Source of the DNA: Mytilus galloprovincialis | Lineage: Eukaryota; Mollusca; Bivalvia; Mytilida; Mytilidae | Direction of reading: 5' to 3' | DNA length: 64,000 bases | NCBI RefSeq assembly: GCF_965363235.1 | Contig: NC_134840.1 | Location: 59,700,793-59,764,792 of the forward strand | Part shown: in pieces, positions 1-64,000 of the stretch | Numbering within the stretch: the stretch's first letter is position 1 | How the letters are laid out: every line of letters starts with the position of its first letter | The notes under the pieces: model-generated | Databases searched by the model: none | Told to the model about the DNA's origin: nothing | Seen by the model: the letters and a program-made list of their open reading frames with translations, nothing else | Translations under genes and position numbers: made by a program

Positions 1-1320
1 CAGGTGTATTTATACACTATTTATACACTGACAGGTATCCACTTCTAATACATGGCAGGTCTATTTATACACTATTTATACACTGACAGGCATCCACTTC
101 TAATACATGGCAGGTCTATTTATACACTATTTATACACTGACAGGCATCCACTTCTAATACATGGCAGGTCTATTTGTACACTATTTATACACTGACAGA
201 CATCCACTTCTAATACATGGCAGGTCTATTTGTACACTATTTATACACTGACAGGCATCCACTTCTAATACATGGCAGGTCTATTTGTACACTATTTATA
301 CACTGACAGGCATCCACTTCTAACACATGGCAGGTCTATCTGTACACTATTTATACACTGACAGGCATCCACTTTTATGGTTAGTATAGACAACTAAATA
401 CATGACAGGTCTATTTATACACTATTTATACACTGACAGGTATCCACTTCTAATACATGGCAGGTCTATTTATACACTATTTATACACTGACAGGCATCC
501 ACTTCTAATACATGGCAGGTCTATTTATACACTATTTATACACTGACAGGCATCCACTTCTAATACATGGCAGGTCTATTTGTACACTATTTATACACTG
601 ACAGACATCCACTTCTAATACATGGCAGGTCTATTTGTACACTATTTATACACTGACAGGCATCCACTTCTAATACATGGCAGGTCTATTTGTACACTAT
701 TTATACACTGACAGGCATCCACTTCTAACACATGGCAGGTCTATCTGTACACTATTTATACACTGACAGGCATCCACTTTTATGGTTAGTATAGACAACT
801 AAATACATGGCAGGTCTATTTGTACACTATTTATACACTGACAGGCATCCACTTTTAATACATGACAGGTCTATTTGTACACTATCTATACACTGACAGA
901 CATCCACTTTTAATACATGACAGGTCTATTTGTACACTATTTATACACTGACAGGTCTATTTATACACTATTTATACACTGACAGGCATCCACTTTTAAT
1001 ACATGACAGGTCTATTTATACACTATTTATACACTGACAGGCATCCACTTTTAATACATGACAGGTCTATTTGTACACTATTTATACACTGACAGGTCTA
1101 TTTATACACTATTTATACACTGACAGGCATCCACTTTTAATACATGACAGGTCTATTTGTACACTATTTATACACTGACAGACATCCACTTTTAATACAT
1201 GACAGGTCTATTTATACACTATTTATACACTGACAGGCATCCACTTCTAATACATGGCAGGTCTATTTGTACACTATTTACACACTATTTGTACACTATT
1301 TATACACTGACAGACATCCA
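1..1320. repeat. 55-bp satellite array with 405-bp higher-order repeat
   Basis: About 23 head-to-tail units with a 55-bp period (starts at 1, 56, 111 and so on), each holding CAGGTCTATTTATACACTAT and ending in TAATACATGG. Positions 1-405 are repeated almost unchanged at 406-810, including a variant junction with ACAACTAAATACATG at about 386 and 791, so seven units form a higher-order repeat. After 810 the array is less regular and includes shortened units without the CATCCACTT part. Two more units occur at 24337-24450. The array starts before the window. Confidence 0.97.
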
Positions 1321-2524
1321 CTTTTACTTCTCTTTTCATCAGAAATATTTGTGTACTTGATCTTCTTTTGAAAATTATTCCTAAAAATATACTGTATAGG
1401 GTTGGTTATTTTTGTCGTTATTTGCTGTCTTATTGAAGTATACTCATTTTTGTTCGAAAACCAAATGCAGTAATTTGCTTGGTTAATTATTGAGTCAAAG
1501 TACGATAAATCGTACTCAATATTTTGATGGAAGAACGATTATCTGCCTTATTGAAAATGATTTGTATTCTACTGTCTCCTAATATTATGATGGGAATGGT
1601 CTGGAAGATGTGGACCAAAAGGACTTTTTTAAAATTTATTCATACAAACTGGCAAATATAAACGTAAAACCTTTCAAAATAGTTTTAAGTGAAGGTCATA
1701 AACCAACAAAGATATGTAGACGATGATTTCTGATTCTCTGTTTGAAGTTTCTATGGTTTATTTTTTCTGCATCCAACGCTTCTTTAATTCGTTACTAAAA
1801 TGTAGTAATAGGATTATATTCAAATGTTCCCTGCGTATTTGTCATTAACTTACTGGAATATATTGAAAACGTACCATTTGGACTTTTGGAAATTTTCATT
1901 TGCCGACTCCCTTCTTGATTAAATAATGTGTCCACTTATCACAAACACATTGATCAACGAAACATCTCGTCTTCCAAATCGGAAGATATTGACATGTCGA
2001 TTTTACATATACATGTATACCTATCATGATGATACGATACAGCATAAACATAAGACTTTATTTATTTAAAAAGGCGACATTTGTAAAGCGTCAGTTAGTG
2101 GCCGCAATTTAAGGGTGAGTTAAAAAAACTGAGTAACACTTGTAGACAAATCTCTGTTTCGGCTTTCAATGCTATTTGACGAACGTTAAGTTTTTTACTT
2201 TTTTGTCCTTTTCCAAGATTAAAAACAAAACTATATATTTGGCCTATTTTAACATTGTTCATTTGCCTTTGAGTAGTATGATTTATTGATTTATTGATCA
2301 GCAAGTGTTTATGCAAAGAAATATTTCGAATTCAGTTGATATAGACAAAGCATCAATTGTATTTGATCTGTTTATTCATGTTTTGTATTATATGTCTCAA
2401 GGCGTCGTCTTACTTAAGTTTCATTTTTGTAACTTATCAACCAGCAATAAGTGCTAAAGCTTGTTTCAATATTGCAGATACTGACACTTACAAGTTAACT
2501 GTATTTTATCTAGAATTACTATAA

Positions 2525-2692
2525 TTGGTTATCAAAGGAACCAGGATTATAATTTTATACGCCAGACTTGCGTTTCGTTTTCATTAGACTCATCAGTGAC
2601 TGTCATTTCAAAATAGTTATAAAGCCAAATAAGTACAACGTAGAAGAGCATTAGGGACACAACACCCCAAAAAAGATGTGCCAAATACGGCT
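2525..2692 (-). repeat. Short dispersed repeat with hammerhead-like core (block A copy)
   Basis: Minus-strand copy of the family whose consensus contains CTGATGA, then GTC, a loop, GAC, then GAAAC. It lies directly downstream (in minus sense) of a Penelope-like tail. The catalytic-core boxes CTGATGA and GAAAC remain here, but the stem-II bases have changed. The orthologous copy in block B is at 25631-25801. Confidence 0.8.
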
Positions 2693-2697
2693 AAGGT

Positions 2698-2990
2698 AAA
2701 AGAGGGATGAAAGATACCAAAGGGACAGTCAAACTCATAAATCGAAAATAAACTGACAACGCCATGGCTAAAAATGAAAAAGACAAACAATAGTACACAT
2801 GACCCAACATAGAAAACTAAAGAATAAACAACACGAACCCCACCAAAAACTAGGGGTGATTTCAGGTGCTCCGGAAGGGTAAGCAGATCCTGCTCCACAT
2901 GTGGCACCCGTCGTGTTGCTTATGTGATAACAAATCCAGTAAATAGTTTAATTCGATAGGTCACATTCATGAAAGAGAAGGGGATTGTAA
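2698..2990 (-). mobile_element. Penelope-like element tail, 5'-truncated (block A)
   Basis: In minus sense this matches the 3' untranslated tail that directly follows the reverse-transcriptase frame at 47517. It contains the block GTGCCACATGTGGAGCAGG, the TTTTTGGTGGGGTTCGTG stretch and the GAGTTTGACTGTCCCTTTGG end. A 96-codon open frame over it (2617-2907) is a by-product of the tail sequence, since the same frame recurs in other copies without coding context. Confidence 0.8.
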
Positions 2991-3419
2991 TTTTTAGTGT
3001 AATTCGGCCAGTTTCCACTCATTTCATTTCATAGTATCATCAAGTAACTACTTTTGGTCTACATAATCGTAATATTTAGTACATCGCTGACCAACAAAGA
3101 ACGATTGACCTTCATTTTAATTTCTTGTTTCACTAATTCACATAAAGTTTCGACACTGATTTTTTTTAAGGAAGTCCGAATTTATAAGATCAGTTGTTAA
3201 TTGAAGAGAGCCATTGTTAGTTTGATACATTTAATTTGACTTTTATATTTTTACACATATACGTATCATTCGCCCAGATCAGAATTGTTTTGTTTGTTTG
3301 TCCAAATTTGTAAATGTATGATACAAATGTGACAATCAAAATTAACATGTTGAAAAAAAAAACAAAGGAAAAATACGAAAAGGCGGACAATAGTCATAAA
3401 CAGATGGAACATTTTTATG

Positions 3420-3699
3420 CGCCACCTACGATAGTAGAGGGGCATAATGTTTTCTGGTCTGTGCTTCCGTCCGTTCGTCCGTTCGTCCGTCCGTGCGTCC
3501 GTTCGCTTCAGGTTAAAGTTTTTGGTCAAGGTAGTTTTTGATGAAGTTAAAGTTACATCAACTTGAAACTTAGTACACATGTTCCCTATGATATGATCTT
3601 TCTAATTGTAATTCCAAGTTAAAGTTTTGACCCCAATTTCACGGTCCACTGAACATAGAAAATGATAGTGCGATTGGGGCATCCGTGTACTATGAACAC
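3420..3699. mobile_element. MITE-like repeat with GTCCGTTCGTCC motif (block A)
   Basis: About 280 bp starting with GCCACCTACGATAGTAGAGG and ending in GGGGCATCCGTGTACTA, with an internal (GTCCGTTC)n-type run at 3470-3503. It is non-coding. The block B copy (26449-26720) lacks the left outermost part. I know this sequence type as a common bivalve dispersed repeat, but no class is assigned. Confidence 0.65.
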
Positions 3700-4280
3700 A
3701 TTCTTGTTAGTTATGTTTTGCTTAAAACAAAGAAAAATTTGCAGGTTCACATTTTTATGTTTGTTATCCATTCAGTGCTGGTATATATTAACACAGTAGG
3801 AGGGATATATTCACTCAATATAACCAACATAAATGTTAATAGTAACGATAGTGTTGAGAAGTATAGTAATTTGCGTTGACAACATTTCCGATTGATATCT
3901 TTGATAACTACTTTTTTAAACTAAGAACAAGAGCAAAGATAATTGTCAAAATGCAATTGTTTAAATGAAAATAAAGAACTGTCCGTTTTAAAAGGTTTCC
4001 CTCCATATATGACCAAGTCATTGTATAAAATGTTTTAGAGACATTTATGTTGTAATTAAACACGTAAGGTGTCAATGTCACAAGAAACAATTCGTAGGGT
4101 TTATTACGTTTTACGTTTCCGACCACCATATACGTAACCACAATTTCCCGTACCTTTATAGTTTAAGACTACTAGAACAAAAGACCATATTTAATTGCTG
4201 CATCCTTATAATTTGTTTTCTGACAACCGAATTATAAATGATGGGTTCTAATGCATTAATACATCGGCTGTGATTGAACG

Positions 4281-4290
4281 TATATAAAAG
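4281..4290 (+). promoter_or_regulatory. TATA box of glycine-rich gene A
   Basis: TATATAAAAG lies about 30 bp upstream of a short 5' untranslated exon that ends at 4357 in the strong donor AAG|GTAAGT. The next exon starts at 4580 after TTTTAG and contains the ATG at 4592. The arrangement is identical in block B (27536). Confidence 0.75.
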
Positions 4291-4591
4291 AAGAAAGATT
4301 CTACCGGACAAATCACAAGTGAATCCAGACCCCTCTTGAATTGCCAAATATCTTAAGGTAAGTAATTTCCTATGTTTTCAATATATATGATGAAACATTT
4401 ATTTTATCTATTTTTCCTTCTTTTATTGCTTGAAACCATTTTTCAAATCTTTTGTCAGGCTATAGATTTATTTTCAATAATCTGCATTTTTTAAAATTTA
4501 GAAGTGCATTTTTTTTTTAAAGTTATGCTTAAACCGAATATATGACCATCATATATAGCTATTCATTTTCGAATTTTAGATACAGACGAAA

Positions 4592-7042
4592 ATGTTGAGT
4601 TCGGTTGTAGTCGCTACCCTCTTTGCCTGTGTCTCTGCTACATTCTACAAAGGTAAATTAAAAACTACATGGTTTGTCAAAATCATAATTTCATGAAAAA
4701 TATTGATTTGTGGGTTAAAACATTTCATATTTGAAGTACATACAGTAAATATTCCTCAATTGTAAACAAGAATGATATAACTGTTTGCTTTATATCTAGA
4801 TGGAGTATTACACTTTATCAGGAGTACAAAATAATCAGAAAATGGCAATCAGTTATTATATTTTTGTTTTGTTAAAATCTGAGACAATTTTAGCAGTAAA
4901 AAGAGGTTGTGCCTATTTCTCCTACCTCTGTGTCAATCACATTTAAATGCAAAAACTTGTCTAAACATAATAAAAATTTGAATGTTAAACAGTTTATAAA
5001 AGGAGTAGGTTCAGTAAGACCTCTTTTTGGCCCCAAAATATAGCAGTATTACAAAATTGTTAAAATGTTAACTTTTAGTTATTTATTGGAAAGTAGAATG
5101 CCTCTGCTACATAAATATGGGCTGTTTTTTTTACAATACAATGTTCATATATCGGGTACAAACATCATTAAGTCATGCTAAATAACTGAATTTTTCAAAA
5201 TGTTAGCTTTTTAGTTAAATTTTAGACGGTTTCCGTCTTAAATGAAAGTGGCCGCATTTGTGTTCATTCTTAATATTGAAATGCAAGTTGCATTTGATGA
5301 TTATACAAAACATATATAAAGGTTGAGGATGAACACGGATGCGGCCACTTACACTTTTGACAAAAACCATCCGAAAAGTGACAATTTTTGGCATATTTGA
5401 TAGATTTTTCATATCTAGTTAAAATCTTTCACATAAACTAATTGAATCAACTGAAATAAACACTTAAGTGCTTAAAAAGTGTCTAAAATCTCTCGTCATA
5501 TGGAATTGAAATTTGAGGCCAAAATCGGCCGTTACCGGACCTACTCCTTTACTTATTTTTTACTAAATCCTTTTTTCGCATTTCTAAAAAGAAAAAAATA
5601 TCATCAGCGCTACATATTGCTATGTAAGACAATCATGAAACAACTTTGAATAATACAAATTCACATGTTTTCTTTATAAGTTGTACTTCATAGTTTTGAC
5701 AGGACTTTATATGATTTTCATATATGATTGCCAATATCTATTACAGTTGAAAGTAATAACTTGTGTTTGAACCTCTGTAATGAATGATACTGTGATTTTT
5801 TTTTGGTAGAAAAAGAAAGATTTTTTTTAAATGATGTGAACAAAATTCTGGGAAAATTTAACATACCAACCTTTATGCTTTATGCACACCGGATGTTCAT
5901 ATGATTTGTGTTTGAGGTTTCGATGCTTTCACCTACCCTCTCCCTTAACGAATGTCCTGTTTCTACATTTTTTCGTGCAACCTAGTTCTCCATAATATAA
6001 CACAAATTAGTTTTAAATATATGTAAATATACACACTTTAAAACATTTATAACGATTACTTAAAATTGTAGGAAATTTTGAACCTCAGTCTGGATATCAG
6101 AGATTTGGAGGATAGGGACCAATGAACTCCAACTTTGGCATGATAGGATATAAAAATCAGTATGACATGTTCAATGGTGGATATCTAAATGGCGGAGCTG
6201 GTGGCTTCCAGAACCGTGGGTTAATGGGTGGATATCTGAAAGTTGGAATCGGAGGATATTTCAAAGGTGGAATGGGAGGACAATTTAATGGCGCAAATGG
6301 TGGATATCTTAAAGGAATGATGGATTCTGGGGCGTATCCATCTGAATTTGAAGGATGGAACAATCATGGCGCTGGTTTAGGAATGGGGATTCAAGATTTC
6401 GGAAGTTATCCAATATTTCGAAACAACGGATTTGGAAATATGGGCGGTGCATATGGTATTAAAGGATTTAAGAAAGGTTTGTTATTCTTAAAAAATTACA
6501 TGTTTTAAATTCTTGAAAAAACATTAGACAAATAGACTGTACATGATATTAATTAGTTATTTTTATCTGGCAAGTAGAACGAAACATAGATATACTAAAT
6601 TCCGTCGGCGTCTTTATCATTTAGGGTAAGTAAATGGTTTAATTGTTTTTAAGACATCAATACATCCTTTTATGAAACTTGAACAGAAGCCTTTTCATCA
6701 TTAAAACACCGTTCTAGCATAATGAGAATTTTTAGGAATTATTCTTATTTTCTAAAGATATTTTCTAGTTATTTTTTTCCTGTTATCATCTAGATACAAT
6801 ATGGAGTTAAAGATTTTTTCTTAACTTAATAGAATTATATGATGTTTTGAAAGAAACTTTTTGTGAATTTGAATTATCATTACATCTGAATAAAAATTTT
6901 AAATTATATTTTTTTTATCGTTTTTGAGTAATTTTTAAAGTAATTGACTATGATGAAAACAGTGTATCAAATTCTTAAAACAGTTATATAGAATTCATCT
7001 TATTGTTTATTCTTCTTTTTTTAAATTGTAGGAAGCTATTAG
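4592..7042 (+). pseudogene. Glycine/tyrosine-rich secreted matrix-type protein, copy A, early stop
   Basis: Exons by comparison with copy B: 4592-4652 (signal peptide MLSSVVVATLFACVSA then TFYK), 6072-6476 and 7032-7042, with a 5' untranslated exon at about 4311-4357. All introns are GT-AG and phase 1. The mature part is GGY/GGF/GGQF-type repeats and would end in GFKKGSY. Codon 35, at 6113-6115, reads TAG where copy B has TAT (Tyr), which would end the protein after 34 residues. Downstream of it the frame stays open to the normal end with only a few substitutions, so the loss is either very recent, allelic, or a base-call error. TATA box, splice sites and AATAAA (7131) are intact. The family guess (shematrin-like shell matrix protein) rests on composition only. 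Confidence 0.85.
4999..5550. mobile_element. MITE with AGGAGTAGGT inverted ends, in intron of gene A
   Basis: The ends are inverted repeats: AAAGGAGTAGGT at the left and ACCTACTCCTTT at the right, extending imperfectly into CAGTAAG and TTACCGG. Inside is a second inverted repeat: AAGTGGCCGCATTTGTGTTC at about 5247, paired with GAACACGGATGCGGCCACTT near 5349. It has no coding capacity. The copy in block B is at about 28168-28703 and a diverged copy sits at about 62213-62770. The paralogue in block C lacks it. Confidence 0.8.
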
Positions 7043-7130
7043 GCGAAACACTAATAAGGCAGAAGACACAACGAGGCTGAAGACAACAGAAGATTCTAGA
7101 AAAAACTCATATTTATGTTTATTTTTTTAT

Positions 7131-7136
7131 AATAAA
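7131..7136 (+). terminator. Polyadenylation signal of gene A
   Basis: AATAAA, 89 bp after the last codon in the 3' exon. The same signal lies at the matching place in copies B (30296) and C (20471). Confidence 0.75.
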
Positions 7137-7219
7137 ATATTTTGATCCCCAAAAATATAATTATAAACTAAGTCTCATGTTCTGCAGATCCGCGTGAAAG
7201 ACTCAGTGTTACTATTTTA

Positions 7220-7545
7220 CTTTAAATAAAGGCAACAGTATTGTACCGCTGTTCAAAAATCATAAAACGAACTATAATATAACAATAGCCATATTCCTGA
7301 CTTGGTACATGACATTTTTAAAGGAAAAAATGGTGGGTTGAACCTGGTTTTGTGGCATGCCAAACCTCCCTCTTTTATGACCATGTGAAATATAACTTTA
7401 AAATGACAACACAACATTACAGGACTACAATATAAATAAATAGGAGAACACAATTGACAAAGAAACGCACGAATAATAGCTAACAAAAGGCAACAAGTTA
7501 ACAATTTTAATACGCCAGAAGTGCATTTTGTCCACACATGACTTA
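7220..7545 (-). repeat. Dispersed repeat ending GCGGTATACTACTGTTGCC family (block A)
   Basis: In minus sense it ends with a form of CAGCGGTATACTACTGTTGCC after a region with GGTTTGGCATGCCACAAAAC. Relatives occur at 21655-21780, 22690-22960, 39100-39320, 42000-42200, 59200-59330 and 62935-63110. Block B holds the orthologue at about 30395-30720. No protein is supported, because the open frames in the different copies are unrelated. Confidence 0.7.
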
Positions 7546-7714
7546 CTAGTGACGCCCAGATACAAAAGATAAAATAGACAATGATCAGAGATATTTATTT
7601 ATTCAAAATCCCGCTTCCAAACATGAGAATATTCTAGTTATTAAATGCGGACGAAGGAACACACGCGCTGACTATTAAATACAATGATTCCTTGACACCA
7701 TCCAGTAAGCAGAG

Positions 7715-7946
7715 AAGTAAAAAGTCAAGGAGGGGCGAAAGATACCAGAGGGACAGTCAAACTCATAGATCGAAAAGAAACTGACAACGCCATGGATAAA
7801 AACAAAAAATACAAACAGACAAATAATAGTACACAAGACGCAACCTAGAAAACTAAAGACTAAGCAACACGAACCTCAACAAAATTTGGGGGTGATCTCA
7901 GCAGCTCCGGAAGGTTAAGCAAATTCTGCTCCACATGTGGCACCCG
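7715..7946 (-). mobile_element. Penelope-like tail insertion (block A)
   Basis: A 232-bp minus-sense tail copy (TGGAGCAG, GGTTCGTGTTG, GAGTTTGACTGTCCCTCTGG) present in A and in B (30880-31111). It is absent from the matching site in block C at about 21451, where AAGCAGAG runs straight into TATTATACGAA. This dates the insertion between the C split and the A/B duplication. Confidence 0.8.
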
Positions 7947-9144
7947 AATTATACGAAGGTTGAAAGGGTTAATATATATTATCAGTGGCCGCTGTTGATA
8001 AACAAACAATTGCTAGAAAACAAGTAAGACATGCTATTGTTTGTAGATTTGTGTAAGTTTAAGTACAGAAATAACACCAAAAAAATTAAAAAAAAGAACT
8101 TATTCTTTCCCAAATATTTGGAGTTCAAAACTTTTGCTTGAAACACAAAATATTGGAGAACGATAGTCGTATACTTGCGTAAGAAGAACTTATCTCTGTC
8201 TGTAAGTCTAATACAGAAATGTATGAAAATAATTATAAATTGGAGAAACTGACAGAACAAAAGTATATATAGATTTTGGAAAAAATTAGGGCAGGCCAAC
8301 AAAAACTGCCCTGTCTCAAATACCTGTCGGAATGATTACATCGGCTTACATTAAGATCTATTAAATGTAGAAAATCGTTTAGATAAATCATTTGTATGGC
8401 ATGTCAGAATTAATCTTCTTGTTTTGTTTTCTTTTACATTCAACACACATTTACTTGCATTCAGATAACGACAGATGAAGGAAACTGATCAATAATTTTG
8501 GTTGGTAAAGACAACTAAATACATTGCAGTCTGATTTTTCATCATACACCTTTTTATCTGGTATATGTTCATTTTGTTGGTTACATGTATATATGTACAT
8601 GTCTTGGTTGTCTGATTCTCCTATCTAACGTTATATTGACCGTGAAAAAATAGCTTTTGTTATATTCATTGATAAAATTTTCATCGAATTGCCCATATTT
8701 AATTATAATTGATAGAATGTATAGTGTATTATTGTACACAGATTCGTTGATAAAGTATATAACTTTTTCAAAGTTTATCTCGGAGGTGTTTACGATTGCT
8801 GTAATAATGGTAGTTCATAACCATTAGACTCTTACTTGTCAGACCACAGTTCACCCGCAGTGCATCATTGTAGACTTTTTATTAAACATAAACTTTTTAG
8901 CTTCGTGAACTTTTCTATGGCGTATATTAACAACAAACTACAAAACAAGAGCTAAGAGAATATAACTTTAGATTCAAATTACAAGACAACTTCATTTCCG
9001 TACGGGGCATAATTAGAACAGAAATGTTATGTTTCAGCAAAAATTTGATCAAGTGTGAAACTAAACAAAGAATGAACTTCCAATTGAAAAACAAACAATA
9101 CGATTAAAATGGTTTTAACATATCAATATATTTAAACTGTTGCT

Positions 9145-9360
9145 TAGTGCATTGCTTTTCTACCTCAGGAATAGATTACCTTAGCTGTATTTGGCAAAAC
9201 TTTTAGGAATTTTTGGTCTTCAATGTTCTTCAACTTTGTACTTTATTTGACCTTTTATAACATTTTTGATTCGAGCGTAACTGGTGAGTCTTTTGTAGAC
9301 GAAACGCGCGTCTGGCGTAAATATTAAATTGTATTCCCTGTATCTATGATGAGTTTATTT
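9145..9360 (+). repeat. Short dispersed repeat with hammerhead-like core (block A)
   Basis: Contains CTGGTGA, GTC-loop-GAC, GAAACGC and GCGTA in the order of a hammerhead core, with one core base changed (CTGATGA to CTGGTGA). Upstream is the family body with GATTACCTTAGCTGTATTTG and CTTCAACTTTGTACTTTAT. The block B orthologue is at about 32655-32875. Confidence 0.8.
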
Positions 9361-9540
9361 GAACTAGCCCTGACCTAAACTGATTTACCCGAATATTCCT
9401 GTGTAGTATTTTGACGAGATGTTTTTTTTAGTATGCTTATTTTAAATTATACACCATGTGTGTATTAATATTCCATGTTTTTGAAAGCCGTTACTTCTAT
9501 TTAAATGTTACAGAAGCTTTCAAAGACGGTTATTTGTCAA

Positions 9541-9656
9541 AATTGGTTAGATGACACACGAAACATTTTGATTGGTTAGATGACACACGAAACATTTTGA
9601 TTGGTTAGATGACACACGAAACATTTTGATTGGTTAGATGACACACGAAACATTTT
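9541..9656 (+). repeat. 29-bp minisatellite, four units
   Basis: ATTGGTTAGATGACACACGA plus AACATTTTG is repeated four times in tandem. Block B has a single unit at about 33061, so the array expanded in A (or contracted in B) after the duplication. Confidence 0.95.
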
Positions 9657-9884
9657 GGTAACATGGTAATACATTTTAATATATTTTCGGTATCTTGTTC
9701 TTCTAATTTAGATAAACCTGATATACACCCACCTAAGTGTGTCACTTAGACAAGAATCCATTAGATTGACAAAAAATATGTCCGAAGTGAAAGAGGGTCT
9801 TCAAGAATACTGTGAACCTTTTAACTCGCGTAATGGTATTTAGCATATGATGATTCTAAAAATTCTTAAGAATTTCTGCATAGT

Positions 9885-11523
9885 TTAATAAAATTGAGAA
9901 TGGAAATGGGGAATGTGCCAAAGAGACAACAACCCGACCATAGAAAAAAACAACAGAAGGTCACCAACAGGTCTTCAATGTAGCGAGAAATTCCCGCACC
10001 CGGAGGCGTCCTTCAACTGGCCCCTAAACAAATATATACTAGTTCAGTGATAATGAACGCCATACCAATTTCCATATTGTACACAAGAAACTAAAATTAA
10101 AATAATACAAGACTAACAAAGGCCAGAGGCTCCTAACTTGGGACAGGCGCAAAAATGCGGCGGGGTTAAACATGTTTGTGAGATCTCAACCCTCCACCTT
10201 TACCTCTAGCCAATGTAGAAAAGTAAACGCATAACAATACGCACATTAAAATTCAGTTCAAGAGAAGTCCGAGTCTGATGTCAGAAGATGTAACCAAAGA
10301 AAATAAACAAAATGACAATAATACATAAATAACAACAGACTACTAGCAGTTAACTGACATGCCAGCTCCAGACTTCAATTAAACTGACTGAAAGATTATG
10401 ATTTCATCATATGAACATCAGGCACAATCCTTCCCGTTAGGGGTTTAGTATCATACCATCATAACATTATGAGAAGAACATAACCCGTGTCATGCCAACA
10501 ACTGGTTTTTGAATAAATGTGTTTAGTTCCGACAGAGACATATAAATACATACATGTCTCTGGTTCCGATGCAAAGACCCTATAAGTGAATCAATATTAA
10601 CGCCAAAATATGCAATCTTTAATGACCTGTCAACAGTATCGTAACTATATCCCTTCTTAATAAGTCTATTCAAAGGTTTTGTTAGTTTTTGAGGTGAATA
10701 CTGCCACCTTTGTGATTTATAAAGAATATTTCCATAAAAAATTGGAAGTGAAATACCTGAACGTATAAGAAGTCTGGATGTTGAGCTATATTTACGAATG
10801 ATGTCCTTATACCGATGATAAAATTTAGTAAATGTTTTGACTAGTTTGTGATATCGAAAACCCTGGTGTAATAATTTTTCAGTAATACATAAATTTTTCT
10901 CGTTAAAATCTAAAACATTGTTACATACACGAGCGAATCGTACAAGTTGAGATATATAAACACCGTAAGATGGTGACAAGGGAACGTCACCATCTAAAAA
11001 TGGATAATTAACGATAGGAAATGAAAAATCATCTCTTTTATCATAAAATTTAGTATTCAGCTTTCCGTTAGTGATATATATATCAATATCGAGGAAAGGG
11101 CAGTGGTCATTGTTAGTATTAGCTTTATTTAAAGTAAGTTCAACAGGATAAATTTCTTTAATATACATACTGAAGTCGTCATTATTGAGAGCCAAAATAT
11201 CATCCAAATATCTAAAAGTATTATTGAATTTGTTTATCAGATGTTGTTTCGATGGGTCTTTGCTTATTTTTGTCATAAATTGTAACTCATAGCAATACAA
11301 AAACAGGTCCGCAATAAGTGGTGCACATTGAGTCCCCATTGGAATTCCGATAATCTGATGATATACGGAATCTCCAAAGCGAACAAAAATGTTATCTAGT
11401 AAAAATTCAAGGGCATATATAGTATCAAAGCATGTCCAATTGACATAGTTTTTTTGTTTATTGCTACTAAAAATGACCTAAAAGAGTTTGAACATATATA
11501 TTCACATTCTGACTTTCTGATTC
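9885..11523 (-). mobile_element. 5'-truncated Penelope-like retroelement (block A only)
   Basis: Block B lacks this segment: its sequence at about 33322 runs from CTGCATAATTT directly into AAACATGTATGTGCC. In minus sense the insert holds the C-terminal two thirds of a reverse transcriptase (to 10467) and then a long 3' tail ending near 9885 in ACATTCCCCATTTCCATTCT. The 5' part is missing. A tail-only copy of the same element sits in block B at about 32150-32497. No clear target duplication was seen. Confidence 0.85.
10467..11339 (-). CDS. Reverse transcriptase fragment, Penelope-like type
   Basis: An open frame of 290 codons from a methionine inside the RT motif MGTQCAPLIADLF. The same frame continues upstream to about 11520 (LEFLLDNIFVRFGD, then GIPMGTQ). 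The catalytic box reads YLDD (in FRYLDDILALNN), followed by CPFLDIDIYIT, the conserved KRDDFSFPIVNYPFLDGD and YGVYISQLVRFARVC. It ends in TRVMFFS. No N-terminal RT motifs or GIY-YIG endonuclease are present, so this is a dead 5'-truncated copy. The YGVYISQL block is typical of a large family of invertebrate RTs that resemble Penelope-like elements in the MG and FLD motifs. The lineage name is tentative. The shown ATG is not a natural start. Confidence 0.8.
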   Translation of the reverse strand: MGTQCAPLIADLFLYCYELQFMTKISKDPSKQHLINKFNNTFRYLDDILALNNDDFSMYIKEIYPVELTLNKANTNNDHCPFLDIDIYITNGKLNTKFYDKRDDFSFPIVNYPFLDGDVPLSPSYGVYISQLVRFARVCNNVLDFNEKNLCITEKLLHQGFRYHKLVKTFTKFYHRYKDIIRKYSSTSRLLIRSGISLPIFYGNILYKSQRWQYSPQKLTKPLNRLIKKGYSYDTVDRSLKIAYFGVNIDSLIGSLHRNQRHVCIYMSLSELNTFIQKPVVGMTRVMFFS

Positions 11524-11639
11524 ATAAACATGTATGTGCCAGAATCTATGACAATTCTGATGATTCTGAAAATTCTTAAGAACTTCTGGATAGTTTTAAA
11601 CCTTGATCTTTCTCTGTAATAAGTTCTATCAAAACTTTT

Positions 11640-12350
11640 GTTTTTTTCAACTCTGTATATCACTATTTCTATGTGATGTTGAAAAAACGTTGAAAAGCAT
11701 TGATCCACAATGCTTTTCAACAAACAAAAGGTACCATACACTATAAATTTAACTCTTTGGGATACCATGCAGCATATTTGCTTAATTGTAAACAAAAAGG
11801 TGAAACATGCCACACAGAGGAACGAGTGGTCAGTTTGGAAGAGTTTCTTTTTGACAATATATATTTGTTGAATTTAAAAGTAGACTTTTTCAACCAATTT
11901 TCGGCATTCCGTTGGAAACGAACTGTGCGCCTCTCTTTGCCGACCTATTCATATTTTTGTATGGGTCAGAGTTCATTCAGTCACTTTCCAAACTTTGTTG
12001 GTTGGGTTTTCATTGATATGACCTCCAGATAAAAAAAAGACAGGCATGGCCTAATCCTCTGCCTCTTTTTTTTTTAGACTTTTACCTCGAATTTGACATT
12101 AGCCGTTTTCTTTGTGCCAGAATCTATGACAAACGAGACGATTCTAATTTTGAAATGACCAAATCCCCTACCTTAGTAGCAATGCACCCATTTCACTTGC
12201 AATTGGGATATACATTTCCCAACTCATTTGGTATTGAAGAGCTTACAGATGCTACCAAAAACTGTGTAAAACGTCACCAATGTATGCACAAACAGTTAAT
12301 GAACCAGGGTTGTGCCAATGAACGTCTAGTTGTTTTTTCTAAATAAAAAA
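11640..12350 (+). mobile_element. Decayed reverse-transcriptase remnant (block A)
   Basis: Plus-strand fragments resemble the same RT family in order (EEFLFDN, then FGIP-like, APLFADLF, YDKRDDSNF), but the frame is broken in several places. The same remnant is in block B at 33480-34140, so it predates the duplication and was already old then. It has no coding potential today. Confidence 0.7.
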
Positions 12351-14050
12351 AAAACGTTCATCAAAAGATACCAAGACATGGTTGAAAAATATTCCGTGTG
12401 ATCGTTACAAATAGTACATTATTCTTGAAGAATATATTCTAGGTTCTGACGTTGTTTATCATCTTACTTACATGTTATTAGTTGTTGTTTTGTCTTTGCT
12501 TATTGTTAACTGTTGATACATGGGTTTTTGATTTTGCCATTTGATAAGAACATTCCGTTGTAAATTTCCTTGGAGTTCGGTATTTTTGTTATTTTATTTT
12601 TCACAACTGATACCATCTTAATGCTGAGTTCAAACGTTATTCGAATTAAATGTACGTGTGAACAAGGCATGAATATCAAATTGGTAATTGTTATCAAACA
12701 AGGTACAGAGGTAAATAGTTGAATATTGTATAAGCCTAACAAAGGTATTCACTTCTGGAGAAGCTACTCGTATTATTCCTATAGATTATCTCATTTAATT
12801 AACATAAATCTTCTCGATCACAAAAAAAAATAAAAGTTGGGAAACATAAAGTGTAACTACATATCATGATGAACTTTAAAACATAACGATATAGTACCAA
12901 CCACTTTGTGTGTAAGCAAAATAAAACAAATTTTCATCTTTATATATATTAAATTTATGCAAAATTGAAAATAGGATATAGAGTTGGTGACATACCCAAC
13001 ACTATTCCAAGTTCATACAAGCATTAAAAGAACCAATAACATGCACTTTAACAAAAGCAGAAGATATAATAAAGCCATTTATATTGGCCAATTAAATAAG
13101 AAGAAAAAAATGCATTAGTAATCCATCAAATGTCATCCGACACCAATCTGTCTGCCTAAGCATTTATATTTTTATCTTTGTTTTTCATTTGATTTTGTCT
13201 TGCATATTTGCTTTATACTTTAAAATGTATTGCATCAAAGGAAAATATCAAAAGAATTAAAACAAAAACCAACAACAACAACAAACTCATGCTAAGATAT
13301 GTGCAACAATCTTATATTTTGATATTTTACTACATGATGGTGTATGAAATATGCCGATCTATTCTTTGGTCAGTACCATAAACTGTTTCTTTATTTTCAT
13401 ACTCATCGGACGGAACAACGCGACTCGATGCATACAATTTGCGAGCAAAAAAAAAAGGAATGAAAAAAACTTCCCTATCCGTAAAACAATAAACGGTTTT
13501 AGTAACAACACCAGAATACCGGTTCACCTTCCGACCATTGCTATGAAGTCAGCTTATTCATTTATTGCTGTTTTTTCTTACTTCTATCAACGCTTCTAAA
13601 ATTCGTCCCTGAATAAGTCATAACAGTATATTCAAATGTTCACTGTGCATACTAAATGCCATCAATTTCTTTTCACAACAGGAATATGTTTGAAAACTTA
13701 CCAGTTTGGACTTTTGCAAATTTTCGTTTGCCGTGATTGCATGGTTGTCGAACTCCCTTCTTGATTAAATAATGTGTAATTATTCATGAACACATCAACG
13801 AATTCTCTCGCCTACCAAATCGGATAATATTGACATGTTCTTTATCTACATATACATATCATGATATTACGATACAGCATAACAGATGTCTTTATAAATT
13901 AAGGAAAAAAGACGTTTGTAAGAGATAGTATGTAGCCGCAATGTTAGGAAGATTTGTAGAATCGACATTGAGACTGAGCTACACTTGTAGACATAGTTCA
14001 AGTCTCTGTTTCGGCTTTTCATTTTCCCTAATTATTTTGTGTTATAATTG
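12350..14050. other. Non-coding part of block A
   Basis: Apart from short open frames that are not conserved in frame length or start between A and B (for example 13351-13599 against 34997-35281), I see no gene here. It is AT-rich and shared with block B with small differences. Confidence 0.6.
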
Positions 14051-14450
14051 ATTTGCACCCCCTTTTCCCCTAATGTGACCTGCCGAATCAGACTTATCAC
14101 TGGATTTGTACTATCACGAGCACATGAAGGGCGCTACATGTGGAGCAGGATCTGCTTGAATTTCTGGAGCACATGAGATATCCCCATGTCTTGATTGGGT
14201 TCGTGTTGCTGTCTTTAGTTTCCGGAGCACATGAGGTATCCCCATGTCTTGATTGGGTTCGTGTTGCTGTCTTTAGTTTCCGGAGCACATGAGATATCCC
14301 CATGTCTTGATTGGGTTCGTGTTGCTGTTTTTAGTGTTCAATGTAGTGGTTTGTGTACTGTTGTTTGTCTGTTGGTAATTTCTTTAGTCAGTTTATTTTC
14401 GACGTATGAGTTTAAATGTTCCTTTGGTATCTTTCGCCACTCTTTTAGCA
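14050..14450 (+). mobile_element. Penelope-like tail with 58-bp tandem expansion (block A)
   Basis: A plus-sense diverged tail (CACCCCCTTTTCCCC, TGTGGAGCAGGATCTGC, then the GAGTTTAAATGTTCCTTTGG end). Inside, a 58-bp unit starting GGAGCACATGAG is repeated three times (14166, 14224, 14282). The block B orthologue at about 35850-36115 has one unit. Confidence 0.8.
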
Positions 14451-15026
14451 ATAAGACAAGATCTCTATCTGGTTGATTTTTTGATTACTTTTAACCATTT
14501 CATAAATTTATAGGAAAATTAGAAATTTGTTAGTTTGATGTGTTTTAACATAGATATAAAAATTGTAACTAGAGAAGTAGATTTAAATGATCATTCTTTT
14601 ATTATCGTTATGTTTTAATGGGAAATTATTTTGATAATGATTTATTTTGTCAATAATGGACAAATTACTCGATCGTATATCGTCCGTGTACATTTACGCC
14701 AAACATTTATCATTTTAAAATGAAAAATAAATTTTCAAATTGCTCTGCAAGTTTTAAATGTAGTTGGTTTGAAAAATGTAACAAAAATCTTTTGAAATCA
14801 CTTTCGAAAAAACATTTTCTCTGTGAGATTTGAAATTTGTGATTTTCATGGAATTGTATTTTTGATTTTACGAAGATATTGAAACAAATAACAATAAGTT
14901 TGTGTTAAAAATGATTTTATTTTGTCAAAAGTTTAAACATATTTAAACATTTGGATTTGTTTGCTTTAGAAAACAAAACAGATTTCAATTTCATTCTTAA
15001 AAGCAAATATTGAAAATACTAACCTT

Positions 15027-15250
15027 TAGCATTTTTCAATTTAGTTTACAATATTGAAAAATGAAAAATGCTCTAAGGTGGAGCATTTTTCAATTTGACT
15101 TACAATATTGAAAAATGAAAAATGCTCAAGCATGGAGCATTTTTCAATTTGACTTCAAATATTGAAAAATGAAAAATACTCCAACGTGGAGCATTTTTCA
15201 ATTTGACGTTTGATATGGAAAAATGAAAAATGCTCCAATTTTTCATTTTT
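15027..15250. repeat. 54-bp hairpin-forming tandem repeat
   Basis: Four units start at 15027, 15081, 15135 and 15189. Each unit contains AGCATTTTTCAATTT, a short spacer, and ATTGAAAAATGAAAAATGCT, which is its inverted match, so each unit can fold on itself. A fifth, broken unit continues as TTTTTCATTTTTCATTTTAC. It lies in the spacer between block A and block C, with no gene around it. Confidence 0.93.
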
Positions 15251-15729
15251 CATTTTACTGTGCAATATTCAAATTTGAAAAATGTGCATTATTTAAATGT
15301 GTAATAATGAAAACGAAAATGTAATTTGTTTCAAAAAAGGCGTTTTAAATGTTTAAATTGTTGACACTTTTTATTAAATGTTTTACTATTTTCGTTTTCT
15401 TTTTTCTAGTTTTAAGCGCAATATATCTTATAGATCTTTTTAAGGTGTGTGTGTGTATGTGTGTGAACTATGTGTGATATCAACAAATACCGAACAAGAA
15501 TGGTACAATGACAAGTACGATAATGACCACCAAAAAAAATCATTCTTTCTTTTTATCTATATATCTAGCTGTCTTTGTTGCTACATGTTTTCATCTATCT
15601 TTCGATCTATCAATCTGTCATTCATTGTATATGTCTTGTACAGGTTGCGATTTTGTACAGGTTATAAAATGTACAAAAATATTGTACATGTTATAACTTG
15701 TATAATACAAAAATACAAGTTATAACATG

Positions 15730-16048
15730 AAATTTGGTTTTCATTTTCGTAATAAAAGGGAAAAAAATAGAATAAGAAATACCTTTCTTTTACAAATGTT
15801 AATTCTATTTTCGTTTAGCTTGAGAGGGGGCAAAATATTGTCCCATTCTATTTTATACTTAAAGAGTGACAGCAATTCATCAAAATTCATTTTAATCTCA
15901 CAATACCATATAAATTTTCAATGTCTGAAGAAAGGCTTTATATATACTTGTCATGCATTAAAATAATTTGTAAAAATGGCTTTATCATCTTTATTTACAG
16001 CCTGGTATATATCAAAAGTGACCGTAAGTGTTTATTGAGTATGTATTA
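15730..16048 (+). repeat. Inverted-copy repeat, left member
   Basis: From AAATTTGGTTTTCATTTTCG to TTGAGTATGTATTATGT this matches the reverse complement of 38355-38676 with moderate divergence. It is non-coding as far as I can see. The two copies flank 22 kb containing blocks C and B. Confidence 0.85.
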
Positions 16049-16049
16049 T

Positions 16050-17030
16050 GTATTATATAGTTAATGAGCGAACATAAATATATGTTGTTAATCAGATAAG
16101 CTGAAGAAACATTGCTAGTCTTTAGAAATGTTGTAAAAATTATGAGATGCACAAGTATCGTTACGATGTTACAATATTGAGCCCGATGTTTATGGTTAGA
16201 GAACATTTCCAAAACTGAAAATAAACTATTTTTTAAGTAGTATATAAAACAGAATAATAAAGAAATAAATGTAAGTACGGATTAAGCAATTATTGTCGAA
16301 TGTTAAGATAATCTGCTAAAGTCCATTATCGGATATAGTAGAAACATATATTTTTAACAAAAAGATAATTGTGTGGGAATATTTGAGTTAATAATGACAA
16401 TTAAAACATATGATAATTAAAAAGTCCGAAAAATGAGACAGTAACCCAACGACATACAAAAAACACATCTTCAGGGCAATTTACATTATTTATCAATGCA
16501 AAGAGTCAAGCTCAAAATAGTTTCGAATACATTTTATAGTAACACGCACTGATCTACCATCAACACTCTAAGTAATCCTAAACATTAAGATATGGTGTTC
16601 GTATGCCTATGTTCCTCACGTGGAACAGGTACCTGACAATAGAGCGGGTTTGAAAACTACAAGTTTTATATCTCGTGTTTATTTTTTAGATCTATAACGC
16701 TATTCTCTTGTTAGTCAATGAGTACTATGATTCATATTATATAATTTTATGTTTTCATGCTATTGAAAATTGTTTATTACTATGATTTGATAATTCAGAA
16801 GCCAAGCTTATAAGTTATTAAAATGTTTTAATAATTCAGAAGCCAAACTTACAAATTATCAAAACATTTTAATAATAACGATATCAGTCGTAGTTAGCTA
16901 ATTAGAAAAAAAAGTAAAATTACAAAATATTGAACTCCGAGGAAATTTCAAAACGGAAAGACCCTAATCAAATGGCAACATCAAAAGCTGAAACACATCA
17001 AATAGAATGCGCAATTGTTTTGCTGTTTAT
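16050..17030. other. Gene-free spacer upstream of gene C
   Basis: AT-rich, with no supported gene. It holds a 41-bp direct repeat in two copies (16791-16831 and 16832-16872, AATTCAGAAGCCAARCTTA). Confidence 0.6.
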
Positions 17031-17038
17031 TGTCTGAC

Positions 17039-17047
17039 TATAAAAAG
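17039..17047 (+). promoter_or_regulatory. Possible TATA box of gene C
   Basis: TATAAAAAG lies about 30 bp before a plausible short 5' exon ending in AAAG|GTTTGA near 17105. The coding exon follows after TTCTTTTTCAG at 17251. The position matches the gene A/B layout of TATA, untranslated exon and signal-peptide exon, but the sequence around it is not homologous. Confidence 0.45.
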
Positions 17048-17251
17048 AATTTATTCTGTAGTTTCCACAAAGTTATTCCTGCACTGTGTACTTGAAGCGT
17101 AAAGGTTTGAATCTGTTTATAAAGATAATGATAAATTTGTGTATCTACTTCATTTTGTAGTAGTTTCAGTAGCTATTTTTTTTAATTCATCTAATTGAGT
17201 AACTTTTTTTAATTATTATTTTGCAAACAACTGTATCATTTTCTTTTTCAG

Positions 17252-20200
17252 ATGCAATTATTCGGGCGGCAGAAAATAATTGTGTATTTATTGGGACTTT
17301 TGTGTGCATGTGTGTATGGATTAAAAATGGACTTTACCAGATGGCCAGGTTATAGTGAGTCGCATTCAATTTCTAGCCTGATCTTTTAGGCACAATGGGT
17401 CGGGTATAGTTTGGTGTGGGTTTTTTTAAAAACATAATTGTATGAAACATTGTTTTTATACAGGTCACTACAAAAAAAAAGTAAATTACTTACTTTCTTA
17501 TACCTATGTGAATGGGAATAGTAATTTAAAAAAAAAATCTTGTTGAACCGAACACATCCGATATATTTTGAAAATTAATTTTTTTTTCTTCTGGTTTAAA
17601 AACAAAAATGGGATTTTCTGTATATTCTTGGTGTATGGACTCATTAATTTTTACTTATTGCATGAAATTCTGTTTGTTCATCAAAATATTATTTCAATAA
17701 CTTCAATGACTTTTTTCTTATTCGTTTCCCTAGTACACCATTATCATATACTAGTATTTGACACTTTCTTAACAACTTTTTGGAATTTTGGATCCTCAAT
17801 GGTCTTCAACTTTTTACTTGTTTGGCTTTATAACTATTTTGATATGAGCGTGATGATGTAGACGAAACGCGCGTCTGACGTACTTAAATATAATCCTGGT
17901 ACTTTTGTTAACTATTCATAACATTTTAACAGTAGTAAGATTCTCACTGCCTCGAGTAAAATTAGTTTCATATTGTATTTTCCTTCTTTTTATGGCTGTC
18001 ATCATAAAATTTTTTCTCACCATGCATTGATTTTTCTTTGTTTCCCTTAAGCATTCTAATGTATGTTCCTCAAGAAAACTCCGTTCGAAAGCAGTACGTT
18101 TGGCATATTTTATTATAACCTACAAACATTTTTTTCATCATAAAAAGGAGATTTTTTTTAAAATATGAACGAGCTTTTATTCTTCACAAAACACAGATTT
18201 ATATAGAAATGTTACCAGCGGAAAGTTAATTGATAGAATAAAAGATAATGTATTTTAGCATGATAAAAAGTAATATTATGACAATAAAGCACATTTTAAC
18301 ACAAGATATCATTTTTCAATTAGAAAATTGGAATAAAAATGGCAAAAGGGGAATAGGTGGACAATTTAATGATGGAAATGGTGGATATCTTAAAGAAATG
18401 ATGGATCCTGGATTTTATCCATCTGGATTTGAAGGATGGAACAATCCCGGCACAGGTTTAGGAATGGGGATGCAAGGTTTAGGAGGTTATCCAAAATTTG
18501 GAAACAACGGATTTAAAAAGGTTTGTTATATTTCATCATTATTTACATGTTCATCCTTAACTAAAAAAATACTATTAGTCAAATAGATAGTACATAAAAC
18601 AGGGGCGAATCCAGGATTTTTTACAGGGGAGAGGGCGAAGTTTTAAAAATTTGGCGAGCGTAGCGAGGCGAAAAATTTTTGGGACCTTTTTTTAGCCTTA
18701 AAAAAACATAAAATAAGTGTAATATGCACTTTTTAAACGGTTACTGACGTGGGGCCTGTATTTTTTTTTCATAGTTGCTGTTAAGTGTTAGGGTAGGACA
18801 TTTTTTATGCTTTATTCTCCCTATTAATTGTCTATCATAAAATGATAGTATGGATTCATAGCTATGTACTGATATATTTGATGTGAGACTTGTCAGTGAA
18901 AAAAAGACCGGGAAAATTCTCGTTTGTTGTATGTTAAGTGAGCATAACCTCGTTAGATTTCTTGTTATAAAAAAGATATACGCCGGGCTATTCAAAGGAA
19001 TTTACAATACGACCGACACGAGTTAAAACAGACGAACACGCAATTTTATTCAAATGTTTGGTTGTTATGTTTCACCAAACAAGATGAAGGGAAGTGAGGG
19101 TTTTTAAATCAACAAAAGGCTATGAATGAGTCTGAAGTAACAACGAATTTATGAACGACGGTCGATAAATGGAGACAGAAAGACCACACCCAGCAGTCAG
19201 GTTGCAGTCTCGTCTTGAGGGGAAAAAAACAATATATCAGTTCGGCGAAACAGCAGAACTGCAAACTCCCCCCCTCCCCCCCAAAAAAAAAAAATATACG
19301 CCCGTTTTTTATTCATCATGTTCATTTAATGCTAAATTATTCTGTTGGAAATTTTCAGTTCTTATAGCAAAAAAGTGGATAGGAGTATTGTTTTCAATAA
19401 AGGTACGGCCAGAATTTTTGTTCAAGGCAGATTTTTTTCACTCATATATCTCATACTTCCCCCTCAAATCAAATGGTCGTACCTTAGACTTCAAATATAT
19501 CTAGAGCTTATACTGAGTGGGGATCATTATTCAGCTACATGTATGTTATTTTAGACCACGTGAAAACTTTCGAGTCAACCGAGTAAGATACAACGAGAGT
19601 TAATTAACTGATGTTCTTTAGAATAGAATGGGGTGTTTGGGGTTAAACATTCTCAATCCTGTGTTGCTTTGAAGGTGCCATGATTGTCAGTCTCAGCGTA
19701 AGCAATGTGTTACTGTATTTTGAATTTCAAAATGACTGAGTGACATTTTTTCGACGCACTCGTCAACTCCAGCATGGCTAAACACATGACTTTGACATGA
19801 TAAGTAAATACCAGCGAAAAATATCTTAATAAGTAAAGATTTGTCGCATAAAAATTAAAGACACGAGAAATGGCAAAGTTCACGAAGTCTAGTCTGATTA
19901 ATCATTTTACAAAAAAAAAGGGGGGGCGGCGTCATCATTTAGGGTTAGTCTGTGGTTTAATTGTTTTTTTTAGATATCAATACTTTTGTCAACTTTCCTT
20001 TCATTAAACGTGAACAGATGTTTTTTTTTATATTCAAAAGACCGCATCTATGCAGAGCATAATTAGTTGGTTTTTTTTCTCTTATTTCTTAATGAAAATC
20101 TATTCCATGTTTTTTTTGCAGTTATCATCTAGATTCAATCTGGGATTACAATTTAAAGCTTGTTCAAAACTTTATGGAATTCTATGAAGTTTAATAAAAA

Positions 20201-20386
20201 AAAATTATTTATGAAATAGCATTTCGTCTGAATAAAAATTTTAAAGTATATTTTTATTGTTTTGGAGTAATTTTTAAAACAATGGATTATGATAAAAATA
20301 GTGCATAGAATTCTTACAATAGTACTACAGAGTCCATCTTATTTTTAAATTCTTCTTTTTGTAAATTGTAGAAAGCTATTAAATGA
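17252..20386 (+). CDS. Glycine-rich secreted matrix-type protein, paralogue C (102 aa)
   Basis: Exons 17252-17348, 18324-18520 and 20372-20386, all GT-AG, with phases 1 and 0. Exon 1 gives a signal peptide (MQLFGRQKIIVYLLGLLCAC, then VYG) unrelated to that of A/B. Exon 2 begins ENWNKNGKRG and continues into GGQF, GGYLKEMMDPGFYPSGFEGW and GLGMGMQGLGGYP, clearly paralogous to the second half of A/B exon 3. Exon 2 ends one base earlier in frame than in A/B, so the shared last exon is read in another frame and the protein ends KKKAIK instead of KKGSY. AATAAA follows at 20471. The start choice rests on the signal peptide and on matching phase; a methionine at 18248 would give no signal sequence. 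Intron 2 carries a 1.3-kb insertion (about 18600-19920). Function is inferred: secreted structural or shell-matrix protein. Confidence 0.72.
17755..17905 (+). repeat. Short dispersed repeat, hammerhead-like family (in gene C intron)
   Basis: The family body (CTTAACAACTTTTTGGAATT, CTTCAACTTTTTACTTGTTT) is followed by GACGAAACGCGCGTCTG and ends AATCCTGGTACTTTTG. A deletion has removed most of stem II and its loop. Confidence 0.75.
18600..19920. mobile_element. 1.3-kb insertion in intron 2 of gene C
   Basis: The introns of A and B run continuously across this point, whereas C has about 1.3 kb extra starting CAGGGGCGAATCCAGG and ending near AAAAAAAAAGGGGGGGCGGC. The left end resembles the inverted ends of the small element at 59984-60128 (CAGAGGCGGATTTAG). 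No matching right end was found, and the short open frames inside show no recognisable domain. It is probably a truncated DNA transposon or a compound insertion. Confidence 0.5.
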
Positions 20387-20470
20387 AACACGAGAAAGGA
20401 TGAAGAGACAACGGGCTGACGACAACATAGGATTCTAGAAAAAACTCAATTATTTATGTTTATTCTATAT

Positions 20471-20476
20471 AATAAA
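20471..20476 (+). terminator. Polyadenylation signal of gene C
   Basis: AATAAA in the 3' exon, in a context (GAAAAAACTCA, TTTATGTTTATT) conserved with A and B. Confidence 0.7.
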
Positions 20477-20702
20477 TATTTTGCTCTCATTTCAAACATT
20501 AGTTAGTAAATAATTGTAAACAAAGTAAATGGTTTCACAATTTTTGCAGATCCCCATGAAAGACTAAATGCCATGACGCCATTATAAAGTAGAAAAACGA
20601 GAATAAAATTACATCCTGCTTATAAATAGGGAAATATTCAATGCTTTCCGCCCATCCCCCTTTTCCGCTTTATTCAAATAAAAAAAAACATTACAATGAC
20701 AT

Positions 20703-21149
20703 TAGAATGAAATTCAAAACAGTGTGGCTGTGGCCATTGATTGACACATTAAATTCATCCATTGACTGGGACAATTTACGTGAACGTTTGTCTGTAACGA
20801 CCACTGTTCAGGACGTACCTACGATAGACATTTAAACTGTGGGGTCACCAAAGGTTTCTTAACGCCTTTAATTATAAAATAATTCGAAAAATTAATCAGG
20901 AATAACCTTTATGTTTTGATTTATATAATTGATATAAATCAAAACATCGTGTTATTTTTGATTAATTTTTCGAATTACTTTATTAAGGTGTTGAGAACCT
21001 TTGGTGACTCCATAGTTTAAGTGTCTTTAAAAAGTACATAGTGAGCAGTGATCGTTACATACAAACGTTCACCTAAATTATCCCAGTCAATGGATGAATT
21101 TAATGTGTCAATAAATGGCCACAGCCACACTGTTTTGAATTTCATTCTA
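20703..21149. mobile_element. 447-bp foldback element
   Basis: A near-perfect palindrome. The left arm starts TAGAATGAAATTCAAAACAG and the right arm ends with its inverse, meeting at about 20929 between TGTTTTGATTTATAT and ATATAAATCAAAACA. The outermost bases are TA on both sides, consistent with a TA target. There is no coding frame beyond a 64-codon chance frame in the left arm. Blocks A and B have no such element at the matching place. Confidence 0.9.
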
Positions 21150-21389
21150 TATAAATAAAAAAGATCTAAGTAAGTAAGTTCCATAGTAAGATAATGGTTT
21201 AAAAGATGTCTTCTCTTTTTATAAAAATAGCAAAGTCTATGTTTTGCTAGGGGTAATCCAAAAATTTCTTTTCATCAAAATAGAATTAGAGGTGCAAAAT
21301 GTTATACGATACCGATGATGTTTAAAAGTTCAAACATAAATGAAACACAGTCTCAATGTAAGGAAGAGTTGCAAGCACAACGTTCGACG

Positions 21390-21560
21390 AACGAACGATG
21401 GAAGGAACAAACACACTGAATTTAAAACACAACGCCACTGGACACAATCTCTTCAGTAAGCAGAGTATTATACGAAAGTTGAAAAGGGTGCATATATTTT
21501 ATTAGTGGCCGCTGTTGATAAACTATCAATTGATAGCACACATGTTATTTTTACACTATT
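21390..21560. repeat. Block C sequence homologous to A 7640-8010
   Basis: CAGTAAGCAGAG, then ATTATACGAA and AGTGGCCGCTGTTGATAAAC, align with block A and B but without their tail insertion. It supports C as a third, older copy of the segment. Confidence 0.75.
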
Positions 21561-22089
21561 GCATGATAGATGTTGCTTTTGTATTTACAAATATTAGATT
21601 TGTTGATTAATAATACTGACACATGACATAATTTGTAGAACTGTTAATAGTCTCACGGTAAATAAAGGCAACAGTAGTATACCCGCAGTTCGAAAGTCAT
21701 AAATCTATTGAGAGAAAACAGTTAAAATTAAAACCAAAGGAAACACATCAACAGCATAAACAAGGATATGCCATCTTGTTTTTTATAATTTGATCGTGTG
21801 TTAAAGGAAAACGAAAAACAAAACAAAACATAAAAGGCTGCAAATGATATGTTCAGACCCGATAGAAATTAGTTGAAGGTAGAAACCAGGTTGTGATTTA
21901 ACATCTTGGCCAAGAGTCAAAATAAAATAAAGGGCCATTGTTATGAGGTCACTTGAAAAGACAACGTAAACAAAGTCATACTTTAAAATCAAATGCCAAG
22001 ACATAAAGTTTGTGATAACTACAATTTGTAGAATATAGATTAGGTATACATGAATATTGATATTGTCAGATTTATAAATTCATTGTTTA

Positions 22090-22560
22090 CAAAACTTTTG
22101 AATTTTTGAAATACTAAGGTTTTTCTGCCTCAGGAATTGATTACCTTAGCTGTATTGGTTTTTTTTTGGGGGGGGGGGATTTGGGTCCTCAGTGGTCTTC
22201 AACTTCGTACTTTTTTTTGTCTTAAGCGTCACTGTTGAGTCTTTTGTAGAAGAAATGTGCGTCCGGCGTAAATACAAAATTCAATTACTGGTATCTATAT
22301 TGAGTTTATTTACAGCCACTGGGTCGATGCCACTGCTGGTGGAGTTTTACTTCCCCGAGGGTATCACCAGCTCAGTAGTCAGCACTTCTGTGCTCACATG
22401 AATTATCATTGATATGGTCATATTTATAAATTAACTGTTTAAAAATATTTGGCCTTTTTAACTTTTTTGGTTTCGAGCGTCACTTGTGAATCTTTTGTAG
22501 ACGAAACGCGCGCCTGGTGTCAACTCAAAATTTAATCCTGGTATCTTTGATGTGTTTATC
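22090..22560 (+). repeat. Head-to-tail dimer of the hammerhead-like dispersed repeat
   Basis: Two motif copies lie in the same orientation at about 22226-22272 and 22480-22522 (each with the TCTTTTGTAGA loop, then GAAA...). Between them the first unit's end (GGTATCTATATTGAG) runs directly into the family start CCACTGGGTCGATGCCACTG. The same family start-to-end order is seen in the single full copy at 51000-51352. The second unit has an internal deletion. Both cores have substitutions (CTGTTGA and CTTGTGA). Confidence 0.8.
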
Positions 22561-22689
22561 TAAGCAATGACTGCATGTTTCGATATATGCGGGAAAGAAA
22601 TTTATTAACACATTATGTCCTTTGTCCCTTTAGCACCTCATTTGGAAATGCTTTACAATCAAAATATTATATTTTGGGACATGGAAATC

Positions 22690-22960
22690 ATTTATAATAG
22701 AACAGTGAAACAGTAGTATACCGTTGTTCGATAGTCATTAATTGATATAGACAAAACAAATCCGTGTTACAAACTAAAGCTGATGGAAATACATAAACCA
22801 TAAGAGGAAAACAATGAAACAACAGAAACACTGAAGTGCAACAAAAAACCAAACGACAATACAACGCACACAGAAACGAATTATGAGATAACAACATTTT
22901 CTTGACTTGCTACAGGACATTGTAAGAAAAATGGTGGGTTGATCCTGGCTTTGTGCCTAG
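22690..22960 (-). repeat. GCGGTATACTACTGTTGCC-family dispersed repeat
   Basis: A minus-sense copy: AACAGTAGTATACCG near 22710, GTTTCATTGTTTTCC in the body, and the far end with GGTTGATCCTGGCTTTGTGC at 22936. It directly abuts a Penelope-like tail. Confidence 0.65.
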
Positions 22961-22965
22961 CCAAG

Positions 22966-23255
22966 AAAAGAGGGACGAAAGATACCAAAGGGACAGTCAA
23001 ACTCATAAATCAAAAACAAACTGACAACGCCATGGCTAAAAATGAAAAAGACAAACAGAAAAACAATAGCACACACGACACAACATAGAAAACTAAAAAA
23101 TAAACAACACGAACCCCACCAAAAACTAAGGGTGATCTCAGGTGCTCCGGAAGGGTAAGCAGATCCTGCTCCACATGTGGCACCCGTCGTGTTGCTTATG
23201 TGATTACAAATCCGGTAAATAGTCTAATTCGGTAGGTCACATTCATGAAAGGGAA
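22966..23255 (-). mobile_element. Penelope-like tail (block C)
   Basis: A minus-sense tail copy ending near TGAATGTGACCTACCGAATT. It is very close in sequence to the copies at 2698, 25808 and 47520. Its insertion is independent of those in A and B because the flanks differ. Confidence 0.8.
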
Positions 23256-23394
23256 GGAACTTCGCACTTTTATGGCAATGTTAAACATAACACTAACGTG
23301 ACAACATTACATGACAGGACTACAAATAAATGGAAGAACATTTAGAACAGAAATACACAAATAAACAAAACAATAGAACATTTCGACATGGTAA

Positions 23395-23610
23395 TAGTTA
23401 TCAGGTACCAGGCTTATAATTTAATACGCCAGACGCGTATGTCGTTTACATAAGATTCATAAGTGACGCTCAGGTATCTTTGAAGAAAGCCAAACAAAGT
23501 TGATGACCAAAAATTAAGTACCAAGAAGTAATAAATGAAGAAAGCCAAACAAAGTTGATGACCAAAAATTCCACAAAGTTGTGGCAAATAAAGCTAAGGT
23601 TATCTGTCTA
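23395..23610 (-). repeat. Short dispersed repeat, hammerhead-like family (decayed)
   Basis: A minus-sense copy with AGGTACCTGATAACT-type ends and GACGCGTATGTCG in place of the standard core, which has several substitutions. A 37-bp piece containing AAGAAAGCCAAACAAAGTTG is duplicated in tandem at about 23482 and 23538. Confidence 0.7.
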
Positions 23611-24336
23611 ATATAAGAAAATTCTTAGTATTTAGACACATTTATACTTTTGCAAACAGCAAACTTATAAAAATGAACGTATAATAGATATACATGTCAA
23701 TACCAAAGACCGTACCTCACCACAGAATAAAAACGAACACGTAAAACAACCTAGGTCAGCACACAAAAACAGTACAAAAGAACCACGCATTGTCTTTCAT
23801 TCGTCTTTCTATTGAACACCATAATAAGTGTAACACAGAAAAAACAAGAAAATAAGTGTAATCATTCGAAAACCAAACACAAACATTACGGATTTTAGAA
23901 TTAAGAGAGGGGACTTCAACAAAAAAAGTGCTCAAAACACAAAATTCAAATTTGTGGTAAAAAAGCATTAGAGTACTAAATGCTTGATTTTGTGCACACA
24001 TTCTATACTTCAAGTACTGAGTAAAGTGTAATAACCGTAGGTCTAGTAAATTGCTGCTTCTGATCCTGAGTAGGATAAATAGTATACTTGTGTAAGTCTG
24101 ACACAGAAAAATACGAAAATAAGTGCTATTATAATAGAACAAAAAAAATATGTTGTTTTGAAAAATAGGGGAGGACCAACAAAAACTGTTTAGTCCCAAG
24201 TACCTGTGGAAATGATTGCATCGGCTTACACCAAGATCCATTAACTTTTTAAATCCTGTACATATAATGTGCATGGCCTGGCAGAATTAATCCTTTTGTT
24301 TTGTTTTCTTTTATATTCAACCTACATGTACTTGCA

Positions 24337-24450
24337 CTTCTAATACATGGCAGGTCTATTTATACACTATTTATACACTGACAGGCATCCACTTCTAATA
24401 CATGACAGGTCTATTTGTACACTATTTATACACTGATAGGCATCCACTTG
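24337..24450. repeat. Two satellite units at the C/B junction
   Basis: Two 55-bp units of the array found at 1-1320. On the left, block C sequence homologous to A 8200-8455 ends in ACTTGCA; on the right, block B starts. The array therefore sits on the duplication breakpoint. Confidence 0.95.
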
Positions 24451-25630
24451 CATCAGAAATATTTGTGTACTTCTTCTTTTGAAAATTATTCCTAAAAATA
24501 TGCTGTATAGGGTTGGTTATTTTTGTCGTTATTTGCTGTCTTATTGAAATATACTCATTTTTGTTCGAAAACGAAATGCAGTAATTTGCTTGGTTAATTA
24601 TTGAGTCAAAGTACGATAAATCGTACTCAATATTTTGATGGAAGAACGATTATCTGCCTTATTTAACATGGTTTGTATTCTACTGTGTCCTAATATTATG
24701 ATGGGAATGGTCTGGAAGATGTGGACCAAAAGGACTTTTTTTTAAAATTTATTCATACAAACTGGCAAATATAAACGTAAAACCTTTCAAAATAGTTTTA
24801 AGTGAAGGTCATAAACCAACAAAGATATGTAGACGATGATTTCTGATTCTCTGTTTGAAGTTTCTATGGTTTATTTTTTCTTCATCCAACGCTTCTTTAA
24901 TTCGTTACTAAAAAAAAGTAATAGGATTATATTCAAATGTTCCCTGCGTATTTGTCATTAACTTACTGGAATATGTTGAAAACTTACCATTTGGACTTTT
25001 GGAAATTTTCATTTGCCGACTCCCTTCTTGATTAAATAATGTGTCCACTTATCACAAACACATCAACGAAACATCTCGTCTTCCAAATCGGAAGATATTG
25101 ACATGTCGATTTTACATATACATGTATGCCTATCAGGATGATACGATACAGCATAAACATAAGACTTTATTTATTTAAAAAGGCGACATTTGTAAAGCGT
25201 CAGTTGGTGGCCGCAATTTCAGGGTGAGTTAAAAAACTGAGTAACACTTGTAGACAAATCTCTGTTTCGGCTTTCAATTTGTTTTCAGTGCTATTTGACG
25301 AACGTTAAGTTTTTTACTTTTTGTCTTTTTCCAAGATTAAAAACAAAACTATATATTTGGCCTATTTTATCATTGTTCATTTGCCTTTGAGTAGTATGAT
25401 TTATTGATCAGCAAGTGTTTATGCAAAGAAATATTTCGAATTCAGTTGATATAGACAATGCATCAATTGTATTTGATCTGTTTATTCATGCTTTGTATTA
25501 TATGTCTCAAGGCGTCGTCTTACTTAAGTTTCATTTTTGTAACTTATCAACCAGCAATAAGTGCTAAAGCTTGTTTCAATATTGCAGATACTGACAAATA
25601 CAAGTTAACTGTATTTTATCTAGAATTACT

Positions 25631-25801
25631 ATAATTGGTTATCAAAGGAACCAGGATTATAATCTTATACGCCAGACTTGCGTTTCGTTTTCATTAGACT
25701 CATCAGTGACTGTCATTTCAAAATAGTTATAAAGCAAAATAAGTACAACGTAGAAGAGCATTAAGGACACAACACCCCAAAAAAGTTGTGCCAAATACGG
25801 C
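25631..25801 (-). repeat. Short dispersed repeat with hammerhead-like core (block B copy)
   Basis: Orthologue of 2525-2692, with the same altered stem II and the same neighbouring tail. Confidence 0.8.
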
Positions 25802-25807
25802 TAAGGT

Positions 25808-26094
25808 AAAACAGGGACGAAAGATACCAAAGGGACAGTCAAACTCATAAATCGAAAATAAACTGACAACGCCATGGCTAAAAATGAAAAAGACAAACAA
25901 TAGTACACATGACCCAACATAGAAAACTAAAGAATAAACAACACGAACCCCACCAAAAACTAGGGGTGATCTCAGGTGCTCCGGACGGGTAAGCAGATCC
26001 TGCTCCACATGTGGCACCCGTCGTGTTGCTTATGTGATAACAAATCCAGTAAATAGTTTAATTCGATAGGTCACATTCATGAAAGAGAAGGGGA
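25808..26094 (-). mobile_element. Penelope-like element tail (block B)
   Basis: Orthologue of 2698-2990 in block B, with the same truncation point and flanks. The insertion therefore predates the A/B duplication. Confidence 0.8.
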
Positions 26095-26448
26095 TTGTAA
26101 TTTTTAGTGTAATTCGGCCAGTTTCCACTCATTTCATTTCATAGTATCATCAAGTAACTACTTTTGGTCTACATAATCGTAATATTTAGTACATCGCTGA
26201 CCAACAAAGAACGATTGACCTTCATTTCAATTTCTTGTTTCACTGATTCACATAAAGTTTCGACATTGATTTTTTTTTAAGGAAGTCCGAATTTATAAGA
26301 TCAGTTGTTAATTGAAGAGAGCCATTGTTGGTTTGATACATTTAATTTGACTTTTATATTTTTACACATATACGTATCATTCGCCCAGATCAGAATTGTT
26401 TTGTTTGTTTGTCCAAATTTGTAAATGTATGATACAAATGTGACAATC

Positions 26449-26720
26449 AAAAGTAGAGGGGCATTATGTTTTCTGGTCTGTGCTTCCGTCCGTTCGTCCG
26501 TTCGTCCGTCCGTGCGTCCGTTCGCTTCAGGTTAAAGTTTTTGGTCAAGGTAGTTTTTGATGAAGTTAAAGTTACATCAACTTGAAACTTAGTACACATG
26601 TTCCCTATGGTATGATCTTTCTAATTGTAATTCCAAATTAAAGTTTTGACCCCAATTTCGAATTCACTGTCCACTGAACATAAAAAATGATAGTGCGAGT
26701 GGGGCATCCGTGTACTATGA
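26449..26720. mobile_element. MITE-like repeat with GTCCGTTCGTCC motif (block B)
   Basis: Orthologue of 3420-3699. Here the sequence passes from GACAATCAAAA directly to GTAGAGGGGCATTATG, so the left outer end and 94 bp of flank present in A are missing. Confidence 0.65.
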
Positions 26721-27069
26721 ACACATTCTTGTTAGTTATGTTTTGCTTAAAACAAAGACAAATTTGCAGGTTCACATTTTTATGTTTGTTATCCATTCAG
26801 TACTGGTATATATTAACACAGTAGGAGGGATATATTCACTCAATATAACCAACATAAATGTTAATAGTAACGATAGTGTTGAGAAGTATAGTAATTTGCG
26901 TTGACAACATTTCCGATTGATATCTTTGATAACTACTTTTTTAAACTAAGAACAAGAGCAAAGATAATTGTCAAAATGCAATTGTTTAAATAAAAATAAA
27001 GAACTGTCCGTTTTAAAAGGTTTCCCTCCATATATGACCAAGTCATTGTATTAAATGTTGTAGAGACAT

Positions 27070-27293
27070 GAGGCCCCTCATGGGGGGTCCTAGTAATCAC
27101 ATAATCACCATTTTTTTGCCAATATAATCACATAATCATTAAATATTTGCTTATCTTTAGTAATCAAATAATCATAAACTAAAAATACAGTCCTAGGTAA
27201 TCAAATAATCATGGAATATTTGGCTTAATAATCAAATAATCATTAAAAAAACGGCCAAGTAATCACATAATCAAAAACCCCATGAGGGCCCTC
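27070..27293. mobile_element. 224-bp MITE with target duplication (block B only)
   Basis: Bounded by AGACAT on both sides (27064-27069 and 27294-27299). Block A has the empty site with one AGACAT (4039-4044). The ends are GAGGCCCCTCATGGGG and CCCCATGAGGGCCCTC, inverted with one shift. The inside has six copies of AATCAMATAATCA at irregular spacing, all in the same direction. There is no coding frame. It lies 240 bp upstream of the TATA box of gene B. Confidence 0.92.
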
Positions 27294-27535
27294 AGACATT
27301 TATGTTGTAATTAAATACGTAAGGTGTCAATGTCACAAGAAACAATTCGTAGGGTTTATTACGTTTTACGTTTCCGACCACCATATACGTAACCACAATT
27401 TCCCGTACCTTTATAGTTTAAGACTACTAGAACAAAAGACCATATTTAATTGCTGCATCCTTATAATTTGTTTTCTGACAACCGAATTATAAATGATGGG
27501 TTCTAATGCATTAATACATCGGCTGTGATTGAACG

Positions 27536-27545
27536 TATATAAAAG
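27536..27545 (+). promoter_or_regulatory. TATA box of glycine-rich gene B
   Basis: TATATAAAAG, identical in context to gene A. The untranslated exon runs to the donor at 27612 and the next exon starts at 27832 with the ATG at 27844. Confidence 0.78.
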
Positions 27546-27843
27546 AAGAAAGATTCTACCGGACAAATCACAAGTGAATCCAGACCCCTCTTGAATTGCC
27601 AAATATCTTAAGGTAAATAATTTCCTATGTTTTCAATATATATGATAAAACATTGATTTCATCTAGTTTTTCTTCTTTTATTGCTTGAAAACATTTTTCA
27701 AATCTTTTGTCAGGCTATAGATTTATTTCAATAATCTGCATTTTTTAAAATTTAGAAGTGCATTTTTTTTAAAGTTATGCTTAAACCGAATATATGACCA
27801 TCCTATATAGCTATTCATTTTCGAATTTTAGATACAGACGAAA

Positions 27844-30206
27844 ATGTTGAGTTCGGTTGTAGTCGCTACCCTCTTTGCCTGTGTCTCTGCTACATTCTAC
27901 AAAGGTAAATTAAAAACTACATGGTTTGTCAAAATCATAATTTCATGAAAAATATTGATTTGTGGGTTAAAATATTTCATATTTGAAGTACATACAGAAA
28001 TGATCAGAAAATGGCAATCAGTTGTTATATTTTTGTTTTGTTAACATCTGAGACAATTTTAACAGTAAAAAGAGGTTGTGCCTATTTCTCCTACCTCTGT
28101 GTCAATCACATTTAAATGCAAAAACTTGTCGAAACATGATGAAAATTTGAATGTTAAAAAGTTTATAAAAGGAGTAGGTTCAGTAAGACCCCTTTTTGGC
28201 CCCAAAATATAGCAGTATTACAAAATTGTTAAAATGTTAACTTTTAGTTATTTATTGGAAAGTAGAATGCCTCTGCTACATAAATATGGGCTGGTTTTTT
28301 TACAATACAATGTTCATATATCGGGTACAAGCATCATTAAGTCATGCTAAATAACTGAATTCTTCAAAATGTTAGCTTTTTAGTTAAATTTCCGTCTTAA
28401 ATGAAAGTGGCCGCATTTGTGTTCATTCTTAATATTGAAATGCAAGTTGCATTTGATGATAATACATAACATATATAAAGGTTAAGGATGAACACGGATG
28501 CGGCCACTTTCACTTTTGACAAAAACCATCCGAAAAGTGACAATTTTTGGCATATTTGATAGATTTTTCATATCTAGTTAAAATCTTTCACATAAACTAA
28601 TTGAATCAACTGAAATAAACACTTAAGTGTTTAAAAAGTGTCTAAAATCTCTCGTCAGATGAAATTGAAATTGAAAATCGGCCGTTACCGGACCTACTCC
28701 ATTACTTATTTTTTACTAAATCCTTTTTTCGCATTTCTAAAAAGAAAAAAATATCATCAGCGCTACATATTGCTATGTAAGACAATCATGAAACAACTTT
28801 GAATAATACAAATTCACATATTTTCTTTATAAGTTGTACTTCATAGTTTTGACAGGACTTTATATGATTTTGATAGTTAAACACTCCAATGTGCCAACAT
28901 CTATTACAGTTGAAAGTAATAACTTGTGTTTGAACCCCTGTAATGAATGATACTGTGATTTTTTTTTGGTAGAAAAAGAAAGAACTTTTTTAAATGATGT
29001 GAACAAAATTCTGGGAAAATTTAACATACCAACCTTCATGCTTCATGCACACCGGATGTTCATATGATTTGTGTTTGAGGTTTCGATGCTTTCACCTACC
29101 CTCTCCCTTAACGAATGTCCTGTTTCTACATTTTTTCGTGCAACCTAGTTCTCCATAATATAACGCAAATTAGTTTTAAATATATGTAAATATACACACA
29201 TTAAAACATTTATAACGATTACTTAAAATTGTAGGAAATTTTGGACCTCATTCTGGATATCAGAGATTTGGAGGATATGGACCAATGAACTCCTACTTTG
29301 GCATGATAGGATATAAAAATCAGTATGACATGTTCAATGGTGGATATCTAAATGGCGGCGCTGGTGGCTTCCAGAACCGTGGGTTAATGGGTGGATATCT
29401 GAAAGTTGGAATCGGAGGATATTTCAAAGGTGGAATGGGAGGACAATTTAATGGCGGAAATGGTGGATATCTTAAAGGAATGATGGATTCTGGGGCGTAT
29501 CCATCTGAATTTGAAGGATGGAACAATCATGGCGCTGATTTAGGAATGGGGATTCAAGATTTCGGAAGTTATCCAATATTTCGAAACAACGGATTTGGAA
29601 ATATGGGCGGTGCATATGGTATTAAAGGATTTAAGAAAGGTTTGTTATTGTTAAAAATTTACATGTTTTAAATTCTTGAAAAAACATTAGACAAATAGAC
29701 TGTACATGATATTAATTAGTTATTTTTATCTAGCAAGTAGAACGAAACATAGATATACTAAATTCCGTCGGCCTCTTTATCATCCTTTAGGGTAAGTAAA
29801 TGGTTTAATTGTTTTTAAGACATCAATACATCCTTTTATGAAACTTGAACAGAAGCCTTTTCATCATTAAAACACCGTTCTAGCATAATGAGAATTTTTA
29901 GGAATTATTCTTATTTTCTGATGATATTTTCTAGTTATTTTTTTCCTGTTATCATCTAGATACAATATGGAGTTAAAGTTTTTTTTTTAACTTAATAGAA
30001 TTATATGATGTTTTGAAAGATACTTTTTGTGAATTTGAATTATCATTACATCTGAATAAAAATTTTAAATTATATTTTTTATCGTTTTTGAGTAATTTTT
30101 AAAGTAATTGACTATGATGAAAACAGTGTATCAAATTCTTAAAACAGTTATATAGAATTCATCTTATTGTTTATTCTTCTTTTTTGAAATTGTAGGAAGC
30201 TATTAG
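27844..30206 (+). CDS. Glycine/tyrosine-rich secreted matrix-type protein, copy B (158 aa)
   Basis: Coding exons 27844-27904, 29235-29639 and 30196-30206, joined by two phase-1 GT-AG introns. A 5' untranslated exon ends at 27612. The signal peptide MLSSVVVATLFACVSA is followed by TFYKGNFGPHSGYQRFGGYG. The body is built of GGYLNGG, GGFQNRG, GGYLKVG, GGYFKGG, GGQFNGG and GGYLKGM blocks, then a less repetitive stretch (DSGAYPSEFEGW, GADLGMGIQ, GNMGGAYG) and the end GFKKGSY. It has no cysteine after the signal peptide. Composition, secretion signal and clustering of paralogues fit shell-matrix glycine-rich proteins of the shematrin style, or another mantle- or byssus-secreted structural protein. 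This is inference from composition, not a family match. It is the intact sister of copy A. Confidence 0.85.
28168..28703. mobile_element. MITE with AGGAGTAGGT inverted ends, in intron of gene B
   Basis: Orthologue of 4999-5550, with the same inverted ends (right end CCTACTCC) and the same internal GTGGCCGC palindrome. Confidence 0.8.
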
Positions 30207-30295
30207 GTGAAACACTAATAAGGCGGAAGACACAACGAGGCTGAAGACAACAGAAGATTCTAGAAAAAACTCATATTTATGTTTATTTTTTTTAT

Positions 30296-30301
30296 AATAA
30301 A
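30296..30301 (+). terminator. Polyadenylation signal of gene B
   Basis: AATAAA, 90 bp after the stop codon. Confidence 0.75.
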
Positions 30302-30879
30302 ATATTTCGATCCCCAAAAATATAATTATAACCTAAGCCTCATGTTCTGCAGATCCGCGTGAAAGACTCAATGTTACTATTTTACTTTAAATAAAGGCAA
30401 CAGTAGTATACCGCTGTTCAAAAATCATAAAACGAACTATAATATAACAATGGCCATATTCCTGACTTGGTACAGGACATTTTTAAAGGAACAAATGGTG
30501 GGTTGAACCTGGTTTTGTGGCATGCCAAACCTCCCTCTTTTATGGCCATGTGAAATATAACTTTAAAATGACAACACAACATTACAGGACTACAATATAA
30601 ATAAATAGGAGAACACAATTGACAAAGAAACACACGAATAATAGCTAACAAAATACAACAAGTTAACAATTTTAATACGCCAGAAGTGCATTTTGTCCAC
30701 ACAAGACTTACTAGTGACGCCCAGATACAAAAGATAAAATAGACAATGATCAGAGATATTTATTTATTCAAAATTCCGCTTCCAAACATGAGAATATTCT
30801 AGTTATTAAGTGCGGACGAAGGAACACACGCGCTGACTATTAAATACAATGATTCCTTGACACCATCCAGTAAGCAGAG

Positions 30880-31111
30880 AAGTAAAAAGTCAAGGAGGGG
30901 CGAAAGATACCAGAGGGACAGTCAAACTCATAGATCGAAAAGAAACTGACAACGCCATGGATAAAAACAAAAAATACAAACAGACAAATAATAGTACACA
31001 AGACTCAACCTAGAAAACTAAAGACTAAGCAACACGAACCCCAACAAAATTTGGGGGTGATCTCAGCAGCTCCGGAAGGTTAAGCAAATTCTGCTCCACA
31101 TGTGGCACCCG
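30880..31111 (-). mobile_element. Penelope-like tail insertion (block B)
   Basis: Orthologue of 7715-7946. Block C has the empty site near 21451. Confidence 0.8.
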
Positions 31112-32149
31112 AATTATACGAAGGTTGAAAGGGTTCATATATATTATCAGTGGTCGCTGTTGATAAACAAACAATTGCTAGCAAACAAGTAAGACATGCT
31201 ATTGTTTGTAGATTTGTGTAAGTTTAAGTACAGAAATAACACCAAAAAAAATTTTAAAAAAAGAACTTATTCTCTCCCAAATATTTGGAGTTCAAAACTT
31301 TTGCTTGAAACACAAAATATTGGAGAACGATAGTCGTATACTTGCGTAAGAAGAACTTATCTCTGTCTGTAAGTCTAATACAGAAATGTATGAAAATAAT
31401 TATAAATTGGTGAAACTGACAGAACAAAAGTATATATAGATTTTGGAAAAAATTGGGGCAGGCCAACAAAAACTGCCCTGTCTCAAATACCTGTCGGAAT
31501 TATTACATCGGCTTACATTAAGATCTATTAAATGTAGAAAATCGTTTAGATAAATCATTTGTATGGCATGTCAGAATTAATCTTCTTGTTTTGTTTTCTT
31601 TTACATGCAACCCACATTAACTTGCATTCAGATAACGACAGATGAAAGAAACTGATCAATAATTTTGGTTGGTAAAGACAACTAAATACATTGCAGTCTG
31701 ATTTTTCATTATACACCTTTTTATCTGGTATATGTTCATTTTGTTGGTTACATGTATATATGTACATGTCTTGGTTGTCTGATTCTCCTATCTAACGTTA
31801 TATTGACGGTGAAAAAAATAGCTTTTGTTATATTCATTGATAAGATTTTCATCGAATTGCCCATATTTAATTATAATGGATATAATGTATAGTGTATTAT
31901 TGTACACAGATTTGTTGATAAAGTATATAACTTTTTCAAAGTTTATCTCAGAGGTGTTTACGATTGCTGTAATAATGGTAGTTCATAACCATTAGGCTCT
32001 TACTTGTCAGACCACAGTTCATCCGCAGTGCATCATTGTAGACTTTTTATTAAATATAAACTTTTTAGCTTTGTGAACTTTTCTATGGTGTATATTAACA
32101 ACAAACTACAAAACAAGAGCTAAGAGAATATAACTTTAGATTCAAATTA

Positions 32150-32497
32150 CAATAAAAATGAGAATGGAAATGGGGAATGTGCCAAAGAGACAACAACCCG
32201 ACCATAGAAAAAAACAACAGCAGAAGGTCACCAACAGGTCTTCAATGTAGCGAGAAATTCCCGCACCCGGAGGCGTCCTTCAACTGGCCCCTAAACAAAT
32301 ATGTACTAGTTCAGTGATAATGAACGCCATACTAATTTCCAAATTGTACACAAGAAACTAAAATTGAAATTATACAAGACTAACAAAGGCCAAAGGCTCC
32401 TGTCAGGCTGACTTGGGACAGGCGCAAAAATGCGGCGGGGTTAAACATGTTTGTGAGATCTCAACCCTCCCCCTATACCTCTAGCCAATGTAGAAAA
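32150..32497 (-). mobile_element. Tail-only copy of the block A retroelement (block B only)
   Basis: About 347 bp from AATAAAAATGAGAATGG to CCAATGTAGAAAAG, matching the 3' tail at 9885-10225. Block A runs uninterrupted here (TTCAAATTACAAGACAACTTC at about 8975). It is an independent insertion of the same family, cut much shorter at its 5' end. Confidence 0.85.
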
Positions 32498-32654
32498 GAC
32501 AACTTCATTTCCGTACGGGGCATAACTAGAATAGAAATGTTATGTTTCAACAAAAAGTTGATCAAGTGTGAAACTAAACAAAGAATGAACTTCCAATTGA
32601 TAAACAAACAATACGATTAAAATGGTTTTAACATATCAATATATTTAAACCGTT

Positions 32655-32875
32655 GCTTAGTGCATTGCTTTTCTACCTCAGGAATAGATTACCTTAGCTG
32701 TATTTGGCAAAATGTTTAGGAATTTTTGGTCCTTAATGCTCTTCAACTTTGTACTTTATTTGACCTTTTATAACATTTTTGATTCGAGCGTCACTGGTAA
32801 GTCTTTTGTAGACGAAACGCGCGTCTGGCATAAATATTAAATTGTATTCCTGGTATCTATGATGAGTTTATTTGA
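32655..32875 (+). repeat. Short dispersed repeat with hammerhead-like core (block B copy)
   Basis: Orthologue of 9145-9360, with CTGGTAA in place of CTGGTGA. Confidence 0.8.
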
Positions 32876-33479
32876 ACTAGCCCTGGCCTAAACTGATTAA
32901 CCCGAATATTCCTGTGTAGTATTTTGACGAGATGTTTTTTTTTAGTATGCTTATTTTAAATTATACACCATGTGTGTACATGTATTAATATTCCATGTTT
33001 TTGAAAGCCGTTACTTCTATTTAAATGTTACAGAAGCTTTCAAAGACGGTTATCTGTCAAAATTGGTTACATGACACACGAAACATTTTGATTTTGGTAA
33101 CATGGTAATACATTTTAATATATTTTCGGTATCTTGTTCTTCTTATTTAGATAAACATGATATACACCCACCTAAGTGTGTCACTTAGACAAGAATCCAT
33201 TAGATTGACAAAGTCCGAAGTGAAAGAGGGTCTTTAAGAATACTGTGAACCTTTTAACTCGCGTAGTGGTATTAAGCATATGATGACTCTAAAAATTCTC
33301 AAGAATTTCTGCATAATTTAAACATGTATGTGCCAGAATCTATGACAATTCTGATTCTGAAAATTCTTAAGAACTTCTGGATAGTTTTAAACCTTGATCT
33401 TTCTCTGTAATAAGTTCTATCAAAACTTTTGTTTTTTTCAACTCTGTATATCACTATTTCTATGTGATATTGAAAAAAC

Positions 33480-34140
33480 GTTGAAAGAAATTAATCCACA
33501 ATGCTTTTCAACAAACAAAAGGTAGCATACACTATAAATTTAACTCTTTGGGATACCATGCAGCATATTTGCTTAATAGAGAAAAAAAAAGGTAAAACAT
33601 GCCACACAGAGGAACGAGTGATCAGTTTGGTAGAGTTTCTTTTTGACAATGTATTTGTTGAATTTAAAAGTAGACTTTTTCAACCAATTTTCGGCATTCC
33701 GTTGGAAACGAGCTGTGCGCCTCTCTTTGCCGACCTATTCATATTTTTGTATGGGTCAGAGTTCATTCAGTCACTTTCCAAACTTTGTTGATCGGGTTTT
33801 CATTGATATGACCTCCAGATAAAAAAAAGACAGACATGGCCTAATCCTCTGCCTCTTTTTTTAGACTTTTACCTCGAATTTGACATCAGCCGTTTTCTTT
33901 GTGCCAGAATCTATGACAAACGAGACGATTCTAATTTTGAAATGACCAAATCCCCTACCTTAGTAGCAATGCACCCATTTCACTTGCAATTGGGATATAC
34001 ATTTCCCAACTCATTTGGTATTGAAGAGCTTACAGATGCTACCAAAACTGTGTAACACGTCACCAATGTATGCACAAACAGTTAATGAACCAGGGTTGTG
34101 CCAATGAACGTCTAGTTGTTTTTTCCTAAAAAAAAATCGT
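33480..34140 (+). mobile_element. Decayed reverse-transcriptase remnant (block B)
   Basis: Orthologue of 11640-12350. The recognisable pieces FLFDNVFVEF, FGIP and CAPLFADLF show that it belongs to the same RT family as 46744-47517. It is broken in several places. Confidence 0.72.
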
Positions 34141-35849
34141 TCATCAAAAGATACCAAGACATGGTTGAAAAATATTCCGTGTGATCGTAACACATAGTAC
34201 ATTATTCTTGAAGAATATAGTCTAGGTACTGACGTTGTTTATCATCTTACTTACATGTTATTAGTTGTTGTTTTGTCTTTGCTTATTGTTAACTGTTGAT
34301 ACATGGACTTTTGATTTTGATAAGAACATTCCGTTGTAAATTTCTTTGGAGTTCGGTATTTTTGTTATTTTATTTTTCACAACTGATACCATCTTAATGC
34401 TGAGTTCAAACGTTATTCGAATTAAATGTACGTGTGGACGAGGCATGAATATCAAATTGGTAACTGTTATCTAACTAGGTACAGAGGTAAATAGTTGAAT
34501 ATTGTATAAGCCTAACAAATGTATTCACTTCTGGAGAAGCTACTCGTATTATTCCTATAAATTATCTCATTTTTAGTTAACATAAATCTTCTCGATCACA
34601 AAAAAAAATAAAAGTTGGGAAACATAAAGTGTAACTACATATCATGATGAACTTTAAAACATGCCGATATAGTACCAACCACTTTGTGTGTAAGCAAAAT
34701 AAAACAAATTTTCATCTTTATATATATTAAATTTATGCAAAATTGAAAATAGGATATAGAGTTGGTGACATACCCAACACTATTCCAAGTTCATACAAGC
34801 ATTAAAAGAACCAATAACAGGCACTTTAACAAAAGCAGAGGATATAATAAAGCCATTTATATTGGCCAATTAAGTAAAAAGAAAAAAATGCATTAGTAAT
34901 CCATCAAATGTCATCCGAAGTAAACAAGACACCAATCTGTCTGGCTAAGCATTTATATTTTTATCTTTTATTTTTATTTGATTTTGTCTTGCATATTTGC
35001 TTTATACTTTAAAATGTATTGCATCAAAGGAAAATATCAAAAGAATTAAAACAAAAACCAACAACAACAACAAACTCATGCTAAGATATGTGCAACAATC
35101 TTATCTTTTGATATTTTATTACATGATGGTGTATGAAATATGCCAATCTATTTTTTTGGCCAGTACCATAAACTGTTTCTTTATTTTCATACTCATAGGA
35201 CGGAATAACGCGACTCGATGCATACAATTTGCGAGCAAAAAAAAAGGAATGAAAAAAACTGCCCTATCCGTAAAACAATAAGCGGTTTTAGTAACAACAC
35301 CAGAATACCGGTTCACCTTCAGACCATTGCTACGAAGTCAGCTTATTCATTTATTGCCGTTTTTTCCTACTTCTATCAACGCTTCTAAAATTCGTCCCTG
35401 AATAAGTCATAACAGTATATTCAAATGTTCACTGTGCATACTAAATGCCATCAATTTCTTTTCACAACAGGAATATGTTTGAAAACTTACCAGTTTGAAC
35501 TTTTGCAAATTTTCGTTTGCCGTAATTGCATGGTGGTCGAACTCCCTTTATGATTAAATAATGTGTAATTATTCATGAACACATCAACGAATTCTCTCGC
35601 CTACCAAATCGGATAATATTGACATGTTCTTTATCTACATATACATATCATGATATTACGATACAGCATAACAGATGTCTTTATAAATTAAGGAAAAAAG
35701 ACGTTTGTTAAGAGATAGTATGTAGCCGCAATGTTAGGAAGATTTGTAGAATCGACATTGAGACTGAGCTACACTTGTAGACATAGTTCAAGTCTCTGTT
35801 TCGGCTTTTCATTTTCCCTAATTATTTTGTGTAATCATTGATTTGCACC

Positions 35850-36115
35850 CCCTTTTCCCCTAATGTGACCTGCTGAATCAGACTTATCACTGGATTTGTA
35901 CTATCACGAGCACATGACGGGTGCCATATGTGGAGCAGGATTTGCTTGAATGTCCGGAGCACATGAGATATCCCCATGTCTTGATTGGGTTCGTGTTGCT
36001 GTTTTCAATGTAGTGGTTTGTGTACTGTTGTTTGTCTGTTGGTAATTTCTTTATTCAGTTTATTTTCGACGTATGAGTTTAAATGTTCCTTTGGTATCTT
36101 TCGCCACTTTTTTAG
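35850..36115 (+). mobile_element. Penelope-like tail (block B), single 58-bp unit
   Basis: Orthologue of 14050-14450 without the tandem expansion. Confidence 0.75.
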
Positions 36116-36345
36116 CAATAAGACAAGATCTCAATCTGGTTGATTATTTGATTACTTTTAACCATTTCATAAATTTATAGGAAAAAAAGAAATTTGATAG
36201 TTTGATGTGTTTTAACATAAATATAAAAATTGTAACTAGAGAAGTAGATTTAAATGATCTTTCTTTTATCATCGTTATGTTTTAATGGGAAATTATTTTG
36301 ATAATGATTTATTTTGTCAATAATGGACAAATTACTCGATCGTAT

Positions 36346-37167
36346 TTCTTATACTTTAAGTTTATATGAATTTTTATTAAATTTTCATTTACTATTAAAA
36401 TCGTACAGATATAATTAAATAGTAGTGTATAGAACCAAAGACATATAATACAAGTCTTTAATAGAACTAAGTGTTTATTTAAGTTATCTTATTGAAAAAG
36501 GAATTGTAATTCGGAAAAGTCGTCACAGAAATAGTTCATTTACGAGACATATATGGTATCTTTTAAAAAAAACTAACCGCTTATCATTTGTATATCAAAC
36601 ACATATACTATATTCGTTCGTGATATGATAAATGGAAGTTCCCTGACTAATACATCAAATATTTTGAATAAGTGAAAATATGTACAACGCTCAATACCCG
36701 GATTTTAGAAGGAAAACAGATTCAGTTGATTAAAGACTTTTTAGTTTCACCTTAATATGTAGGATCGATTTGTTTGGTTGTCCCCTACCTACATACAAGA
36801 ACTTTAAAGGATTATGTGTATTACTATTGGATAAAAATCACACCTAAGTCCAACATAAGTATTAATATTTTCAGAGGTCATAAACTTAAATAAATCGAGT
36901 ATTTAATTCTCCTGTTTATTGTCACCGAACAATTCAAACATGGACCGTGAAAGATAAATTCATGCTGACTTCATTTATTTAAACATATTTAAATTTCAGT
37001 TCTGATGGTAGATAGTTGTATATTAGAAATTAATGACACGGATAAATAAAGTGTTTCGATCCTGTCAACAATGACAACTCATACATTTCATATCAATTTT
37101 TCGAATCAATAAAATATTTTCGGGTATTTGAATTCAAAGTGGTTAGTTATCAAGAGAAGCGCTAACC
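36346..37167. other. Unique region upstream of the CARD gene
   Basis: AT-rich single-copy-looking sequence that should hold the promoter of the CARD gene. I see no convincing TATA box or other element. Confidence 0.5.
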
Positions 37168-40100
37168 ATGAATACCCAACAGCGAGAGGTATTAAGTGTT
37201 CATAGAAACTTTTTACTGAAAAATGTTATTTGGACTTCTGAGCTTGCTAATAAATTAACAGCAGAAGGTTTAGTGACTGAATCCGTAATACGAGGAATTC
37301 AGGTAAGTTATAATGCTTATTTAAACTATTGAAATTTAATGAATATCTGTTAATATTTTTACCTTAATTGATGAGCAAATACTAAACCAATATAATATAG
37401 AAAAGATAAGTATAACATTCTATCGTCAAACATTACAAGCTTTTCGATAAAGATTATATCATGTGAAATGAATATGAATATATTTGTTATTGTACCTTTC
37501 CTTATATTGAGATTTTTATGTGCTAGCTTACACGGAACCGTTTTCAAGACGACACGTGGCCCTACTTGTGCAATTATTCTAACTGATATACTTACTCAAA
37601 GATATCACGTGCTTGACGAAGAAGCAGCAAATGTAAATTTTAAAACTTTTCGGTTCCATCGTGGCAGCGATCGAAGCATTGAATAAAAAAAACCAAAAAC
37701 GAAATATATACAATATGACACAAAAAAGCAGCAAACAAATGATGGAAATTAGTTCGAAGTGAATATCTTTAGAAAATTTAAAATTTCATTTTCCCCTTAG
37801 ACCAATTTGAATGAAAAAACAGTATATATGTTGCATTTTCTATTTGAAATCTTCCTCTCTAAATAAGTAAAATTTCTATGTTTCAATTCCCGTTTCAAAC
37901 TCATTTCAAAAGGTTGCTTATATGATATAAATGTCAAAGTTCTCACTAAAGTAAAGATTTACTGCACATATATATTGAAAATGGTGACTGTAAATCATTT
38001 TACTGTCTTATATGAAGTTTAGTCTTTAGTTTGGGTCATATTTAAAACATAAGCTTTTTTTCAATATTTAAATTTGTTTAAGATTTCTTCTTTGTTCAGT
38101 TTATGTAGTTCAATACAAAGACATATATACCTATGTAGATTAGATTTAACTCCGACTTATTAAATATTTTCATCAAATAAATCAAAATTTAAGACTATAA
38201 CTTTTTGAAATTAGATGCATAAGAGTTTCAATTATTCGTGTGCGAAATTTTACTGGCTGTATCTCCTAGTAATATGAAAGGGACATATCATCTAAATGCC
38301 AAAGGAAAGTTTGAATTATAATCAGACATTTATATATCTTGAAAGTATGTATTTATCACATAATACATACTCAATAAACCCTTACGGTCACTTTTGATAT
38401 ATACCAGGCTGTAAATAAGGATGATAAAGCCATTTTTACAATTATTTTAATGCATGACAAGTATGTCTAAAGCCTTCCTACAGACATGATAAATTTATAT
38501 GGTATTGTGAGATTAAAATTATTTTTGATGAATTAATGTCACTCTTTAAGTATAAAATAGAACGGGACAATATTTTGCCCCCTCTCAAGCTAAAAGAAAA
38601 TAGAATTAACATTTGTAAAAGAAAGGTATTTCTTATTTTATTTTTTTATTTTATTACGAAAATAAAAACCAAATTTGAAAACTATCAATTGATAATGTGA
38701 AAAGACCAAACCAATTGAATGCAGATAGCACTAGCAGATGTAATATAAGAAAGTTTCGACAGTCTAAAACCACCCCCGCATCATAGACAGATTTTTTTTC
38801 TCACTATTTCAGTTATTGACAACGCATTGTCGTTAATTTTTCCGCATTTTATTTTAACGATATTCATTTTCAAAAAACCTGAAATTTTTGATACCAACTA
38901 TTTTCAATTTCTCAAGACTGAATAACGTATGGAAGAAAATTCTTCGTTTTATTCGGTCGGATGCAAAATTTGGTCTCCATCGAAAATACTAAATTTGATT
39001 TAGTTCCAACAACAACTCTATAGGCTGAATACGGTCAAAATACAAGGCATGCCAGACTACTTGTATATTTAGCTGCCCTGGACGTTTAATTGGTATATAT
39101 ATATATATATATAACTTTTTTTTTATAGTAAGTGCGTCTAAACCAGTGACAACTCTACTACAGATTTTATATTTTCTGTGTGTGTTAGTTACATTGTAGT
39201 GTTGTGTTGTTGTTCTCCTCTTATATTTATGCGTTTCCCTCAGTTTTAGTTTGTTACCCCGATTTTGTTTTTTGTCCATGGATTTATGAGTTTGAACAGC
39301 GGTATACTACTGTTGCCTTTATTTGTCAAAGTAAGCACACATAAACTCGACTCTATTCAAATAATAAATTCTTAAAAGATTTATGAATAAGTTAAATTTC
39401 TGAAAAAGACTGCATTGGGACACAAAAAGCTAAAAAAAGTTACCCATTTTCCGGCATTTGGATAACTATTTTAACTTGGGTGGTGATTATCTTTTTGGTT
39501 GAATCACATCATTCTTTATCTCAATACAAATATAATTACAATTTGATTTTTAAGTGGTGTTACTACACCCGTAATATGATAATTTCTTTTGTGAATTTGA
39601 TACTTCAGTTTATTTTCTTGATTGAGTCTAAGAATGACGTCAAATAGGTATATTTTTTAAATGACATCATAAAAATTGACAGGTATGAAACATGTGCGAA
39701 CAACCTACGAAGTACTTTAATTGTAACACTTAAGGTAGTTAATTGTATACTTACTTTTTTAACCAAACAAACTGTCACTTTTTGTTTGATATGTCAACGA
39801 ATTGAGGATTGTAAAATTCAAATGACGTGAATTTTGTTTTGTTTCTTTAAAACTTTAGTCTGAAATTTTTAGTCATGCAGCCATCCCGTATGACGGTTCG
39901 CACCCGGCTTCAAACTAAAATCAGCCTACTTATTATGTTTCCAAATCTTTCCAGGTTAAAATGTGTGCTGCCTGAGTTGGAAACTGATCTATTTGCTCAT
40001 CATATTAAATAATTGTCTCAGATGGGGTTAAAACTTGGCTCACTGACTATATTGAAAAGGCCTTATGTTGAGCTCAAATCTTTGTATTTTTAAATGGACG

Positions 40101-43100
40101 TTTCCCTGTGTTTTATTCATAGCAATCCTAAGAATCTTAGGAATGCTAATTCTTTATAATTTTCAGTAGGATTGATTGATTGATTGATTGGTTTGGCTTT
40201 ATGTCTGGAAGCAAATATTTTATGCATGTCCAGGAGGAAAATAATTAATTTGATAGTAGTTGTCTTATTGATAATATGTTTTGTATCTTTTAAAGATTTC
40301 ACATATTGTGCGTATCCTCTTAATCTAATAATCTTTTTTTTTTAAGTTATACAATAAGACACCTCACCTTTGTTGAAGACTGTATATAGAGCTCAAGATA
40401 TAAAAATGATATGTGTACGAATACTACACATCACGTTTTATTCATAACAGTGAAATTAAAAGGTTTGATCTTCACAGTAAGTCAACCTTGATAAAGATCA
40501 GAAATTTCAGACTGCAAATGTATTGTAGACATTTTATCTTGTAAACATGAGGTATCAAATCCGACCGACGGGGGGGGGGGGGGGCTTTTTTTAAAATATA
40601 TTTTTCAGCGATACACGGACAGCCCTCACCGACCGAGCAAGGGCTGTATAGCCAGTCAAGGTCGTTAACAACTTCCATTTGTTGACAGCCCTCAGACATC
40701 GGACACCTTTAGGGAAAAAACTAAATTGTGAGGATAACATATTTTATAAATCAGTTTTATATTTCGTTTTGTGTTGCAACATACTCTGGTAAATAGGAAA
40801 GCATTCAGATTCAAACTCGATAACCACAGAATTCAAAAGCGGCGCGAAAACATTATAATCAAACATAATTGTAACAATTGCAACACATTCTTATCTAATT
40901 AGTAGAGCATATACAACGTATGACTTTCCGTCTCAAGTATAATTCAATTAAAATTATAGTTTATTAATATCAGTTTTAGTGTTTCCAATGACTACGATAT
41001 TTGCTTTATTTAACACAATGCACTCTAAAAGGCTTTTAAAACGAAATGTTTCTAAATCCATACATGTACAATAAAAACAATTTATATCGGAAGTTGCCAA
41101 GTTTTAGAGAAAGTTAGCTTTTAGATGGTCATACGATTTACGGCTAATACCGTACTTGATGACTGAAAATCATTAATGAAATAAAAGTTCTTCAAAAGAG
41201 CAAATGGTATGTCGATATTTTCTGAATTAAATATCAATTTAAAATTCAAACGACCTTTTTTCATTCTGGTTTGCTCGTCTACGTAAAATCAATTCCTGCT
41301 TATTGTAGGATTAATTGTGAATATTAGTTTAATAATTTCTTTTTTATTCAAGTGTTATTGAAATCGTACTCGATGAGTTGTTGTGAATAATCAAACCATT
41401 ATGTTTTACGACCAGTCTTTTATTTTTCAAATAAAGTTTAAGCAAGGCACGTATTGGGACAGTGTCACGATCTTTGTACTTTAAAGAATCAAAACGATAT
41501 ATTATATGACTATTGTGTCAATAACTTATAGTCCTATGCATATCCCCCTAGGCAGTCCTAAAGTTCTTTAATGTTTTGAATCAGAGAGGGACTTTCTGTT
41601 TTGAATTTTCCTCGGAGTTCAGTATATTTTACTTTGACAAAAATTACTGGCAGTTACTATGGACCCGATTTTTTGTAATATGCTTTTCGTTGAATCGAAC
41701 TACTTCTTTTCACAGTGATAATATCTTTGTGGATTTGAGTAATGACTACCATACTTTCACGCATGTTTTAAGTGCTGTTTGGTTGTGTTTTAAATGCTCC
41801 AGTAGATTATGTGATTTATGGAGTTTTGTTTATAAATATCCTGTCAGTCTCTTTCTATACCGATCACTATTAATTGATTAATTGTGATGTTGTCAAGCAG
41901 TGATGTCATTTAAGCAATACATTATAACATTGTCATATAAGCGGGAGGTTTGGTTAGCCATAACACCAGGACCAACCCTTCTTTTCCGAAAATGTCATGT
42001 ACAAAGTCAGGAATATTGCAGTTGTTATCAAATAGTTAGTTCCCATGAGTGTTGGTATTTTTTTTTGTTGCACTTCAGTGTTTCTGTTGTTCCTTTGTTT
42101 TCATCTTATATGTTCCACTCGGTTTTATTTTTTTCTTGCGGACTTGTTTTCTCGTAATCGATTTATAACTTTTGTACAGCGGTATACTACTGTTGCCTTT
42201 TTTATGGGTTTTTATTACATAAATAAATTCTATACACATTTTGACTCTCCTGCAACGTTTTGCATGCAGTGTTTGGTTGTTAATAGATGATCACTTATTT
42301 GACGCACAGTTTAGTTCTGTTTACTTCTTGACATCTCTGTTGTATTTCCATTCTCACGGTGAATTATATCTAGTGTTACGTAATTACTTGTTAGTTCAAC
42401 TAAAAATGTTGAAAACGACGAGAAAAATATATTTCAATTAAAAAGATACTGCCATTATACAATGTAAAACTTTAATCCAGTGCTTCATTTCGACTTGTTA
42501 AAATTTTAAAACTTGAATTTCAAACACAGCACGTGTTCATTTCTGCATGTCTAAAAATTTGAATTTATAATTCGAAAGGTTTATACCGTGATATAGACCA
42601 TATATTTCATTTAACAAATTTCAAAAGTAACATTGTTTGGTTTCTGTAGTTTTTGCTTATTACTTGATTATATTACACGGTTCATCAATTTTAAAATGTA
42701 TAAAATTTAAATTCCAAACGGTTTTAAACGATTGAAATTGTTACAAATTTAAATATTGACGGTAAATTGCTTTAAGTAATCCCGATAAATATGTTTTACC
42801 AAAGAGTTTACTTTCGTTACATTCTTGTTTTGTCAAGATGTTATATAAAATCAATATTTCATTTTATACAAACACTTCCTTAATCGTAGCAGAAGATCCC
42901 AAACTACTGAAGTAGTAGAAATGAATTGTAATTTGATTAAGTGCAAACTAGGACTTGTTGTTATAGTCCCAGGTGCAAAACCAATGCTCTATAATAATGA
43001 TTTGAAAATTTCAAAGTAACTAACGAAACCAAAATCATTTGTTTCATTTAATCTAATACTCTTTCCTCAGTAGTTTCTTTCTGAACTTCTTTCTATATGT

Positions 43101-46100
43101 TTGAAAGTGAAAAGACATTGATATATGATATTGATAAGTATCTTCAATATATACATGAGGTCCTGTAACTATTATTTGCCTTATCAGGACAATATACTTC
43201 CATTGACCTGGATTATAAATTCCAAATTTAAATATTTAGTTAAGTGATTTAAACGGGTACAGAAAAGTAATTCTTGAATTGTTAACACTACAAAAACCAC
43301 AAAACTTAATCTTGATATTTTGTGAAAATGAAAATATTTTTATCATTGCCAAGAATCAGGGATCTCACCCAAGACATACGAGGTTGAGAAACTATCAAAT
43401 ATAGATTTATTGTTATTTTAAGCTGTCCTTAAAGTATGGGATTTATTTTGGACAAAGTACGTTAGGTACATATATATGAATTAGTTAAGATATTTGATTT
43501 CTTGCTAATTGAACACTTCGCAATCTTCTAGATTATGATACGTTGTTATCGTCGTTGAACCAGTTCTGACGGTCTGAAGGCACAATGTTTTACTTTGATA
43601 TTTTTTTATGATTTGACCTTTCGTTGGCTTTACAAACAATTTGCTTGGAGTATTTCCAAGAACTATAATTATGGAAAGCGTCATAACTTAAGTACAGTAT
43701 ATTTTTAATCATCGTTTCAACCTTTGGTTTTAATACCAATTAAGAATCTTACAACAAAATAAGAGTATACTTTAATACTAAATAGGTCAGAATGAAATTC
43801 ATACTGATCAAACTGAAGTACATAGTATTACGCTCTTCAGTAGCGATTATAATGTATAAAATGTAGTATGAAGATCAAGTTATTATCAATTTAGAATTCA
43901 GTTTTCAATAACAATTCTGATTATACAAACGAAATTAACTGTCAAAATCTTTAATATTTTGCAGACTCGACTCTTTCAGTGCTTACTAAACTCAAATGTG
44001 AGATATATACTCAATATGATATGTATCGTTTGAATGTTGCTCCATAGAAATGGAAAGTTCACGAAGGGAAATTCATATAATTCTTGTTTGTAGAAAAGTT
44101 AAGGTCTTATTTTATCCTCGATAAAATCAGATAGTTTTCCATGATTTAGGACAGGGTCTATGAGCAATTTGACCATAAGTTATTAAAAAGCATTATACAT
44201 GCACTATACCCGATTTCATTAAATGCATCTTTGTGGAGACAATAATACTAGCCTCTGTAAAATATGCGTCAAAGATAATAGAGAGGTACTTTTCTACCTG
44301 TTGAACATCTATTAAAGAGGAGAAACCATCCTCAACTTCGTACTTTATTTTGGCCTTCTAACTTTTTTAGCTCACCTGACCCGAAGGGCCAAGTGAGCTT
44401 TTCTCATCAATTGGCGTCCGTCGTCGTCCGGCGTCGTCCGTCGTCCGTCGTCGTTAACTTTTACAAAAATCTTCTCATCTGAAACAACTGGGCCAAATTT
44501 AACAAACTTGGCCACAATCATCATTGGGGTATCTAGTCTAAAAAATGTGTTCGGTTACCCGGCCAACCAACCAAGATGGCCGCCATGGCTAAAAATAGAA
44601 CATAGGGGTCAAATGCAGTTTTTGGCTTATAACTCTGAAACCGAAGCATTTAGAGCAAATCTGACATGGGGGTTAAATTGTTTATTAAGTCAAGATCTAT
44701 CTGCCCTGAAATTTTCAGACGAATCGGACAACCGGTTGTTGGGTTGCTGCCCCTGAATTGGCAATTTTAAGGAAATTTTGCCGTTATATGGTTATTATCT
44801 TGAATATTATTATAGATAGAAATAAACTGTAACAGCAATAATGTTCAGCAAAGTAAGATTTACAAATAAGTCAACATGACCGAAATGGTCAGTTGACCCA
44901 TATAGGAGTTATTGGCCTTTATAGTCAATTTTTAACCATTTTTCGTAAATCTTAGTAATCTTTTACAAAAATCTTCTCCTCTGAAAATACTGGGCCAAAT
45001 TAATCCAAACTTATCCACAATCATCTTTTGGGTATCTAGTTTAAAAAATGTGTCTGGTGACCCGGCCATCCAACCAAGATGGCCGCCATGGCTTAAAATA
45101 GAACATAGGGGTAAAATGCAGGTTTTGGCTTATAACTCAAAAACCAAAGCCTTTAGAGCAAATCTGACATGGGGGTTAAAATGTTTATCAGGTCAAGATC
45201 TATCTGCCCTGAAATTTTCAGATAAATCGGACAACCCGTTGTTGGGTTCCTGCCCCTGAATTGGTAATTTTAAGGAAATTTAACTGTTTTTGGTTATTAT
45301 CTTGAAAATTATTATAGATAGAAATAAACTGTAAACAGCAATAATGTTCAGCAAAGTAAGATTTACAAATAAGTCAACATGACCGAAATGGTCAGTTGAC
45401 CCATATAGGAGTTATTGCCCTTTATAGTCAATTTTTAACCATTTTTCGTAAATCTTAGTAATCTTTTACAAAAATCTTCTCCTCTGAAACTGATGGGCCA
45501 AATTAATCCAAACTTATCCACAATCATCTTTGGGGTATCTAGTTTAAAAAATGTGTCCGATGACCCGGCCATCCAACCAAGATGGCCGCAATGGCTAAAA
45601 ATAGAACATAGGGGTAAAATGCAGTTTTTGGCTTATAACTCAAAAACCAAAGCGTTTAGAGCAAATCTGACATGGGGTTAAATTGTTTATCAGGTCAAGA
45701 TCTATCTGCCCCGAAATTTTCAGATGAATCGGACAACCCGTTGTTGGGTTGCTGCCCCTGAATTGGTAATTTTAAGGAAATTTTGCTGTTTTTGGTTATT
45801 GTCTTGAATATTATTATAGATAGAGATAAACTGTAAACAGCAATAATGTTCAGCAAAGTAAGATTAACAAATAAGTCAACATGACCGAAATGGTCAATTG
45901 ACCCTCTAAGGAGTTATTGTCCTTTATAGTCAATTTTCAACAATTTTTATAAAATTTGTAAATTTTTACTAAAATTTTCCACTGAAACTACTGGGCCAAG
46001 TTCATTATAGATAGAGATAATTGTAAGCTGCAAGGATGTTCAGTAAAGTAAGATGTACAAACACATCACCATCACCAAAATACAATTTTGTCATGAATCC

Positions 46101-49100
46101 ATCTGCTTCCTTTGTTTAATAGTCACATAGACCAAGGTGAGCGACACAGGCTCTTTAGAGCCTCTAGTTTAGATTTGAAGGTCACTGATGAGTCTTTTGT
46201 AGACGAAACGCGCGTCTGGCTAAAATTAAAACTAGAGGCTCACCTTGGTCTATGTGCATATTAAACAAAGGACACAGATGGATTAACGAAAAAATTGTGT
46301 TTTGGTGATGGTGATATGTTTGTAGATCTTACTTTACTGAACATTCTTGCTTCTTACAATTACCTCTATTTATAATGAACTTCCAGGTTAGGGGAGGGTT
46401 GGGATCCCGCTAACATGTTTAACCCCGCCACATTATTTATGTATGTGCCTGTCCCAAGTCAGGAACCTGTAATTCGGTGGTTGTCGTTAGTTTATGTGTT
46501 ACATATTTGTTTTTCGTTCATTGTTTACATAAATAAGGCCGTTAGTTTTCTCGTTTGAATTGTTTTACATTGTCTTATCGCGGTCTTTTATAGCTGACTA
46601 TGCGGTATGGGCTTTGCTCATTGTTGAAGGCCGTAAGGTGACCTATAGTTGTTAATGTCTGTGTCATTTTGGTCTTTTGTGGATAGTTGTCTCATTGGCA
46701 ATCATACCACATCTTCTTTTTTTATTTTGGCCCATTAATTATACGTAGATACAAGTATCTTGTCTTAGATAGGGATAAATCATACTTTGTAAAGAATCAC
46801 TCTGATTCAAACAAAAAATTCGCTGAAACCGATATTATCAAGATGCTTGATTTCTTGATTGACAACATATTTGTAACGTTCGGAGGACGTGTTTTTCAAC
46901 AGACTGTCGGCATCCCAATGGGAACAAACTGTGCCCCTCTACTTGCCGACTTGTTTCTTTATTATTATGAGGCTGACTTCATGCAGGAACTTCTTAGGAA
47001 GAAAGATAAGAAGTTAGCAATATCCTTCAACTCTACTTTCCGCTATATAGATGACGTTCGTTCACTAAGCAATTCAAAATTTGTTGACTATGTGGAACGC
47101 ATCTATCCCATCGAATTGGAGTTAAAGGATACTACAGATACAGTTAAGTCGGCTTCATATCTTGACTTACATCTAGAAATTGACAATGAGGGTCGGTTGA
47201 AAACAAAACTTTACGACAAAAGAGATGACTTCAGCTTTCCAATTGTGAACTTTCCATTTCTAAGTAGCAACATTCCAGCAGCACCTGCATACGGGGTATA
47301 TATCTCCCAATTGATACGATATTCCCGTGCTTGCATTTCCTATCATGATTTTCTTGATAGAGGGTTACTGCTCACAAGGAAGCTATTAAACCAAGAGTTC
47401 CAAATGGTGAAGTTGAAATCATCCCTTCGTAAATTTTACGGACGCCATCACGAGTTGGTTGACCGTTATGGAATAACCGTTTCACAAATGATATCGGATA
47501 TGTTCCTTACGTCGTAACTACAATCCCCTTCCCTTTCATGAATGTGACCTACCGAATTAGACTATTTACCGGACTTGTAATCATATAAGCAACACGACGG
47601 GTGCCACATGTGGAGCAGGATCTGCTTACCCTTCCTGAGCACTTGAGATCACCCCTAGTTTTTGGTGGGGTTCGTGTTGTTTATTCTTTAGTTTTCTATG
47701 TTGGGTCATGTGTACTATTGTTTTTCTGTTTGTCATTTTCATTTTTAGCCATGGCGTTGTCAGTTTGTTTTAGATTTATGAGTTTGACTGTCCCTTTGGT
47801 ATCTTTTGTTCCTCTTTTATAGAGGAAAATATTTTGTTAAAATTTACAAAAATTTACAAAATTGATGACAATTATTAAAAAATGACTATAAAGGGCAATA
47901 ACTCCTTAAGGGCTCAACTGAACATTTTGGTCAGGTTGACTTATTTGTGGATCTTACTTTGCTGAACATTATTGCTGTTTACAGTTTATCTCTATCTATA
48001 ATAATATTCAAGATAATAACCAAAAACAGCAAAATTTCCTTAAAAATTACCAATTCAGGGGCAGCAACCCAACAACCTGTTGTCGGATTCATCTGAAAAT
48101 TTCAGGGCAGATAGATCTTGACTTGCACAACAATTTAACTTTGTCTAAATTGCTCTTAATGCTTTGGTTTCAGAGTTATAAGCCAAAATCTACACTTTAC
48201 CCCTATGTACTATTTTTAGCCATGGCGGCCATCTTGGTTGGTTGGCTGTCTCACACCACATATTTTTTTAAACTAGATACCTCAATGATGATTGTGGCCA
48301 AGTATGGTAAAATATGGCTCAGTAGTTTTAGGGGAAAGATTTTGTAAAAATAAAAAAAATTTACGAAAAATTGGTAAAAAATGACTATAAAGTGCAATAA
48401 CTCCTTAAGGGGTCAATTGACCATTTTGGTCATGTTGACTTATTTGTAGATTTTACTTTGCTGAACATTATTGCTGTTTACAGTTCATCTCTATCTATAA
48501 TAATATTCAAGATAATAGCCAAAAAAATGTCATAATTTCCTAATAATTGCCAATTAAGGGGCAGCAACCCAACAACCGGTTGTCCGATTCGTCTGAAAAA
48601 TTCAGGGCAGATAGATCTTGACCTGATAAACAATTTTACCCCGTCAGATTTATAAGCCAAAATCTACACTTTACCCCTATGTTATATTTTTAGCCATGGT
48701 GGCCATCTTGGTTGGTTGGCCGGATCACGCCACACATTTTTTAAACTAGATACCCCAATGATGATTGTGGCCAAGTTTTGTTAAATTCGGCCCAGTAGTT
48801 TCAGAGGAGAAGATTTTTGTAAAAGTTAACGACGACGGACGACGACGGACGCAGGGCGCAAAGGGATGAGAAAAGCTCACTTGACCCTATCGTCAACTCA
48901 TCATTCTATTTACAAATCTTGAAAGTATACAAATGCAAAATTCCAAACTGTTGTCTGACTGTCAGTTTAACGCAAACAATCCCAAATTGGGACTTTAATG
49001 GACATTCAATATCTATTAAATATCTCTACCATCGAGGTATTTTACATTTAATTCTACTATTCCTTTGTAATATCTTGTTCTTCTTCCTAAAAATTGTGTT

Positions 49101-52100
49101 TACGTATATTTTATCAGAACGCTTTGATAGATCGATTCGTATAAAAGATCATTTATAGCTTAAATATGTTAATTTAATATATCGATATAAAACTGATGTC
49201 TTTAATGTTCTAAGTTTTCTGACGTATTAGATAAACATGTTTTAAGAAACTTTTGAATTACCAGTATATAAAATATTTTCTAAATAAAAAAAGGACATTA
49301 AATTGTTTTCGTGTACTTTAAAATGGATTTAATTCATTTTACAACGAGAATTTAAAAGATTTAAAGAAATACCCATTTTAAGGCAATTACATATTTAATT
49401 TATCATACATATGATTTATGAAAACATGTCCATTCCGACTACAATATTGACAATGAAAAGTATATCGAAATTCTATCCATTTAAAATATATTGACAGTTG
49501 GTAAGCGGATGCTTTAATTTATTGATATACGCCAACGTCTGATTAAAAGCAAACTAAGTATTCATATTTCTTTTATACCTTTTAATAATTGATGCCACGA
49601 GTAAAGTGTAGCTACTTGTTGAGACTCAAATGAACAAAAAAGCAATAATTAAACACGTTGCTTACACAATTATCTTGGTGACTGTTATTTAAGGTCGTTA
49701 TTTTGTGTTATCAGCGGTTTAATTGGTGTAAAGCTGAATGAATGATCACAGAAAAAAGTGTCATAACTTAAGTAAAGCCATATAATTTGCGTCGTATAAA
49801 ATTATCCTTATAATTAACGTTTATAGTAACCTACAACTTACATTTTCGTAAGGGGGAAAAGGGGGTGGGGGCACTTTAATTTATACGATGGGCAAGAAGA
49901 TCCGTTCGTTATTTTGCATACCGTGCAGCTTCTGCATGGCATTTTCTTTGTAAAATAAATAAGCTACTAGTATTAAGATTTGAATAGTATGTCTCTATTC
50001 GATAGACGATGATATTCGTTTGCTACAAGAGTAAAGTAATAGATTTCGGAGTATAACACCAATATCTCGTGTATATTTGTTCTTTGCAAGACACTTGTGA
50101 CATTGAATGTCAGTGTTTCAATCTTTCAGTTATTTTTGACTCGTATAGCTTAATAATGACAATTATGATGTAACGTATGTACTTGGATGGATAATTGTCT
50201 CGATGAAACTCATACCACGTCTTCTTTCTGTTGAGTAATTCGTTATTTCCTTTTGTTTTAGAATGCCAAAACACAAGAGGAGAAAGTCTCCAAAATACTG
50301 GAGTTTGTTATTATGCGAGGACCCGAGGGTTACCGAAAATTCAGTGATATACTGCATGCAACAGGTCACACATTCCTCGCTGATTTTATGAGAGAAGAAG
50401 GTAAAATACATTTATTTTTTCAAATATTTCCTTCGTACATTTCATTTTCATTTGGTTGTTATGTTTCTTAGTAATATTAGTGTTTTTAAATTTGCGAAAA
50501 CCAGACAAATGCAGTCTTACGAGTTTTCATAAAAAAAAACTAGCACATATTCTTTAAAATAAGGAATACTTGGTGGGTTTTTTTTTACCACTGAATAAGA
50601 ATTCCTGTGCTGACAAGGGAGAAAATACGTAGAAATAGATGATCAGATCGTTAAATTTAAATTTGTAAAAAAAAAATCTGTAATATGCTGTTTCAACGTA
50701 GGATTGTTATTTTGATGTGATTTTATTGTGAATTTCGTCATTTATTTTAAAACACTTTTAATCTTTATTTGTAGATATCATTCAAAAGAAATTAAACACA
50801 GAAGAAATGTACAAAACAATGCCTTTCCTGAATCGTTTAAAAGATAACGAGAAGACTGAATTGGATAAATACTTCATAGATAAGGTGAGGAAGTTCTACA
50901 TGTTAAAGTCTGGATACCTACTTCATTTTTAAAGAAATGAAGTTACAAATCTCCCCTTCCCATTTTTTTTTTGAATAAATCTTATCTTTTGATAACTATT
51001 TACACCACTGGGTCGATGCCACTGCTGGTGGACGTTTCGTCCCCGAGGGTATCACCAGCCCAGTAGTCAGCATTTCGGTGTTGACATGAATATCAATTAT
51101 ATGGTCATTTTTATAAATTTTCTGTTTACAAAACTTTGAATTTTTCGAAATACTAAGGAGTTTCTTACCCCAGGAGTAGATTACCTTAGCCGTATTTGGC
51201 ACAACTTTTTGGAATTTTGGATCCTCAATGCTCTTCAACTTTGTATTTATTTGGCTTTTTAACTATTTTGATCTGAGCGTCACTGATGAGTCTTATGTAG
51301 ACGAAACGCGCGTCTGGCGTATAAAATTATAATCCTGGTACTTTTGATAACTATTATCTTTACACATCCACTGTGTGAATCGTGTAAACTAAGTGACAAG
51401 AATGTAGTTAACTTTGGCTTTCTTTGCTGACATTTTAATGCGACTTTGTCTAAGGCTTACGTCATTACATATATATTGCAACACACAGCATTGAATTAAA
51501 AATAGCATGTAGAACCGTATTCACATGGTATACGAAACCAACGACATCAGTCATATCGACAACTCTTACAACAGTAGTGAAGGATTGGAAGTTTTCACTG
51601 ATAATAGAAAGTAAAATAACAAAAATACCGAATTCCGAGGAATATTCAAAACGGAAATTCCGTAATTAAATCAAACGCTGAAACACGCCAAACGAACGTC
51701 ATATATCTGACCTGGTAAAGGGATTTTCTGATTTTGATTATTGTGGATTAACCCTGGTTTTATAGCTAGCTAAATCTCTCAGCAGAATGACAGTCGCATG
51801 CAATTCCATTATATTGACAAAAATGTGTGAACAAAAGAAACCAAACATAATAGATAAAATTGTTAAAAATAGGGGTACAGCAGTTAATATTATGTTATAC
51901 ACATGTACTATTAATCACTATAAAAAGAAACAAATATGTCAGCAACCAAAACAAAAAGGTATATCTAGACAAAACACAAGTAGCAAAAACGAAAGACAAG
52001 AATACAAAAAATTTCCAAGTTTTATTATCTGCAATCTCTTAAATACCGAATGAACTCTTTCACAAATATTGAAAATCAACAGTGGTCATTGCTAATTGAA

Positions 52101-53939
52101 ATAAATCACACAAGTTGCCAAATTCGATAGTTGTCAACGAATATTGTCCAATTCACACAAGTTGTATGAAATGTCAGTCAATTTCAATCGCTTAATGCGC
52201 ATCAACAATCAGAATCGATAGTTTTCAGATTGCTGTCCAACTTCAAGTTTACATTAACTATTCAAGCAGATAATTGTTATTTTAACTGACGTGAGGTTGT
52301 TTTGATAATTTGCATCCGAGTTTTTTTCTGTGCTGACGCATTATTTCTGCAAGATTTGAATGATTTTTCTGATAAGAATATTTTTATAACACGTACAGAA
52401 ATTTATAATAAAAAATTGTCTCCATGAATAAATACACAATTGAATCGTCAAGAGTTAACCATATCAACTTTGTATTTCTATTATATACAAACAAACCCTG
52501 TATTTGTTCCCTTTTTTATTATAAATTCATTGTCTGCTATGTCCTTTATAGTGACCAAAACCTCAATATAATATTATCATTTATATTTCCAGTTTCGAAA
52601 TGAATCTCTACGACAGGTATGGAAACATGACTTCAGAGAAAAAGAAAAAGCCATTCTAGCTCGTCAACAACAGATTGAAATGTCAGATGAAATCAAAGAT
52701 CAAACAAAGAAATGGCAAGTTCTCAAAAAAGAATTAGAAGATAAAATCAAATCGAAGGATGAGGAAATCATGTTATTAAATCTTCAAATAAAATCTCTTA
52801 ACCAAGCGGTTAGAGAAACAGAACAACGACTTAGAGCTGATTTTCAAAAGCAAATGCATTTTAATGAAGCAAATGAAAATCAAATAAAAAGGGTACAAGA
52901 AAATGTAGGAGCAGCAGATATGGTTCTAGGTGAAATAAATCAGAAAATGGCACCGTATTTGAAGAAGAAACCTCGAATTTTGACTGACAAAGAACGGAAG
53001 GTTCTCGAACATTATAAATACTCTTTCATGATACCAGATTTTGAAGTTTTCCTCGAGCAGTACCGCGAACTTCTTAACATTAAAATGCTATACGAAGCTC
53101 TGAGAGAAGAAAAAGAATATGTATTAACCTATATAATAGGTTATTGCCCAAAAGACCTAGATGAGAAAAGTCTGAAAGAAGAGTTCAAACAATATCTTAT
53201 AAAAACTGACGAATCCATCACTGACCTGAAGGACAAAGTATCTGAGGCAGAAATGATAATAGAAGGACAAAAGGAACAAGTCGAAAAAATAGGAAAAGAT
53301 TCAATGGAAAGGAAAAAGTTTCAAATGGGAGCAGGAGTCTGGCAGGGAGCCATCATGAATGTAATGCGAAACCAACTACAAGATCTAAAACGTGATATAC
53401 GAATGAAAGAATCTAGAATTCAAATGTGTGAAAAAGATGCGGCGCGGTTAAAGAATATAAATAATGATCTAAAACAGGATCTTCAACGTGTGAAGAGGGA
53501 TAAACAATCAGTAACCTCAAGTGAGACACGTCATACACTTAGTATAGACGTAAATGGTCGTTTATCCATTAATTCTGATAATAGTGCAGGCTTAGAAACG
53601 GCTTTAGATAATTACAGCGATTGCAGGACGGACGTTTCTAAAAAGAAACAATCACTTCTTCCACCGATGAACACCAAGGTTATACGGGATGCCGTCAGTC
53701 CAACGACTCCACGAAACCTTCCCAAACCGAAACCTTTTACCATGGGCACATCTGAAGCTGCTTCAGGTCGACATCCCATGATGAGCAATGGTTTAGTAAC
53801 AGCACCTGTGAGACTAGAAAAAAGACATTTAGATCGTTACTCACAAATGCCACATGGATTCGGAGATGTGAAGAAAATGCATTCACAGGGAAAATCGAAA
53901 TTTGAAAAGTCCTTGCCACCACCGAAAGTTCGCTATTGA
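37168..53939 (+). CDS. CARD and coiled-coil adaptor-like protein (576 aa)
   Basis: Four exons: 37168-37302, 50262-50400, 50775-50884 and 52593-53939. Phases are 0, 1 and 0, with good GT-AG borders (CAG|GTAAGT, TTTTAG|AAT, GAAG|GTAAAA, GTAG|AT, AAG|GTGAGG, CCAG|TTT). Residues 1-92 form a CARD: helices with QQREVLSVHRNFLLKNV, WTSELANKLTAEGLVTESV, KVSKILEFVIMRGPEGYRKF and HTFLADFMREED. The fold is split between exons 1 and 2. Residues about 158-247, 333-360 and 385-440 are charged heptad-rich coiled coil. Residues 440-576 are basic, Pro/Ser-rich and probably disordered, ending in PPPKVRY. CARDs join homotypically to caspases, kinases or sensors, and CARD plus coiled coil is the layout of CARD9/CARMA-type scaffolds, so a cytosolic innate-immune or apoptotic adaptor role is inferred. 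No MAGUK, kinase or caspase domain is present. The last-exon methionine 52680 is internal. Intron 1 is 13 kb and repeat-rich. Confidence 0.82.
38355..38676 (-). repeat. Inverted-copy repeat, right member
   Basis: Reverse complement of 15730-16048, inside intron 1 of the CARD gene. It shares GGTCACTTTTGATATATACC and CAATATTTTGCCCCCTCTCA (inverse), with several indels. Confidence 0.85.
39100..39320 (+). repeat. GCGGTATACTACTGTTGCC-family repeat in CARD intron
   Basis: A plus-sense copy that ends GAACAGCGGTATACTACTGT, preceded by a short (TA)n run at 39094-39112. Confidence 0.65.
40160..40300 (+). repeat. Dispersed repeat with GCAAATATTTTATGCATG
   Basis: Starts with (GATT)n at 40169-40190, then CAAATATTTTATGCATGTCC. 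A related copy is at about 58835-58895 (GGTAAATATTTCATGCATAT, TTCAGGACGA). It is non-coding. Confidence 0.55.
40568..40720. repeat. Poly-G run and small AGCCCT repeat
   Basis: About 17 G at 40569-40585, next to a segment with ACAGCCCTCACCGACCGAG, AAGGGCTGTATAGCCAG and TTGACAGCCCTC. The short GACAGCCCT/AGGGCTGT inverted repeats suggest a MITE-like element, but the ends are unclear. Confidence 0.45.
40720..44320. other. CARD intron 1, central part
   Basis: Intronic, AT-rich. Apart from a GCGGTATACTACTGTTGCC-family copy at about 42000-42205 I see no element or gene here. Confidence 0.55.
44369..46168 (+). mobile_element. AGCTCACC element, plus orientation, with internal ~500-bp tandem units
   Basis: Starts AGCTCACCTGACCCGAAGGG and ends AGAGCCTCTAG. 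Inside, a unit of about 500 bp (AATCTTCTCMTCTGAAA, CCAAGATGGCCGCCATGG, TTTTCAGATGAATCGGACAA, GACCGAAATGGTCA) is repeated three times (about 44455, 44951, 45451), plus a partial fourth. It splits a hammerhead-family repeat (left piece ending 44368, right piece from 46169), with TTTA at both junctions. It is non-coding; the 62-82 codon open frames are the same repeat read three times. It is a common bivalve repeat in my recollection, with superfamily unknown. Confidence 0.8.
46169..46222 (+). repeat. Right piece of an interrupted hammerhead-like repeat
   Basis: Contains CACTGATGAGTC, the TTTTGTA loop, GACGAAACGC and GCGTCTGGC. It is cut off at the start of the next AGCTCACC element. The left piece (CCTCAACTTCGTACTTTATT) lies at 44331-44368. 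Confidence 0.8.
46388..46735 (+). mobile_element. Retroelement 3' tail (second type)
   Basis: Contains AACATGTTTAACCCCGCCAC, CCTGTCCCAAGTCAGGAACC and the end TTGTCTCATTGGCAATCATA, then CCACATCTTC and a T-rich stretch. A minus-sense fragment of the same tail is at 58229-58380. The GTTTAACCCCGCC / CTGTCCCAAGT module is shared with the tail at 9885-10466. Confidence 0.75.
46744..47517 (+). CDS. Reverse transcriptase C-terminal fragment, Penelope-like type
   Basis: The open frame runs from the end of the preceding tail; homologous sequence begins at about YKYLVLDRDKSYFV. Motifs in order are FLIDNIFVTFGGRVFQQ, GIPMGTNCAPLLADLF, FRYIDD (catalytic), SASYLDLHLEI, KRDDFSFPIVNFPFL, AYGVYISQLIRYSRAC and the end DRYGITVSQM, which I recognise as the usual C-terminus of this family. 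The N-terminal RT part and any endonuclease are missing, so it is a 5'-truncated copy, though this frame has no internal stop. The methionine at 46687 belongs to the upstream tail and is not a natural start. It is unrelated to host function and lies in the CARD gene intron. Confidence 0.85.
   Translation, partial: RRYKYLVLDRDKSYFVKNHSDSNKKFAETDIIKMLDFLIDNIFVTFGGRVFQQTVGIPMGTNCAPLLADLFLYYYEADFMQELLRKKDKKLAISFNSTFRYIDDVRSLSNSKFVDYVERIYPIELELKDTTDTVKSASYLDLHLEIDNEGRLKTKLYDKRDDFSFPIVNFPFLSSNIPAAPAYGVYISQLIRYSRACISYHDFLDRGLLLTRKLLNQEFQMVKLKSSLRKFYGRHHELVDRYGITVSQMISDMFLTS
47518..47821 (+). mobile_element. Penelope-like 3' tail attached to its RT
   Basis: Follows the RT stop directly: CCTTTCATGAATGTGACC, GTGCCACATGTGGAGCAGG, TTTTTGGTGGGGTTCGTG, AGCCATGGCGTTGTCAG, ending GGTATCTTTTGTTCCTCTTT. 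It identifies the eight or more tail-only fragments elsewhere in the window as 5'-truncated copies of this element. Confidence 0.85.
48893..50261. other. CARD intron 1, distal part
   Basis: AT-rich with no supported element. A T-rich run (CCTTTTGTTTTAG) precedes the exon 2 acceptor at 50261. Confidence 0.55.
51000..51352 (+). repeat. Full-length short dispersed repeat with intact hammerhead-like core
   Basis: The most complete copy: start CACCACTGGGTCGATGCC, middle GATTACCTTAGCCGTATTTG, then CACTGATGAGTCTTATGTAG, ACGAAACGCGCGTCTGGCGT and the end ATAATCCTGGTACTTTTGAT. The sequence TTTTGATAACTATT occurs at both edges (about 50988 and 51340). In order it reads CTGATGA, stem II GTC/GAC with a 7-base loop, GAAA, stem III ACGC/GCGT, then A. 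It is in intron 3 of the CARD gene. Confidence 0.8.
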
Positions 53940-55330
53940 CGAATCTTTTGATATGGGTTAATAATAATTTCATGTATGCAAAGATCATTAACTGTTATCC
54001 ACATGTCATGCATATATGTATACATGGATATATGTATTAAAGTTGCGTTTTAAATCAAAACAATGGAAACTGTGAAAAATGATACAACAAATAATGTCTC
54101 TGGAGTACTTTCTGGGCAAATAGTGTAAATAAACTCATCGTAGATACAGTAAATTTCGTAAAAACAATATTCCAAGCTTATCAAATTTTGACTTTAATTT
54201 ATCATTCTTATAAACATTATGAACCAATTTGTAAATCAGATTATTTCTACTTCATTTAGTGCTTTGATAAGGAATAATGGAATTGTTTTCAATAAATGCA
54301 AGAAAACAGGATTAGTAGTTGAGGACTGATCAATCGTATTAAAAATTGTTGTGCCAAAAGTTTTAACTATGTATTAATATATATTCAACTACAATAAAAT
54401 GTATCCTCAAATTATTAAAATACCGTCTTATGGACACTAAAACCATTATGTTTGAATTGTTGATCTTCTTCGTGGTATATGTAATGATTAAACACATAAT
54501 GTTCTGACTGACCGTAGTGGTCAGTTTTCGAATGAGAAAGAAGGTCATGGTCTTTCAGTGATTAAACACATATTTATACCTTTTAATAAGATCAGATTAG
54601 GTTCTGCAAAATAAAGGGAAAATTCACCGCCAATATCATTTAAAACAATAAAGCAGATATATTTTATCCGGATAAACTAAACATAAATGCAATAAAATCA
54701 CCTTTACATATTGACAGCTTTCATAATAATAATCCTTTTAATAAGATTTTATTAGAAATTAATCTTTTGCACGTTAAATCCTCTTGACGTTTCAGAGTTA
54801 CACAACCTATTTCGAAATGAAATGCTCTTTAGATTTTTTTCTAATCAGACGATTTTGACACTTCTCAAGAATACATTCAGGGTAACAACTGTTGCAATCT
54901 TTACTTTAACCGTCCACAAGAATGAAACCTTCAAAGGGTTTGTCTTTTTGGTTGTGGGATTATAAATACATAACAGCATGCGGTTAGAATATACCATTAA
55001 CACCCTTCTTTCATTGACAGTGTCAAATAATCCCCTTGTCTGGTTTAGTTTCGACTTCAGTTGTTTTTCCTTATAACCGAGCTTGAAAAGTTGTTTTGTA
55101 ATGATCACATTGTTGGTAAATACAAACAACAGTAGTGTACCGCTGTATAATGGTTCACCCTGTATGATATTAACATACATGCATCCGCGTAACGGAAAGA
55201 AAGAAAAAGATGAAAAAAGGAATGGGAAAATTTCAATGCTAAGATTTGTCCTATAGCCTAGTGTGAAGTGTGAAGTCGTCAATCAATGTTTATTTCAATA
55301 AAATTGACCTAAATATGTATATGAAGCGGA
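53940..55330. other. 3' flank of the CARD gene
   Basis: Possible polyadenylation signals: ATTAAA 54036, AATAAA 54128 and AATAAA 54291. Which one is used cannot be told from sequence. Otherwise AT-rich with no gene; a 145-codon minus frame at 54845-55282 has no recognisable domain and overlaps a GCGGTATAC-type repeat remnant at about 55120-55150. Confidence 0.5.
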
Positions 55331-55334
55331 CATA

Positions 55335-55560
55335 GTAACGATGTGGAGCAGGATCTGCTTTCTCTTCCGGAGCACATGAGATCACCCCGAGTTTTTGGTG
55401 GGGTTCGTGTTGCTCAGTCTTTAGTTTTCTATGTTGTTTCTTGTTTACTATTATTTTTCTGCATGTTTGCCTTTTTTCATTTTTAGCCATGACTTTATCA
55501 GTTTATTTTCTATTTATGAATTTGACTGTTCCTCTTGTATCTTTCGCCCCCTCTCCTTTC
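55335..55560 (+). mobile_element. Penelope-like tail fragment
   Basis: A plus-sense fragment (TGTGGAGCAGGATCTGC, TTTTTGGTGGGGTTCGTG, GAATTTGACTGTTCCTCTTG). More diverged than the others. Confidence 0.75.
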
Positions 55561-56598
55561 GGTGGTATCCTAAATATCAAGTCCATTGGTTAACGTTAAG
55601 TGTCACTACTCGCTGACGAAATATGGGTTATTGAGTGACAGGACATTATCATTTTATCAAAATGTGAAATAAAATAAAATTGAATGTATGCACTCTATTT
55701 AATATGAATATTTTTAATTGGATGTAAAGTATTTGAAAGTGAACAATGTATGAAAACGTAGAAACGTTAGGAGCTTTATGATCAAAATTAACCAATACAA
55801 TGAAAAACAACGACTGTAAATAGCAGCGTCTTAGATCTCAAGCAAAATAAAAAGAAAGATTCATATAACAGAGGCGAGTTGTATGCCTTTGATACAACAA
55901 TCAAACGACATATTGAATATAACCAAAGTACAGACATTAAATTATCTTAATATTAACTAAAATCATATATATTTTTTATCATATTTTTTAAACAAAACTC
56001 ATTTAACGAATGCTTTCAGATTAAAAATTACAAAAAGTGACATCAAAATACAAATCATTAACAATAATTCGTATAGGACTGTAAATTCAGAAAATATTGC
56101 GTGCATTTATTTTTGCGATTTGTCATTTAAGACCAAAATGTGTTTTGAATTTTCGCGATATTCATAAAAATCCTGTTTAATTCATATAAAATTTTCAAAA
56201 TGCAATTTTAAAATATTGCAATTATCATTCTTGAATTATTGGATTAAAATAGTGTACATCAGGTGCATGTTTCGTCTACAAAATGACTAATTATTAACGC
56301 TCACATAAAAATGTTAAAGGCAAAATAAATAACGAAGTTAAAGAGCATTGAGAACCCAAAATTCCAAAAGATTTTGCCAAATAAAGCTCAAGTTATCTAT
56401 TCCTGGAGTAGAAAATCCTTAGTATTTTGAAAAAAATCTAGGTTTTAAAAACAGTTAATTTTTAGTTATGACCAAATCAATAATGAATTATTTTTGTCAA
56501 TTGAAGTACTGATCTTTTGGCTTAATACTTAATTTCTCTATCTATTTCTTAATCAATTGGAATTATTCTCGATCTAAGATATCGGAACACTACCATAC
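55560..56598. other. Intergenic region between two convergent genes
   Basis: AT-rich. It contains a decayed minus-sense hammerhead-family repeat at about 56275-56445 and no gene. Confidence 0.55.
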
Positions 56599-56604
56599 TT
56601 TATT
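56599..56604 (-). terminator. Polyadenylation signal of the secreted-protein gene
   Basis: TTTATT on the plus strand (AATAAA in sense), 44 bp past the stop codon. Confidence 0.6.
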
Positions 56605-56647
56605 GAAAAAAACAAAAACACAATATTTACATATCATCCAGTTGGTT

Positions 56648-59600
56648 CTACCACTCACATGTAGATATTTTTCCAAGTAAGTATTCCCTTTCATAATTGA
56701 ATAACGAGCTTAGTGTTGTAAATAATAAGAGGTCTTTAGTTTTCATGTTCATCCGATTCTCATATTCTGATGAGCATAGCTCTCCACTAGGACTGCATAC
56801 ATTCATTGCACCTAGAAAACAGTTTTCATTTTAGAAATAAATAGTGCTAAAATGATTAAGAGAAAAGAAAAATCACAAAAATACTGAACTCCGAGGAAAA
56901 TTCAAAAAGTAAAGTCCTTATAAATCAATAACAAAATTAAAAGCTTAAACACATCAAACTAATGGATAACAACTGTCATATATGCTTTGTCTATATTCCT
57001 TTTTATGTTTCTTTGTTACATATAGTCGTGGCTCTGTACTTCGTCAAATTTTTCAACCTCATTTTGCTTTTTTATTGTACGATTTTAATTATCTATGCAA
57101 AATCAACCCGTAAAGGATTGAAAGATTTTAAGTACTGGGACCGAATCCTTACCCTAGCACATGACTAGATTAACAGTAACTCTGAATTTTAGACGTAACA
57201 CAGGTAGACATAGAATAATTTTGTCGTTCAAAGTATTACGGAATGCATAAGTATAGAGTTACATCAAATGGATATCATAAAAACAGACTTAACAGTAAAA
57301 GTAATATTAATAAAGACAAATAAAAGTATTTTTTCCTTTTTTACCTTTTTTTATATCTCAATTCATTGCATAATTCTGTCGGAACCACAAATACAAAGTA
57401 TTTATCTATTTAATAATAAATTTGTTTTCCTGAAATTCCTTTTCAATCATCAATTTTATATTATTTCTCAATTAATTACACTTCTTTTTTTTATTATATT
57501 ATTATAATTCAAATACAACAATCATGCATTACCTTTAGAACTTCTTGAATTAAACCAAGTTAAAACTGCTTCCACCCAGTAATTTACTGCTGTTGGTGGT
57601 TGAACATTCCAAACATCTTTCGTTCTGTTTAAATTTTCTTCCAGCTGAAAAAACAAAAAAAGACGAAAGGGAAACTATCAGTGTATTGTTTCCATGAAGA
57701 AATAGTTTAACAATTCTATAGGTTTTTTTTTTATTCAAAAGAGCCCATTTATTTCCCCTAAAAAAACTTTACATGTAAAAAGTAAAATAACAAAACTAAT
57801 AAGCTCCAAGGAAATTCAAAACGGAAAGTTCATAATCAAATGGCAACATCAAACAGATGGATGGTGCTAAAATCCACGTCATTTTCACAGTATTGGAGAG
57901 TTTTCTCATTGGTTAAGACAAAGACGTAGACATACATGTAGTGTATTACTTCTAATCATGGTTCCCTAAATAGAGCAGTACAATCATTTATAACTAAATA
58001 AACAGATTCGTTTATAAACAAGAAAAAGGTGATTTTTAAAAATGAATATCTAACATACTGGAGCATAAAACTAACTAACAACAAATACAGTATAATATTA
58101 TTAATTGTATAGTTTCCGGTCATTTCTGCCTGGAGTCTCCGTATTGTATACTCAATAAAATTAGATAAACGCTTTTTTCGACCTGCAAATTGTGTTGTTT
58201 ATAAAAAAAAAAAAAAAAAAAAAAAAAAGATGTGGTTTGATTGCCAATGAGACAACTCTCCACAAGAGATAAAATGACACAGAAATTGACAGCTATAGGT
58301 CACCGTATGGCAATCAACAATAATTAAAGCCCACACCGCATTGTTTGTCTTGTATGTGCGGTATTGTTGGTATTTAAACTGTAATTTAAGACATCATTTA
58401 TTTGAGTAAGCGTGCAATCATGAATTCTTTACTCGATATAAAACCTTCGTGAAAACCACTTACTGTGCTGATTATTTGTGATGGAAATAAATGTGTTAAT
58501 ATAGATTCTGCAAAAGACTTTACAAGGAGATTAACCATCTTTTTCTGTGGGTCGTCTTCCCTGCATTCGATATTGGCGTCGACGACAACGATCCGCCTTC
58601 CCGGATAAGTTGAGCTGTTCGCTCTTGGAAGTCCATTGTAGCATAAGGAAGAACATTCATCATTACAGGAAACTAAATCGATAAAACGGTATTAATATTA
58701 TGTAGTTTATGGCTCAGTTAGTATCAGAATTAATTGTTGTCGAGATTTGCATAAGTTTATTACAGAAATAATGAAAATTATAACTGTTACATCATAACTT
58801 GGGACCAGAATTGTCGTTAATAACTTGGTAAGGATATTGATTGTGTTTTGTTTAAATCCAGTGGTAAATATTTCATGCATATTCAGGACGAACACACATA
58901 TTTATACTTTAACAACTTATGTCCTCATTTTAAAAGAGTAGATCTATTTATATCTTTAACCTCATGGAAATAGACAACTACAAGCAATAGTTGCCATTGG
59001 GATTTTAACAGACAACTGTCACTCAATTTTCAGGATATCTTCCAGTAAGAGATATGCGAAAACAAGTTTAACAAAAATACCGAACTCCAATGCCAACTGG
59101 CATGCTTGGTCAACATGAAAACAAAAGCTAAGTTTATGCATGGCATAACTGATAATACATTTGTTATTAATATAGATACGAACTATGTGATATTGTAAAG
59201 TTAGGCGCGTTTTCCTCTTAAAGTTGATGGGGTTCCGTTGGTTTTGATTTGTGACCCGGATTTGTTTTCGCTTAATCGATTTACGGCTATTGAACAGCGG
59301 TATACTCATATTTGCCTTTATCTATGATATTTATTTGTTTCGGTTTTAATTGTCTGGACTTTGTTTGGTTTCTTTGGGTCGCAATTTGTTCATTGTCTTG
59401 TTTGTCCTTCATCTTTATTTACACCTTCATGCAACGTGCAACATTTGTAACATAAGGTGATATGTTGTATGTTAAATCGAGTATTGTAAAATAAGAGTTT
59501 GTCTGTCTTTCAAAAAAAGAAGCCTTTTAAGTAATACAACTTACATTTACATTCATCCGAAACAGCATAGTCAGGGAAGGCATCTGTTAACAGTTCATTA

Positions 59601-60772
59601 GAACTAAAGATACCAAAACTGACTTGTGAAACTGGCCATAGTGTGTCAGCTGACATAAATCGTATCATTAGTTGAATAAGTTTGGATGCCTGAAATTATT
59701 CAAATCATATCAATACTGACGTTTTTTTTTTCTAATACGAATTATTCATTTATTATTCATTATCTACCAATAGTCTCTTTACTTCGAAAATCAAAACGGA
59801 TTTCAAAATTATTCATACAAATCTATACAACTTTTTACTTAAACAGCATAATTTAATTTGAGCACTACTTTTACTGTGTAGTATAAAATCAATTTTAATT
59901 GACCGTGATATAAAACTGTTAATTTGAATGTTGACTACAATGATTATGTCTTGAAAATATCAGTAGCAAGACAATAGTATTACCAGAGGCGGATTTAGGG
60001 GGGCCCTCCCCTTTTTGGGAAAAAATTTGGTTGCTTATATAGGGAATCACTGAAGCGTGACTGGAGCGGGCCCCCTCTTAGGTCAGTCAGTGGGCCCCCA
60101 CTTATGAAAATTTCTGGATCCACCACTGATTACGATATGAGTGCATCGTTGTCTGAATACATTCATAGAAGATGCGCATTGATGACGCACCCGTTCTTGT
60201 TAAATTGATTTGAATAATCGACATGAATGTACGAATTTGAAACATTGTTAACTAATATTGCCTCATCTTAATAATATTGATATTATCATGAAACATAAAA
60301 AAATATTCATTTTCAGCCAAACACAACTTCAGCTTATTTTTCATAGATTTTTACTATTACGTTTGATAATAGCAATTGTAAAAAAACACTAATAACAATC
60401 CATCCGTACTACGAACAACGGAAATAAAAGATAAGTTGAAAGAATAATCTACAGATGTAACACTTTATACTTCTTTTCATTCAGAGTTTTGTAGTTTACG
60501 TAACAAACCTTATATAGTGTTGAATCTTGAACTGACTGAGTTGCAGCAAGTTCGAATGAAATTCCATCAGGTTTTGTCCCATTACTGGAGTACGTGATGG
60601 TGCAAGGCTTTATCCAGGCTAGTTTATAGTTCTCATGGGAGTCCCGTCTGTGACGATTGTTAACGGGTTCCAAATGATAGGACTTAAACGAAAAGTTGGA
60701 ACCATGTATGCCTGAAAAAATACACAGATTGAAAATGTAAATTGTCCACATAATACCGGTACCCACCGCCAT
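56648..60772 (-). CDS. Secreted cysteine-containing protein of unknown family (297 aa)
   Basis: Five minus-strand exons: 60509-60772, 59545-59689, 58464-58672, 57533-57644 and 56648-56811. Borders are GT-AG and phases 0, 1, 0 and 1, and the joined frame is open throughout, which strongly supports the model. The N-terminus is a signal peptide (MWTIYIFNLCIFSGIHG from the second Met; an upstream Met adds seven residues). It is followed by SNFSFKSYHLEPVNN and an RHRR site that could be cut by a furin-type protease. A cysteine cluster DECKFSCNDECSSLC lies at the exon 2/3 join. The next part reads PGRRIVVVDANIECRED, then an amphipathic stretch KMVNLLVKSFAESILTHLF. The C-terminus has CSPSGELCSSEYENR and ends STCEW. 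There is one NST and several other N-glycosylation-like sites. I do not recognise the family. It is convergent with the CARD gene. An acceptor-like TTTTTTCAG inside exon 1 leaves some doubt about the first exon. Confidence 0.78.
58202..58400 (-). mobile_element. Retroelement tail fragment with A-run
   Basis: About 27 A on the plus strand, followed by GATGTGGTTTGATTGCCAAT and GACAACTCTCCACAAGAG. In minus sense this is the end of the tail type found at 46388-46735, with a T-run after it. It lies in an intron of the secreted-protein gene. Confidence 0.75.
59200..59330 (+). repeat. GCGGTATACTACTGTTGCC-family fragment
   Basis: GTTCCGTTGGTTTTGATTTG, then TTGAACAGCGGTATACTCAT and ATTTGCCTTTA. Located in an intron. 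Confidence 0.6.
59984..60128. mobile_element. 145-bp MITE, CAGAGGCGGATTTAG ends, 5-bp target duplication
   Basis: The left end CAGAGGCGGATTTAG and right end CTGGATCCACCACTG are imperfect inverted repeats. ATTAC flanks both sides (59979-59983 and 60129-60133). It is GC-rich (GGGGGGCCCTCCCC, GCGGGCCCCCTC) in an AT-rich intron of the secreted-protein gene. Superfamily unassigned: CAG ends recall hAT, but the duplication is 5 bp rather than 8. Confidence 0.85.
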
Positions 60773-61100
60773 CTTAAAACGACGCTTTCTTTAATTAACC
60801 AATTTTAAAGTTAATTGCTTTGCATAAGTCACAAATATAAAGTTTTAAAATCTTTTGATCAAAATAAGGTATACTCTCATTTAAATGTGAATATACTGGC
60901 GGTCAATTGGAAACATAAATCAAAAGATTAAAAAAATACTATTGTTTTTTTTTTAAAAGGGTCTAGGTTTGTAGGTATGATTGAACTATTAAATAATTTA
61001 AATAGCACAAAAACAAAACTGCAATGTTTGAATGGGCACCTGACTTTCTTTATTAGGCAGAAGACGAGCGTCATATTAGCTTATTGAAAAATATATCTGA
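60773..61100. other. Promoter side of the secreted-protein gene
   Basis: No clear TATA box in minus sense. AT-rich, with nothing else recognised. Confidence 0.4.
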
Positions 61101-61102
61101 TC

Positions 61103-61308
61103 TATTATGGGTTCATTATTATTCTTTGGATAATAATTTTCGTGGTTTTCGTGGGGTACAGGTGAACCACGAATAGGATGTTCAATGAAGTACAAATTTT
61201 CTATCAGGCCGTATGCAGACTTTGGCAAAACCACGAAGTAAAATATCCACGAAAATGCAAATTTTCCGAAATCCATTGGTATCAAGGAAAATAAATGAAT
61301 CCAAAGTA
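61103..61308. mobile_element. MITE with GGATTCATT ends and TA target (degenerate copy)
   Basis: Left TATTATGGGTTCATTATTAT and right AAATGAATCCAAAGTA are inverted repeats. Inside are TTTTCGTGGTTTTCGTGG, AGGTGAACCACGAAT and CAAAACCACGAAGT, shared in order with 63189-63401. It is non-coding. Confidence 0.75.
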
Positions 61309-61599
61309 TATATTTCTTTTCGTTATTTGTTTCTTTTAGTTGCGATGTTGTTTTTTTTAGTTAAACCTCATAAAAGTCTCGTTATACATTGATAAATATT
61401 CTCAAATTTATTTAGATACATAACAGAATGTGATATAAATGCTGTCATCACTGGACTTAAATATATTTGTATTTGATATTTTAAAATTTACTTTTTTGAC
61501 ATTAAAAGATGTCCAAACAGAAAAACAGTTAAAAACTGAAGAAATTGTTTTAGAGACTTCAACATTTGAATGGTTAATGAAGATACGATGGTACATAAC

Positions 61600-61775
61600 A
61601 AACTCATCATAGATACCAGGATTGAAATTTTACATTTGCGCCAGACGACCGTTTCGTCTACAAAAGACTCATCAGGGACGCTCGAATCAAAACATATTAA
61701 AAAGGCCAGAAAAAGTACGAAGTTGAGGAGCATTCAGGACCAATACTTCCTAAAACAAATTCCAAATACGGCTGT
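61600..61775 (-). repeat. Short dispersed repeat with intact hammerhead-like core
   Basis: In minus sense: CCTGATGAGTC, TTTTGTA, GACGAAACG, then GTCGTCTGGCGC. Core boxes CTGATGA and GAAA are kept. The rest of the family body follows (CTCCTCAACTTCGTACTTTT in sense). Confidence 0.8.
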
Positions 61776-62035
61776 ATCGCTGACTACAGTTTAAGTATCG
61801 TTTGGATACACTAACGACACAGATGGAAAAAGAGTTTTAGCAGGTTTTTTTTGGTACAGTACCAGTTCCAAACTTAAAGTAACATTCTATCTTATTACAA
61901 ATTATAGATAACAGTAGTTTATCGATGTCCATGTATTGTAAATCTCTCTAGAATATACAAACTAAGATAAAAAGCAATCTGCGGATATCGCATGACCTCT
62001 AACTGGAGCGAAACTTTTTGTGTAGCTTTAACAGT

Positions 62036-62145
62036 TATCAAAGGTACCTGGCTTATAATTTGATACGCCAGACGCGCGTTTCGTCTACATAAGACTCATC
62101 AGTGTCGCCTAGTTCAAAATAGTTAGAAAGCCAAACAAGTATAAA
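62036..62145 (-). repeat. Short dispersed repeat with intact hammerhead-like core
   Basis: In minus sense: CACTGATGAGTC, TTATGTA, GACGAAACGC, GCGTCTG, GCGTA, ending AGCCAGGTACCTTTGATAAC. Stem II, stem III and the core are all conserved. Confidence 0.82.
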
Positions 62146-62212
62146 GGTGATGAAAGCATCTTTAGTTATGCTTGTATAATTCATGCAAAATCAACAATAG
62201 GAAATATGACAA

Positions 62213-62770
62213 AATCGGTAGGTAGACTCGGTAAGACTTTTTTTGGGGTCCCAATATATAACATTTTTACGAATTTGTTAAAAATGTTAACTTTTAGTTA
62301 TTCATTGAAAGGTAGGATACTTTTGTTACATAAATATGTGCTGTTTTTTTTACAAAACAATGGTACTAGCATCATAAACTCATGAAAAAATCATGAAATC
62401 TTCCCAATTTAAGTGCAAGTGTCCGAACTTTTATTCAGTCTTAATTTTTTAATCATATGTTCTATTTGATGATAATACAAAGCATATCTAAAGAGTATAA
62501 GACTTAACACGAATGTGGCCACTTACACTTTAGGGGAAAAATCTGAAAATGTACGTGTTATGGCATATTAGATAGATGTAACATATTTCAGCTTGAATTT
62601 GAATGTTTTTTATGACAAACTCAGTTCAAATGTTTAATATAACTTAATTTAATCGTCTCACGTTGACACTTTTATAGTTGTTTTAAAAAATATTTCATCT
62701 GATGTGATGTACGTCCTATGTTAGGCCAGTATAAGCGCTTACCGGACTTCAAAAATCAGACGACTTTTCT
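62213..62770. mobile_element. Diverged copy of the AGGAGTAGGT MITE
   Basis: Aligns along its length with 4999-5550 (ACTCGGTAAGACTTTTTTTG, GTTAACTTTTAGTTATTCAT, ACATAAATATGTGCTG, GTGGCCACTTACACTTT, CTTACCGGACTT). The internal palindrome is eroded. It is an older insertion than the intronic copies in A and B, or a different subfamily. Confidence 0.75.
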
Positions 62771-62929
62771 GGTAACCAAATATCTTAGACTTCGACGAAA
62801 AAATGTCACTAGTGAATTGAGACACACCTTGTCGATGAAACAATGTTATTGGTGATGATATCTTTACCAACTTCACAACAACTAACTGGTGGTCAAATGA
62901 ACACTAAGAGTCATGTTTTATGAGAGAAT

Positions 62930-63120
62930 GACATAGGCAAAGGCAACAGTAGTATACCACTTTTTAATTGTCATAAACCGATTTAGCGAAAACAAGTCCG
63001 AGTAACAACCCAAAAACCCAGGAAACATAATAATTATAAGAGGAAAACAACGGAACAACAGAAACATTGAACTGCTACAAAAACACAACGCCAACATACA
63101 TAGAAATTGACTATTTATAA
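62930..63120 (-). repeat. GCGGTATACTACTGTTGCC-family copy
   Basis: GGCAACAGTAGTATACCAC at 62941, then AACAAGTCCGAGTAACAACC, AAGAGGAAAACAACGGAACA and ACAACGCCAACATAC, in the same order as at 22690-22870. Confidence 0.65.
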
Positions 63121-63188
63121 ATTCATTGTTTTGACTGTAGATAGTTAACCCTCAGCTTGAAAGATCAATAGTTCAACAGTACGATAAC

Positions 63189-63401
63189 TACTGTGGATTC
63201 ATTATTGTTCGTTGGATATCAATTTTCGTGGGTTTCGTGGAACAAGGTGAACCACGAATTCAAATGATCAACGAATAACATATTTTCAATAGGTTTTGTA
63301 TACAGAGATTGGCAAAACCATGAAATCAAATATCCACAAATATGAAAGTTTTCAGCAATCCACGAAAATTGATACCCACGAAAATAAATGAATTCACAGT
63401 A
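63189..63401. mobile_element. 213-bp MITE with TACTGTGGATTCATT ends
   Basis: The left end TACTGTGGATTCATTATTG and right end AAATAAATGAATTCACAGTA are inverted repeats, with TA at both outer edges. The inside has CGTGGGTTTCGTGGAAC, GTGAACCACGAATTC and AATCCACGAAAATTG. No coding frame. A TA target duplication suggests Tc1/mariner-type mobilisation (inference). Confidence 0.85.
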
Positions 63402-63524
63402 AAAGACTCTTCCATTTGTAAGTTGTGACACGAAAACAATTTGGAACATGATTTGTCTTTTGGGGTCATACTAACTTAAAAAGATGGAATATAAACATGA
63501 AGCCAGAATGAAAAGGCAACAGCA

Positions 63525-63645
63525 ATTGACCGATGTTTGGCTTTATAACTATTGTGATCTGAGTGTCACTGATGAGTCTTGTGTAGACAAAACGCGCGTC
63601 TGTCGTATTAAATTATAATCCTGGTACCTTTGATAACTATTCAAG
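63525..63645 (+). repeat. Short dispersed repeat, hammerhead-like family
   Basis: CACTGATGAGTC, TTGTGTA, then GACAAAACGC (core GAAA changed to AAAA), GCGTCTG, TCGTA and the end AATCCTGGTACCTTTGATAA. Confidence 0.8.
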
Positions 63646-64000
63646 TGCCCAATTGTTTTGAGAAATGAGGCCAATTAGGTCTATGAATAATTAAGAAGCT
63701 AGTGGAGGTTGGTTTTAATCAGACTTTGAATACACATGATATATCAATCTTTAAAGAACAATGGTTTTTATCACCTGTCTAACTTCCATAACAAACATGT
63801 TCAAGATAATAAAGCCCAAAAAAAACACAACATCAATTTGTATGAAAATCATATTACGTAAGTTGCTTAATACTCGTATAGACTTTCTGTTTTGACAATT
63901 TACATGAAACCTCAGCAAATATTCCAACGGATTTTACAAGTAAACACAGACGGGCTCACGTATTTAGATAACAAAATGAAGGCAAACATATTTAACAATC

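Follow-up and report, generated by a model that had tools for sequence, protein, structure and literature searches.

A decayed head-to-tail array of a retrozyme-like hammerhead repeat in Mytilus galloprovincialis, and a fixed copy end beside a second conserved RNA domain

The 64-kb window of Mytilus galloprovincialis DNA analysed here (the whole stretch, to which coordinates refer unless another sequence is named) carries a short repeat that BLAST with the copy near 51000 aligned in 17 pieces at 15 places, the query included. These places comprise 13 arrays and two remote copies (7473-7574 and 30638-30739), in agreement with the earlier note, which had counted at least 12 copies. Positions within the unit are given as u numbers, u1 being the first base 3' of the ribozyme cut, and the copies with their features are collected in Table 1. 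The segment 22090-22560, previously described as a head-to-tail dimer, sits in one array of 515 bp at 22048-22562, which begins at u133, crosses the unit end unbroken and reaches u196 of the following unit; from there it skips to u297 and stops at u48. Thus, the head-to-tail join is real, whereas the supposed dimer spans about 1.8 units, about 100 bp having been lost from the second. Both hammerheads of this array are probably inactive, since core bases are changed. A piece of the unit end had also been noticed ahead of the unit start in the 51000 copy, and it is genuine, that copy starting at u27.

Table 1. Copies of the repeat in the window and their ribozymes and second RNA domains
Position	Strand	Feature	Details
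2522-2699	-	copy, duplicate at 25632-25809	hammerhead core kept, 8/13 pairs
7473-7574	-	remote copy	hammerhead 7512-7555 decayed
9154-9360	+	family B copy, duplicate at 32667-32873	hammerhead core A6 changed
17772-17916	+	family A copy, 5' truncated	no hammerhead by gapless scan
22048-22562	+	retrozyme array, family B, about 1.8 units head to tail	515 bp; u133 to u196, then u297 to u48
22226-22269	+	hammerhead of first unit, 22048-22562 array	A6 changed (CTGTTGA), one stem II pair lost; predicted cleavage 22263/22264
22317-22402	+	second conserved RNA domain, 22048-22562 array	corresponds to family A u47-u131
22477-22520	+	hammerhead of second unit, 22048-22562 array	core CTTGTGA, GCC at cleavage site
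23393-23708	-	old copy, 72% identity	hammerhead 23426-23469 decayed
25632-25809	-	duplicate of 2522-2699 copy	
30638-30739	-	remote copy in duplicated part of window	hammerhead 30677-30720 decayed
32667-32873	+	duplicate of 9154-9360 copy	
46168-46231	+	short copy	hammerhead 46179-46222, core intact, 12/13 pairs
50986-51355	+	best window copy, family A2, slightly more than 1 unit	u27 round to u41
51006-51090	+	second conserved RNA domain of best copy	
51277-51320	+	intact type I hammerhead of best copy	RF00163 33.0 bits; 13/13 model pairs; predicted cleavage 51314/51315
56241-56500	-	old copy, 76% identity	alignment stops at u21; no hammerhead by gapless scan
61597-61773	-	family B copy	hammerhead 61638-61681, core intact, 12/13 pairs
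62030-62153	-	copy	hammerhead 62065-62108, single change vs 51277 copy, in stem I
63534-63641	+	copy	hammerhead 63563-63606, G12 changed

Part of the window is directly duplicated: six blocks that align 1187-14216 with 24335-36005 total about 11 kb, are 95-98% identical and have an offset of 21.8-23.5 kb. This is a segmental duplication, or else the assembly has retained both haplotypes. A satellite with a 55-bp unit lies at 1-1326 and 24335-24449. Inverted copies of 484-824 bp with about 87% identity are found at 44459-45978 and 47839-48651, the first side being itself repeated, and the flanks of the short retrozyme copy at 46168-46231 form an inverted repeat. Matches to MIR161 on both strands at 5223-5373 and 28383-28528 (best E 1.9e-5; 40.8 bits, the cut-off being 90) probably represent an inverted-repeat element and no microRNA.

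The Rfam scan of the window at the gathering threshold returned no match. On 51277-51320 the type I hammerhead model RF00163 scored 33.0 bits (cut-off 34; E 2.4e-4 over 64 kb), so that the covariance-model check proposed in the earlier note gives a match whose best window copy lies 1 bit below the curated cut-off; seven further window copies are matched more weakly (E 0.053 to 4.2), six by RF00163 and one by the type III model (61646-61684). In the genome, 29 of 37 RF00163 matches exceed the cut-off among the matches listed (74 scored of 224,653 first-look candidates), all eight genomic hits that were fetched sit inside the repeat, and RF00163 had no match in any of 14 control genomes. The type I hammerhead reading is supported by the covariance model, by the stems of a divergent family and by tandem arrays, and it was largely right apart from the register of stem III. 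The elements CTGATGA, GTC, loop, GAC, GAAA and CGC are present in the order given. According to the Rfam alignment, stem I is GCGTCA/TGGCGT, stem II is GTC/GAC and stem III is a loopless ACGC/GCGT, with the predicted cut after GTC. Stem III, which had been read as ACGC-loop-GCGT, is therefore placed in the palindrome ACGCGCGT, and a convincing stem I, reported as missing, does exist; it had been overlooked because its 3' strand, the GCGT that comes next, was taken as the partner of ACGC. Within one RNA, ACGCGCGT can form only two pairs with a GCGC tetraloop, or it could pair with a second RNA; a single hairpin cannot accommodate the two innermost pairs of stem III, which are among the 13 of the model. 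Statements cited here and below to PMC numbers refer to the accessible part of each text. Invertebrate hammerheads typically have a two-pair stem with a tetraloop (PMC7229834).

A gapless, fuzzy scan of the window (up to 14 mismatches of 44) located 14 hammerhead segments. All 13 model pairs occur in one of them (51277), three (46179, 61638 and 62065) keep the core residues and 12 of 13 pairs, the segment at 2559 and its duplicate at 25669 keep the core and 8 pairs, and the other eight, including both of the 22048-22562 array, have core changes. The residues taken as essential are those of hammerheads in general. Most window copies thus show core or stem changes, much as the earlier note had reported core substitutions in most copies. 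By energy folding, the minimum-energy structure of 51265-51335 differs from the hammerhead, and the segment folds no better than shuffled sequences do (z 0.77); the fold of a whole unit has a z of -1.25.

Example units measure 354 bp in family A, 365 bp in family B and 351 bp in family C, and four such units share 79-93% pairwise identity. The divergent family C forms its stems (stem I GCATCA/TGGTGC, stem II GAC/GTC, stem III ATGC/GCAT) by partly other bases; three of four examples have all 13 pairs and one has two breaks. Family C is the clearest evidence for the fold by paired changes. RF00163 listed no family C motif at E up to 1. The genome holds 5,950 family C matches at up to 1 mismatch, and 44 family C cores stand in a row at 350-bp spacing at C1:433306-448389.

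Among 91 distinct sequences of the hammerhead, pairing holds in 91.7% of cells (90.4% after shuffling), and 15 cells are changed on both sides against 4.2, none of 500 shuffles being as high in either measure; structures slid by 1-3 columns reach up to 12 double-changed cells. The numbers of covarying pairs (5) and of pair types (18) in these 91 sequences were not significant (79 and 50 of 500 shuffles), and nothing was significant on the 13 distinct window sequences. Many of the 91 sequences were picked by the exact core pattern, which leaves changes in stems II and III under-represented. The covariation check on the stems thus came out mixed: double changes exceed shuffles and family C stems are compensated, whereas the slid controls come near and neither the covarying-pair count nor the window set is significant. 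Taken by itself, the short string CTGATGAGTC does not exceed the chance level (37 matches at up to 2 mismatches, 33.9 expected). A chance likeness to the hammerhead is ruled out by the covariance model and family C, which CTGATGAGTC by itself would not show.

Outside the ribozyme, the most conserved block is u41-u120, with 60 of 80 columns identical across the four example units, u61-80 being less conserved (11 of 20 columns). A structure for a second RNA domain (u47-u131) was built by combining a single-sequence fold with inspection by eye, and its pairing was counted afterwards; RNAalifold found two helices only. On 65 distinct sequences, 94.6% of cells pair against 91.7% after shuffling, and double-changed cells, which count sequences and not events, number 45 against 14.2, with none of 500 shuffles as high. 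Slid structures reach at most 46% pairing and at most 13 double-changed cells. Covarying pairs (5) and pair types in this domain were not significant (251 and 149 of 500 shuffles), and its outer two helices contain no double change.

At the scale of the genome (1.385 Gb searched), the 30-letter ribozyme core pattern has 14,566 matches, its reversed control having none. Tandem arrays elsewhere in the genome, which the earlier note had suggested looking for, are abundant, with 4,103 tandem pairs of intact cores at 338-368 bp spacing and none in the control.

Copy ends were read from the window and from 72 loci, 73 sources in all after the removal of 14 loci that overlapped; of the 113 copies taken, 5 at locus edges were dropped (n=108). 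The 3' ends are concentrated, 85 of 108 copies stopping within u38-47 (family A) or u44-52 (family B). The 5' ends are spread across the unit (KS against uniform, p 0.08; n=108): only 3 of 108 fall at u42-60, the start expected of a full-length unit, which is no excess, and 9 of 108 fall within u1-14 or from u350 onward. A length of at least 355 bp is reached by 44 of 108 copies, part of the loci having been picked as dimers. The exact core, by which most loci were selected, lies inside 67 of 108 copies; among the 41 without it, the fixed site is the end point of 24, and the other 17 stop elsewhere. In the window, which was searched with the full element, 11 of the 13 arrays stop at the fixed site, two of these being duplicates of others, and three family C arrays, read by eye, end at about u33, again after TATT. 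Thus, in most copies examined the end is fixed about 33-48 nt 3' of the predicted cut, directly 5' of the second domain, and the start may be anywhere.

Five 24-letter segments lying between u46 and the cut were counted in the genome, with up to 3 mismatches allowed; the numbers rise from 20,377 at u46 through 23,949, 29,254 and 39,874 to 43,871 for the segment across the ribozyme cut (reversed controls 0, 0, 0, 1 and 0). This rise, which is what anchoring of the copies near u41 would predict, places the step there and not at the ribozyme cut, although the slope is approximate, since the segments are unequal in conservation. At the target sites the mean longest match was 5.35 against 5.11 for shuffled partners, with 7.1% against 2.6% at 8 bp or more and none of 85 at 10 bp or more. 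Clear target-site duplications, which in animal retrozymes exceed 4 bp when present, did not stand out among these 85 copies, and target-primed insertion is therefore unproven.

Taken together, the repeat is a decayed copy of an element of the animal retrozyme kind (probability about 0.93), a non-autonomous, non-coding retrotransposon, and most likely the mussel retrozyme. Animal non-LTR retrozymes are low in GC and non-coding and consist of tandem units of about 150-450 bp that carry a hammerhead; here the GC content of four units is 0.367-0.384, no ORF of at least 40 aa occurs in the one array examined, and the units measure 351-365 bp. As unit size, composition, layout and ribozyme agree with the retrozymes of Mytilus galloprovincialis (PMC7229834) by description and not letter by letter, we count the repeat as already known. 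The element is a published kind, its likeness to mussel retrozymes being judged by description, and the finding is therefore mainly a confirmation. The fixed internal end and the second RNA domain were not met in print in our literature searches. Those searches, which covered the main text of mostly open-access papers, gave no paper title on the end pattern of animal retrozymes. In the literature text search the core string gave no mussel paper, its four matches being by title one on hammerhead design and three on other subjects, and the accessible text of PMC10294476 contains neither ribozyme nor retrozyme. The exact core pattern had no match in viral contigs or in the collection of other genome contigs.

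Other origins of the repeat account for part of these data. An ordinary SINE whose end resembles a hammerhead by accident would share the fixed 3' end and the 5' truncation, both SINE- or LINE-like, and a stretch near u50 presumably resembles a pol III B box. However, the RF00163 match with its compensated stems, the seamless multi-unit arrays and the scarcity of 5' ends at u42-60 make a SINE scarcely credible, and with no tRNA in 3 loci and no Rfam gathering match in the window, no head derived from a pol III RNA was found. Satellite DNA amplified at the DNA level, in which the ribozyme is a passenger and RNA has no role in the spread, would suit those arrays that are long and regular, such as the family C row described above. 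It is unlikely, since many copies are dispersed and 5' truncated with a common 3' end, which exchange between DNA copies does not predict, and circles have been reported from mussel tissue (PMC7229834). The repeat might also be a fragment of an autonomous Penelope-like element, as the genome contains GIY-YIG loci with a reverse transcriptase, one of which carries a hammerhead-like string. The head-to-tail units and the lack of any RT or GIY-YIG ORF in the array examined render this highly improbable; moreover, comparison with four GIY-YIG loci gave no significant likeness among the matches listed (best E 0.11).

Penelope-like genes are present in this genome, with at least 147 GIY-YIG matches (150 scored of 1,001 candidates). 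RVT_1 and GIY-YIG occur together in two ORFs, the RVT_1 of one of them (L089) being slightly under the cut-off. No Rfam hammerhead was found at E up to 10 in the GIY-YIG loci compared. The hammerhead-like string mentioned above, at 2893-2931 of one GIY-YIG locus (L087), has a palindromic ACATGT and is present on the opposite strand too; it was not called a ribozyme, as pairing at the foot of its stem II is imperfect.

Returning to the retrozyme reading, mussel repeats are reported to self-cleave and to be transcribed, cut and present as circles in mussel tissue (PMC7229834). Following this literature, the arrays would be transcribed, the hammerheads would cut the RNA to unit lengths and an RNA ligase would close the circles. 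Judging by the copies, a reverse transcriptase would start about 33-48 nt 3' of the cut, beside the conserved folded domain, and would then travel along the template for anything between part of one turn and several turns, so that the inserts left behind are truncated at the 5' end or multimeric. The 22048-22562 array might be an old product of about 1.8 turns whose ribozymes have since decayed. In Anolis, a Penelope-like protein initiates reverse transcription at sites within its RNA, and these sites coincide with the ends of genomic copies (PMC11167929); since the copy ends seen here fit this pattern, an internal start is suggested, and reverse transcription of the mussel repeat probably begins at a fixed internal site.

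The template should be continuous across the cut, that is, a circle or an uncut multimer, because copies cross the cut. Uncut linear multimers, with a hammerhead dispensable for insertion, would be in keeping with the Anolis protein, which uses unprocessed RNA and whose in vitro insertion is unaffected by hammerhead mutants (PMC11167929), and with the only partly greater likeness of units within arrays (identity 0.931 within against 0.905 between, one locus, L023, mixing family C and family A units, which lowers its within-array value). On the other hand, in 7 of 13 arrays the units resemble one another more than they do any other array, one array holds two identical units, and linear RNA is a minority on mussel blots (PMC7229834), so we regard linear templates as rather doubtful. 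The likeness of units within arrays lends mild support to a circular template.

LINEs or Penelope-like elements have been named as possible movers of the mussel repeats (PMC7229834). A Penelope-like enzyme is a possible mover here, though we would not wager on it. We tentatively propose that animal retrozymes could be parasites of Penelope-like reverse transcriptases, the enzyme binding u47-u131, starting at the adjacent fixed site and circling variably. If true, this would account for 5'-truncated single copies and tandem arrays alike. The copy-end pattern touches a question that the accessible part of PMC7229834 leaves open, namely the identity of the reverse transcriptase that moves animal retrozymes and the RNA form on which it acts; an internal start at a fixed site, next to a conserved RNA domain, lends itself to a concrete binding and primer-extension test.

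To conclude, the repeat resembles the Mytilus galloprovincialis retrozyme described by Cervera and de la Pena in 2020 (PMC7229834) in its type I hammerhead, its tandem repeats (about 350-390 bp there), its low GC content, its thousands of copies and its more than one ribozyme family. About 5000 ribozymes are given there against 14,566 core matches here, the method and the assembly being different, and two ribozyme families there stand against A, B and C here; the fixed 3' end and the second RNA domain seen here are not mentioned in the accessible part of that paper. Hammerhead-bearing Penelope-like elements (PMC11167929, PMC7761336) share the internal start of reverse transcription 3' of the cut, the tandem copies and a very short stem III, but they encode a reverse transcriptase and a GIY-YIG endonuclease, whereas our repeat encodes nothing of at least 40 aa in the array examined. 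The LTR retrozymes of plants (PMC4918200, as described in PMC7761336 and PMC7229834) likewise have RNA circles made by hammerheads as mobile intermediates; they differ in their type III hammerheads, their LTRs and their 4-bp target duplications.
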